From assembly GCA_963931925.1 (NCBI GenBank), contig OZ007582.1, positions 23,397,224-23,461,223 on the forward strand: a stretch of 64,000 bases of DNA. The letters are read 5' to 3'. Position numbers and translations under genes: made by a program. The notes under the pieces were generated by a model. That model was not told the DNA's origin and did not search any database. It saw nothing but the letters and a program-made list of their open reading frames with translations. This stretch comes from Onchidella celtica. Lineage: Eukaryota; Mollusca; Gastropoda; Systellommatophora; Onchidiidae. Shown one piece after another: positions 1 to 64,000 of the stretch (positions within the stretch are counted from its first letter, which is position 1; every line of letters begins with the position of its first letter).

Positions 1-79
1 CTCTTCTTTCCTTGTGGGATACAACCTGCTGACCATGCTGTAAGTACATAAGATATATTTTTATTGTCTTTCTATTATT

Positions 80-1075
80 TGAAATGTGTATTTTATGTCA
101 GGAAAATATAGGAATCGACACGTTGTGATCACTAACATACAAGAAGCATCGAAGACACCATGCTTTGTCAGGTTAATGGCGTCAATAACAAAATGTGGTG
201 TGTTAAGTGTCGCAAAACCCAGAGTGAAATCAAATTCAACAAGCGTTCAGAAAGTCTATGTGCCTAATTGAATTCTGATAAATGTATTGAAGGCTGGGAA
301 TTATCTCTTATGCTTTGATGGGAAGAAATTCTGAGCTATTCTTGCTTTGTTATCATCATCACACTGTCGATATTTGGTAGACAAACGTTTTTGTCGTCTC
401 TCTCCCAACCCGTGACGTTAGTGAAACAAAACGAATCGTGCTGTCCTTTTTGGATTCAACTCATCTTGTTAAAGAAAAAAATCACTAACATAAAGCAGAC
501 TTTTCTTTTTTTTAATTTGAAATGTGTGTACATATCAGGGAGAGGGTAGTAATCGACACATTGTGATCACTAACATACAAGAAGCATAAAAGACGCCATG
601 GCTTTGTCAGGTTAATTGCGTCAATAACAAAATGTGGTGTGTTAAGTGTCGCAAAGCCCAGAGTAAAATCAAAGTCAACAAGCGTTCAGAAAGTCTATGT
701 GCCTAATTGAATTCTGATAAATGTATTGAAGGCTGGGAATTATCTCTTATGCTTTGATGGGAAGAAATTCTGAGCTATTCTTGCTTTGTTATCATCATCA
801 CACTGTCGATATTTGGTAGACAAACGTTTTTGTCGTCTCTCTCCCAACCCGTGACGTTAGTGAAACAAAACGAATCGTGCTGTCCTTTTTGGGTTCAAGT
901 CATCTTGTTAAAGAAAAAAATCACTAACATGAAGCAGACTTTTCTTTTTTTTTAATTTGAAATATGTGTACACATCAGGGAGAGGGTAGTAATCGACACA
1001 TTGTGATCACTAACATACAGGAAGCATTTAAGACACCATGGCTTTGTCAGGTTAATGGCATCTATAACAAAATAT
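80..1075. repeat. 439-bp tandem repeat, about 2.3 copies
   Basis: Three successive copies begin near 80, 519 and 958, giving a period of about 439 bp. The first two are nearly identical over their whole length, for example the stretch around TGTGATCACTAACATAC. The third is cut off near 1070 and runs into unrelated sequence. Short open frames inside are not conserved between copies, so I do not call a gene. Confidence 0.85.
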
Positions 1076-1530
1076 GGTTTCTCAACGCTTTTCTTCATTT
1101 TTCTTTGTTATAGTGACATTTTTTCTCCATGTTGTTGATCTCTCCAAGTGTTCATCACCAGCCATGCTGCAGGTCCACATATTTCATGCAAAAATTGAAA
1201 TTCTTTTGGAATGTTTTTCTTAACACACAATTTCAATAGTTGATTTCAGTTGCTTTTTGTGTGTGTTTCTTTGAGTGTAAAATAGTAAGTAGATCTACAG
1301 CGTAAAATACAAGAATCAAACAACTTTTTTTTTCCTTCAACGCGTTGATGTCAAATGTAACTTTCACACATGCAGACATGGCGAAGAAGGAAATACAGTG
1401 AAAAATTTGTTGAATGTGAAATTTCATTTCATTTTATTGATCTGATGAACTTAAAGTTAATTAGGCCTGTTGTCTTTTTGTTGTTTTTTCTTTTTTCAAA
1501 TTGTGACTTAAATAAATTTAATATAATTTT
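1076..1530. other. AT-rich non-coding stretch
   Basis: I see no coding, RNA or repeat signal here. It lies just upstream of the decayed transposase-like gene and could be its 5' flank. Confidence 0.5.
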
Positions 1531-1593
1531 ACAGTGGCCTGCTAGAACCTGGGGAAGGTCAAGAGGAAACATGCTAAGACAGCATAGTAGAAA

Positions 1594-4440
1594 ATGCCAA
1601 CCATGACTTTGCGGCCCAAATCAGCAGCCAGGAAGGTAAGATTCAGAGTGAAAGATTTTGTACAGAGGAAGCTTAACTATCATATTTCTTTGCAGATTTC
1701 CTTATTTCCAGATTTAAAGTTTGATTTTTCTGTCTTGAGGTGGGAATTTACTATCAGAAAATCAAAATTGGAATGTGAGGGAAAAATATCCTCAACACCA
1801 CATCATAAGATAGGCAAAATATGAGCTAATTTCCGACTCTCCAATATATAATATCCAAGAGCCATGTGTGTCGCGGTTGGCGGTGACGCTTAATGTCTGA
1901 AGTAGAGGAAATTATAATGGCTTTAGTTTCCCTCCCTTATCATGAACAAAATGAACACAGTAAGCCAAAAAAGTGTTCAGAAATCATGTCAAAACTACAG
2001 GTATAAATTGTTTTTGTGAACTGTGATTGTTAAGGCTGGACTGTCACATTTAACTCTTAATTTTTTTTGCCATTGATCATAGATTGAGGAGCCTTTGTCA
2101 GTTGGAAAAATACCATAGAATACTTTTTATGTTTCAGAAGAGGTCAGCAGGAATGTGGAGGAAGCTCAGAAGACAGATGCTGAAAATGGCAGAAATGAAG
2201 GTAAGATTTAAATGGCAGGTTTTATCCTGAGAAAGTCCTGAATATTTTCTTGCCTAATCTGTATACCAATGTAATAATTGTAAATTAATAAGCAATGCTG
2301 CTAAAGCATTTGTTTCCATTTGAAATTGCAACTTAACTCATCCCAACTTGATGGAATCAAATGTGTGTTTTCAGGTGACTGAAAGTGAAAATAAAGGACC
2401 TGGTGAAGGCAAAGTTGGCCCTCTTTGGCCTGAAACATTTCTAAGAATGACGGAGAGAGAGTTATATCTCACATGTAGTGTGTAAAACAATTTCTTAAAC
2501 TTTGTCCATGTCTCGGTAAAGTGAAATGCATTGATAATTACATGACAAAATAATTTTTTAAACAAATAGCGAAGAAATTAGAAATAATTAAATTCTTCTG
2601 CTTGGATCCCAGACATGCACAGTTGGAGCTTGCCTTGGATTAGAGTAAGTCAATATGGGGTTATTATGCAATTCGCTAGTGTTTAATCTTTCCCTTAATT
2701 TTTGTCGTTAACAGAATACTCGTGGTTGGACCACATCAATTTCAAGCCTCAGAGACTGGGAAAACCAAGAGCAGAACATCAGGCTGCCTACATACAGAGG
2801 CTAAGGAAGAATCGGAAAAATGGGCCGCCCGCAGAGAGAAGCAGCTTCAGATCTATGGATAGATCGATCGATAGATCTATAGATAGATAGATAGAACAAG
2901 AATTGTTGAGTATTATCTGGAACATTCCGTCGATTGGCCAGGAAAGGGGCAGTACAGCAAGAGATTGAAGGAGCAGAAACAAAAATTCTCAGTCAATCAC
3001 CTTCAACTTTGTACAATGATTTTTTTTTTTGTTGAGAATCCTCAAATTGAAATAGCAAAACAAACCTTTTTCAGGTGTCCCCCTGCTCATGCATTACCAA
3101 TGAAATACTCTAAATTTGTTCAGTGCATGTGTGGTATTTGTGAGAATGCAACAATGATGCTCTGTGCCTTATCATCTGTTGGTAGTCAATTTAAGTCTGT
3201 CAATGAAGCACTGAATGCCTCACTTTGTCCTATGTCTTTAGGACAGTTGTTGAAGCATACATGCGTTTTCGTCAATGATCATATTGTGGCACAGGTTCTG
3301 TTAAGCTGAAAATCATAACAGATTGTGACATCACGGCTTCAGTGAATTACCAGCACTGGGAGTATAATACAAACAAAGTTGGTAGAAAAATCATGAACAG
3401 TTGATGAGTTAGTCTACCGTTTTTCTCAAACTTTTGAGCTTACATGTTTGTACACCCAGGTGGCAGTGGCACCAGTTCAATTTATTAAGAAAGAATCTGC
3501 CATGTGATACTGCACTTCTTGTGCTTGGTTTTTCAGAAAATCATTCTTGTAAATATCGGTTTGAAGTTCAATCTGCTCACTGGATGTTAAACCAGGTTAC
3601 TGTCCACCCTGCTGTCCTATACACCAAATATTCTACTTGTGGAGAGCTCCACACTACTTATCATGTGCACTAATATCAGATGATCTCATACATGATTTAA
3701 TTTTTGTTCATTTTGTTCTTGAGTATGTGTTGCAGCAATGTACGCAAACCCGGTTTGTCATCTTCTCTGACAGCTGTGAGACACAATACAAGTCCAAACT
3801 GCCATCCCACCACCTGGGTCAACTCTCAACTAAATATAGTATTGAGAGATGTTGGTTTTTTTGGGGGGAGAAAGGCATGGGGATAAATGAATGTGACGCT
3901 TGTGGTGGAATGGTTAAAGCTTTTTTAACCCAGGCAGCGGTTTCAAACAGGATGATATTGAGAGCATTAAAAGAAATATTTGAATTTTTAAATTCCTCCT
4001 TGTCCCTTTCAGGATCGGCTTGCTCTCACCATGAGAGGCATTTTCATCGTATAAAAACCATCCCATATTGATAAAACTGCTAAGTCATCCAGTTTGAAAA
4101 CAATGCCAGGCACTACAAAGATTCACGCTTTGAAGATTCTGAGTAAGGAGAAAATAACAATGTTCAAATAACTTGAAAGATTTTGTACTGATCAAATGGC
4201 CAAATACCAAGAAATATGTTGATGATTGTGTGAGTACTGTGAGACAGGCTGAAGCTGTGGCAATGACAGTTCGCAAAATAGTACCAGTGGTGCACATTTA
4301 TTGAATATGAAGAAGAGGATGATGTTGTTAATGACGAAGCTGTTGTGATTATCAGCGCCGGAGAACCTTTTGAGGTTGATTGTGGGAGAGAGTGTGAAAC
4401 TGTAAATGAATCATTTGCTTATATTTTATTTAAGGTATGG
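1594..4440 (+). pseudogene. Decayed, intron-containing transposase-like gene
   Basis: Coding pieces in order: a short basic exon at 1594-1635 ending at a GTAAG donor; another at 2137-2199 (KRSAGMWRKLRR...) between AG and GTAAG; a piece near 2375; one near 2716-2870; a Cys-containing piece at 2965-3309 (SKFVQCMCGICENATMM); and a large piece at 3434-4071 with FSENHSCKYRFEVQSAHW, SDDLIHD, FSDSCETQYKS and CDACGGMVK, continuing degenerately to about 4440. The pattern FSEN..(D)E.Q.AHW / SD / FSD..A.QYK / CD...G.VK resembles an uncharacterised invertebrate multicopy family that I believe has an RNase-H-fold transposase core. That family link is from memory. The frame shifts near 3655 and stops appear after 4070, so it is not functional. 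A host gene derived from such an element is the alternative, but the breaks argue against it. Confidence 0.5.
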
Positions 4441-6465
4441 TTTAACATCAAGTATTGGTGTATTGTCTGTGCTGATTATTTCGGAATTTAAGGATTTAAC
4501 TTTTAAGGAATTTTCACGATTAAATTATGCTACAATTGATATGTAACTTGTATTTTACTTTTTCATTTTGTTGTCTATAAAAAGAGAAATAATAGTGTGT
4601 TTATTTATAATTATTTAATCAGAAATGAAGTGGGGAATTTCCATGCATTAGAACCTCAAAATATGGGCGCCCACTATTATATGTAATTATGTACACAAAA
4701 TATGTAGTCACAATTGATCAAGGATGTCAAAATGATCGTATTTAATTGTAATAATTGTTGTTTGTTCAACAATTTTTGTTCTTTGAGAACTATTCATTTC
4801 AGCAGACTCTGGGTGAGTGAAAGGTATTTATGGTTCTGATTAATGCACACATAGGGCCTACATTTTAAAAATCGGGGGGGGGGGGCTTCTTTTACGCAGT
4901 GAGATTGCTTGACAATGTGGCAATGTTTGCATGTGACAATCACTGCTCGACAATATTATTATTGCTCCTTTGGGGTGTATCTAGGTACTGGCAGAAATAG
5001 TGAAACATTTTTTACACATTGAGGAATGAATAGGCATGATAGGTAAATTGAGGGGTACAACTCCTACACAAGATTCAGCATGACAAAATAAGAACTTCTG
5101 CAAACATCACAAACACTGTTCTACTGATCTGCTTCTGGTGGGTTTGTTGATCTGTGCAGAAATTGTGAGACAGTGGCAGTTTTGCTGAATGGACACGCAC
5201 AATTGGTTGATAAAGGGACGTAACTCCTACACAAAGAGTTTCAGTAGAAAAAAAATGCTACATTCTAAGCATGAAATTCAATTTCCTGCAATTTTGCTTC
5301 TTTGAAAAGTATTGATTTTTTTACGGTTTTCGAGATAACTGTGGTTTTATAGATGGTCGGCAGTTTGCAAAACCAAGGGGCGCAACTCGCTAAGAAATTC
5401 TTAAAATATTGAAAGAACGGTTATTATCGATTTAGCTTAGTGTCCTCTTCAACTTTCCTTCCTTAAATAGTAATATTTCACAATGATTGTAGACTAAAAA
5501 ACCTAAAAATACCGCTAAATAGTAGTTAATATTAGCTTATTATGGCAAGGGCAATAACTCCGGATGAGTATTCAATATATCATCAAAAACAACATTTTTC
5601 ACCGTTTCTAGATGTGACCTACAACTTTGATTCTTTGGGAAGTATTCAATTCCCCGTAATTCTAGAGTTATGATGAATTACAATAATCTTATTTTAGTAG
5701 GTAGATTTGACCCACTCTTATTTGGCAATGACTCATATGTAAAAAATTGCGAAGACATAATATAATAAACACGTTTAACAGACAAAATGACACATCTTCA
5801 AAGAAACAGACATGTGGACTGGAAGGTATACAAATCTAAAGACTTTACACAGTAGGCCTATGTCTCAAATCTCACCTTGCTGAACTTAAATGGTCCGATG
5901 GTCCGAGACAATGAAACGTTTTTTTTTTTTTTCGCTCTCCGGAATTTTAAACGGTATTTTAAAATAAAATTCTCGCGAGCTATGCGCTACCACTTGCAAC
6001 TTAAAAAAAAATTAATTGGGGGGAGGCATAATTATTTTTCACCTTCCAATTCATTTTACTTACAGCCTTACCACATTGAACCCCCCCCCCCCCCCCCGCC
6101 CCCCAAAAAAGTTAAATTACACGGTGGCTAACAGACACCTAGGCTAACGGTCATCAAAGACCTTCTTCAAAAAAAAACAAAACAAACAACAAACAACAAA
6201 AACAAACAGCATTCATTTCAAAGGACGGGCCAGGTCTGTTGCAAGTCCCACGACATGAAAAAGAATCGAAATCATTATCAACCTTTGAACTGTCAGCACA
6301 TTACACTTCCTGACCCTTGACCCCTGGTCCCTGGACTTCCGTGTCCGTCTCCCATGCTTCCAGCTGGGCTGATGAACACACCTTTGCAGCATTTTGCCGG
6401 CATATTATATCATATTATATGATGTGAAAGAATCAAAATAGATCAGTGCGAATTCGAAATTTCAA
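4441..6465. other. Intergenic, no gene seen
   Basis: AT-rich DNA with a poly-G run near 4876 and a long poly-C run near 6080. The proline-run open frame at the latter is just the homopolymer. No splice-linked coding pieces were recognised. Confidence 0.5.
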
Positions 6466-6559
6466 AGTTCAAAGTTGAGACGTTTTACACGATGTGATGT
6501 AGGCCCTAGATCTATATGAGCTTTTGTAATCAGCATGGAGTACCTGACGCAGCCAAAAA

Positions 6560-6672
6560 CTTTAGAATTAGATCTAGAGTCTAGATCTCTCTACTAACTC
6601 GAGATCTAGACTAGCTAGATCTAGAATCTAGATCTAGATCTAGAGTGTAGACAGACAGACTAGATCTAGATG
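6560..6672. repeat. AGATCTAG-rich cryptic simple repeat
   Basis: Overlapping TAGATC/CTAGAT words recur many times over about 110 bp, including back-to-back copies near 6620-6645. Because AGATCT and CTAG are self-complementary, the tract is internally palindromic. No function is evident. Confidence 0.6.
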
Positions 6673-6778
6673 TTTGAGTTTGTTGTTTAACAGCTAGACC
6701 TATCAATTTACAAACACTTACTAGTAGTCATCGAGATTGTGTACTTAGTGGACAAACTAGCCCGAGTGATTGTAAAAT

Positions 6779-7000
6779 GGCTAAAACATCAGATTCAGAA
6801 TCTAGACCCCCGCGGGCCACAGCGTAAGTATCTTCAATTTCAAAACAAATGAAACCAACATCAACAGACTGGAGTGATAACTTTGTATCCAAAGTGTTTA
6901 TCTGCCGATACTGTCAGATAAAATTCCACCTAGGATTTTTGGGAGGAGTACCTTACTCGAGCGCCACTTTTTGATAACAAACCCTAATCTATATATTTTT
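6779..7000 (+). other. Possible exon and zinc-finger-like fragment (weak)
   Basis: An ATG at 6779 opens a short frame (MAKTSDSESRPPRATA) ending at a good GTAAGT donor. Just downstream, about 6860-6980, another frame reads TDWSDNFVSKVFICRYCQIKFH, with a CxxC pair as in BED/CGG-binding type fingers of transposons. The two do not join in frame by any splice I can see. This may be a transposon scrap. Confidence 0.2.
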
Positions 7001-7054
7001 TCGGTACTTATTAATTTTGTTAGTTTATCCAATTGTCATTGGAAAAAAAGCAAT

Positions 7055-7130
7055 GTTGGGGGCGTGAGGGTCTAGTCAGTTTGTATCAATGGGCGGTAGT
7101 CAGATTGACTACTCAGGCGAAAAGGGGCTG
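7055..7130 (+). repeat. Dispersed repeat, copy 1 (GACTAATCAGGCGAAAAG family)
   Basis: Shares GCGTGAGGGTCTAGTCAG and the following GGCGGTAGTCAGA...TCAGGCGAAAAG...GGGGTAG with segments at 11170-11280 and 51530-51640. The three copies diverge outside about 75-110 bp. Confidence 0.7.
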
Positions 7131-7646
7131 GGGTAGTTGTGTTAGTTTCTGGTCTTTGGCGCTCGAGTACGGAACTCTTTCCGGATTTTTTCTATCTGCC
7201 AGCATAAATTTTGTATGGCCACCCTTATTGTTGTACCTGACTCAAAAGTAAAGTTTGCTAACTATTGTTTTAATGTTAGGCACCAAGAAACATTAGCAAG
7301 TTTTGATATCGATCAAATTCAATCGCACCGTGTTTTTTAATTTTTCTTAAAAGTGACTATTGCACAAAATGTGATTATCTGAACTTTTTTTGAAGGATGA
7401 ATGAAGTACACCAGAGAAACTCTACTTTGAAAATTGCATTTTATTTCAGTGATGAAACAAGTCAGTCAGTGATCATACAGACCAAGGCAGACATATATAC
7501 ATTAACTATGTTAATCTTTTTAACAAAGGCAGATTGGACATCTCAACCAAGGATGTAATCAGTTTCCGTGCACTATCACTATGTTAGGGCACCAGAGCAA
7601 ATATCATCTTTACTACAGAGCTGCATAATATATTGCCGGCAGCATT

Positions 7647-8660
7647 GTCACGAGCGAGTGAGCGAGGATCAGTAGTTACGAGAAGAGGGTTAGAATAAAG
7701 TTAACCCACGGGGTAAGGGAAAGCGTGCATGTTGTGAGTGGTGGGGGTCTGAATGAGGTGAGAGCGCTGTATTACTATCACTGCACACTAAGACGTCCAA
7801 GAAAGCGGACGCAGGAGAAAGCCCTAGAGGGCGAACATGAGAGCAGTCGGAAGACTTGGGAGTAGTGTTTTTTCCAGTGATGACTGGTAGGTGGGACGAT
7901 GATTGATAATTATGATTGATGTATTATATTCATTACCATGATGTAAATAAGTATATGTGAGGAATGTGGAAGTCCTTGATACTGTATATAGCAATGTGCG
8001 CCATGAGCGATAGATGTAAGTTGAGTTCATGGATTTGTAGCGAGAGTGAGTATTGTGTACTACGGTGGAGGTGTGTTACCGTAGGATGTTTGGTGAGTGA
8101 AATGTGAACTATTGTGTGTACGCTTCATGAGTTGTAAGGAGGGGTGAAGTGAATAGAAGTGGTATGGTATTATACCAATGTAATGTTATTCTTGTAGGTG
8201 CCGGGGTCGGGCCGAAGAGCGCCGCCTACGGTGAGCACAGGGGATAGGCCAGCATAGGGCCGGAGGCCACACATAGGTCAGGAAGGAAGCTGTCGGTGCA
8301 GGACAGTAGAGGCACATGGGTCGTGGCAGTTTGGCCACCGACAGGGACGTATATGTGATCGTGAATGTGCTATTGAAATGCTAATGTGCTATTGCCATGT
8401 TGATGTGCTATTGAAATATTAATGTGCTATTAAGACCCTGAGAGGAGAGGCTGAGGCCGAAGTGTCTTTAGAAAGTAACTACCGGGTTGTGGACCCGAGG
8501 AAGAGTGCATGTGGGAATAAGGCCGTTGGACGGTAGTAAATTCAATAGTATAGTATATATGTAATTGCACTTTTATCTGTATCTTTATGTATAATAAATG
8601 TGTGAGTCTGATGGGTTGTTCTGTTAAGTGTTATACTTGTTCGTTCGTGATTGTTGTCCT
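7647..8660 (+). repeat. LTR-like block (possible solo LTR)
   Basis: About 1 kb of unusually GC-richer, gene-free sequence. It starts at TGTCACGAGCG, holds four tandem copies of a 20-bp unit (ATGTGCTATTGAAATGCTA-like, 8362-8440), then a TATA-like string near 8552 and AATAAA at about 8593. That order suits U3-R-U5 of an LTR. I found no second copy and no convincing target duplication, so the call is tentative. Confidence 0.25.
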
Positions 8661-9000
8661 GTTATAACCATCGCATCTCCCATCACCATAATGGGAAGTG
8701 TCCAATAAATAATGCAATTATGTCCTTTTTCTTTTAAATATCAGCATATTGTCCCCCGTTCCTCCAATACCACTGAACATTGTGCGGGGCGGTTGCATGG
8801 CAAAGATTTGCAGATATCAGGGAAATGCTGTAGCTGTCAAATTCGCAGTGCTTTACTTATCTTTTTTTAAACCTCGACCTGACTGTTTCTTCAGAAGAAG
8901 TGGCGATATATCGATACACACACACTATGGCAGTTAACCAAGAAATCTAGGTAAAGGCCTAGTATCAACGGCGCACGAATGTTTTGTGGGGAAAAAAAAA
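8661..9000. other. No feature seen
   Basis: Short open frames only; nothing recognisable. Confidence 0.4.
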
Positions 9001-9001
9001 A

Positions 9002-9340
9002 TTACTTTGTAGTACTCTGTACTTTTACTGCCGTACACTTTGCATGGCACTCCGCACTCATGTTACTAAAGGCAAGGATCATCCTCCGTGTCCACAGACC
9101 GCCTGTCCTACCCATCCCTGCCAGCAGTGCAAAAAGAAATAAAGAGGTCTTATTGGGGAGTTGTGTGGGCATTTTTGGTAGCACAGTGGTAGATCTAGTG
9201 CACTTCTTTTGCCGCGGTCGGATAGAAATGTGTCGATATGAGGAAAGAATGGAATAACACGTCGAGTTTTGATACTCTCTAAAAGCTATTTCGAATTCTT
9301 CGAATGACGAAAACGCATCCCCTTTGATAAACGTGGCCAT
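9002..9340 (-). pseudogene. N-terminal scrap resembling ZSWIM/MULE-type proteins (weak)
   Basis: The 112-codon frame begins MATFIKGDAFSSFEEFEIA, recalling the N-terminus of the ZSWIM1/ZSWIM3 and MULE-related families (F-x-S-F-x-E-F-x-x-A-x-x-x-Y). The rest of the frame loses the expected Cys/His finger, so if real it is frameshifted or truncated. Confidence 0.25.
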
Positions 9341-9787
9341 CCTTCGTTTGTATCACGCGCCTCTAGCCTTCAACATTTTCATTACACACTGTATAGATCT
9401 TACATGTGTATGTAGTCGGTAGGCTTAGGCCTATGGCCATGCGCCAGACTGACTGCGCATACCAATCAACTTCCGGAACTGGGACCAATAAGGCCCAGCT
9501 CGGCAAAAGCTTATTGGACCAATTGGGCAAATTTAAGCACTTCGATTTTGTATTTAGCGAGTGATCTCCCCAGATTCAAACCCTTCTCCGTCTTCCTCCC
9601 TTGTTCCGTTCACAAACATTAATTTTGTATTGGGCACGTATTGAAAACGATGGCATGGTTGAAATTGGAGAGGCTTTACTGAATAAGAATGGAATGGTAT
9701 TGATTAAATGGATATGAAAGTTGAGGTCTAATCTGTAGATATGGGTTTAGTCATGCTTATTTCATAGGAAACCCTCACAGTTGCACA

Positions 9788-9861
9788 GGGTCCCCAGTAA
9801 CATAGTGGTTAGCATCTTTGCTTGTCAGTCAGGTGACTATGGTTCGATTCTCGGCAGGGTA
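9788..9861 (+). repeat. tRNA-Asp-like SINE head, copy 1
   Basis: ATAGTGGTTAGCATC, a GTC-like anticodon region and GGTTCGATTC reproduce the A and B boxes of an Asp-type tRNA. The acceptor arms do not pair, and related copies lie at 9976-10027 and 10780-10845, so this is a SINE or tRNA pseudogene rather than a tRNA gene. Confidence 0.65.
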
Positions 9862-9975
9862 GTTGTTTTTATTCTATTTTCTTTTTTAAATGAAAGTCTT
9901 TTTTTATCAGGAATAAATCTTTTTTTTAATCCAAGAAGTAAGAACAATAATAAAATCCTCTTTTTTTTTTTTTTT

Positions 9976-10027
9976 GTATCTTCACCTGTCAATCGGGGGA
10001 CAGTAGTTCAATTCTCAGCAGGGTAGG
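9976..10027 (+). repeat. tRNA-Asp-like fragment (3' half)
   Basis: CACCTGTCAATCGGGGGACAG followed by TTCAATTC and CAGCAGGGTAGG matches the anticodon and T-arm half of the neighbouring tRNA-Asp-like copies. The 5' half is missing. Confidence 0.5.
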
Positions 10028-10230
10028 TTTTTTTCTTCTTCTTTTTTTACAAATGTCTCGTTATCAGCAATCATGTTTTTGTTTATCCAGCAACAATAAT
10101 TAATTTATACATGTACTGAATAAACCCAGTTGTTTGGTTTTTGTAATTGTGAGTGTGCATGAGAAAACCGACAATATGTCGACAGAGCTGATTTTGAGAA
10201 AAACAGCTTTGAAGTGAAAATATGGGTCCG

Positions 10231-10490
10231 ACACAAACTTCCAACTTGGCTGTTGTTTAGGGGACCGTGGCATGTTACAGGGTAAACTGTAGACGAGCAG
10301 TGAACACTACTCACTATGATATCCATAAAGGCTTTGTAATTAGACTACGGTCTCCTAACAAGATCCAAAAACTTCCGACTTGGCTGTTGTTTATGGGACC
10401 GTGGCATGTTACAGGGTAAACTGTAGATGAGCAGTGAGCACTTCTCATTATGATCTCTATGATGGCTTAGTTATTAGACTACGGTCTCCT
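10231..10490. repeat. 140-bp tandem duplication
   Basis: The segments at about 10231-10350 and 10371-10490 both run from ACTTGGCTGTTGTTTA through GGGACCGTGGCATGTTACAG to ACTACGGTCTCCTAA, at a spacing of 140 bp and with roughly 10 differences. Confidence 0.85.
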
Positions 10491-10779
10491 AAAAGCAATC
10501 ATTCCAATATTAATGGGTCAATTAGCTATTGCCACTTTTAGGATTAAATGCCGTTTTCTCAAAATCTTGTTTTAGGGGGGTCACTGACTTCAATTTATCA
10601 GAAAAGTCTTGTCTTTTATTATATACAGAACTCAAAATGTCATGTTTGCGACTTATTGTGGGTTTTCTCATGCACACTCACGATTAGTCAGCACCAATAC
10701 TTTCGGTCAACAGAGTGTTTATCTGCCGATGACTGGTTTAGTGATGTTTATTTTGGAAAAATTCCTTCACAATTATACA

Positions 10780-10845
10780 GGGTCCTCAATAGCATAGTGG
10801 TTAGCACCTTCGCCTGTCAATCGGGTGGCTGTGGTTCGATACAAT
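10780..10845 (+). repeat. tRNA-Asp-like SINE head, copy 2
   Basis: GCATAGTGGTTAGCACC, CGCCTGTCAATCGGG and GTGGTTCGAT repeat the boxes of copy 1 with substitutions. The upstream 40 bp also match copy 1's upstream, so the repeat extends beyond the tRNA part. Confidence 0.6.
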
Positions 10846-11169
10846 CTGTTTAGGTCTAATTTTTTGTTTTTAAAATCCAACAACAAAAATAATTAATACC
10901 ATTAATAGGGAATAAATCCGTTTTTTTGTTTTGTTTTGTTGTATGTAGTCAACACCAATACTGGCAGACAAACCAGGGCCGATATTGTTGGCGAATAAAC
11001 CTGGGTAGTATCCGCCGATAATGTTGGCTGATAATGGCAGCTTTTAGTATCGTAATGATGGGACCGATTTGTATTTTGTTTGCGGGTGAATTTTGGGGAA
11101 AGTTTTAGGGATAGGGAGTGTCAATTGCCACCATGGAATACGGTGTCCATTGTCAATTCAAGTGCGCAT

Positions 11170-11280
11170 TGGAATGGTCAGATGGACCTGGGGGGGGGGG
11201 GGGGTGCTGTGAGGGCCTAGTCAGATTGACTAATCAGGCGAAAAGATCCTGGGGTAGCCATTGGCAATCGACGTACTGCC
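11170..11280 (+). repeat. Dispersed repeat, copy 2 (GACTAATCAGGCGAAAAG family)
   Basis: GTCAGATGGACCTGGGG, TGAGGGCCTAGTCAG, GACTAATCAGGCGAAAAG and GGGTAGCCATTGGCAATCGA align with 51530-51640. A poly-G expansion interrupts it here, and the GTATCAGTGGGCGGTAG part is deleted. Confidence 0.75.
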
Positions 11281-11874
11281 AATAGCCACCGCAAAATGCG
11301 GTGGTAATTGATGCTACCGGAAAATGCGGTGGTAATTGACACTACCTTAGGGACATTAGATCTAGTGTCTCGATTTGTTCATAGACAATAGCAATAGACT
11401 TAAATAAGATGTGACAGTGCCTCCTTTGGGGCCACTAAAAAGAGCATACAATGTACAGTTTGCATGATTGGGGGCAGAGGTCCAAAATGCATCATTATCA
11501 TATGAAAAAAGTTCTTGATATATCAAGATAAATTAGTAAGATGATTTTGCTACAGTCCTACAACAAGAAAGGAAGGAGAAATGGCCAGAATTTTCCAAGT
11601 GACTGAAATTATATTACAAAATAAACTGATTAAACTACATAATTTTATACTCCGGTCAAGGCCTAGATTGATCAAAGAAAGCGTACCCAAAATAATTCAG
11701 TATTTTCTCTATACTGGCATTGTGATTGTTAACTATTATTGGTTTATGATATCCATGCATTGGCTGCTGATGGCAGTGTGAAATTGTGCAAGCAAAATGG
11801 GCCAGATGTCCCATCTTATATCTAGTATCTTTGATTAGATTTAGATCTCATCTAGTTAACGTTTTGTTGGCAAC

Positions 11875-11909
11875 ATGGCTACCAGAACTTTCTTGAAAAG
11901 TGGTCACAA
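11875..11909 (+). CDS. Hotdog gene exon 1 (start codon exon)
   Basis: The ATG at 11875 opens 11 codons plus 2 nt, and the GTCAGT donor at 11910 follows. The two leftover bases join the first base of exon 2 to keep the frame, which is why this ATG was chosen. A different upstream exon remains possible. Confidence 0.5.
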
Positions 11910-14900
11910 GTCAGTAACAAAAATCCTAATGTGCTTATTTTGGCCGAACTGCCGTATGATGGCTTCTATACATGTAATGGAGTTAGAGGGTGACTGCGTA
12001 ATAAAAACTTAAGAAACTTGGTGCGCTGTTTAAATTTTTGATGATAATTGTGTGGACACCTCCATTTGGGACAAAATTCAGTGTTTGATGCTGTTTAATA
12101 ATTTATTCACCATTTTTTGAACCGCAAAACAAGAGACGCATTTTTTTTTTAGTAGAATCGAAAAGTGTGACCGGAAATTGCATTCTGTGCCACAGTTCAC
12201 ACACATTGTTGGCCTTGAGTCAACTGTATCACATCTTTGTATTCTTCATGGAATCATGGTATAGCAAAAAGATCTGTTAGTCTTTTCATCGAACCCAAGT
12301 GGCATTATTAATCTGACCTAAATCTAGATATGTAGTTGGGTTTGGCACAAAGAATTTGCAAGATTTATCTTACAAGCGTGGGCGGCTAGTTTATTATAAT
12401 TATGACAATAACTCAATTAAATCCAGTTAATTTTCACCAAAGGCTAATTTTGCACATTTACTGGAATGTTGGTGACATGCAGCAATGTTGTGCCTCAATG
12501 CTGTTCAAACACTTGGGTTCATGACGCTGACATTACACTTTACATGTAAAGTTCAGATGCATAACAAAGAAACTAATGTTAATGCTAACTGTTTAGGATC
12601 AGTGTGATGTTTGATCCATTTATTTTATTTCATTTTCTAATTTCTTTTTCACAGATCATACCAGGCCTGGAAGCACCATATATTGAACACAACAGCTGTT
12701 AACATTTATGTTAATGAGATGCCGAGATATGTCTTCTTTACTCATCCTGGCCTCAATTATTCAGATTTTGACAGACATGGTTTGTAAATTCCTTGCTTTT
12801 TTGTTAGTATTAGTACAGCCATTCAACCATCCACCCGAACAGACATGCAAGAAAACAACTACCCAGTTCTTGCGTGCCATGTTTATGGATTTGAGATTTC
12901 ATACTGTATCAGTATCACTATCAGTCATGGCCCATTTGGTAAACTTCACTATCTGTTTATTCAGTTCTGTGTGTTTCTGCCATTTCATCCATCCATACCA
13001 GCACTTAGGACTGAACTACAAGTGCAATAACAGTCTGGTCTTGTACTAACCTGTTTCTACTAGTACACATTTATACTTGGGTTATACTTATACTTATACA
13101 CAGTGATTTAAGGCACCTCTCCCATGTAACACTTGCTGCCCTGGCTGAGCAAGTCTGTAGTTCACTCAGCTTTGTGTCCACTGATCTATCAAACTGACTA
13201 TTGTATTCCATCTTTTGATTCACCGAGCTATCTTTGTGATGTGCTGCTTACTAATTTGTCTGGATGCCAATGTCATTTGGTTATGGCAAATCCATTCCAT
13301 AGACAATTCCTACCATATATTAAATGTGAAAGCAATCACCCATTTTACTTGTGCACTCACTCACCTACTCATGTACACACCTGCTTTTGTACTTGCCCTC
13401 CTGTTCATGCTCTCACCCACCTACTCATGCACTCACCCACCTACTCATGCTCTCACCCACCTATTCATGCACTCACCCACCTACTCATCCATACACCCAC
13501 CTAACCATGCCCTCACTTACCTACTCATCTATACACCCACCTAACCATGCCCTCACTTACCTACTCATCCATACACCCACCTAACCATGCCCTCACCCAC
13601 CTACTCATCCATACACCCACCTAACCATGCCCTCACTCACCTACTCTGACTACTCATCTATACACCCACCTAACCATGCCCTCACTTACCTACTCATCTA
13701 TACACCCACCTAACCATGCCCTCACTCACCTACTCATCCATACACCCACCTAACCATGCCCTCACTCACCTACTCATCCATACACCCACCTAACCATGCC
13801 CTCACTTACCTACTCATCCATACACCCACCTAACCATGCCCTCACCAGCGTGTCCAGCGAAGTCGGAAAGTCGGATTTTGGTCGGATTTTTAACTCACGG
13901 TCGGAAAAGTCGGATTTTGGTCGGAAAAATCGATATTTGGTCGGAAAAAAATATATGAAGTGTTGCCGATAAGGGGAAAAAAATTATCGCGCAGAAGGAA
14001 AAAAAAAATACCCCTGAAACCCAAACCCAAGCTGCGTCAAAATCGCCCTGCCAGTTGTTTTTGCGTGTTTTTTGTGTTTGCACTTGTAATTTTGAAACAT
14101 TTTCCGCGCGCTAGACTGGTAGGATTTTTTAAAGGAGTGGTAGGATTTTTTGAAGTTGGAAAGTGCTGGACACCCTGCTCACTCACCTACTCATCCATAC
14201 ACCCACCTAACCATGCCCTCACTCACCTACTCATCTATACACCCACCTAACCATGCCCTCACCCACCTACTCATCCATACACCCACCTAACCATGCCCTC
14301 ACTCACCTACTCATCCATACACCCACCTAACCATGCCCTCACTTACCTACTCATCTATACACCCACCTAACCATGCCCTCACTTACCTACTCATCTATAC
14401 ACCCACCTAACCATGCCCTCACTCACCTACTCATCCATACACCCACCTAACCATGCCCTCACTCACCTACTCATCTATACACCCACCTAACCATGCCCTC
14501 ACTCACCTGCTCATCCATACATGGGGACAAGGTGGTCTAGAGGCAAGGTGCTCGCCTCTCATGCCAAGGGTCCCGGGTTCTAAACCCGGCCGGTGCAGGC
14601 ATGTTGGAAGTTTGGGATTTTTCTCATATTTTCATGTCCCTGATCCTATTGAGGGGTAGGATCGAGTACCTAGTCTTCTCGGGTAAGGACGAAAAAATTC
14701 GGAGGGCCCGTGTGCACGTTGCGCACGTTAAAGATACCTTGGCAGTTGGAAATCGTAAAGAGCAGGCCGAACAGGCCGCTGCCCGGGCAAAATTAAATAA
14801 AAATTCATCCCTACCACCCACTCCCCCTCATCCCCCCACCACCAAAAAAAAACAAAAAACGCCGACCGGCGCTGCACTGTGGCGACGACGTGCCTGCTCC

Positions 14901-17900
14901 AGTTGTAACTGGGGGTGCAATGGCACAAAGGCAAAATTTCTCAAATGAGATTAAAGAGTTATACAAATAAAAAATACAAATACAAATACAAATACACCCA
15001 CCTAACCATGCCCTCACTTACCTACTCATCCATACACCCACCTAACCATGCCCTCACTTACCTACTCATCTATACATCCACCTAACCATGCCCTCACTTA
15101 CCTACTCATCTATACACCCACCTAACCATGCCCTCACTTACCTACTCATTCATACACAAACCTAACCATGCCCTCACTTATCTACTCATGCATTCATCCA
15201 CCTAACCAAGGCCTCATTTACCTACTCATGCATTTGCCTACCTAATCATACCCTCACTTACCTACTCATCTATACACCCACCTAACCATGCCCTCACTTA
15301 CCTACTCATTCATACACCCACCTAACCATGCCCTCACTTACCTACTCATCTATACACCCACCTAACCATGCCCTCACTTACCTACTCATCTATACACCCA
15401 CCTAACCATGCCCTCACTTATCTACTCATCTATACACCCACCTAACCATGCCCTCACTTACCTACTCATCTATACACCCACCTAACCATGCCCTCACTTA
15501 CCTACTCATCTATACACCCACCTAACCATGCCCTCACTTACCTACTCATTTATACACCCACCTAACCATGCCCTCACTTACCTACTCATCTATACACCCA
15601 CCTAACCATGCCCTCACTCACCTACTCATCCATACACCCACCTAACCATGCCCTCACTTACCTACTCATCTATACACCCACCTAACCATGCCCTCACTTA
15701 CCTACTCATCTATACACCCACCTAACCATGCCCTCACTCACCTACTCATCCATACACCCACCTAACCATGCCCTCACTCACCTACTCATCCATACACCCA
15801 CCTAACCATGCCCTCACTCACCTACTCATCTATACACCCACCTAACCATGCCCTCACTCACCTACTCATCCATACACCCACCTAACCATGCCCTCACTCA
15901 CCTACTCATCTATACACCCACCTAACCATGCCCTCACTTACCTACTCATTTATACACCCACCTAACCATGCCCTCACTTACCTACTCATCTATACACCCA
16001 CCTAACCATGCCCTCACTCACCTACTCATCCATACACCCACCTAACCATGCCCTCACTTACCTACTCATCCATACACCCAACTAACCATGCCCTCACTTA
16101 CCTACTCATCCATACACCCACCTAACCATGCCCTCACTTACCTACTCATCTATACACCCACCTAACCATGCCCTCACTTACCTACTCATCTATACACCCA
16201 CCTAACCATGCCCTCACTCACCTACTCATCCATACACCCACCTAACCATGCCCTCACTTACCTACTCATCTATACACCCACTCACTCACCTACTCATCCA
16301 TACACCCACCTAACCATGCCCTCACTTACCTACTCATCTATACACCCACTCACTCACCTACTCATCCATACACCCACCTAACCATGCCCTCACTCACCTA
16401 CTCATTTATACACCCACCTAACCATGCGCTCACCCACCTACTCATCTATACACCCACCTAACCATGCCCTCACCCACCTACTCATCCATACACCCACGTA
16501 ACCATGCCCTCACCCACCTACTCATTTATACACCCACCTAACCATGCCCTCACCCACCTACTCATCCATACACCCACCTAACCATGCCCTCACTCACCTA
16601 CTCATCTATACACCCACCTAACCATGCCCTCACCCACCTACTCATCCATACACCCACCTAACCATGCCCTCACTTACCTACTCATCCACACACCCACCTA
16701 ACCATGCCCTCACTTACCTACTCATCCATACACCCACCTAACCCTGCCCTCACTTACCTACTCATCCATACACCCACCTAACCATGCCCTCACTTACCTA
16801 CTCATCCATACACCCAACTAACCATGCCCTCACTTACCTACTCATCCATACACCCACCTAACCATGCCCTCACTCACCTACTCATCTATACACCCACTTA
16901 ACCATGCCCTCACCCACCTACTCATCCATACACCCACCTAACCATGCCCTCACTTACCTACTCATCCATACACCCAACTAACCATGCCCTCACTTACCTA
17001 CTCATCCATACACCCACCTAACCATGCCCTCACTTACCTACTCATCCATACACCCACCTAACCATGCCCTCACTTACCTACTCATCTATACACCCACCTA
17101 ACCATGCCCTCACTTACCTACTCATCTATACACCCACCTAACCAGGCCCTCACTTACCTACTCATTCATACACCCACCTAACCATGCCCTCACTTACCTA
17201 CTCATCCATACACCCACCTAACCATGCCCTCACTTACCTACTCATCCATACACCCACCTAACCATGCCCTCACTTACCTACTCATCTATACACCCACCTA
17301 ACCATGCCCTCACTTACCTACTCATTCATACACCCACCTAACCATGCCCTCACTTACCTACTCATCTATACACCCACCTAACCATGCCCCCACTCACCTA
17401 CTCATGCATTCATCCACCTAACCAAGGCCTCACCCACCTACTCATGCATTTGCCTACCTAACCATACCCTCACCCTTTTACTCATGCATTTACCTGTCCA
17501 ACCACGTTACAACCACCTACTCATGCACTCACCCACCCACTTGTGCACTCAGCCACCTACTCATGCACTCACCCACCTACTCATGCACTCACCCACCCAC
17601 TTGTGCACTCAGCCACCTACTCATGCACTCACCCACCTACTCATGCACTCAGCCACCTACTCATGCACTCATCCACCTACTCATGCACTCAGCCACCTAC
17701 TCATGCACTCACCCACCTACTCATGCACTCAGCCACCTACTCATGCACTCATCCACCTACTCATGCACTCACCCACCTACTCATGCACTCAGCCACCTAC
17801 TCATGCACTCATCCACCTACTCATGCACTCACCCACCTACTCATGCACTCACCCACCCACTTGTGCACTCAGCCACCTACTCATGCACCCAGCCACCTAC

Positions 17901-20737
17901 TCAAGTACTCACCCCCCTACTTGTGCACCCACCCACCTACCCATGAACTCACTTATATGCTTGTGCACTCATCCACCTACTTATTCACTCATCCATCTAC
18001 TCATTCATTCACCCACACTTTTAGCCACCTACCTGTGCACTCATCCACCTACTCATGCTCTCACCCACCTACTTGTCTACTAACCCACCTACTCATGCAT
18101 TCTCTCATCTACTCATGTTCTCACACGCCTACTTGTGCACTAACCCACCTACTTGTGCACTTAACCCACCTACTTGTGTACCAACCCACCTACTTACACA
18201 CTCACCCAACTACTGATGCACTCGCTCACATACTGATGCACTGAACCACACATTAATGCACTCACCCACCTACTCATGCACTCACCGTCTGCTCATACAA
18301 TCATCCTTTCTCAACTCCGCTCTTCCTCATATTTCAGGAAATCCACATCTGACCAACCTCATGCACCTCACAAATGATACTTTTAGTATAGCTGTTCAGC
18401 CAGACCTTGCAGCAGGTGACATCACCAAGAGTTTCATGAACTGGAAAGAACTGAATAAGGATAGGCTAATATTTGTAGCTTCTACCAAGTTTGAGATTTC
18501 AAAGGCAGCATATAACAGCAATATACCAAAGTGGCCCGTGGATGCTAAAATTTCATTTGGAGGCATGCGATCAACATCATTTGTGATGAGGTATCAGCTT
18601 TATCCACTGGGAAGACAAGAACCTTTCCTCACCAGATGGGCAACAATTGTCTCCATTGATCCCAGGACTCGTAAGCCAATGCTTTTGCCAGATTGGCTCA
18701 AGAATGACTTGAAAGGATGTGAAGTAATAATGTCTGATGTCAAAGTCAACAAATTTCCAAGGCCATCAAATACATTTTGTGAAAGATTGAAGGTTGGCAA
18801 ATTGTTTTGTGTTTATCTTGTAAATTTACCAGTTTCTTTCGATGTTCAAATGTGGGCAGACGTCATTTCAGCCTGACATTAGTTACTTGCATGTACATGA
18901 TATCTTTCACGCCATGTTTTTTGATATCACGATTTTATCAGTACTGGTAGTGCAGGACAGAAATGTGAAACAGCATTGATCAATCAAGATACATTTTATT
19001 GTATAATATTATAAATAAATGTGTATAAATAAATTATCCTAGGCAACAAGGAGCGTAGAGAGAGAAAGACCAAGTGCATTCTTTTTTATCAAATCTGTTT
19101 GCATGATTCTTGTGTATATTTTGAATTGGCAGTTAGGCCTTCAACAATCTTAAACAAGTTGAAAACTTAAAACTTTGTTACACAAATCATAACTTGACCA
19201 AAAAAAACAACAACACCAACTTCTGAAGGTTGGTGTTAATGCTTTTCCTTAGCACACAGATCAGTGTAAAATGATTTGTCTTCTTTTATGCAGTTATTTT
19301 AGGTGGTAACATGATGAAATTTGCCACTTCCTGAATTCCACACTTTATGATTTCATACCAGGAGAGGACTTTTTCCTTTTGCATAAGTGGAGGCTTCTTT
19401 TTATAAAAAAAAATACTCAGCAGATTATACTTATTTTTTGATGGGTACCCCTTAAGTGAGTGAGCTTAACTTGTTAAATGTGGTTATGTTTCGTCAGTAT
19501 TGTGTCATCCTGTTAGTTGTCTTTTTCGTATATATTTGTTTGTTTTAGTTGCTTTTTGAAAAATAGAGAAGGAATGAGATTTGTTACTGCAAATGTTTGT
19601 TAGTTTTCTACTTGCTCCTGGTCTGTACAGAACCTAGGGGTGAGCTCTTCCTGCTTTTCCGTCTTGTCAAAAGAAGCGTGCGTTGTCAGTCCAGATGCCA
19701 CAATAATACATGTAATAAAGATCTCTAAGCTGAAAAGTCCACTGTAAAGTGACTGTTTATGTTCCAGAGTTCTATTCCTGTCCTAATCAACTTGTAATTG
19801 AAAGCGCAATTGTAGCATAAAGAAAGAGGATGCGGTAATTAACGAACTTTTAAAAAAAAAAATGCTAATCATTTGAGGGAGCATGTGGTAAACTATTGCA
19901 ACTCCATTTTCACAAATGTTGCAGGAGAAGCACAAATCTGCCTAACTTTCTTCATCAGATTTAATAGTTACGATATTTTGATAAATGTTATGTAACCCTT
20001 AGTTTTCAGAATTTAAACCCCCGTGTGTAACACAGCCAGCAGGTTGTCAAGGGCAACAAGCATGCCAAATATCTCAATTTTTGAAAACAGTTAAAGTTGT
20101 GATTGTTTACCATATGGTCCACAATATTAAAACACATTTTGATGTTAAGCATATGTAGGAGGAACGATATTGGTGTTGAACTGTTTGGTTTCTGACGGAT
20201 AAATATTTCACTTCTGTACAGTTACATTGCTGGAGACTCATTTTAGTGTTTCTATCTTCCTTTTCTCTACAGGTGATGTACTTAGAAACTGATCTCCAAA
20301 ATCACACAAACTTTGCCAGCTATGTGAAGTATGGTTTAGATACTTTACATTTGGCTCTTGCTTTGAAGTCAAGAAATATCAAAAGGAGCCAAAATCATGT
20401 GTATAAGGCAGTACAAGTAAACAGTCTTGAAGTAAAAGCCACTGAAGGACATCCGCAGGCACAGCAGCAAGAAAGTGAGAGTCATTCAGTGGTAGGCAAG
20501 AGCACACAAAATCATCCCACTGCTGTCAAATGGTTGACTGAGGAAAATCTAGCTGACGGAGTGAAAAGTCTGGAGATTTGTTATCTACAAGAGTGTGTGG
20601 AAGGGGATGTCATAGATGTGCATGTGTGGCAGGAGGATGATACAGAATTTGTTGTGAAATGCTCTGTTGAAGCCACAGATGGAACTCCTTTAGCTCAGTT
20701 CATACTGGAATATTTTTCACCATCTCCTCATCTTTGA
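11875..20737 (+). CDS. Tandem hotdog-domain (thioesterase-like) protein, 4 exons
   Basis: Joining 11875-11909, 12655-12779, 18338-18792 and 20273-20737 gives 1080 nt in one frame, or 359 residues plus TGA. Every junction is GT..AG and every phase fits. Residues ~33-170 read as one hotdog fold: YVFFTHPGLNYSDFDRHG, then FLTRWATIVSIDPRTRKP and LLPDW. Residues ~206-355 read as a second: YLETDLQNHTNFASYVKY, with the Asp..His.Asn..Tyr signature of 4HBT proteins, ending in DGTPLAQFILEYF. Hotdog proteins usually hydrolyse acyl-thioesters such as acyl-CoA or acyl-ACP. The substrate and location here cannot be read from sequence. The basic N-terminus (MATRTFLKSGHK) could suit a mitochondrial presequence, but that is speculative. 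The 5' exon is the least certain. No canonical AATAAA was seen close downstream. The gene stands alone; intron 2 carries a 5 kb minisatellite. Confidence 0.75.
12655..12779 (+). CDS. Hotdog gene exon 2
   Basis: Preceded by a pyrimidine-rich TTTCTTTTTCACAG acceptor and followed by GTTTGT. It encodes SYQAWKHHILNTTAVNIY... through YVFFTHPGLNYSDFDRHG, the start of hotdog domain 1. Ending one base into a Gly codon completed by exon 3 fixes the donor at 12780 rather than 12784. Confidence 0.7.
12780..13339 (+). other. Hotdog gene intron 2, unique 5' part
   Basis: Non-coding. The only pattern is a gradual rise in CCA/CTCA words toward the minisatellite edge. Confidence 0.6.
13846..14177. mobile_element. 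Small inverted-repeat element inside the minisatellite
   Basis: The ends are CAGCGTGTCCAGC and GCTGGACACCCTG, a 13-bp inverted repeat with one mismatch. Flanking CTCAC (13841-13845 and 14178-14182) is duplicated relative to the expected uninterrupted repeat unit. The interior holds repeated TCGGATTTTGG/TCGGAAAA words and no transposase frame, so it is non-autonomous. The superfamily is unassigned. Confidence 0.75.
14522..14993 (+). mobile_element. tRNA-derived SINE, copy 1 (LINE-tailed)
   Basis: A tRNA-like head (GGTGGTCTAGAGGCAAGG and CCCGGGTTCTAAACCCGG as A and B boxes) is followed by a unique body ending near 14780. A tail from CTGCCCGGGCAAAATTAA to CCAGTTGTAACTGGG then leads to an (AAATAC)n terminus. 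It is about 90% identical to 40450-40902. The tail is shared with the LINE end at 45390-45600. It sits in the minisatellite, with ATACA at both edges. Confidence 0.9.
18338..18792 (+). CDS. Hotdog gene exon 3
   Basis: The acceptor CATATTTCAG ends at 18337, about 45 bp after the last recognisable minisatellite unit. The exon encodes GNPHLTNLMHLTNDTFS... and the strand-rich FLTRWATIVSIDPRTRKP segment of hotdog 1, ending RPSNTFCERLK before a weak GTTGGC donor. The frame is also open through the repeat upstream, but the acceptor and phase place the true start here. Confidence 0.8.
18793..20272 (+). other. Hotdog gene intron 3
   Basis: AT-rich and non-coding. One perfect hairpin, ACACCAAC-(8 nt)-GTTGGTGT, lies near 19210-19238. 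Nothing else stands out. Confidence 0.65.
20273..20737 (+). CDS. Hotdog gene exon 4 (terminal)
   Basis: The acceptor CTTTTCTCTACAG precedes a phase-0 start at VMYLETDLQNHTNFASY, the hallmark strand-helix of hotdog domain 2. The central part (residues ~245-280) is polar and low in conservation signals, probably a loop. It ends ILEYFSPSPHL-stop. Confidence 0.8.
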   Translation: MMYLETDLQNHTNFASYVKYGLDTLHLALALKSRNIKRSQNHVYKAVQVNSLEVKATEGHPQAQQQESESHSVVGKSTQNHPTAVKWLTEENLADGVKSLEICYLQECVEGDVIDVHVWQEDDTEFVVKCSVEATDGTPLAQFILEYFSPSPHL

Positions 20738-21570
20738 TTTTTAATTGGGGTGAAGTTGTTGTTGTTTTTGGAAAGGGAGTGGGGGCAGATGTAGTTAATG
20801 CTTTTCCTGTATGTTATTTGTTAATCAGAATTTTAAATTCTAAATGACTGCCAACAGTTCCAGAAGTTAACATTGTATCACTGACTGCATGGTTGACTGT
20901 AAGCTAGTATGCACTGGGGAGCGAATTAGCTGCTAATGTTGATTGATTGTGAGCTGATTACACGTCATGTACTTTGTGTATCAGCTGAGCTTTTATTGAC
21001 TGATGACTATGTTTGATGCAGAGGTATTTGGTTTGGTATCTCTTACTGTGATGTGATACTCTGGTTTGGACTGAATAACCCTTACTGACTGTGATATTGT
21101 ACATGTATTAACTTAACAAAATATCCCTACTTGACTTCATGTTTTTATAAGTTGATGATATATGATTTGGTTAGTATCATGGACTGGCTGTTAACCCTTT
21201 GAACCCTGCCCACTATGCTATTATTTACCCCCTTCCCAGGGCCCTTGGGGCTATATAGGGTATGTCAGGTTATTGGGTTATTGTTTATAACTCAAAATAC
21301 ATTGTATATGAACAGTAACTTCATGGAAGAGGCTTTTGATTCATAGATATTTAGATTTATATGGATCTGTTCATCACAAGTTATCTAAGTTTATGTTTAA
21401 CCAATACTTCTTAAGAACAACATCCAATCGTTTGACCTGATAAGTTAAAAATTTTGTTCGTTTTACTAGTTAATTTTGTGTTGTGAATTAAAAATTTAAT
21501 CTAGATCTGTCTGACTTTTGTTTCCTATTTTCTTCAATTTCTGGGCCCTTGCAATGTGTGTTTGAAAATA
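20738..21570. other. 3' flank of hotdog gene
   Basis: Contains the presumed 3' UTR. No gene or strong polyadenylation hexamer was identified. Confidence 0.4.
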
Positions 21571-22350
21571 CAGTGGAAACGGTTAATCCGAAAATAGCTA
21601 AACCGAAAGAAAACAAGAGTCCCCGAATTTTTGCCTCTTTATCTTTGTTAACAAACTAGCGCTAAACCGAAATAGCCCTATTGTTAAACCGAAAAGAAAA
21701 TTGCTGGATTCAGTGGCCAGTCCACTGTGATTCGCCACAGGCCAAATCAAGCTACTGTACCATCCCTCTACACCTCCCCCCCTCAAAAATAATTTGAAAA
21801 ACCGAGCAGAGTGCTTTGTTCTGAACGATCATGCAGGCCTACATAGGAGCGGCAACACTACGGGAGTAGGGGAGAGGAAGGGAGGCATATAATTTTGCTG
21901 GTCCGAAATCAGACAGCATCAGACATGACTTTTGGTGCATCGCGGGTGACCTTTCTGGTAAACTATGTCATCAGAGGGAGAACACGGTGTAGTAGCGAAC
22001 GCGGACAGCGTATTTCATGGCATCGTGTACAGTAACGGTAACGAGATCAGTAAGACGGCGGTTCTGTACTGTCCATCCACACTCTACTCTCTACCCGCAT
22101 AATCCATTCTCTGTGTGTCTCTAGACTGAGCAATCGCCCGTCCTCATTATCAGTCAAAAACATTCAGCAACGGAGGACATGTTGAGTCTGTTTTGCTTAT
22201 GGACTTTCTTGATTTGTTCGTGTTCTCTTCGATAGTGATTTGGGCTACCTCACTTGAAACTGGCGTTTTTCAAGCCTCCAAACCGAAGCTCTGTCTAAAC
22301 CGAAAACAAACCCGTGGTCCTGCCGATTTCGGTTTAAACGTTGTCTACTC
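21571..22350. mobile_element. CAGT-ended inverted-repeat element (pogo/Tigger-like MITE)
   Basis: Begins CAGTGGAAACGGTTAATCCG after TA (21569-21570) and ends, in reverse complement, as GAGTAGACAACGTTTAAACCG before TA (22351-22352). The motif CCGAAA recurs inward at both ends. A TA duplication and CAGT ends are typical of pogo/Tigger elements. There is no transposase frame. Confidence 0.6.
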
Positions 22351-22352
22351 TA

Positions 22353-23493
22353 TATATAAATTATTGTCATCGTTAACCTACTATTTTGTTTGCATTTGGT
22401 ATCGAATCATAAAATTAATGTACTCTTTCAATATTTGACACCAAGGAAGCAATGAGCCACCCGTTTAACAGAATACCTCATGCACTGCTAAGAGAATAAT
22501 CATACTGTTTCAGTAGCCTTCGTCATCCTGTTGACTTGTAAAATGTTTCTTTTTTTAAAAATTTGAAACACAGAAACATGTTTGAAATGAATCTTTTCTT
22601 TCATCTTTTCTTTGCTATCTCTACTACCACTTTCATTTAGAATTCTAGCAAAGGGGTTAATACCAGCCTTTTTGCTGCAACACTGAATAATTGTTCCTGA
22701 TTTAAACTGATCTGGACGGAATAGTGTTTTCTGTACGCTCAGGCAAACACCTTTTAAATGTGACAGAGATGATGGAGCTGTGATTGGAAAAAATACCAAA
22801 AGAGCAATAGTGCCTATGAAAAAGAGAGTGTTCGAACTTCACTAAGACTTTAACTGTTTTCAAGTAAATTTTGTTCAATCATTTTTTGCTACTTATTATT
22901 TAAATAGGATACCAAGAGAAAATACGAGAAATATTATCGGTTTATTTTTGTTTGTCTTGCGGCAACGGGCGTACCTTTATTCACTGAAAGATTGGAAGTT
23001 CTTGTGCGTGTTCATAATGTTATCACAATGGAGATGACCACTCATTCATTCTTAGGCACATTTTTTTGCAGAAACCAAATATGAAAGAAGCCTGTTTACT
23101 GATTCTGTGAAGAGCAACTTAATGCATACAAGTTGGTGTAAAACTAAACAAAAAAAATCTAAATTGGTTGAAACAAAGCAAATTTAGGGAAATGCTTTTC
23201 CTAGAATGTTGTGATTCATCTCAGCTTTCAATACAGAGGTGACATAATTATGTATCTATCAGTTAATCCATTCAAAAATGATTCAGGCGAAACATTCTGA
23301 TAATGGGTGGCATGCTTTTATTTGCTCCAAAGTGCGTGATGATGTCAGATGTCAAATACATCAGAAATGTTGCCATGGCAGCTAGCAATATTTTGAAAAT
23401 ATTCTCACTAGAATTCAAATTATGCCAAGTTTCTCTTTCATAATAATTATATATTCAAAAAGAAATAAAAAATCTTCAAGTAGTAATCAACTA
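22353..23493. other. Intergenic, no gene seen
   Basis: AT-rich, short frames only. Confidence 0.45.
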
Positions 23494-24349
23494 CAGTCGA
23501 CTCCACTTAAAATGAAGTCGCTTAAAATGATCTTCTTTTAGTATGATGTTTTTCTTTTATCCCTTCCCCAATGCCTCATTTCCGTAAAGTAAAAACGCAT
23601 AGTATGACATCTTTCTATCCGTTTTTACTCTTTGTGTGATCTCATTTTGAAGTCCCAAAGAGGGAAAAAAATGCTTAGTATGATTTTCCTAAACCGTGTC
23701 ATGGTCAAAATACACGCCGTCATCTTTCGTAATCGTCATTTTGCTACAGCTCATACGGTCTGCCATTGCTCTTTGTCTGCCTCGCCTTGTTTACATCTGT
23801 TATGTCACCTACCCAGCGTGCGCCCGAGGCGCCATGCGTACGACTGGATGTGGTCGCTTTGTCCATGAGTGTAGGATTTTAATTTTATTCTGCTGGCATC
23901 ACTGATCCCTCGCACTCATGCGAGCTCAAATATGTTGCCATGTATTATTCATCAGGTGGATCGATAATGCAGTGTAATAGTAAACGGTGCATCTGAAATC
24001 GTAAAATTCACAGGGCCACTGATTTTACTCAGGTCGGGCATTGAGAGCAGATGTTACGATAGAGAGAAAAAGCAAAGGGTGACCCACGTGGATGTACTGT
24101 AACGGTTCGTTCTCACCAAATGGTCATGTGAACACGGCCGAGCGCCCGTTTTGAAATGACTAAACATGAATATTTACCCCCAAAAATTCTTTATAAAGCG
24201 ATAAAACGCCAAGCCTTCCCGCCTCTACCTAATTTTGGGTCGCTGAATTCAAATCTGTGCTAAAAAATAACACTTGATGAAAAAATTGTATTTTAAATTT
24301 TTCTTCAAGCATCCCGCCCGTGCTATTTTAAGACACCATGGGCCTGGCG

Positions 24350-27300
24350 CGCCCGTGCAGATGCGGGGCCCTCTTGCAGAAGAGGGACAGCAAAGAATAC
24401 ATTTGACGTGATACTGCGTGTCGTAAGAGGCGACTAAAGGTGCAAAGGTCCTGGTCTCCCGAGAAGAGCCAGTTGGCGGTGGGCCAACTACCCACCCTGT
24501 AAAAATAAACCAGTTACAGAAACACAAGCAAATACTTTAAATCAGTCTTTTATCTTGGGAGAAGGGGGAGCATCTGCACCTGTAGATTCAATGAAGGACA
24601 ATGGACAAAGCCGAAAGGACTCCACTGGCCCGACTGCTCCTTCATCAAACAAGTCACTCCGGATTGCGTCGTGGAATGTCCGCTCCATGTATGAAGCAGG
24701 AAAGAGTGCCCAGGTTACAACGGAGATGAGGCGATACAGACTGCACATACTTGGAGTTAGCGAGACCCGCTGGATACAGTCCGGACTGAAACAACTTAAT
24801 TCTGGGGAAAAGATTTTGTATTCTGGAAGGGAGGACAAAAAGCATACAGAAGGGGTAGCGATCATCTTGAGCAAGCACGCCCAGAGGTCACTGAGGGGAT
24901 GGGAACCCTATGGAAGGAGAATTATATTGGCATCATTTACTACAAAGAACAAGAACATCAACATGAACATTGTGCAGATATACGCCCCAACAAATGAAGC
25001 AACCGATGAGGACAAGGACGATTTCTACAACCAGCTTCAGGAAATAGTTGACACATTGCCAAGAAAAGATGTGAACATTATAATGGGAGACGCCAATGCC
25101 AAGATAGGACAGGACAATACAGGGTATGAAGACATTATGGGGCGCAATGGTTTGGGACAAATGAATGAGAATGGAGAGCGGTTTGCAAGTTTCTGCGCAT
25201 TTAACAGCTATGTGATTGGAGGTTCAGTATTCCCACACAAGAGGATCCATAAGGCCACTTGGATTTCACCGGATGGAGTAACTGAAAACCAGATTGACCA
25301 CTTTTGCATCACCCGACGATTCAGACGCTCACTGGAGGATGTCATAGTACAGAGAGGAGCTGATGTTGGATCTGACCATCACATGCTGCTGGCAAGACTC
25401 AAACTCCGCCTCAAGAAACAAGGTACCAGAGCAGGAACAAAGAGGAGAAAGTTTCAAGTGAGCCTTCTGGATGGAGACAAGAAGGAAGAGTTCCAGCTGA
25501 CACTGAGGAATAGATTCAAACCCCTTGTTGACCTCGAAGAGACAGTAGATTTGGAGACTCACTGGGCTAAGGTAAAAGGAGTATTTACATCGACATGTCA
25601 GGATGTTCTTGGGGAAAAGAAAGTGGAACACAAGGAATGGATCAGTCAAAAATCACTGGACTTGATAAGGATAAGAAGAGACCTAAAAGAACAGGTAAAT
25701 GCAAGTCGTACAAGAAGCTCAAGAGTTGGTAACCAGGAAGATAACCGAGCATCAGCTAAAGAGGTCAAAAAATCAATTAAAAAAGATAAAGAGGAGTTCA
25801 TAGGAATGTTAGCAGAGAAAGCAGAGAAGGCAGCAACAGGAGGACACACGAGGATCCTCTACCAGACTACAAAGACTCTTGCTGGAAAATATGGAAAACC
25901 GGAAGTTCCTGTCAAGGATTACAACAGGCAGGCTATTTTTGGAAAGGAAGCTCAGGCAAAAAGATGGATAGAACATTTTAGTAGCCTCCTGAACAGACCT
26001 CCACCAAGCAACCCACCCGACATTCTACCCGCAAGAAATGATTTACCGATCAGTTGCGACCCTCCGACTAAAGCAGAGATTAATGATGCCATTTATAAAG
26101 CAGTTAAATCGAGGCAAGGCAGCTGGACCAGACCAGATCCCACCAGAGGCGCTGAAGGCAGATGCTGCTGGGGCTGCAGAGGGTCTGCACTCACTATTCT
26201 CGAGGATTTGGATCGGAGGCAAGTTTCCAAAGGACTGGAAGGAGGGACACCTCGTGAAGCTTCCAAAAAAAGGGGACCTCAGCAATTGTAGTAACTACAG
26301 AGGAATCACACTTCTCTCCATCCCAGGAAAGGTTTTCAATCGGATTATTCTCAAGCGAATACAGAATGCAACAGACCCAAAAACTTCGTGAGGAGCAAGC
26401 TGGTTTCAGGAGTAATCGATCAACCACCGACCAGATCGCCACGCTGAGAATTATAGTAGAGCAGTCGCTAGAATGGAACTCCCAACTGATAGTGAACTTC
26501 CTTGACTACGAGAAGGCCTTTGATAGCATCGATAGAGAAACGCTGTGGAGAATATTGAGACATTATGGAATCCCAGAGAAGATGGTGAATCTTATCAAGA
26601 GCATGTACGAGGGGACAAGTTGCAGAGTCGTACACGATGGTGAGCTTACTGACAGCTTTGATATCAAGACTGGTGTTAGGCAGGGTTGTTTGCTGTCCCC
26701 ATTTCTGTTTATTCTGGTGATTGATTGGCTTATGAAAGAAACCACCAATGGAGGAAGAAATGGCATACAATGGACCCCATGGACACAGCTGGACGATCTA
26801 GATTTTGCAGATGACTTGGCACTATTGTCGCACACACACGACCAGATGCAAGCAAAGACTACAGCTCTAAACAAAATTTCAGAATCTATTGGATTGAGGA
26901 TACATCCTGCGAAGTCGAAGGTCCTAAAAATTGTTGCACCCCCAAGCGAACAAGTCAAAGTAGGAGATCAACCACTGGAAGATGTAGAGTCCTTCTGCTA
27001 TCTTGGTAGTATCATTGACAATAAGGGAGGAACAGAGGCAGAAGTCAAAGCACGAATTGGAAAGGCACAGGCAGCTTTCACATCCTTAAGCAAGATTTGG
27101 AGAACCAAGGATATATCTCTGAAAAGAAAGCTGAGGATATTCAACTCGAACGTGAAGTCAGTCCTGTTGTATGGATGTGAGACTTGGAATGCGTCCCAGG
27201 CCTGCATAAAGAGAATCCAAGTTTTCATCAACAGATGTTTGAGGAAGCTACTTAAGATCAGATGGACAGACAAGGTCAGCAATGAAATTGTTTGGAAAAG

Positions 27301-27598
27301 AACAAGACAGAGCCCAGTCAGAGAGGAAATTGGTAGGAGGCGATGGAGATGGATCGGCCACACTCTCAGGAGGCCAGGAAACAGCATCGCGAAGAAGGTA
27401 TGTATTGGATTGGAATCCCCAGGGCAAGAGATCAAGAGGAAGGCCGCGCGGAACGTGGAGAAGAGCCAGAGAAAATGATGTGCAACGAAGCGGAAAGACT
27501 TGGAATAATGTAAAGAGACTGGCCCATGATAGAGAGGGATGGAAAGTGTTTGTTGGTGGCCTATACCCTGATCCAGGGTGAGAAAGGCAATGATGATG
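24350..27598 (+). mobile_element. RTE-type LINE, nearly full length, frameshifted
   Basis: The element is bounded by an exact 12-bp duplication ATGGGCCTGGCG at 24338-24349 and 27599-27610. It has a short 5' leader, one endonuclease/reverse-transcriptase frame, a very short 3' UTR and a (GAT)n terminus. The length of about 3.25 kb and the lack of RNase H fit the RTE group. It lies inside the 23494-28501 inverted-repeat element, so it is younger than that element. Confidence 0.9.
24555..27581 (+). pseudogene. RTE LINE endonuclease-reverse transcriptase, three frameshifts
   Basis: The APE-type endonuclease is at the N-terminus (SWNVRSMYEAGK, VSETRW, MGDANAKIG, GSDHHMLLA), the reverse transcriptase in the middle (GKAAGPDQIPPE, YRGITLLSIPGK, QAGFRSNRSTTDQ, FADDLALL), and the C-terminal region GRPRGTWRRARENDV follows. 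Frame changes near 26112 (just before GKAAGPDQ), 26378 (an extra A in CCAAAAACTT, before LREEQAGFRSN) and about 27400 make it non-coding as it stands. There are few internal stops otherwise, so it is a fairly recent insertion. Such copies are often misnamed craniofacial development protein 2 in invertebrate annotations. Confidence 0.9.
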
Positions 27599-28503
27599 AT
27601 GGGCCTGGCGGCTTGGAGTACGCGAAATTAAAGAAAAACAATCCCACGGCTGAGTGTCGTTGAAATTTTACTGCAGCGGTAAAAGTGAAAAGTCGCACGG
27701 GCGAGAGAAAATGACTCGTCTGTTGTGAGTAGGTTGGTCTGAATCCGATAATAATATGATTTAGAGAAACTTTGTACCGTTGTCGCTCGGCCGTGATTGC
27801 ACGTCCGTTGTCGCCAGTTTGGTGTGAACGTACCGTGACACGCCTGGCCACAATTGTTTTACTTTTTTTTTTTTTTTAACTACGCAGTAGAGATTCTATC
27901 GTTTTCACGGGACACGGAGCAAAGACAGTCGGCGCCAGCAAGTCCACGAAGGTGTCAAATACCTTGCTCACTCGGTCACCGCGGATGGGCGGTGTTTATG
28001 TGTTAGTTTAGGCTCAGTGCTACATGATGCGAGTGTGACCAGCGGGAGGGTCTTGTATGATAAATTTAATAAATTTAAATAATACAGGAACATGCAAGCT
28101 ATGTTTGTTTGGTTGGCGTATCTTGCATGCTGACAGTCATATAACAACATAATGTTAAGTTGACTGACAGGTAATATTGTGTGCTAATTTTTGCCCTTTG
28201 GTTATAATGGAAACAGAACATTTTGCTTAGAAATGTTCAGACACCATCGCTTTGGGTGAATATCTTTTTCTTTATAAACAATATCACCTCACACACCCTA
28301 ATACACATTGGCCTAGACACAAAAAATATCCCCTCCTTAGAAAAAAACAACCAAAGGTCACCTACATAACAATACTGCTTCCATCATTTATCAACACAGT
28401 TTATCTAAGGTAGATAACTTAATAATGCTTAAGATGATTTAACGGATAGTAGGATGTTAAATTTTATGTCCCCTGGACATCATCTTAAGCAATCTCCACT
28501 GTA

Positions 28504-30536
28504 TTGTGAAAGCCTTTTCAAAAGTTAATGACCAGAACAACCCTTTGACAAGCAGTGCTCTTGGTTGTAGCATTGTATGTTCTCATTCTTCAAAAGTTTC
28601 AATAGTTTGGAAATTTCGTAAACCCATTTTTGTGGCTGAAAGAATGTTTCTTGAATCACCCGTTGAAATCATAAAATAATGCCACTGCCTCGTTCATCTG
28701 AAAAATAGAGTATGGGACCATTCTTAATCTGCTCATAGATAAAGTTTCACGTCCTTATACTATACAGACTCTCAAACAAAGGCCGTTATTGAGATTTTAC
28801 ATAAATCACTGGACATAAAATTACAAAATACTACATGTATTTAGAAAAAAAATAGCACAAAGTCTGTGGGGTCGTAGCAAGGCTTGAAACAGTAAAAGTG
28901 TGGCAAAAAAGCCTCGAGGGAAAAAAATGATTAGGCTCTGCAACATACAATCTTTTTCTTTTTCCTCCAGTTGTAATTCGGATACCATACACTTGATTTT
29001 AGTCATGCACACTTTCCGCCCTACAGATATTTCATAATTTTATTTGATGATTTAAAAAAAAGAAAGTAAAATGTGTGATTTCTGTGCGTGAAACAAGGCA
29101 AGATGACCTACTGAATCACTACAATTTATATAATACTATACATGCTATTTTCAAGTTCTGCTCAGTGAAATCTAATATACAAAAATTTGAGATTGTTCCG
29201 AACAAATTGACATCTTTTTTTTTTTTACTTTTCTTTTTCTTTTTTACGTTTTGTTAATTTGCCCTTACACAAAATTTGGGACAGATAATCCCCTTAGAAT
29301 GATAGTGTTCTAACTCCCTTCCATCAACTTTTTAGAAATCCAGGATTGAAGTTTCGTGTAGCATAGAATTTTTGTTCTTTATATTAATATTTACAAATTA
29401 CACAATGAATCTGCTTTGATACTTGACACAAAATGGAGAAGGACTGTAGATGTAGCGTGTAGTGTGTAACTCAGTGCAGCCAAAATGTGGAGTTAGAATC
29501 TTGTCATTGTAAGGGGACGAGATGACAGTCTCAGTTATTTTTACATGAAAAAGTGATATTTCCTGCATGAAAAACCAGTCCATTTTTCACCAAATACAGC
29601 GATTCCACGCATCAGAGACACCCGGATGGTAGTTTTTGAGGTTGGCATTGTTGTCCAAACTGCTATTAGTGTAGTTGCTGTAGCAGCTGCTGTTTCTCTT
29701 TAAAATAAATCTCACGTAAACGTGACGAATAGTGATTATTGAATTCCAGTGAAACTAAAACTGATATAAACAGTCATAGATCGGTAAAGTATACCAAAAT
29801 TCTTGCGAGATAAATTGTCCCCTAATACATGTAGTGGGCTAAGCTGATCGAAAAAAATGTACATAACTCTGGATATCATATGAATATTAGACATCATAAT
29901 TATGTTGGGTATATTAATAAAATCTGACAGATGCTGTTGGTCAGGAAAGAACCAGATAAATCAGATTAGATTATGTCACATTCCCCAGCATTTCCGGGGT
30001 ACTTTCCTGGCTGTGATTATGTGTAATTGACAAATTCTCACTTCAATCTGGCGGGGGAAACCATCAATTGGAATCCAAGGCTTCAAAAAGTTATCTTGCT
30101 AAGTCAAATTGGGAATAAGATTTATAAAACGTTGATCATTAAATCTATTATTACAATGTGTATTTTTCAACTCACGAACACGGGAATATGTTTCCAATGT
30201 ATGATGTGCGTAAATGTGCAAAACTGCGCGAAGACATACATGTATTAAGAACAACAGCAATCTTCCCATATTGGCCAGAATAAAAGCTCTATCTAGAACA
30301 TTCTATCATGTTGATCACTAGGTTAATTATGTATTACCATCTCCTCAGCAGGAGGGGGGGGGGGGGGGGACGCAAATTTACGATGAATGATGTGGAAAAT
30401 GATGGAAAGCACAAGAATAATAACTGATGTCGTTTAAGGCCGGGAGAAAAAAAGCTATAGAACTTTCTTTCGTGTTGATCACAAAGTTAATTATTACATG
30501 TACCATCTTACAAGGCCAGAGAAAAAGCAGAACATT
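28504..30536. other. Intergenic / 3' flank of the four-Cys gene
   Basis: No gene is visible. A fragment of the 63.2 kb repeat lies near 28855-28930 (TGGGGTCGTAGCAAGG). Two related ~75-bp segments, near 30280-30350 and 30455-30530, each carry a GTTGATCAC...GTTAATTAT core. A poly-G run lies near 30352. Confidence 0.5.
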
Positions 30537-30670
30537 CTAGAGCAGAGAGAACAATGAGAACAGGCAAAGTGCCACATAATTAAAATGGAACAGGTTTAAT
30601 CCCGGAGCAGCTGCGTTGCCAGGTGCCTTTGTGACATCACCCGTCCCTGGTCCCCTAGAAATCGCTAGAT
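30537..30670 (-). CDS. Four-Cys gene terminal exon with GPI-signal-like tail
   Basis: A strong acceptor (CTCCCTTTCTCTCAG) precedes a phase-1 frame. It has a Gly/Thr/Pro stretch and small residues APGNAAAPG, then a hydrophobic stretch LNLFHFNYVALCLFSLFSLL directly before TAG. A small-residue site, short spacer and hydrophobic terminus with no cytoplasmic tail is the GPI-attachment pattern. A single-pass membrane anchor is the alternative. Confidence 0.6.
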
Positions 30671-33600
30671 CTGAGAGAAAGGGAGAATCAGATAGTTGAA
30701 CATTAATTTTACAACTTATAACTTAACTTACTTACTACAAATAGCCCATCGTTGGACAGGAAACACAATTATATAATGTAACTGCTATCGTATGTGGTAC
30801 ATTCTCACTGTAATAATTTATTGTGTGTCTTATATGTGTATGCATAATACATGTATGTGTACCGATTGTCTTCTCTCTCTCTCTCTTGCAATTATTTTGT
30901 TAATGTTTTTGTTATTAATAAAAATGACAATGTAAACGGATGAGAAAATATACATGTAGTTAACAACGAGGTGCAAAAAAATATGAAGGATTAGATGTTT
31001 GGTGCTAAGTAAATCTGACGAGCGCTAAAAGCTGAAATGTAACAAAACTAGTAGCTGTCTCCTTCTTCGGACGGTGAAAGACAAAAGACACTTTTCAGAT
31101 AAGAAAATTACCACAAAAAGTTAGGTTATCATAATTGTCGGGAAACGTAGCACTGGATCATCCACACCATTCAGAGAGTTATATTAGTTGTAAACAGATA
31201 GAATAGTACACCATTGTTTGGACCGAGAATTCTGCTGTGAGGATGACGTCTTCGCCTCATGCACTTGCGAATATACATTGTTAGTGAGTAAAGGATGGGA
31301 GGCGAAATCAACGATACCATTAAAAAAAAAAAGACTTCTCCATCATTTTACACCTCCAGATTTAAAAATGAACCCTCCGCAGGACGAAAGGAAGGCCTCT
31401 CACTTTCTAAATTTTAGCCTACGGAAATCCGAGCTGTATGAGCAGCGGTAATGTAGGTCTTACTGAAAACATCTGGTGCAAATCACGTTCTATATTTTTA
31501 GAACCACATGGATGGAGTCAAAGGAAGGATTGGTTGTAGTTAGAGTCATTCATCATAATGATTAACTTAAGCAACTTTGTGGTTTTTACTTCTTAGTTCC
31601 CTATCACAATTCCATCCCTCGGTTCCTGAGGAATTTCATTTATCACTGTCTGGGCGTTGAAGTTGCAGGGCTAGCCAAGTGTGCCCGTTTCTGAGTTCAA
31701 AATAGTCTGTAACCTTTCAGCAGAGATGCTGTTTGCCCCCCTCCTTGACAATCTGCAATCTGGTCTGACTTTTCCAATATTCCCTTACTGACCTATAGGA
31801 TGGACTGTTGTCCTTTTTTGTTCATTGATTTACCGATCGTCGTAGCAGCGGCCAGCACTAATGACTTTAACTCTTGTGCCTCGTAAATGGTAGAGTAATA
31901 CTATGAGAGTTAAGTTTGTTAGCATTTGATTACTATCGTGTGTGGTACATTCTCACAGTAAATACTTTATATCGGTGGTCTTCTCTCCCTCTCTCTCTTG
32001 TAATTATTTTGATTGGACATTAATAATGTGATATTAATATTTTGTTATTAATAAAAATGACAATGTAAAACGGATGAGAAAATATAGTTTACTACGAGGT
32101 GCAACCTCATCAGGCGTTTGTGGACATTAAAGGGAAACATTTTTACAATCAATACCTGGCGGTTGATGAGTTGAGTTTTGTCCAGGACTTGTAGCCTCAC
32201 CTGTGAAAGATGAAAAATTATGAAGGATTAGATGTTTGGTGCTAAGTAAATCTGACGAGCACTAAAAGCTGAAATCTAACAAAACTAGTAGCTGTCTCCT
32301 TCTTCGGACGGTGAAAGACAAAAGACACTTTTCAGATAAAAAAATTACCACAAAAAGTTAGGTTATCATAATTGTCGGGAAACGTAGCACTGGATCATCC
32401 ACACCATTCAGAGAGTTATATTAGTTGTAAACAGATAGAATAGTACACCATTGTTTGGACCGAGAATTCTGCTGTGAGGATGACGTCTTCGACTCATGCA
32501 TTTGCGAATATGTGTTAGTGAGTAAAGGATGGGAGGCGAAATCAGCGACACCATTAAAAAAAAATGACTTCTCCATCATTTTAGACCTCCAGATTTAAAA
32601 ATGAACCCTCCGCAGGACGAAAGGAAGGCCTCTCACTTTCTAAATTTTACGGAAATCCGAGCTGTATGAGCAGCGGTAATGTAGGTCTTACTGAAAACAT
32701 CTGGTGCAAATCACGTTCTATATTTTTAGAATCACATGGATGGAGTCAAAGGAAGGATTGGTTGTACATGTAGTTAGTGTCAAGACCAAATGATGTTAAA
32801 GGGAAATAACTTAATTAATACAATGTAGAGGGTGAATATGTATAACATGTGGAATACGTCATTTGTAGCTAAGGTCAAGGATGCAAGGACGGTATTTTTG
32901 ATGACGTCATTTTAAGCAAGAGGGAACTATTGAACAACAGGAAGGCGTAGATAAACAGTAGTATTCTAGTAAATAGAAGATCACTGGTGTTATGGTGAAT
33001 GGGCTATAGATAATCAGCGGGAATATATATACTAGGGGAAATGGTGGATATCAAGATGGAAATATAATGTGCTATATATGAAGATTAACACCCCGTTTTC
33101 AACGTGGGGGTGAGAACTTATTTGTCTACGTCACTTAGCCGTTAAGTTGATGACCAATCAATGCAGGCGTATTGATAATCAATAGGCAGCCGAGAAAGCA
33201 GTTGACGGGGGAACGGCATTCTAGGCAGCCTAGCCACTGCGAAAGGATCAGTGAAATTCCACTAGAGAGAATTATTCTTATAACGTACAGTATGTCTGGA
33301 TGAAGATCTAGTCATCGATCTATATGCTTGATTTGAGATCCACAATGCTTTTGTCCACTGTTCCCTGGCCTAGCGCCAGGGCAAATCGTGAGTAATTTGT
33401 CTGTTGATGACATCGACATGAATGAGGCGAAGAACATGACTTTTATCCGATAGGAGAATGATGAATCTACCAGGAGTGATTACCAGAGAATGCAAGATGT
33501 AAAGTTAAACTGCCATCTAGAGCAGCAACTAAATCTAGAGTTAATGTGTGAATTATATGGATCTAACTGTGATTGAATCTCTGCTGAAAGGTTACAGACT

Positions 33601-36600
33601 ATTTTGAACTCAGAAACGGGCACACTCGGCTAGCCCTGCAACATTAACGCCCAGACAGTGATAACTGAAATTCCTCAGGAACCCCTCTCCTTGACAATCT
33701 GCAATCTGGTCTGACATATCCAATATTTCCTTACTGACCTATAGAATGGACTGTTGTCGTTTTCTTTGTTGTTTTACCGATCGTCGTAGCAGCGGCCAGC
33801 ACTCGTGACTTTAATTCTTGTGCCTCGGTAATGGTACAGTATGAGAGTTAAGTTTGTTAGCATTTAATTTCTACCGTGTGTGGTAATTCTCACAGTAAAT
33901 AATTTATTGTGTGTCTCGTATATGTATGCATAATATGTGTGGCGGTTGTCTTCTCTCTCTCTCTTTCTTTTGTAATTATTTTGATTTGTCACTAATAGTG
34001 TTGTATTAATAAAAATAACAATGTAAAACGGACGAGAGAAAATAGTTTAGCACAGTATGAGGTGCAAACTCATCAGGCGTTTTGTGGACATTAAAGGGAA
34101 ACATTTTTACAATCACTACCTGGTGGTTGACGTGTTGAGGTTTGTCCAGGACTTGTATGCTCAGCTGCGAAAGATGAAAAATTATGAGGGATTAGATGTT
34201 TAGTGTTAAATTAATCTGACGAGCACTAAAAGCTGAAATCTAATAAAATTAGTACATGTAGCTGTCCCTTTCTTCGGACGGTAAAAAGATAAAAGGCACT
34301 TTTCAGATCTAAAAGAATTAGCACAAAAAGATAGGTTATAGACGCTCATTAGGCTAGTGTTAGTTATATGTACTAAAGCTTATCAGCGGGAATGGCAATT
34401 TCTAAGACTTCAAAACATTCAAAAGTTCATTCTGACCTCTCTCCAGTTCCTCAAGTATCAGCAGTACATCCCAGTCACATTCGAGACCATCTGCAATTCG
34501 TTCATTCACCTAGGCGTTAAATAGTGTCAGAATATCTGAATATGGCTGTGGGTATTGGTGCCAATTGTTGACTCGAAATCGACACTTTACATACTGTCTT
34601 CTTAGCCCACAGTTCAGGTCTCCTTTCTGAGAGACCAAAGTGTCCAGACAACCACCAGGGGTAACGGCAGCTTTGAACCCAAGGGATAAAATCGCCCACA
34701 CATAGTTAGTTGTAAAAGTTTGATTTGCAACACACAACTTCATGTACAGCGGGACTTTTTTTTCAGGTAGTGTGAAAAGCCATGGCCTAAGGGCAATATT
34801 GTTATGACACACTAGCAGTGGCCTCAGGATGATGGATAGAATTGGATAATATATATGCATACATATGTATTATCATAGTCTTCTTTTTTTTTTTTTACCT
34901 AAAACATAAAAAAAAAAGAACAGAAAACCCAGTATGACTACACTGGTGATTGATTATATCTGACAGTGTCTACCAGGATGCTGTCGTATTCAGTTTGTTG
35001 AGTGAAAGTGTTATTTAATTTCTTTTTCATACAGATAAGTATAATTTATTTATTTAAATATTTATTCATTTATTTACTTGTCGTTAGCAGCAACAACTGT
35101 GTGCAGCTGGTAAGAAACGAAGATACCCGGGCTTAGTCATCAGGTAGGAATGTACCGGTACTGGACATTAGAGGAGGAATGGAGACAAGACATTAAATAG
35201 TCAGTTTGAATGGCCACCGGAGAAAAAGATTCGCTGACTGACATATTATAGTTGGTAAGCAGATAAGTAAAGCCAGATTAATGTGGTAACTGACTGATTG
35301 GATGAGCAGCTACTATTCCTTGATGTATGTATAGAGGATGTGCCAGCTACCATGCTGTCAGAAGTCTAGATTTTGTAAATTTTTTTGTTTTTGTTTTAAT
35401 ATGTAAAAATTTAAGTAATCAAATTTTTATAGTGGCAATTTTATTTATCAGAATATGTATGAGTTCTTTTGTATGTGTGGTTGTATTTCTTAAATTTCTC
35501 TCTCTCTCGCTCTCTCTCTCGCACACACATACACACACACAAACTGTGTGTGTTTGTGTGTATACCTATCTGTCTGTCATTTCTCTCTTTCCCTGTATCT
35601 CTCTCCCTCTGTTGCGCTCTCTCTGTGCGTGTTTGTATATCTGTCTGTCTGTGTGGCTCTCTCTCTGTCTTCCTCTTCCTCTCTCTTCCTTTCTCGCTCT
35701 CTCTCTTTCTCTCTCCCTCTCTCTGTTCTCTCCCTCTCTCCTCTTTCTCTCTGCCTGCCTGTCTGTCTGTCTGTCTCTCTTCCCCAATCCATCTCAGCAT
35801 CCAGAACTGAGTTTGTTTACCTGGAGGCGTACTCTCTATTTTCCAGACAATCCCACTTCTCTTTTCCTGAAGAAGTTCTTCTTTTATCTTATGAGCACTG
35901 ATGTTGCAGGACAGGTGAAGTCTCTTTAGGTATGCATCAATTTCAAATTGTATTTCACCGACGAACCGGTCGTCCTCGCCAAAGTCGGCAAAATCCAATC
36001 TCATGTGACATTTCCAATCTTCTCTTTCTGATCTGCAAGATGGACCGCGATCTCTTTTCTCGTTGCTCTTCAAATTGTCGAAGCAGCGGCCGAAACTTAT
36101 AACTTGAACTGTGGAACCTTAAAATTGATATACTAAGCGTCAGCCTAAGTGCTCACAACCCATCTTAATTGGTCGATTAGTTGGATGTGACGTCACGACA
36201 CTGAGTTTCACTGAGACTTCACCCACCAGCCAACTGCTTTAATTTTCACTGAAACTCAGAATCGTGAATCCATCAAGCAGCCAGTAAACAGCTGGATCTC
36301 ATTACAACTCAATGTCGTGACGTCACTACCCAACTAGACGGCCAATTAAAATCGTTCAGTCCGTGCTGGGCCTTAAAGTTCCTAGCACAAAACCAAAAAT
36401 TATGTGTCGACCGTTTTAATACTTAAAACTATTGTATTATGTGAGAGGCAGTTTTTTTCCCTTTCTTGTACTTGTGATGCTCTAGCATTAACTACATCGT
36501 TTTGTCACGTTTATTACTGTTGGTGCGGATTATAATCATGATAGTGATGGAAATACTAGAACAGGGACAGGTTTTAACGTGATCAGGCAGAATCGGAGAC

Positions 36601-39600
36601 AATATAATACAGTTTTACACAAAAGATTAAAGGTGTGTCAAAAGATTTGATCACATGTTAATGTATAACTCACAAAATACTTCCACGGTACAATGAATAA
36701 CGCAGCTGTGTTTCATTTTTCACGAAAAACGTGTTTTACAAAAATCACAAAATAAATTTTTGTAAACGGTGATTTCCGCAGGTGATTGATTTTGGAATAG
36801 GATCCAGATGTTGTATTATAATTTATAATTTACCTGGTGGTGCAGGAGTCGTTACAGGTTGATCACCTGAAAGAGATATAAGATAGAGATGGGTTGGGAG
36901 ATAGGTTATTTAATGGCGAGTAAATTGAATAGTGTCAAATGTTTAAGATATGTTTAGACGCATGTGACGCCCACCGCTGGTACCCAGAACGCGCAGATTA
37001 AATTAATTTTAATTAATGAACTTTGCCTTGTGAAATTACGTTTAAATGGACCGGTGGTGATTTTTCATTTCCTTTAGAAAAACATCAGAGTCATTTTTGC
37101 TAAATATGCTCTGACATAAATGTGTTTGACGGACTGACTTGTGAATGGAAACGGTGGCCACTGCTACTTTAAAAAAGTTTATATCATTTAACATCTCTGA
37201 TCTGGTGATAGTTTATATCTTATATTTTCTTATGATTGCAGTTTTATTTATTAGAGCATGTTTGAATACTTTTGACAGTATGCAATTGTCAAACTCTCTC
37301 TCTCTCTCTCTCTCTCTCTTTGTGTCTCTCTGATAAAATCACCAACGCTTTCTTGTTTACTTTAAGGGAATAGCTCGTGAATCAAAAAGCGAGAATATAC
37401 TGATGGAATGGCAATAATTTCATCAATTCTGTCCTACAACGTCCAGAGTAAAGATACTTAACCCAGAACTAAATTCATACCTCCATTCTCACCTTTTTGC
37501 AAGTCTCGTAACATCTCGTGTACTTCCAAATCACAGAAGAGACCGTCTTTCCGTAGATCAGCCTCTATCTCATTCTCTATTTGCTGAATACCCTGATTTG
37601 ACAACTGTGATTTATGCAGTTCAAGGACTCGGAATCTACATTTCATGAACTGCCTGTCTATGTTACAGTTCAAGTCTCCAGCCTGTTCCACTTCAGCATT
37701 TCGAGTATCCAAACAGCCACCAATAGTAGTGGCGTTGTCGAAACCTGTCGATAGAATCGCAACAGACTCAATGAAATATGAAAGGAGACGAAAGCGGAAG
37801 CATCTAAAGGCGCTGTGAAGGTTTTTGACGTCTTCTTAACTTATAGGCAAGATGAGACTGACGTCATCCGGCAAAACAGCCGAAAACAAAACGCAACTCA
37901 AACCACTGTGTCTGAGCTCTGAAGATGGCTGAATGTTTGTGGATGTTTTGTTCTATGTGAAGAATAGTCCGATCAGTTGGCAAAACATCACATATTACAT
38001 TGTACTAGCCAACCCCGCAAGATTGTCTTTGAGGTTTTAAAGCAACTAATCGGTCAGTTTACCAATGTGATCCGAAATAACACCACTCCTATCCCATCCT
38101 CTCTTATTTCTACCAGGATTACCAGATTGAAATTTTAAGTTTAAGGCAAGCAATACCAAAAAAAAGAAAAAGAAAGCCAAAAAAATTCCAGTAGGCCTAC
38201 AGTTTTCACACTAATATCACACGAAAAGCGCCAGAGCCAGTTTCATGTCCTCCTCCCCACTGGAATGACTGGAACATTTGGCTTAAATCTTGTCAGTTGT
38301 GCATTTTTTTCCAAAGCATTTCTGGAGATGCAATGAAAGTCTTTGCAAACATTTATTTGAAAGCAATAGTTCTGCCTCGATTTTCACTATAGCATCAAGA
38401 ATTTCTAGTCTTTGTTTGAACTGCAGATACATCAGGAGATATCATTTTAACTGCAACACTGCTGTCTGGGATTATCAGGCAAACAAAGACAAAAGTGGCC
38501 AGCTCTGTAAATGCTTCATGGTGAATTGAAGAAATATAAAACCGCAGAAAACGTGTGGGGTCATAGCAAGGTTATAGACAAAATTTGGCAAAAAGGAAAA
38601 GTTTTATGTAGCAAAGCCTCGCATGAGAAATAATACCAAAACGATACAGTAGAACGCGAAGAGAAGCCCTAACTTGTAATACTTCGAGGCTGAACACTTG
38701 GGCGAACGTGCTGCGCTCCGAAAATTCAAGTCAGGACTCACAGTTAACTACTCGTACTGATTTAACATTCTACAAATATTTAATTTTCTTCAGTTTTTGT
38801 TATTGGTCAGTTTTTTGTTTTATTGTTTTGCTCAGATTCAAATGCAAACATTCATTTCGTGCATGACTTAGTGATTGGAGATCTCCAAATAGGACTGGTA
38901 TATTTATATAATTAACGGAGAAAAAAAAAGAAAAAGAACAGTTTTTGCATTTTTCATCTTTTCGTCATTGCCTTTTTTTTTTTTTTTTAAAAGTTTATTT
39001 GCTTTCATTTTACTCTTATTTCATTTACACATTCTCCACACTTTTCAATCATCCATTCATTCTTTGATTATTTATCCGGATATACTTTAAGATAATTTAT
39101 TTTTCTCTTACCTACATTTCTGTCTCAAATGCAAATTGAAGATGAACTTATTTGCCATATTTTATTTTACTGATACACATTTGAGCAAACTAGTAGTACA
39201 GTATTAATATCGTCAATAGTATTTTGATTTACAATATAAACTAAGTCCCCACGTAATATTCCAAAAAGTGCCATATTCTCATTTATTTTTTTTCTTCAAT
39301 TCTTTTCCCCGTTTTCTTCAAAATATACATGTACTGGGCCACATAAGGCCAATAGTCTTTCAATTTGCTGCAATGGAACAAGAAATGCTCTATAAAATCA
39401 GGCGTCTTACAGTACTCGCATTTATTACTTTCCTTTATTTTCATTTTATGTAAAAGAATATTCGGTGGGTAGGATTTAAAATGTAAGAGCCTCAATCTTA
39501 GTAGGGGGAATTAGGATATAATTGTGCAAATTAATGAAGAAAGCACCAAATTTGGCACAGACGATGCTAAAGCCACCAGGAACAAATGTTGCTATAGAAC

Positions 39601-42600
39601 CACTCTGGCAAATTTACCGAAATATGATTTTGAGGACCCTAAATATTTCCTTATATAAACTATATTAAAATCAGGGGACATAACTGCGGAAATAGCGTTG
39701 AGACTGGTATTTTGTGTTAGGAATATGTTTGTTTCGCGGGGCCACAAAAACCTAAATAATCGAGGTTTTCTTTAAAGAAATTGATATTATGAAAGAGGAT
39801 TGGTAAATCTGTAAAGATTTTGAAAGATTTTGAAAAAGAAATGCATTTTGAAAACGAAACGCATCAATTAATTTGCTCCCACATTAATCTCGGTCAGCCT
39901 GTGTGTGTGTGTGTGTGTTTCTTCGGCTCTTTCTCTTTCACCCTCCCCCTTCTCTTTCTGTTTCTCCCCAACCCCACCCCTTTCCGTCTCTGTCCATCTT
40001 TTTGTCTCTCTCCTCCCCCTCCCCCACCCCTTTCCATCTCTATCTTTTTGTCTCCCTTCTCCCTCTCTCTGTCTCCCTCATTCTCTTTCTCCTCCTCCTG
40101 TCTCCCTCTCTGTGTGTCTCTCTCTGTGTGTCTCTTTCTCTGTTTGTTTCCCTCTGTCTGCCCCCCCTCCTTGTCTTTTCCTTTCTCTCCCCCGACTGTG
40201 TGTCTGTTTGTGTTTCTCTTTCTACGTTTTCTTCTCCCTCTCGCTCTGTCTCTCCCTTCATCTCTGTATGTGTGTGTGTGTGTGGGGGGGGGGGGCGGGG
40301 AGTATCTCTCCATGGTCTCTCCCGTTCTCTCTATCTCTTAGTCTCTCCCATTCTCTTCACCTTCTGTATGCGTGTCGTTTTTGCTTGTACCTTGCTCGCT
40401 CTGTGTGTGTGTGTGTCTCTCTCTTCGCCTGTCTTTCTCCCTATCTGTGTGGGACAAGGTGGTCTAGAGGCAAGGTGCTCGCCTCTCATGCCAAGGGTCC
40501 CGGGTTCAAAACCCGGCCGGTGCAGGCATTTTGGAAGTTTGGGATTTTTCTCATATTTTCGTGTCCCTGATCCTACTGGGGGGTAGGATCGAGTACCTAG
40601 ACTTCTCGGATAAGGACGAAAAAATTCGGAGGGCCCGTGTGCACGTTGCGCACGTTAAAGATACCGTGGCAGTTATAAATCGAAAAGAGCAGGCCGAACA
40701 GGCCGCTGCCCGGGCAAAATTAAATAAAAATTCATCCCTACTATTTCCTCCCCCCCCACACACACACAAAAAACCGCCGATCGGCGCTGCACTGTGGCGA
40801 CGACGTGCTTGCTCCAGTTGTAACTGGGCTGCAATGGCACAAAGGCAAATTTCCCAAATGGGATTAAAGAGTTATACAAATACAAATACAAAATACAAAT
40901 ACATGTGTAATGTGTGTGTGTGTCTCTCTCTTTCTTTTTGTCAGTCTCTTCCCCCAGCTCTCTGTCTTTTTCTTTATCTATGTATCTTTTTTTCTTTCTG
41001 TCTCTGGATGCCTTTTCCCTCCCTGTCTCCTTCTCTCTCTGTCTTTTCCCCCTGCTCTCTATGTCTCTGACTCTGCTTTTCCCCCTTCTCTCTTTGCGCC
41101 TGTCTCTCTCTGTCTTTTTTCCCATTTTCTCTGTGCCTCTGTCTCTCTCTCTCTCTGCCTTTTCCCTCTGCTCTCTGTCTCTATGTCTTTTCTCCCTTTG
41201 CCTCTGTGTCTTTTCCCCCTGCTCTGTCTCTCTGTCTTTCCCCCCCTTCTCTCTGTGTTTCTGTCTCTTTGTCTTTTGCCCCTTTCTCGTCTGTGTCTCT
41301 GTCTATTTTTTTTTTCTCCTTCTCTCTGTCTTTTTTCCCTGCTCTCCGTGTCTGTGTCTGTTTCTGACTATTTCCCTCTCTCTCTCTCTCTCTCTGGCCA
41401 CCTGTGACCTCTCATCCCCTCTCCTGGCCTCGCTTCCTCTCTCGCTCTCCCCTCCTCCTTCCTCAAAGTAGTCGCTATTTTTCCAGTCTACTTAATGCAT
41501 ATCAACAATTTTCCGTCGAGTGTGAATGCGTGTGTGAAAACTAACAAGGGGACCCTAGCGGCGAGGGATCCCCCTGCGACACTTAACATGTTGCAAATCA
41601 ACGTCTGCGGCCTACGCCCGAAGGTCCTGGAGCTAACTAAGCTCCTCAAGTCAAAACACATCCATGTAGCTCTCCTTCAAGAGACTCTGCTGAATGGGAG
41701 AGGCGCGCACGTCACAGGGTATACCATATACACCTGCTCGTATACCAAATGCCGAGGCATTGCCACACTGGTTCGCAATGACGTAACAGCTGTGAGGCCA
41801 CACGCCCCGACGAGCAATGGTGAAACTGATACCCTCACTCTTACAGTATGGAAGGACGGCGTGACCTTCACCATCACGAATGTCTATAACCCTCCTAAGG
41901 TCCCCTGCGACCTAGGGTTGACAGAGGCTACCTTGAATAATACAATCATTGGAGGAGACTTCAACGCACGAAGTCCTGAAATGGGGTACGCCCCAGAATC
42001 GACGAACGTTGCAGGAAGAAACGTCGAAGATCTCCTCCTAAGTTCTAACCTGGTCCGGATACAATCAGCCGACTCCGCGCCCACCTGCCTGCATCGATCA
42101 AACGGCGCGGAGAGTCGGCCCGACATTACGCTTCTATCTGCTGACCTCGTTACCCGACACAGCTACGCAGTCCTCGAGGACGTAGGTAGCGACCACCTTC
42201 CTCTCCTCGTACAAATACAGACTAAAACAGCTAAGAAGAAGGAGAAGCGTTTAAACTGGAATTATAAACAAGGTAGATGGGAAGAGTTCAGAGAGATTTT
42301 AGGTTTAACTCTGAACGAGGTGGACCCAAACCAGGGTACTATTGATGAAGCCAATGCCGTACTGACTTCGGCCGTGCTCGCAGCTGCTAAGCGGAGTATT
42401 CCGCGAGGTCTGCAGCCCCTAAATCGCTTGCCCTGGTCAAAGGAACTTGAACAGGCGGTCCAACAGCGTAAGAGGGCGAGAAGAAAAGCAAAAACGAGCA
42501 CGGCGGCCAGAATCGAATATAACAGATTGACCGCCAAAGTCAAGCTGTTGTCTAGAAGCACCAAAAGGGCAAAGTGGTTAAACCTGTGCGAGTCTCTGAA

Positions 42601-45600
42601 CGTGGACCCGAGTGGTGGCCGAGCGTGGACCGTCCTGAATCGCCTTAATCGGGGGCAAAGAATGAAGAATGTCGCTCCGATACGGGCAAACGGGACGGTC
42701 GCGGTGACAGACCATAAACGTGCAATCATGCTTAACCGACACTTTGCCAGTACAAATAAGAGTGGCAAAGCTACGAATACGAACAAGGGGCTCCGTAAGG
42801 TCAGGCGTCAGCTCGAACATTCGCAGGTAGACAGCGATTACGAGGGCCTTAACAGTGAGTTCACCCTAGAGGAACTGGAGAGAGCACTTGGCAAGTGTAA
42901 AAATCGTAAAGCGCCAGGCCCGGACAAAATCTCTAACGAGATGTTGCACCAGATGGGCCCCACGGCAAAGAAATGGCTCCTAGCCTTAATAAATAGAACG
43001 TGGCATCAAGGAAAGCTCTCTATTGACTGGAAAAAGGCCGTGGTGACAGCTATCCCGAAATCAGGCAAAGATGGTACCGAACCATCACATTACAGGCCAA
43101 TCTCCCTTACCTCTTGCATCTGCAAAGTAGGGGAGAGGATGGTTAACTACCGGCTGACCTGGTATCTAGAAGAGTGCGGTCTTCTAGACAGACACCAGGC
43201 GGGCTTCCGTAGTGGCAGGCAGACGATGGACCAGCTTATCCGATTGACCCAAGCGGTCAATAATGGTTTCCATAGGCGGGAGCATACGATCGCCGTATTC
43301 GTCGATCTCAGACAAGCGTACGATAAGGTGTGTAAAGGTGGGCTACTCCTTAAACTACTCAAGGCGGAGGTCAAAGGAAATCTGTACGGATGGGTAAAAG
43401 ATTTCCTGCACAATCGAACAGTCCGCACCAGAGTGAACGGACAGACCTTAAGCCAACTCACCATGGAGAATGGCCTGCCGCAAGGTTCAGCGTTAAGCTG
43501 CACGCTGTTTGCAGCTTACACCAGCGACCTTACCCAACACCTGAGATGCGAAAAAGCGATGTATGCCGATGATATGGTAATCTGGAGGACAGGAAAGCAG
43601 GTCAAATGGCTACAGCCAGACCTTAACCGGGACCTCGCGACGCTTGCCTGCTACTGCCGATTGTGGAAGATGGAGATAAACGTCGATAAGACCGTTTATC
43701 AACTCTTCACCAACGGCAAACACGCCCAGAAAGCCACCATCACTCTTAAGATCAATGGCCAGACACTCAAAAGGGAAAGCGCACCACGATACCTGGGAGT
43801 TAAACTTGACAACAGGCTCAACTTGCAAACGCACGTCAGCAAGCTTGAGTCTGAGGCTAGGAGGCGATTAACACTGTTAAAAATGCTCGCCAGTACCAAC
43901 TGGGGTGCCACTGGGAAGGTTCTCAGACAGCTATATCTAGCCTACGTCCGAGCAGGCCTAGAGTATAGCCTGCCACTGCAACCAATGGCCAGCGACCGAA
44001 CGCTGTCGGCGCTGGACCGAGTTCAGAACAGCGCCTTGAGACTCATAACAGGCTGCCTCAAATCCACTCCTACGAATGCTCTGGAAATCATGACCAATGT
44101 GGAACCACTGGCAACCAGAAGGGAAGGAAGCGTACTACAGCAGTACGAGAGGTTAAAAAGGCTCGAGCCGGACTATCCGGCGCGGGAGGCGATCGAAATC
44201 GACCCTCCACCGAGAATACTTCAGAAGAAGTCGTGCCTGGGCGAAGCCAAACGGCTAATTGAGGAGTATGGGCTAGAACAAGACAGAATGCCCCTTCGGT
44301 TATGGACGAAAGAGCCACCTCACGCCTCCCTGAAACCCCCAGTGGTCAAAACCACGCTACTAGACACAAACATGACTAAGGAGGTCAATCCCACGATTCT
44401 GAAAACGGCTGCTGGCGAAACTATTGACTCGTACCCAGCACACATGATTAAGGCTTATACTGACGGCTCGGCAGTACAGGCGACTACGAATGCGGGGTAC
44501 GGAGCAATAATCTACTACTCTGACGGCACCGACACCTAAACGATCTATGGGCCTTGCGGGGCGAACGGCTCCAACTTCGACGCTGAGGCGACAGCGATTT
44601 GGAGAACAATGACTACGGTTTTCAACGGCTTTGAAAACGGAACAGTATCGCCAGAAGATATTGTTGTGTTCTCAGACTCAAGGGCCACACTGATGGCCGT
44701 CCAATCGCTCAACCACAAGCTCGAGGCACATGGTGCAGATAAAATCAGACATATCTGCTACCAGATCATAAGTGGATACGGTGTCGAGGTCCACCTCCAG
44801 TGGATCCCCGCGCACATAGGAATCCGGGGCAACGAGGTTGCAGATAGCCTAGCGAAACAGGGGACCAGAGGCGAACAGCCAAAGCACCCCACGTCTTACC
44901 CAGCAGCCCGAGCCAGAATCCGCGCTCACGGACGCAGGAAATGGCTAGATCAATGGGCAAACTCGGATAAAGGACGTAGGGTGTATCATAACCAAACCAA
45001 ACCAGACATCAAAGACCCGATATTGACACTAGAGCGAAAATACGCGACAGTCATACAGCGTATGAGGTCGGGACATGTCCAGTTGAACGCACATCCAGAT
45101 CGTTGCAACCCACTCCGTGAGCCAGTATGCCGGCACTGCGGGTCCCCGCAGGAGACAGTCGAGCACATCCTGGCGGAGTGCCAAGGACTAAAACACCTCA
45201 GATCACGCTACCTCCCAGATACCCCAACAGTCTCTAACTGCCTTTATGGGGCCGTAACACAACTTAAGAATACTGCCATATTCGCCATCGCCGTCACGAG
45301 TGAAAACTCAATCGGCCAGGGATGAGCAATAGAACAATTTTCCGTGGTCCTACCGCTTCCTCTCTGCTATAATACAAGTGACTGGCTGTTCTGCCCGGAC
45401 AAAATCAATTAAAATTCACCCCTCCCTCTCTCCCTCATCTCCGACCCCCCCTCCCCCCAACAAAAAAACCCCCCTAAAACAAACCGCCGACCGGCGCTGC
45501 ACTGTGGCGACGCCATCCCCGCTCCAGTTGTAACTGGGTGCAATGACACAAAGACAAATTCCCCAAATGGGATCAAAGTAGTATACAAATACAAAAGCCA

Positions 45601-48600
45601 GGACAAAAGCCAAAACGCCAATCAATTTTTTTACGCCAACCAAATCTCTAAAAAGCCAAATTTCTGGCATTTGGCACTAAAAAGGCCAATCTGGTAACCC
45701 TATTAATCTACCAGCACCCCCAGCTATTAAAAGAGATGAGGGTGGGGTGGTTTCTATGCTTTAGGCTGAGGCCCCCGGGAAACAAAAGGATCTCAGGATT
45801 CTATGCGTAACTTATGAATGAGTGAACTTTGCCGGTGTCAGTCTCATTGTCATTAGGTTTGGCTATGGAACTTTCTGAGGACCAGGGCCGTGATGAAAGA
45901 CAGACTTATTTTGGTTTTCAATGGGAACGGCCAGAAATTAACGTAGGAAATCTTGTGTAATGGTCAATATGTAATTGTTCGAATTAAGCCAGGCCTAAAT
46001 GACAAAGCAGCAGAATTGTAAACCTTAGAGATTAATGCAAAAATGGACGTTCCACTTGACTTGTGAATTACACAATGTATATGATATTGTGTAATATTAT
46101 GATAATAATTTTCTTAATACTTATTTATTCAGTGTCAGCGACCGGATGAACCCTGGATAGTGAGAAAGGGCTATGATGAGTAACTAACAAAGTTAGGGCA
46201 TTGCGTAGGAATGAAGAATACAATAGATTTGTGCCCCCCCCCCCCCCAAAAAGAGATTTTATTGCACTTAGGCTGATTGTTCAATGTGTGCTCTGTAAAA
46301 AAGTAACGCCGTCTGACATAACACACCAACCAGTAGTAAGGTGGGTAGGAGGGAGATACATTAAGATTAAGGAGATGGCTGAGTCGGCGAATAGTGAGGT
46401 GATGGACAGAATGTTAATTAAATAAGTGAGAGGCTGAGTAAGTTTTTAAGAATAGAATCAGGCTGTCGAAGAGGTATGTAGATTATATAATCATGTTTCT
46501 GTGTAAATGACAAGATGACAGTCATGACAGTATATGCTTAAAAAGAAAGTTGGTCCGACGGGACGCATCAACATCTGGAGGTATAAGGATATTTACCTGG
46601 AGGGGCTATATTTACTGTGTCCCACACAATTCCATCCCTCCGTTCCTGAAGAATTTCATTTCTCATTGTCTGAGCGTTGATGTTGCAGGGCTGACCGAGT
46701 AGTGCCGTTTCTGAGTTCAAACTAGTCTGTAACCATCTAGCAGTGATGGAGTCCGCCCCCCACTTGACAATCAACAATCTGGCGTGACATTTCCAATATT
46801 CCCTCATTGACCTACAGGATGGACCGTTGTCCTTTTTGTAGTTGATTTCACGTTCGTCATAGCAGCGGCCGGCACTGATGACTTTAACTCTTGTGCCTTG
46901 GTAATGATACAGTGTGAGAGTTAAGTTTGTTAGCATTTGATTTCTATTGTGTGTGGTACATTCTCACAGAAAATAATTTATTGTGTGTCTTGAATATGTA
47001 TGCATAATACAGTATGTGTATCGGTTGTCTTTTCGCTCTCTCGCTCTTTCTCTCTTGAAATTATTTTGATTGGTCATTAACAATGTTATATTAATGTTTT
47101 GTTATTAATAAAAATGACGATGTAGAACGGATGAGAAAACATAGTTACTATGAGGTGCAAACTCAGCAGGCGATCGACGACATTAAAGAAAAACATTTTT
47201 ACATCAATACCTCGTGGTTGACGAATTTTGGTTTGTCCAAGACTTGTATGCTCACCTGTGAACGATGAAAAATTATGAAGGATTAGATGTTTAGTGCTGA
47301 GTAAACCTGATCAGCACTTAAAGTCGAAATCTAAGAAAACTAGTAGCTGTCTCCTTCTTCGGACGGTAAAAGGTAGAAGACAAAAGGCACTTTTCAGATC
47401 CAAAAGAATTAGGATAAAAAAAATAAGTTATCATACCTGCGGGGAAATACAGCACTGGATCATCCAAAAAATTCAGCAAGTTATACTATTTATAGACAGA
47501 TAGAATAGTACAGTATTATTTGCACCATAAAAATACTATTATTACATCAGTCCTCACGAGGTCACATGGCTTCGAACTAATAGAATCGCGTGGAGGCCAT
47601 TTTGTGTTGGGCTGGCGATCGGATTTCGGAAGTCTGAGTTTTTTCTGTACGGCAGGCAAGATGGTTCGAAATTGATGTGTTTTCCAGTGCTTTAACACTC
47701 AAGCAAAGACAATCCTTATTCGTTCCACAGATAAGAATTTAATTTAATTAATATAAGTTACCTGTTAGACCTACGTATATTTCGTTAATTATCTTCAGAT
47801 GGGTGCGGTTCTTCCATAAAATATTTCTATCCTTTTGTCCTTCCCACCTTACGCTGAGCAAGCCCAGTTTACGATACAACGTCTTTCATTCTCCCCCACA
47901 CCATTCGTGATCCTTTGTCTCAATTACAATGAAAATTACACGCTCGCGAAAGAAACGAACGGAAGACTTAAGGTGGGGGGGGGGGGAGGAAAGGGAAAAG
48001 AGAATCAGAGAATAGAAATGTTTCATGGAAGAACCGTAGTGATCTCTACTACACCAAAACCGTGAATCACTGATATTTTTCATATCCCATATTAAGGTTC
48101 GAATTTGAAAATGGGCAGTATATGCTCATATATCCATTGTTAGTGGCCAGTTTGACCATAGGCCACATAACTGACCAGTATGACCACTTTTGACAAAAGC
48201 TAAAGTTTATCAAATTTTGGACGACTAGACCTGTCTTATTAGTAAAATCTGATACTGATAAACGAAATATGGCGCGATGACCTTTAAAATAAGTGAACTG
48301 ACCATCCGACGGACCAGTGGTCCTAGTAGAAATCAAAACTGTGAGGATGTATGAACTCGGTCAAAGAACATTCCCAGTCATATGACAACGAAACCAGCGT
48401 ATTCCCGGACGCTGCACATTGGAAAATACCAGTTAACACACCTACAACGAAATAATTACCTGCAGACTATATGGTACATAGCCCTGCTACCAGACATTTT
48501 AGTCTTTTTCAAGGCAGGTAAGAGAGTAGACACGACTGAGCTAACAATTCCATACAGGAGTTGCATTGGTAAACATAAAATTGAAACTGATCATGACCAC

Positions 48601-50488
48601 CGATCTGGCGAAGGAAATAGACAGAACGGTTACTCGCCGAAACTTCCACTGAAAAAAAGGAGCACCGGTGTACAATCTGGAAAGCGGCTTGGCGTGAGGG
48701 ACAGAATGAGGTCAACAACCCTGAAGACATTGACAGAGGTGGCTGAAGTGACTTTCAGCAGGATATAGAACAAATAGAATGACCATAAAAAAAAAAAAAT
48801 TACATTGACCCAAACTATTGCATTACTATGGAGCCCTATTGTGCACCCCGTGTCTCACAAATACAAACGCCAAAGAGTAATGAGCATGGTCAGGTCCGGG
48901 GCGAAGCGTGGCCCTCTCCAGAGGGTAATCAGAATTTAAGCTAGTAAAATCCTCATAATAGGGCGTATCGCTACATCATATTTACATAATTATAAATGCA
49001 GCGACTAAAACAATGAAACGGGTGCTGGGCACTGCAAATTCTAAAGAGCGGTCTATTCTTGTCAACAGGACAGGAATGCAGCAAATAACAAGCCAAACTA
49101 ATCTGAAAATACCATTCATTCATACTAACAGACTTATTTTTCATCCATTTTTAAAAATATAATTTGAACGGCAAGTTTTCATTGTCAAAAGACCTGATAG
49201 TTTTATATCCTTATTTCAAAGCGCTTCCATTTCTTAATCTCTTCAAAGGGTCTGGATGTGGATACCTTTTTTGTTTAATATCATGTGATATAACTGTTCA
49301 AAAGGAGGGAGTTGGCGGCGGGGGTGGGGGGGGGGGGGAGGGATACTATTACATTTTAAACAAAAACAAACAGTGCATTGATAACGTCATCATTAGCCAA
49401 TGACGAACTCGTCCTAATTAAGTAACTTTGCCTTTTTTTGCTAGGCCGTTACCTAATTATGCAGAGATCCAGATTTGAATGCTTCAGAACAATAAATTAA
49501 ACGAACTAAAATGTGGCCAAAAAAAGAAAAAAAAACATGTTGGTCAGAGAGCCGAGTATTAGAAGCAAACAAAAAAACAACAACAACAATACAATAAACT
49601 CCAAAAGAAATGAAAAGGCAATATTATTATTTTGGTATTTATGGAATTCATTGCATAGTTTTGTTGTTGTAGTTGTTGATGATGTTGTTGTTTTTAAGGC
49701 GGGGCTTTGTGACCTTTTTTTTTTTCATCTACGTTTTAGCTTTTTCCCAAACCCCGCTGCCATCCCACTTTATTTCATCTAAACTAAGTGACTGCGCTTA
49801 ACATTGTCAACAGTATGCTTTTTGAAATAGGAAGGATGGATCCTTTCATTCGCTCCAAACCTCTCCACGATATTTTGATAACGCTACGCCACGAGTGGAC
49901 TGAATTGTGCAGTGTATAAGTTTGGCGGTGTTTCTGTCTTACGGATGCCCACACAAATATTTCTGCCAACTTCCAACGGTTCCTGTCTCGTTATGTGAGA
50001 TCCCTCAGGGTGGTTCTCTATCACATTTTGTATATTTTGAAGTACTCTATTCACACTCAAAGTTTGGTGCCTTCACCAAACTGTGTACAATTCACATAGA
50101 AAAAACAACAACCCCTAAATGACTCTACTATTTATTTGCTGTAGAAAAATTGGCAGATTTTTTGCTGCTGCGGCAGGATTGTAATAAAATGGTTTCATTA
50201 ATTTATCATTATGCCAAGCACTCTTTTCATGCAGTGAGTCACGGGCCCCGTTCAAGATCAGGGCTCTATCCCGTATTATCTAACTCCGTTGTCTCCGCTC
50301 CGCGTGTACTGTGTTCCCCTGCGCCTTTCCCTTTGCATTCTGTTTCTGAATTCTTCACCATAATCAACATTTAGACGTACAGCATAAAAATTTAATTCTG
50401 TTCTCAAAGCAAAGTAAATAATAATTAATGTCAACTTACCGACCAAAATCATCAGTACCGTGAATATGGAGATATAGTAGGAAGACAT
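30537..50488 (-). CDS. GPI-anchored protein with repeated four-cysteine domain, 9 recognised exons
   Basis: Reconstructed on the minus strand: signal exon 50488-50440; linker 47255-47211; domain 46896-46597; domain 37744-37493; linker 36866-36834; domain 36108-35821; linkers 34164-34120 and 32200-32156; last exon 30670-30537. The sum is 1191 nt, or 396 residues plus TAG. All boundaries are AG/GT and every internal exon is phase 1-1, the layout expected for exon duplication. The three domains share C-x15-C-x8-C-x33/34-C, with [LYF]-D after Cys1 and [FYW]-x-K-C at Cys3. Linkers are Pro/Thr/Ser-rich. The protein should be secreted and lipid-anchored. I do not recognise the domain. Extra exons may be missing, since elsewhere linkers sit between paired domains. 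Three more domain exons (34437-34679, 33578-33823, ~31598-31879) are decayed. A secreted non-anchored splice form cannot be excluded. Confidence 0.65.
30777..31560. repeat. Intragenic duplication, copy 1 (linker deleted)
   Basis: Matches 31917-32775 at well over 90%, for example TCCTTCTTCGGACGGTGAAA, GTAGCACTGGATCATCCACA and the GACGTCTTCG region. It lacks about 240 bp that in copy 2 contains the linker exon: GAGGTGCAA joins directly to AAAATATGAAGGATTAG near 30970-30985. Confidence 0.85.
31598..31879 (-). pseudogene. Decayed four-Cys domain exon (B1)
   Basis: Aligns throughout with the intact exon 46597-46896. The Cys2 codon TGT reads TAT and the Cys3 codon reads AGT, an indel shifts the frame after the KEGG stretch to a TGA, and the 3' end with the GTAAAT donor is missing. 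The acceptor AG is still present. It cannot encode the domain. Confidence 0.8.
31917..32775. repeat. Intragenic duplication, copy 2 (with linker exon)
   Basis: The most complete copy of the intronic unit that recurs at 30777-31560, 33845-34345 and 46921-47510. It contains the linker exon 32156-32200. Near-identity to copy 1 implies a recent duplication. Confidence 0.85.
32156..32200 (-). CDS. Linker exon (copy 2)
   Basis: 45 nt between TTTCACAG and GTATTG, phase 1-1, encoding EATSPGQNSTHQPP plus split Gly codons. It has one N-S-T sequon and is rich in Ser/Thr/Pro, suiting an extended glycosylated spacer. Confidence 0.55.
32776..33577. other. Unique intronic spacer
   Basis: No homology to neighbouring units and no coding signal recognised. 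Its insertion separates repeat copies 2 and 3. Confidence 0.5.
33578..33823 (-). pseudogene. Decayed four-Cys domain exon with internal inversion (B2)
   Basis: 33684-33823 aligns with the 5' half of B1 in the normal orientation. 33578-33683 aligns to the B1 3' half (31622-31743) only as its reverse complement, for example GGTTACAGACTATTTTGAAC against GTTCAAAATAGTCTGTAACC. The inverted half destroys the reading frame and removes the donor. Confidence 0.85.
33845..34345. repeat. Intragenic duplication, copy 3
   Basis: Aligns with copies 2 and 4 across the TTATTAATAAAAATGACAAT, CATCAGGCGTTTTGTGGACA and TTCTTCGGACGGT blocks. It contains linker exon 34120-34164 and is more diverged than the copy 1/2 pair. 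Confidence 0.8.
34120..34164 (-). CDS. Linker exon (copy 3)
   Basis: 45 nt, phase 1-1, between TTTCGCAG and GTAGTG, encoding AEHTSPGQTSTRQPP. The splice sites are intact even though the domain exons beside it are broken, so it may still be spliced. Confidence 0.5.
34437..34679 (-). pseudogene. Decayed four-Cys domain exon (A1)
   Basis: Homologous to 37493-37744: GGCLDTLVSQKGDLNCGLRR, then QYVKCRFRV, and after a TAG at LFNA-stop the same frame continues with VNERIADGLECDWDVLLILE. Cys1-Cys2 spacing is 12 instead of 15. The acceptor position reads TG instead of AG. Two independent lesions make it a pseudo-exon. Confidence 0.8.
35500..35795. repeat. Polypyrimidine/CA tract
   Basis: TC-rich with CTGT and CACA runs. 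Open frames in several phases (SLSLSL, RERERE) are compositional. It lies in the intron directly after exon 35821-36108. Confidence 0.9.
35821..36108 (-). CDS. Four-Cys domain exon (B3)
   Basis: 288 nt, phase 1-1, acceptor TTCCACAG, donor GTAAAC. Starts VQVISFGRCFDNLKSNEK. Cysteines fit C-x15-C-x8-C-x33-C (RCFD, PSCRS, WKCHM, LSCNI). It ends GIVWKIESTPPG. No stops; all four Cys are kept. Confidence 0.7.
36163..36351. mobile_element. Short MITE with TGACGTCA in its inverted repeats
   Basis: TTAATTGGTCGATTAGTTGG...GTGACGTCACGACACTGAGTT on the left matches the reverse complement of AACTCAATGTCGTGACGTCAC...CAACTAGACGGCCAATTAA on the right, about 45 bp per arm. The centre is also partly palindromic (CTGAGTTTC/GAAACTCAG). 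Boundaries are approximate; no target duplication is certain. Confidence 0.7.
36834..36866 (-). CDS. Short linker exon
   Basis: 33 nt, phase 1-1, acceptor CTCTTTCAG, donor GTAAAT, encoding DQPVTTPAPP. It lies between the two intact domain exons 37493-37744 and 35821-36108. Confidence 0.55.
37493..37744 (-). CDS. Four-Cys domain exon (A2)
   Basis: 252 nt, phase 1-1, acceptor ATCGACAG, donor GTGAGA. Reads GFDNATTIGGCLDTRNAEVE, then DLNCNIDRQFMKCRFRVLEL, and GLFCDLEVHEMLRDLQK. Cysteine spacing is C-x15-C-x8-C-x34-C, the same as the B exons despite low overall identity. It has an N-A-T sequon. Confidence 0.7.
37745..39049. other. Intron of the four-Cys gene
   Basis: Holds a copy of the 63.2 kb dispersed repeat near 38555-38670 (TGTGGGGTCATAGCAAGG...GCAAAGCCTCGCATGAGAAA). 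No exon was recognised. Confidence 0.5.
39050..39520 (-). pseudogene. LINE C-terminal remnant (L1/Tx1-like)
   Basis: Reads LLHFKSYPPNILLHKMKI, then the zf-RVT-type CEYCKTPDFIEHFLFHC, then KDYWPYVAQYM. After frame breaks it continues as GDLVYIVNQNTIDDINTVLL with stops. The C-x2-C-x7-H-x4-C knuckle with these flanks is typical of the C-terminus of L1/Tx1-group LINEs. Decayed and 5' truncated. Confidence 0.6.
39898..41470. repeat. Polypyrimidine tract interrupted by a SINE
   Basis: Long runs of TCTCTCTG/TTTCCCCC in two blocks (39898-40449 and 40903-41470), with the SINE at 40450-40902 between them. Several long frames of SLSL/PPPP on + and RERE on - are compositional and are not called. Confidence 0.9.
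40450..40902 (+). mobile_element. tRNA-derived SINE, copy 2 (LINE-tailed)
   Basis: Same architecture as 14522-14993: tRNA-like head with GGTCTAGAGGCAAGG and CCCGGGTTCAAAACCCGG, a body with AGGGCCCGTGTGCACGTTGC, and a tail CGGCGCTGCACTGTGGCGAC...CCAGTTGTAACTGGG ending in (AAATAC)n. The B box is closer to consensus than in copy 1. Confidence 0.9.
41495..45325 (+). pseudogene. LINE ORF2: endonuclease, RT, RNase H, zinc knuckle; single internal stop
   Basis: 1277 codons in one frame with a single TAA at 44537-44539. APE endonuclease at residues ~30-235 (MLQINVCGLRPK, LLQETLL, GGDFNARS, GSDHLPLL). Reverse transcriptase at ~470-720 (KAPGPDKISNEML, YRPISLTS, QAGFRSGRQT, YADDM). RNase H from ~985 (YTDGSA, DAEATAI, FSDSRA, GNEVAD, all four acidic positions present). 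A C-terminal CRHC...ETVEHILAEC knuckle follows. The RNase H after RT places it in the I group (I/Nimb/R1/Loa-like). The stop falls between the first and second RNase H acidic residues. With one lesion in 3.8 kb this is a young copy. Confidence 0.92.
45390..45600 (+). repeat. LINE 3' tail shared with the SINEs
   Basis: CTGCCCGGACAAAATCAATT, CCGACCGGCGCTGCACTGTG, CTCCAGTTGTAACTGGGTGC and ATACAAATACAAA align in order with 14780-14993 and 40690-40902, including the C-rich stretch between them. The SINEs carry this LINE's 3' recognition end. Confidence 0.9.
45606..46590. other. Intron of the four-Cys gene
   Basis: No exon recognised. It contains a poly-C run near 46237 and otherwise plain sequence. 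Confidence 0.5.
46597..46896 (-). CDS. Four-Cys domain exon (B4)
   Basis: 300 nt, phase 1-1, acceptor ATTACCAAG, donor GTAAAT. TRVKVISAGRCYDEREINYK begins the domain. Cysteines lie in RCYD, PSCRS, WKCHA and QPCNI with spacings 15, 8 and 33. It ends GIVWDTVNIAPPG. Fully open with all cysteines present; the best-preserved B copy. Confidence 0.72.
46921..47510. repeat. Intragenic duplication, copy 4
   Basis: Aligns to the units at 30.8, 31.9 and 33.8 kb (GTGTGTGGTACATTCTCACA, TTATTAATAAAAATGACGAT, CTTCTTCGGACGG). It carries linker exon 47211-47255. Confidence 0.8.
47211..47255 (-). CDS. Linker exon (copy 4)
   Basis: 45 nt, phase 1-1, acceptor CGTTCACAG, donor GTATTG, encoding EHTSLGQTKIRQPR plus split Gly codons. 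It joins the signal exon in phase. Confidence 0.55.
47520..48480. other. Intron 1 of the four-Cys gene, distal part
   Basis: No exon recognised. A poly-G run lies near 47975. Confidence 0.45.
48490..48768 (+). pseudogene. Degenerate restriction-like-endonuclease (RLE) fragment
   Basis: LPDILVFFKAGKRVDTTELT then IPYRS matches the intact frame at 51650-52174 (RPDIVFHSASTKQIIMVELT then ISYES), with the same 14-residue spacing between Asp and Glu of the PD...ExT motif. The following K-x2-K-Y region is garbled, and the frame resumes as LTEVAEV before a stop. Likely a retrotransposon C-terminus scrap. Confidence 0.55.
48769..50430. other. Intron 1 of the four-Cys gene
   Basis: No coding pieces identified. 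Poly-G near 49325 and CAA repeats near 49575 are the only patterns. Confidence 0.45.
50440..50488 (-). CDS. Four-Cys gene exon 1 (signal peptide)
   Basis: The ATG encodes MSSYYISIFTVLMILVG with a hydrophobic core ISIFTVLMILV, then a consensus GTAAGT donor after one base of the next codon. Phase 1 matches all downstream exons. No upstream in-frame ATG lies nearby. Confidence 0.65.
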
Positions 50489-50665
50489 CTCTGTACACTG
50501 CCTGAATACTCGACTTGGAACAGTCTGACTTTCTTCTTGGTCCCTGCACTCTCTTCCAGAATAAATCGTTTAGGTGATATTAGTGGAACAATTTATTTAT
50601 CAGTAGCTGCATCGTCCTTTCATTAGCAGCAACAGCAACTGGGGCGACGCAATGATCACCGTGGA

Positions 50666-50675
50666 CTATTTAAAA
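50666..50675 (-). promoter_or_regulatory. Possible TATA-like box for the four-Cys gene
   Basis: TTTTAAATAG on the minus strand lies about 180 bp upstream of the ATG. The position is reasonable for a short 5' UTR. There is no other support. Confidence 0.2.
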
Positions 50676-51014
50676 CGTCTCCGGTATGTATCACATGGTT
50701 AATTTCAAATTTGCATATATTAATGCGCATAAATGTATCTTAGTGCTGAGGCTCCTGGTTTGTTTGTGTCGTATAAGATCAAAAGTGAATCATCTTGTAG
50801 TGGATCTTAGTGAAGGTTAACTCGACATTTTAAAGTGGGAAATTCATGCCTTTTTTTTTTTTTGATGCCAATCACATTTATGTCATGATGACCTAGAGAG
50901 AGTTATAAAATTCACATTATTTCTCGATGGCAGAAGTAACAGGAATTATTTGAATTGGACAAGTTCTCATATTTGTTAATAATTTTGCCTTTAAGAATAT
51001 ACAAGAGCCTTCCA

Positions 51015-51051
51015 CAATTGAGTGAGAGAGAGAGGGAGAGAGAGAGAGAAA

Positions 51052-51093
<42 letters not shown>

Positions 51094-51208
51094 GAGAGAA
51101 AGAGAGAGAGAAAAGAGAGAGAGAAAGAGAGAGAGGGAGAAAGAGAGAGAGTAAGAAAGAGAGAAAAAGAGAGAGAGAAAGAGAGAGAGAGAAAGAATAG
51201 AGAAAGAA

Positions 51209-51255
<47 letters not shown>
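51015..51255. repeat. (GA)n purine tract
   Basis: About 240 bp of GAGA with AAAG variants, directly adjoining the left end of the large inverted repeat. Confidence 0.95.
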
Positions 51256-51529
51256 ACCGGCAACACCTAGATCCACATGAAACACTTTCCTCTTCACTCG
51301 TTCCAGGTGTCTGGGGAAGTCACATGGCATTTTCTTTATTTAAATTCTATGGGCTTTTTTAAAGCCTTGCTATTTAAAAGGAAGCGTATATCCGTGCAAC
51401 ATGTGGTATGGGTATGGACAGCGCATATCCGTACAACATGTTTACCAAAAAGCGCGACTGGTGAAGGTTTGCTGAAATAAAACTTGGTATGGTGTTCACG
51501 AATTTAAAGTGACAACACATGGAATAGTC

Positions 51530-51640
51530 AGATGGACCTGGGGCGTGAGGGTCTAGTCAGTTTGTATCAGTGGGCGGTAGTCAGACCGACTAATCAGGCG
51601 AAAAGAGGTTGGGGTAGCCATTGGTGATCGACGTACACTC
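51530..51640 (+). repeat. Dispersed repeat, copy 3 (GACTAATCAGGCGAAAAG family)
   Basis: The longest of the three copies: GTCAGATGGACCTGGGGCGT, TATCAGTGGGCGGTAGTCAG, GACTAATCAGGCGAAAAG and GGTAGCCATTGGTGATCGAC. It sits directly upstream of the RLE coding region, inside the 51380-52514 element. Confidence 0.75.
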
Positions 51641-51649
51641 AAGTATATT

Positions 51650-52174
51650 ATTAGCGCAGATCACGCAATCTCTGAGCAGAACCCGTCAAGCGCATTAGAC
51701 GGGTGCGAAGACTGGACCGTAGCCGCCGACTTGCCGGACTGGGGAGGCTACCCAAGTGTGATGAAACGGACAAGAATGAGACCAGATATAGTGTTTCACT
51801 CAGCCTCCACCAAACAAATAATCATGGTTGAACTGACAATTTCTTATGAGAGCAGAATGAAAGCGGCCAACACATATAAAATGGAAAAATACCTCGATTT
51901 GTGCAAAGAGCTTGAGAAAGACGGCTACAGTGCAAAGATATTACCGGTTGAGATTGGGGCCAGAGGATTCGTGGGAAGCTCAGCCTACAGCCTTCTGACC
52001 AAACTCTCCATCATTGGCAAAAAGCGCGCACAAGCTCTGAAAACCCTCGCCCAGACAGCTGAAAACTGTTCAGGCTGGATTTGGAGCCGGAGAAACGAGC
52101 CCGTGCTACATAAGGATCACATTCCCCAACAACACGGGAGCGTATTTAGCGCCAGTGACAAGATGTCGGATTAG
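51650..52174 (+). CDS. Restriction-like endonuclease (PD-(D/E)XK) domain fragment
   Basis: The open frame runs from at least 51650 to the TAG at 52174. No start is obvious; the first ATG is in PSVMKRTRMRPDIV. Motifs: WTVAADLPDWGGYPSV, RPDIVFHSASTKQIIMVELT (PD-x14-E-x-T), ISYESRMKAANTYKMEKYLD (K..KY), EIGARGFVGSSAYSLLTKL and AENCSGWIWSRR. This is the arrangement seen at the C-terminus of RLE-type retroelements (R2/NeSL-like) and related orphan frames in aquatic invertebrates. Enzymes of this fold cut DNA using Mg ions held by the acidic residues. No RT domain precedes it here, so it is either a captured fragment or an accessory gene of the surrounding element. The key residues look intact. Confidence 0.55.
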   Translation: MSADHAISEQNPSSALDGCEDWTVAADLPDWGGYPSVMKRTRMRPDIVFHSASTKQIIMVELTISYESRMKAANTYKMEKYLDLCKELEKDGYSAKILPVEIGARGFVGSSAYSLLTKLSIIGKKRAQALKTLAQTAENCSGWIWSRRNEPVLHKDHIPQQHGSVFSASDKMSD

Positions 52175-52179
52175 ATTCC

Positions 52180-52225
52180 CCGAGCGTTAAAAAACGCGGG
52201 TTCGAATCCGCCCGGAGACACCTTC
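52180..52225 (+). other. tRNA-like T-arm (B box)
   Basis: GCGGGTTCGAATCCGC is a consensus T-arm followed by CCGGAGACACC. No matching 5' acceptor strand (GTCTCCG) or A box is found upstream, so it is not a tRNA gene. It may be an internal pol III element or a 3' structure of the mobile sequence. Confidence 0.4.
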
Positions 52226-52732
52226 TAGTGAAAAAGGCAGCAGAGAGGCACCTGGGAGTCATGACCTAGGTGTGGCCCGGCCCCCTTAGAGTGTAAGGAG
52301 TTCAGGGCCGAAACACTTGAACAGGGGGGTTTCTTCTCTGAAGACTCTCTGTGGTCTGGCTCTCCCATGAGTTTCTAGCTACTTGTTTTGTTATTAAGCC
52401 GATTCATATTTTTAAAAACTATGCAAATTAAAAGGTGAATAATATAATATTCCGGTGTGTGTTCTACGTCATCGAATTGTGTGCGTTGTACAACATGTAC
52501 GGATATGCGCTTCCTATTTAAAATTATTGCAGAGCCCGTTATCCGGTCTTGTTTGCCGATCCTTGCAGGGACGTCAGACTATCCTAATGTGTATTTTCGC
52601 TCGAATCAACTGAATGAGCCATTTGGAACATACTTGGTCTTGACAATTCAAAAAGGTTTTACCATATTAAAATTGACAATTGCATGTAATGTATTTTCTT
52701 CTGGCTGTCATTATTTTTTTAGATTGGCGACG

Positions 52733-52758
52733 CTTATTCGCAGACGTCTGCGAATAAG
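52733..52758. repeat. Perfect 26-bp palindrome
   Basis: CTTATTCGCAGAC followed immediately by its exact reverse complement GTCTGCGAATAAG. A third half-site, CTTATTCGCAGA, follows at about 52767. Such clustered sites suggest binding of a dimeric transposase. Confidence 0.9.
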
Positions 52759-53833
52759 ATCAGAATCTTATTCGCAGATGGATTTTTGCTTTTTGCTTTT
52801 TATTTAGGAAGAGCTCCTTAAAATGGATTCGGTCGAGGAATCGATGAAAATTTCACCTAAACATTTTTGATGGCGAGAACTGTCTATGGGATACAAAATC
52901 GCCCAAGTACCATGACAAGCAGGTGAGAACCAAAGCCCTCTGAATTTCAGCGAGTGATAAAAGTCTAGAAAGACCAGATTAACTTCACATACATACATTG
53001 AAAAGCTGAAATGAACAATTCCTTCGTTCGACGAGTGAGAGGCCAGCGGCGGCCGCCCGAGCGTCCATCTCAATTAAATGACCAAAACAAACGATGCGCA
53101 TCACTTCTCATTAAGAAAACGGACCAATATAAACAAGCAGCGTGTCGAGCAGGAAGTTGGAAAGAAAAAATAAGAAAGCCAAAAGAGTCCATCCTTCACT
53201 GCCGCTCATTCCTTTTTTTCTATTAAAAAACCTACCAGAAGTAAACTCGCCTGCCGAGGTGGGTAGGTGGGGGTTTCGAGGCTCCGCAAGATCTGACTTT
53301 TCTTTTTTTGGTCACTTGTTTTTCTGCGTTTTCCCGCACTGATCATCGTTGCTTTGCTTCAGAGTATAAAATTGTGACTAGGATTTTTAAAATATTTAAA
53401 AAATATTTTTTTTGATGAAGTATTATTATTAGCCAGTATTGTAGGGTGTGAAATCACAGAGAAAGTCAGACAGAGCAAATAAAAATGAATTAAACTGCCA
53501 TGGATACAAAAAAAGTAATAAAACAAAACATGTCAAAAAGATTCAGGTTACCGTGGAGAAAGATGAGCTGTTCAGTTCACACTGACTAAAAGAAATCACT
53601 TACATATTTAAAATTTGATTTACATTTTTTATTTCTGTCCCGTTCAGTGAATAGGAATAAATAAAATGAACAGGAATAAAGTAATCTGGAGCACAGTAGT
53701 AACATTGATCAATTTCCCCACGACATCAATTTTGCCAAATCGCAAAAAAAAAAAAAAATCCTAAAAATGGGCAATCCTAGGTTTAAAAAAAAAATGCCCC
53801 GGCGTGGGATTGAACCCAAGGCGGCCCGGACCC

Positions 53834-54264
53834 ATAGGCCCATTGCGAATGACGTCAAAGAGTGTTTTTGTTTTGTACTTCCGACACCTAAAATGGCGGA
53901 TGGATCAGCTGACGAGTGTAACTTCGAGATATGTCTAAGCGGTTAAAATACCTGCTGGTTGCATTGCAGTTGACTGTTATGATAGGGGTGGAAAGGATGG
54001 ATCCAAGCTGGTCAGATTCCCTACCATCCGTGTAAACAACTTGTTTAACAAGGGAAAGCAAGTGAAAGAATTGACCAAACGTCTCCCAGGTGCGTGAACA
54101 CACGTGTTATTGTTTATGTTTTTTTTTGCTCGCCGCCGATTGGTTCGCGACACCTGAAGTGCTCACGGTGCAAATCAGCTAACGAATCAAAGTCAATGCT
54201 GCCATCGCCATGGTGAGGCGTCGATCTTGAGAACTAAAATGGCCGTTATCCGCAATGGGCCTAT
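53834..54264 (+). mobile_element. 17-bp inverted-repeat unit with THAP-like half domain
   Basis: ATAGGCCCATTGCGAAT at 53834-53850 and ATCCGCAATGGGCCTAT at 54248-54264 are inverted copies with one mismatch. Between them an exon-like frame near 53960-54090 reads AGCIAVDCYDRGGKDGSKLV, then RFPTIRV and TKRLPG, ending at a GTGCGTG donor-like site. C-x4-C and RFP fit the first half of a THAP zinc finger, as found in P-like transposases and THAP proteins. The second half is absent. Confidence 0.4.
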
Positions 54265-54639
54265 AGTCTCCGACAGATAACCGCAGATGCTAGCCATTGC
54301 GCAATCGCAGACTGAGGAGTGCGGGAGAACTTTTCCATAGTAGACATCACAAAACCAAGAAACCCCAACCCCCCTATCTGCGAATAAGCACTTCGTTTTA
54401 GATTCTCCATGTTTATATTATAGTTTTATATTCCTTTTTTCTCACGCCAAACTCGAACTACTTGATGCGGCGTGATCTTCTATTTCGCACCTGGACAGGA
54501 GCCAGTTCAGTAGTGTATATCTATGACAGGAGCAAACAAGGGCGTTCTTTTACGCCTCAAAGGTAGGAGCGTAGGAAACAATTAAGTTCCTTTTTTTTTC
54601 TCTGTTTCGGAGCTCAAAACATGAGCTGGAGAGTTGAAC

Positions 54640-54752
54640 TATGCAAATGGTCATTGTATGTGTGTTTGCGTGTGTGTGTGTGTGCCTACGTGTGTATGTA
54701 TGTGCACGAGTGTGTGTGTGCATGCGTGTGTGTGTGTGTGTGTGTGTGGAGA
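54640..54752. repeat. (GT)n microsatellite
   Basis: Imperfect GTGTGT with TGCG and TACG interruptions. Its inverted counterpart, (CA)n, lies at 55590-55640 in the right arm of the large inverted repeat. Confidence 0.9.
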
Positions 54753-56086
54753 AATAAGGGGGGGGGAGGGTAGGTAAGAATTGCATGCACGAATGACGGA
54801 CGGATTTGATCCAAACTTAAAACAACAACAACAAAAAGCAACAAAAACATTGACATAAACCGTTTACCCCTGAGTTTACTGACGCCACTTTAGCATTGCA
54901 GAAAATCTGGCATGAAAGTGGTGCAAGTACAGCTATCAAAGAGGCAAAGGTTTGCAGACACGTTGAAAAATGATATATATTTTTTAATTATTATAATATC
55001 TCCCCTCCTCTACTGCGCACACCCCTTGTTCGGCTAGTTTGATATTATGACCAGATCGAAATGGCAAGAGTTTACCATTTCTTCTAGCGGAAACATTTTA
55101 CTTACCTTTCAGAATCTTATCTATTATTATTATTATTATCATCATTGTCATTATTTTATTTCAAATCTGATCATCGAAAAAGTAGAGCTGAACATCAAAC
55201 ACGATAAGAAGGCGTGATGAATTCAATTAAAAACAAAACAAAAAAGGCTCCCAATCAACAAAAACTAACTCGTGTTGGAAGAAAATATACCCTTTCCTTG
55301 ATGATACTCTGGTTAAACCCTGATTCATAACACCACAAACTGCAGTGATTTGGTGCAGTATTGTACATTTTATTATCCTCATTCGTTTGTACCCAGACTG
55401 AGAAAACAACTTTTATGCCATCAACAGTTGTACTTGCTCCACTTTCATGCCAGGTTTCCTGCAAGCTGAGGTGGCGTCAGTAAACTCAGGGGTACAAGTT
55501 TTACGTCAGTGTTTTTTATTTATGAAGTGTGGGGCAAACCCATCGGTCATTCCTGCATGGAATTCTTACCTCCCCTCTCCTTATTTCTTCGCACACACAC
55601 ACACATACACACACACATATAGGCCGACACGCACACACTTGAACTCCGCAATAAAAAAAGCCCCTAGTTCGGTGCAAAATCCCTCTCAGTATGCAAACTA
55701 AAAGAGGACACCACATTAAATAGTCCGAGTTCATCGTAGCAAAAATAGGAATAAAATATCAGAATATAAAAACATGTCCTACATTACAAAATGGAGCCAG
55801 TCGGAAGCACATAATAGTAATACAATTGTCAACTTCAATACGACAAAACCATTATGAATTGTCAAGACCAAGAATGTTCCAAATGGCACATTCAATTGAT
55901 TCGACGTTAGGTTAGTCTGACACTGTTGTAAGGATCACAGAACATGCCTGAATGACTGCGCTGCGGGTTCTGCAATAACTTTGAATAGCAATAATAAACC
56001 TGTAATTTATAAAGATGTCATGTGACTTCCAAAGACACCAGTGACGAGGATAGTGTTTCAAGTTGATGTAGGGGTTGCCAGTTCGA

Positions 56087-56339
56087 TTGAAAATGAACAC
56101 GACTTAGGCGAATGTGTTTTAACAAGAAGAGTAAACACTGGGTGTGTAGCGTTATATTTATACATCTATACGGGAGGAGAAGCTATCAAAAGGCAGGTGA
56201 TATTACAGCTGACTCCAAATAGACGGTACAAAGAGAGATGGTTGATGGCTAGCTGGCTCCCGGGTGTCACTCCACCAAGAAGTTCGTGACATCTCTCAGA
56301 CAGATCGGCCGGTGTGACCAAGAATTTGGTCCCCCGTAG
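56087..56339. other. Intergenic, no gene seen
   Basis: An open frame spanning the inverted-repeat edge is not supported by any motif. Confidence 0.4.
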
Positions 56340-56760
56340 TGGACGTTCCCGCGGAACAAACAATTCTTCGGACTAAAAGGTCACCCGGAACAAATACTTC
56401 ATAGTGAAAGTTCCCCCTATATTTTGCCAGAATTGAAAGGTTTCGAGAAATTTAACATTTAATCTTGAAAACCTAATGAAATGCTACTAAACACACCTTC
56501 GAATCTGGTTTCTGTATCAAAAGCGATTTTCGAGCAATTGTTTGAAAATGGGTTTTTTTGGGGGGGTGGGGGGGGGGGGGGGGAGTTGGCGTTGTACTTC
56601 GTCCGAGGGAACGTTTACTATGAAGTAACGTTCTGGGGACCAAATACTTCATAACAATTTAAACCCCCTCCACCCCGACCAGATACTATGAAGTAAACGT
56701 CCCCCCCACCCCCACGGACCTTTTACTTCATAGTTCACCTTCCTCCTAGAATAGATACTT
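56340..56760. repeat. TACTTCATA-motif repeat cluster 1
   Basis: Variants of (G)GAACAAATACTTCATA or its reverse TATGAAGTA occur near 56392, 56615, 56645, 56690 and 56730, each beside a run of G or C. Alternating orientations give imperfect hairpins. Confidence 0.65.
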
Positions 56761-58259
56761 GAAAAACTGATAAAAGATTTAAACCAAACTTAGAGAGAAA
56801 TAAGGCTCATCACAAGGGCAAGAGAAAACCATTCCAATAAGACTGCTGACAGCATAGACTTCTATGAAATAACACAATAATGACAACAACAACATCAATA
56901 ACAATACTAACATATCATGCATTTAACATGAATAGTTTTTTATCCACAGATTTAACACAATACATTATTTCTTCGCCGCTCTCCTTTTGTGGCTGTGGAA
57001 GTTGGCATGCTGCTGCTTAAGCTTGGTTTTTGTTGTACTTTATACATGGGTGGTCGTCAGGAATATGGGAGCCCTTTGTTGTTTAGTCTCTCATGGGGAA
57101 ACACACGAAGATAAGAAATTTAACATTATGCGTCGTTTTGTTATGATTGTTGTTGCTGGTTTTTCTTTCTTTTCTCGTTTTCTTTCTTTCCCCTTCTTTC
57201 TGTCTTCCTTTCTTTTTCCTCATTGTTGTTCTAATCTAAATATAATTATATTTAGGAGTATTTACATTGCCGTTGTTGTGTTAAGTTTACATTTAATTTC
57301 TTTTGAATTGTCTTTCTTTTCGTATTATGTACATGTTTATTTGTGGGTTTTAATGTACTATTCACCTACAATTCTCGTGTGTGTGTTAATGTTTGTGTGT
57401 TAGTGTGTGTGTGTGTGTAGGGGCGCGCACTTGTGTGTGTATTTGTGAGTGTGTGTGCGTGAAAGTGTGTATATATAGTGTATGTGTGTGTGCCAACTGA
57501 CAAACAGACAGAAAGAAAGATATGAGTTTGTGGTTTCTTCTTTGAACATTGTTATGGTAGCATGTCACATTCGTGCATTTGCCATTGTGCTCTTGTGATG
57601 TATGAGTAATTTGTCAATTTTGGTTAGTCTACAGTCGGGGCTGGCAGATACTCCAGTCAGTCTGCATCACAGCTCGACAATGTTTCGATGTGGGGATTTT
57701 GTAAGTGATGTTACCCAACTACATTTTAGTGTCCCATTGTCTTTGAGGAGGGGTGTGGTGATGCCAACAGACAGTATGTCCAAAAGTATACGTTTACGTC
57801 CATAAATTCTGTCGCCGCAATTATTTGGTATCCTAGATGGCATCTCAGTTGATTTGTCCTGAGATACTTATCTGTAGTATGTCCATTTATTTTTGCTTCT
57901 TGATGTGGATCATGAACTGACAAATAAGGGCGACTGATTTCTTTTACTTGCATTGCTCCTCGATACGGTTATTATGAGCAAGATGGCTCGGAGGTGGCAG
58001 TTCCCGTTAGGTGTCAGAGGAGAGGAGAGCAGTAAGAAATTATCAGAGTTTTAGTGGTTAAGTTCTGTTTTATTTTAAAAATTGTGTTTTTCTGAGCAGA
58101 AAAACACTGACAATTGGTAGGCTAACAACTGACAAACATGAAAATATCGAAACCTAATTACAAACAATGGTAATGTTTTATTTACACACTTTAAAGGGTT
58201 AGTATTCACTGAGACAGAATGTGTTGCAACGTAAATTGTTACAAATTCTCGAAAATCTT
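56761..58259. other. Intergenic, no gene seen
   Basis: A hydrophobic frame at 56987-57403 comes from T-rich DNA. TG/CA runs near 57380-57500. No convincing gene. Confidence 0.45.
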
Positions 58260-58490
58260 CATTTTGGGCAAAACAGAGGGGGGACCTTTTACTATTGAGT
58301 ATTTGTTCGGGGGGAGGGGCAACTACTATATAGGCGTTGTTGGGGGTTGGGGGAGGGGGGAGGGGGGAGGGGGGACCATCTGCATTGGGGGAACAAATAC
58401 TTCACAACGGCAACAAAGAGTGAGCCACGAAGAATTTGTTCCAGGTTAACATCTACTATGGGGGACCAAATACTTCGTCACACAGGCACC
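58260..58490. repeat. TACTTCATA-motif repeat cluster 2
   Basis: GGGGGACC/AATACTTC variants near 58278, 58388 and 58460, each next to G runs, are related to cluster 1 two kilobases away. Confidence 0.55.
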
Positions 58491-60175
58491 ACTCGATACC
58501 TGGGTTTCTCAGTGAGATATTTTCAGGCTTGTATGTCACACCTGCACAGTCCTTTGCACCATTTGGTAAGGAAGGAACAAAATCGGTACTCTCTGTGCGG
58601 AACAATGGCAAGACAGGTATAATGTTTATCAAAGTATATTTTCACTATACAAGTATATGTCTTCCTCAGTATTATAATAGTATCAACTACTATGATACTA
58701 TTGTGCAGAAATATACATCTTATAATAATGAGAGCAGGGGGTAAACTGTCTGTGACGCCTATGCATTTCATGGGCCATTCAAGCTAGACACTTGAAAGTT
58801 TGCATACTACCGTTTTTGATACTGCCGAGTTGCATGGCTGGCTTACTTTTTGCGTTTGACCAAGTCTTATATTTTTTTGAAAACTGTGAAACGCCTTAGC
58901 GTTTAAACCCGGTCTAAATTCCTGGTGTAATTTTTATGATTGTTAGAGTGTTGCGTATCGGTGTAGCAATGGATACTCAGTATCGAGGGCTGTTATTTTG
59001 CGCAAACTTCTGCCTTACGTCTAAGCATTTATTTTCATGGCCTTTTTTTGAGACACTCACAATTTTGGTATTGTTGTTTATTCTGTCGAGCTGCATGGAT
59101 GCCGTAATGTATGTTTATATAATTGTTATGGATGGCGATTCCGCAACCTCTTTACTGGGAGCCAGCAAAACCGATACACAGTATCGAATATGCCATTTCC
59201 TTTGAGCGTGGCCTGCTTGAAAGTAAACAAGACGTGCTCAGCTTGATGCTGACAATGTTACACAGACAATGTTGTGTATACCCTGAAGGGGAGGTCCTCC
59301 GCCCGTACGCGCCAGTCAAGAAAACACACTAAAGAGGAGACTTTTGAGCGGGCTTATCAAAGGGTTGGGTTTAATATTTGTATGGGACAAAGAAAGAAAG
59401 AACGAAAGCGCGGGTTAGGGGAGGTCTTCATATTAATTATGTTTGTTTACCTTTTGGTAAGTGGCGCGGACGGGGGGAAGACCTTCCCCCTGAAGTTTTG
59501 CGACCATGATTGTCCGGTGAACGAATAGTTAAAAAAACAACTCAGCATTTGTCTAACCTGTCTTTGCAGTCTCTCAATCTTTTTTGTTTTGTTTGCCACT
59601 CACCGTTCGGAGAACGGGTGCATTTACTAGTGTAAATAATGACAGGTAATAACTGTGCTAAACAACGAAAATAAATTAGTGCAAGGACAACTTCAACATT
59701 TTGAACCAGAGAAAAATGATGAGAAAAGAACGAACAGTGGATTTGAAATCAGACGAAATCCCCTATCTCTGTCACTTCTTAATTCACCTAGAAGGTATCA
59801 TAGACGCAGTGAGCCTGGTGATTTCGCAATTCTCAGTCAGTTGTTTACAGTAATGTTCGGAAATTCTGAAAGCCCGCGTCTGTTTCAAGGTGTTGACATA
59901 CAGTAGGAACGTACTTTAGGAATCCTTCGTCAACAGGACCACCAAAGGTCAAGGTTGCCAGTGTCGTCACACGTCATTACATTCCTGATAAAACCTTGCC
60001 GATACTGAAAATGTCAATACGAAGGTTACATCAGGAAGGAAAATCTCTCTCTCACACACACGTATACACACACATGCACAAGTCATGCATATTATATACA
60101 GGAAATAAAAGCTAAAGAATGTTTCTCCCCTACCCTTTTAAACCCGTCCCTTTAGAGACAGTTTCTATGTGCTTG
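58491..60175. other. Intergenic, no gene seen
   Basis: Short frames only. Note the near-repeated GGTGTAGCAATGGATACTCA...AGTATCGA and ACCGATACACAGTATCGA words near 58960 and 59170. Confidence 0.4.
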
Positions 60176-60179
60176 GTGT

Positions 60180-61496
60180 ATAATAATAATAATAATAATA
60201 GTTCGTCCATCAGGTATGATGCTGACCTTAACAACACCAGAGGAATAAAGAACAGAAATTGTTGAGAATTTCAACACATGGACAATAAAGAGAACTAAAG
60301 GACACAGAGGACAGAATGGAAAGACTGTTCTTTCATGGCTTATGGCTTCTCATGTGACTGATAAGTCCTATTTTTGCCCTGCAGACCCTTCCGCATAAAT
60401 GACAAGAGTGCTCCGTTGGTTCAGTACCACTGGGCCTTTTCTTGCGCCGTTCTCTTTTTTTTGATAGCCTGCTGGACTCTGTCAGCTTCCCATGCTTTGC
60501 TGCCTCTGGTAAGGGCCGCCCTCCAATTTGCACGATCAAGCGAGAGCTTTTCCCACTCACTCACATCAATGGCAAAGGCCTTCAGTGATTGCTTGAGAGT
60601 GTCTTTGTAACGTCTCTTTGGGGCCCCAACATTCCTCGTTCCATTGGAGAGCTCAGAGAAGAAGATTTGCTTAGGGAGTCTGGAGTCGGGCATTCTGACA
60701 ACATGTCCTGCCCAACGTAGCTGAATTTTTTTCAGGTGGCAGAAGATGCTCAATTCCTTGGCACGATTGAGGACCTCAGTGTCTGGAATTTTATCCTGCC
60801 ATTTGATCCTTAGGATCTTTCTAAGGCAGGCCAGACGAAAATGATTTAGCTTTCTGGCATGCGATTGGTACACTGTCCAGGTTTCAGCCCCATAGAGTAG
60901 GGTGGGAAGGACCACAGCATTGTACACTTTCAGCTTAGTGTCTGTGCGAATGCCGGTAACATCCCACACTCTCTTTCGAAGCCTGCCAAATGCAGAGCTG
61001 GCTTTGCTGATTCTTGAGAGAATTTCAGTATCAACACGAGCCGCGGAAGACAGTGTACTGCCAAGATAGGTGAAGTTCTCCGACACCTTCAGAAGACTGT
61101 CATGGAATTTGATATTTGGGGTCACAGGATACTTGTCGTCTGGAGTAGGCTGATGGAGCACTTCCGTCTTCTTTGTGCTTATTGTGAGGCCAAAGTTGTC
61201 ACAGGCACTAGAGAACTTATCAACACAGTTTTGCATGCTATCCTCATCGTTTGCCAGAAGTGCACAATCATCAGCAAATAGTAGGTCACAGACTTGAGTA
61301 CTTTTGGTTTTGGTTTTTGCCTGAAGTCTCCTGAGGTTAAATAGACTGCCATCAGTTCGGTACTTGATGCTTACCCCTTGAGGAGGAGAGCTAAAGGCTT
61401 CTTGTAGCATTGCAGAGAACATGATGCTGAACAGAGTTGGGGCTAAGACACAACCCTGTTTTACCCCATTTGTGACAGCAAAGGGCTCTGGTACTC
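60180..61496 (-). pseudogene. 5'-truncated LINE, RT C-terminal half
   Basis: Coding runs from about 61494 downward: NGVKQGCVLAPTLFSI, FADDCALLAN, TKKTEVLHQPTP, TYLGSTLSS, YGAETWTVYQ, KIKWQDKIPDTEVL-type motifs, RWAGHVVRMP. After a frameshift near 60440 it ends in a C2H2-like CHLCGRVCRAKIGLISHMRS. The 3' terminus is a (TAA)n run near 60181-60200. The RT fingers, endonuclease and 5' UTR are missing; the break abuts the GATA array. The clade is not assigned, though the family is common in invertebrates and fish. Confidence 0.85.
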
Positions 61497-62512
<1,016 letters not shown>

Positions 62513-63190
62513 AGTTTGGGATTTTATGTTACAACGATATCGAACATTATAACGTATAATATCATTTATTCCTCACTCTTGAACCCGTTCATTTCAGCTA
62601 CACAAAAGAATCTAACATTCACCCAGGTAATATCTAGGATTACATAATTTGTCATTCCCAACCCAGGTTTTGTGAAGCAGAAACAGCGCTGTCATATTTA
62701 ACTGTTTTTAACACTTTATGCATAGGCACAAAACATTATTATTAGCCGTCACTCTTGGCTGAGTTAAACACAACGTTTTTTTTTTTTGCGTGCCAACTTT
62801 CTTCTTACACCTAGCCCAACTGCCACTCACCGCGTATCGGTTTCCATTTAACCTGCATTAACACAATAACATTCTTGTGTAAAGCTGGCGGTGATACGTG
62901 ATATGGTCATGAAGTTTGAATTCTTCTTAGGCCTTTGCCTTTAGCCTACTGTCGGTTTATGTTCTATTGCCGCATTCAAGAATCACTGGACTAGGATACA
63001 ACCAAATGTGGGGAAAATGCCCCCCCCCCCCCATATCTTCGCACCATAAGGACCTCTTTACACCTACAGACAAAACTGATAGCGTAAAGTTGGATAACTT
63101 CGCTGGGATCGTAAATTCGCCACCTGCACTACCTGAACACATTAATAGTGGAAAAACCCATTCTCCCCAGTCTCAGTCCAGTACAAGACT
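62513..63190. other. Intergenic, no gene seen
   Basis: Nothing recognised. A poly-C run lies near 63020. Confidence 0.4.
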
Positions 63191-63196
63191 CAGTCC

Positions 63197-63350
63197 ATGT
63201 CAAAATTGGACAAAAACAAAAAGTTGTATGTAGCGAAGCCCCGCGTGAGAAATAGTACCCAAACGATACAAAGCAAACTAAAGAGAAGACTTTCTTTTTG
63301 CCCAATTTTGACATTGCTTGTAGCCCTGCTGCGACCTACAGTTTTTCTGT
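63197..63350. repeat. Dispersed short repeat with inverted ends
   Basis: ATGTCAAAATTGGACAAAAA near 63198 is inverted as TTTTTGCCCAATTTTGACAT near 63295-63315. The adjacent GTAGCGAAGCCCCGCGTGAG and the reversed TGTAGGTCGCAGCAGGGC match pieces at 38555-38670 and 28855-28930. Confidence 0.6.
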
Positions 63351-64000
63351 GTTTTTTAAAAATAATATTTCGTCAAAGACTCAGTCCAGTATAAGATGTT
63401 TATTGTTATAAGTCTCGCGGTCTTTTTTTTCTGCAGCCAATCAGGGCATTTTCAGTCAGACGTCCCGCGAGTGTCGCGGTTACGAGTGCATGTCACTTCA
63501 CAGCTGTCTGCTGTCCCCGTCTTTGTCTGTCTTGCATTTGAACGTTCTGTGTTTTGTTCTTTTCTTGTTATTGCTCTCATTGCAAACATCTATTAACTTT
63601 TAAAGCAGCTTGTATTATGTCTATTTGAATCACTCAAAGAACTTAATCCTGCTACATTAGATAATTGTTTAACTGCATTTGATCTAAAATTATCTTCAAA
63701 TTTGTTTATTTAATGCTCGTTAGCCTAGTTGTGTAAATTCGCCAGCTTGAATTTTTTTATTGTTGTTTGAAGAGCTTTAGTTATTTTGAAACGGGTAAAA
63801 CCAGCAAAAAGGTCTGTAATAAATATTCCCGAGACGATTTAGAAAAAGCCACTCAGGCCTTTAAAGATGGCCAAGCCTATTCTAGTGCTGCAAAACCATT
63901 TAAAATACCCCGGGAAAACACTGGCCGATCACCTGCCTGGGCGCTGAAACATCTCCAGGAAGGCAGGCAGGGAGGGGTGTTACTCAAAGTCTCTACGTAC
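63351..64000. other. Intergenic, no gene seen
   Basis: Short frames without motifs; AT-rich. Confidence 0.4.

Follow-up and report, generated by a model that had tools for sequence, protein, structure and literature searches.

Nine exons on the minus strand of a stretch of Onchidella celtica DNA make up what is probably an intact gene, whose product would be a secreted surface protein tethered to the membrane. The gene belongs to a large family, and its function is probably variable recognition. The stretch analyzed, hereafter called the window, spans 64,000 nucleotides (C16:23397224-23461223) of an assembly of 1.14 Gb in 43 contigs. The nine exons are confirmed as they had been observed in an initial annotation, and their assignment to one gene is well supported by two paralogs, B1 and B2, with the same exon order. 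With the same gene seen in both paralogs, the evidence is stronger than it could be at first reading. The original description, in which phase-1 exons encode a secreted repeat protein that has a domain without a name and ends in a hydrophobic tail, holds up. Beyond this description, we find a large family in the genome, a pairing of domain types A and B, three dead domain copies, and two linkers that derive from duplicated units.

The gene runs from a start ATG at 50488 to a stop at 30537, with its exons in the order E1-L1-D1-D3-L36-D2-L34-L32-T:

50440..50488, minus strand: E1, start codon and predicted signal peptide MSSYYISIFTVLMILV/G; phase-1 donor gtaagt; a 49-base exon also present in B1 and B2
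47211..47255, minus strand: L1, linker EHTSLGQTKIRQPR; phase 1-1; present in both paralogs; donor score 3.7
46597..46896, minus strand: D1, type-A domain with four cysteines; open and ungapped in both paralogs; model pLDDT 86.6
37493..37744, minus strand: D3, type-B domain with four cysteines; alternative donor end 37481; model pLDDT 78.5
36834..36866, minus strand: L36, linker DQPVTTPAPP; phase 1-1; identical in B1; 11-base deletion in B2
35821..36117, minus strand: D2, type-A domain with four cysteines, recognized by domain motif, splice sites and paralogs
34120..34164, minus strand: L34, linker EHTSPGQTSTRQPP; leftover of a duplicated L1-D1 unit
32156..32200, minus strand: L32, linker EATSPGQNSTHQPP; leftover of a duplicated L1-D1 unit
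30537..30664, minus strand: T, terminal exon with the small-residue stretch GNAAAPG, hydrophobic end YVALCLFSLFSLL and stop; starts at 30664 (acceptor common to the paralogs) or 30670

All joins are in phase 1, as had been proposed, every internal border carries AG/GT, and the length of each internal exon is divisible by three. The product of the nine exons had been given as 396 residues; the nine-exon product stands, but its length is 397-403 residues, as set by the choice of D3 donor and T acceptor. The weaker D3 donor yields 403 residues, the stronger one 399, and both changes together 397 (the latter two values by arithmetic). The D3 donor with exon end 37493 scores 10.9 versus 7.2 for the alternative at 37481, and both paralogs have AG not at the first T acceptor but at the one 6 bases downstream of it. 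The remaining donors score 9.0 (E1, D1 and L36) and 7.8 (D2), with weak values of 3.7, 5.1 and 4.7 for L1, L34 and L32, where the 90th percentile for all 1353 GT dinucleotides of the minus strand is 4.2. The nearest AATAAA lies 1493 bases past the stop, and we therefore leave the 3′ end of the gene unplaced. If all nine exons are joined in one transcript, as we infer, the product has hydrophobic peaks only at its two ends, three N-glycosylation sequons, and 12 of its 13 cysteines inside the domains.

The pattern C-x15-C-x8-C-x33/34-C, which had been noticed in three exons, occurs in a six-frame scan of the window at exactly three sites (46685-46864, 35906-36085 and 37533-37715), compared to a mean of 0.017 and a maximum of 1 when the window was simulated 60 times with a first-order Markov model. 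The three domains are related by sequence. Local alignment scores of 220 (D1-D2), 54 (D1-D3) and 75 (D2-D3) were never reached in 2000 shuffles each, and when a profile built from the three was run over the open frames of the window, only pieces of the dead copies D4, D5 and D6 passed the inclusion threshold besides the domains themselves.

This four-cysteine domain is unmatched in the domain catalogues searched. The initial annotation could not name it and had set a profile match to a well-known domain as one refuting outcome. With D1, D2 and D3 as queries, nothing exceeds a curated Pfam cut-off (matches listed to E<=10), and a PDB sequence search returned no convincing match. A set of 5.8 billion proteins, searched with queries from the window gene, which may be more diverged than family members found later, contains no match at E<=1 either for the 403-residue product (2477 candidates) or for the D1/D2/D3 alignment (15 candidates). 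Some mollusc sequence is present in this set, since the slug Arion vulgaris supplies the best organism-named match of a control, the retrotransposon at 41408-45325. No relative was revealed when viral and prokaryote contigs were scanned. For a described mollusc family of such proteins, a keyword search of mostly non-subscription literature listed only a cone-snail venom paper, and nothing of note appeared on DUF19. In this analysis, the domain is found in one genome.

Structure prediction had been suggested as a means to learn whether the four cysteines pair. AlphaFold2 models D1 as a four-helix domain (pLDDT 86.6, pTM 0.76, from an alignment of three sequences) with helices at residues 8-21, 27-45, 49-66 and 74-86 and one short strand at each end. 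The D3 model (pLDDT 78.5) has the same helix order; of the four rows in its alignment, one is a read-through of the dead D4. Confidence is confined to the best of the five D1 models, the others reaching 76.3, 63.3, 57.0 and 54.2, and for D3 the remainder score 53.7 or less. These predictions are helical for both domains, unlike the three-finger beta fold of Ly6/uPAR proteins, and D1-D3 show no Pfam match. The cysteine pairing is reasoned from helix register. A C27-C36 bond is not expected because both residues are on one helix, nine residues apart, and antiparallel packing would place C11 beside C36 and C27 beside C70. Thus, the most likely disulfides would be cysteine 1-cysteine 3 and cysteine 2-cysteine 4.

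The window gene is one member of a large family. At E<=1, the genome holds at least 51 domain places with D1 as query, at least 92 with a two-domain type-A exon, and at least 83 with a type-B exon. At E<=0.01, the three queries give 45, 67 and 72 rows, which merge (starts within 200 bases) into at least 97 places, 8 on C9 and 89 on C16; the three dead copies in the window are counted among these 97, and for large families such counts are lower bounds. The places on C16 fall in four clusters, near 6.4-6.5, 15.3, 23.4-23.9 and 26.2-27.0 Mb. In the 200 kb examined, two- and four-domain genes carry a type-A domain (GRC or GQC at cysteine 1) followed by a type-B domain (GGC or GEC). The module thus occurs in A-B two-domain genes, in A-B-A-B genes and in a domain array with a 2417-base period. 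This array (G000:C16:26426871-26456128; loci L048 and L049) has 13 domain-bearing places ~2417 bases apart, with neighbors identical at 2411/2417 and 2407/2417 bases in two comparisons and no signal exon in the parts examined. The array could be a single giant repeat gene, or it could have arisen by a recent expansion of a satellite-like kind.

Both B1 (~C16:23.485-23.498 Mb) and B2 (~23.544-23.559 Mb) have the order E1, L1, D1, D3, L36, D2, intact D4, T. Apart from the T acceptor difference described above, they depart from the window gene in the L36 deletion of B2 (~C16:23548900, locus L037), which would break the frame unless the exon is skipped; its phase 1-1 borders allow such skipping. 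In a scan for first exons that are short and hydrophobic and end in a phase-1 donor, eight more 49-base signal exons like that of the window were found, in B1 (two), B2, B3, B4 (three) and B6, together with six candidates that differ in length, of which B3 and B5 have two each and B4 and B9 one each. The same scan found none in array blocks B7 and B8, and no intact exon at the place in B3 that matches E1 at the DNA level. In 14 of 14 further domain exons, the domain is preceded at 5-11 bases by a phase-1 AG (only phase-1 sites were listed), and a phase-1 GT follows all seven type-A exons among them; several type-B exons are last exons.

The predicted attachment to the membrane rests on the ends of these proteins. 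The window product has a hydrophobic stretch at both ends together with a small-residue site, which may represent the signal peptide and GPI signal of a GPI-anchored protein. Type-B open frames of two-domain genes elsewhere can have hydrophobic tails too: in five of them (one each in B1, B2 and B6, two in B4), NHSP leads into a hydrophobic end such as YSLTSLILALLVIKIF, an ending not seen in the part of the B5 frame that was read. We consider it somewhat unlikely that the tail is instead a C-terminal transmembrane segment that holds the proteins, or that the proteins are simply secreted. In some two-domain genes the hydrophobic stretch is followed by a final VIKIF or VITIF, and VIKIF would also fit a tail-anchored transmembrane protein. 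In the window gene, by contrast, the tail consists of a small-residue site, then a spacer, then a hydrophobic end that is uncharged and closes the protein.

Conservation among the copies is concentrated in a few residues. Among copies at E<=1e-7 with at least 65 residues, plus six others (47 places, 42 distinct; weaker or shorter copies were dropped), cysteines 2, 3 and 4 are present in all 42 distinct copies, whereas cysteine 1 is present in 41 and falls in a truncated part of the remaining row. This count is somewhat circular because profile selection favors conserved copies. A lysine precedes cysteine 3 in 40 of the 42, a glycine lies three residues before cysteine 4 in 39, and the 15-8-33/34 spacing is kept in 35.

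The term “fast-evolving” had been a guess from low identity among the domains. Rapid change is now measured between paralogous genes, but not as positive selection. Across D1, D3 and D2 combined, the mismatch is 0.113 to B1 and 0.119 to B2, compared to 0.120 and 0.117 in collinear pieces of non-coding DNA. Each of the three domains keeps its exact length relative to both paralogs. In the BLAST alignments to each paralog, however, 2 gap openings are seen in these exons versus 13.7 (B1) and 14.2 (B2) expected (Poisson P = 1.2e-4 and 7.8e-5), making such openings ~7 times rarer than in non-coding DNA. The pooled dN/dS ratios of 0.97 (window-B1), 0.93 (window-B2) and 0.83 (B1-B2) are not distinguishable from 1 (Fisher P 0.80-1.0). 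Since they are near 1 and not above it, the substitutions are as well accounted for by relaxed constraint as by positive selection, and we do not claim the latter. The two-domain type-A exons, in which the sum of dN over the sum of dS is 0.64 (55 pairs, 11 exons), are somewhat more constrained.

Exons differ in their identity to B1 and B2, which is 0.870 and 0.847 for D1, 0.848 and 0.855 for D2, and 0.844 and 0.778 for L1, with higher values for D3 (0.952 and 0.952), T (0.953 and 0.969) and E1 (0.898 and 0.980). Purifying selection on D3 was considered and dropped: dN and dS are both low (0.05 and 0.04), a combination better explained by gene conversion or a low mutation rate than by selection. 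Overall, the pattern of rates looks like that of a frame-constrained protein with freely changing residues, in which the domain sequence changes at roughly the pace of non-coding DNA and the framework of the domain stays the same.

These characteristics suggest how such a protein could be built and changed. Behind a signal peptide, type-A and type-B domains would alternate, with short linkers rich in Pro, Thr and Ser, and the protein would end in a GPI-type signal. The individual domain would be a small four-helix fold clamped by two bonds, with the rest of it free to change. Due to the phase-1 exon borders, a whole domain could be added, lost or skipped without a break in the frame. The window gene belongs to an expanded family located mostly on one contig, whose work is likely variable recognition at a cell or mucus surface, where contact is made with parasites, microbes or gametes.

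One possibility is that the same tethered, fast-changing module family is used between sperm and egg rather than in defense. Clustering, near-neutral amino-acid change and retained cysteines fit reproductive proteins as well as immune proteins. The sperm-lysin model PF01303 has no match in the genome, but it has none in the control genomes either, which makes this result uninformative. We give this gamete role a minor share of the probability. Variable surface recognition in the wider sense is probably the function of the family.

The window also contains three dead domain copies:

34426..34679, minus strand: D4, dead type-B domain exon; in-frame stop and lost acceptor AG; intact in both paralogs
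33577..33841, minus strand: D5, dead type-A remnant; stop codons; partly inverted
31605..31897, minus strand: D6, dead type-A remnant; stop codons and frame breaks

D5 and D6 are what is left of the domains in duplicated L1-D1 units, whose linkers L34 and L32 retain both splice sites. Separate copies of these linkers were not found in blocks B1, B2 and B3, where the queries match only the single L1-type site. The window gene has thus probably gained two linkers by duplication and lost the domains that accompanied them. The repeated cassettes have linker identities of 0.78-0.84 and intron identities of 0.69-0.90, values that derive from too few bases for a claim. Dead domain exons adjoin linkers with intact splice sites, and the window gene may illustrate a route by which frame-neutral exon death turns domains into a longer stalk.

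Given these losses, it might be proposed that the window copy is a decaying gene that is open by chance while the family functions elsewhere. The death of D4 and of two duplicated cassettes is consistent with such decay, as are the near-1 dN/dS relative to the paralogs and the three weak linker donors (3.7-5.1). However, D1, D3 and D2 lack stops, all twelve domain cysteines are kept, no length change has occurred in any of the three relative to either paralog, and gap openings are scarce, as described above. We therefore judge decay to be improbable and continue to favor an intact gene for a tethered surface protein.

Several other features are present in the window. A recent ~560-base duplication (30976-31538 and 32213-32766, 96% identical with gaps) has one copy beside L32 and the other between D6 and T. 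A non-LTR retrotransposon with endonuclease, reverse transcriptase and RNase H parts, and with an in-frame stop before the last, occupies 41408-45325 (plus strand) in the D1-D3 intron, which is ~9 kb long in the window compared to ~2.5 kb in B1 and B2. Reverse-transcriptase open frames are also found at 24438-27478 (plus strand), with endonuclease and DUF6451 matches, and at 60421-61494 (minus strand). An exon-like open frame at 20180-20734 (plus strand) matches the C-terminal model of acyl-ACP thioesterase at 22.1 bits (cut-off 21), and a frame without a Pfam match at 18217-18876 looks like part of the same kind of gene. Finally, a long tandem repeat at ~13200-18200 (plus strand) reads like THPPTHALTHLLMHSPTYSC in several frames and has a strong GC skew.

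Among known proteins, GDNF-family receptor alpha has a signal peptide, tandem helical cysteine-rich domains and a GPI tail. The product would share this architecture as predicted, but the receptor domains have many more cysteines than the four observed here, and D1, D2 and D3 have no Pfam match to a GDNF-receptor model (E<=10). A second comparison is with RGM, whose self-cleavage motif is GDPH. This motif is absent from the translated window product when read by eye, and RGM_N is absent from D1, D2 and D3 (Pfam, E<=10), with the one RGM_N match of the genome on contig C1. RGM (PMC7354924) resembles the window product in having a helical cysteine domain, predicted in our case, within a GPI-type protein, and D1 gives weak fold rows for it; RGM has three disulfides versus four cysteines per domain in the window product, whose domains are in tandem and form a large family. 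A signaling co-receptor that works like RGM, with a helix of its tethered, helical cysteine domain offered to a growth factor, is very improbable.

A further comparison is with transmembrane proteins of the snail Guadeloupe Resistance Complex (PMC5310918). Like the family described here, these surface proteins are clustered, lack a known domain and vary to an unusual degree in their extracellular part. However, Grctm6 is described as a single-pass transmembrane protein with an intracellular part of more than 200 residues and an ectodomain predicted to be richer in strands than in helices, a comparison made by description only. If the present family is real at the protein level, it would be a large, clustered, fast-changing candidate for a function in defense or mating.

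With regard to construction, the domain resembles the class 1-1 extracellular modules of animal mosaic proteins. In these (PMC8001218), one domain occupies one exon with phase-1 introns on both sides, is extracellular, and is duplicated within and between genes. In our case, domain and exon coincide with phase-1 flanks for D1, D3 and D2 in the window gene and in two paralogs, and the module is reused in various arrangements. In contrast, the present domain is predicted to be helical, matches no Pfam model and is found here in one genome only, whereas class 1-1 modules are, by the same account, mainly of the beta class with a negligible mainly-alpha fraction. We tentatively speculate that a new all-helical, two-disulfide module could be the building block of a clustered, diversifying surface-receptor family in a mollusc lineage. 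Thanks to the phase-1 borders, such a family could acquire domains, silence them or reduce them to bare stalk with the gene left unbroken, and would achieve variable recognition without immunoglobulin or lectin domains. If it is real at the protein level, this domain would add a helical module to the extracellular modules encoded by phase-1 exons, which in that account have mostly beta folds (PMC8001218).
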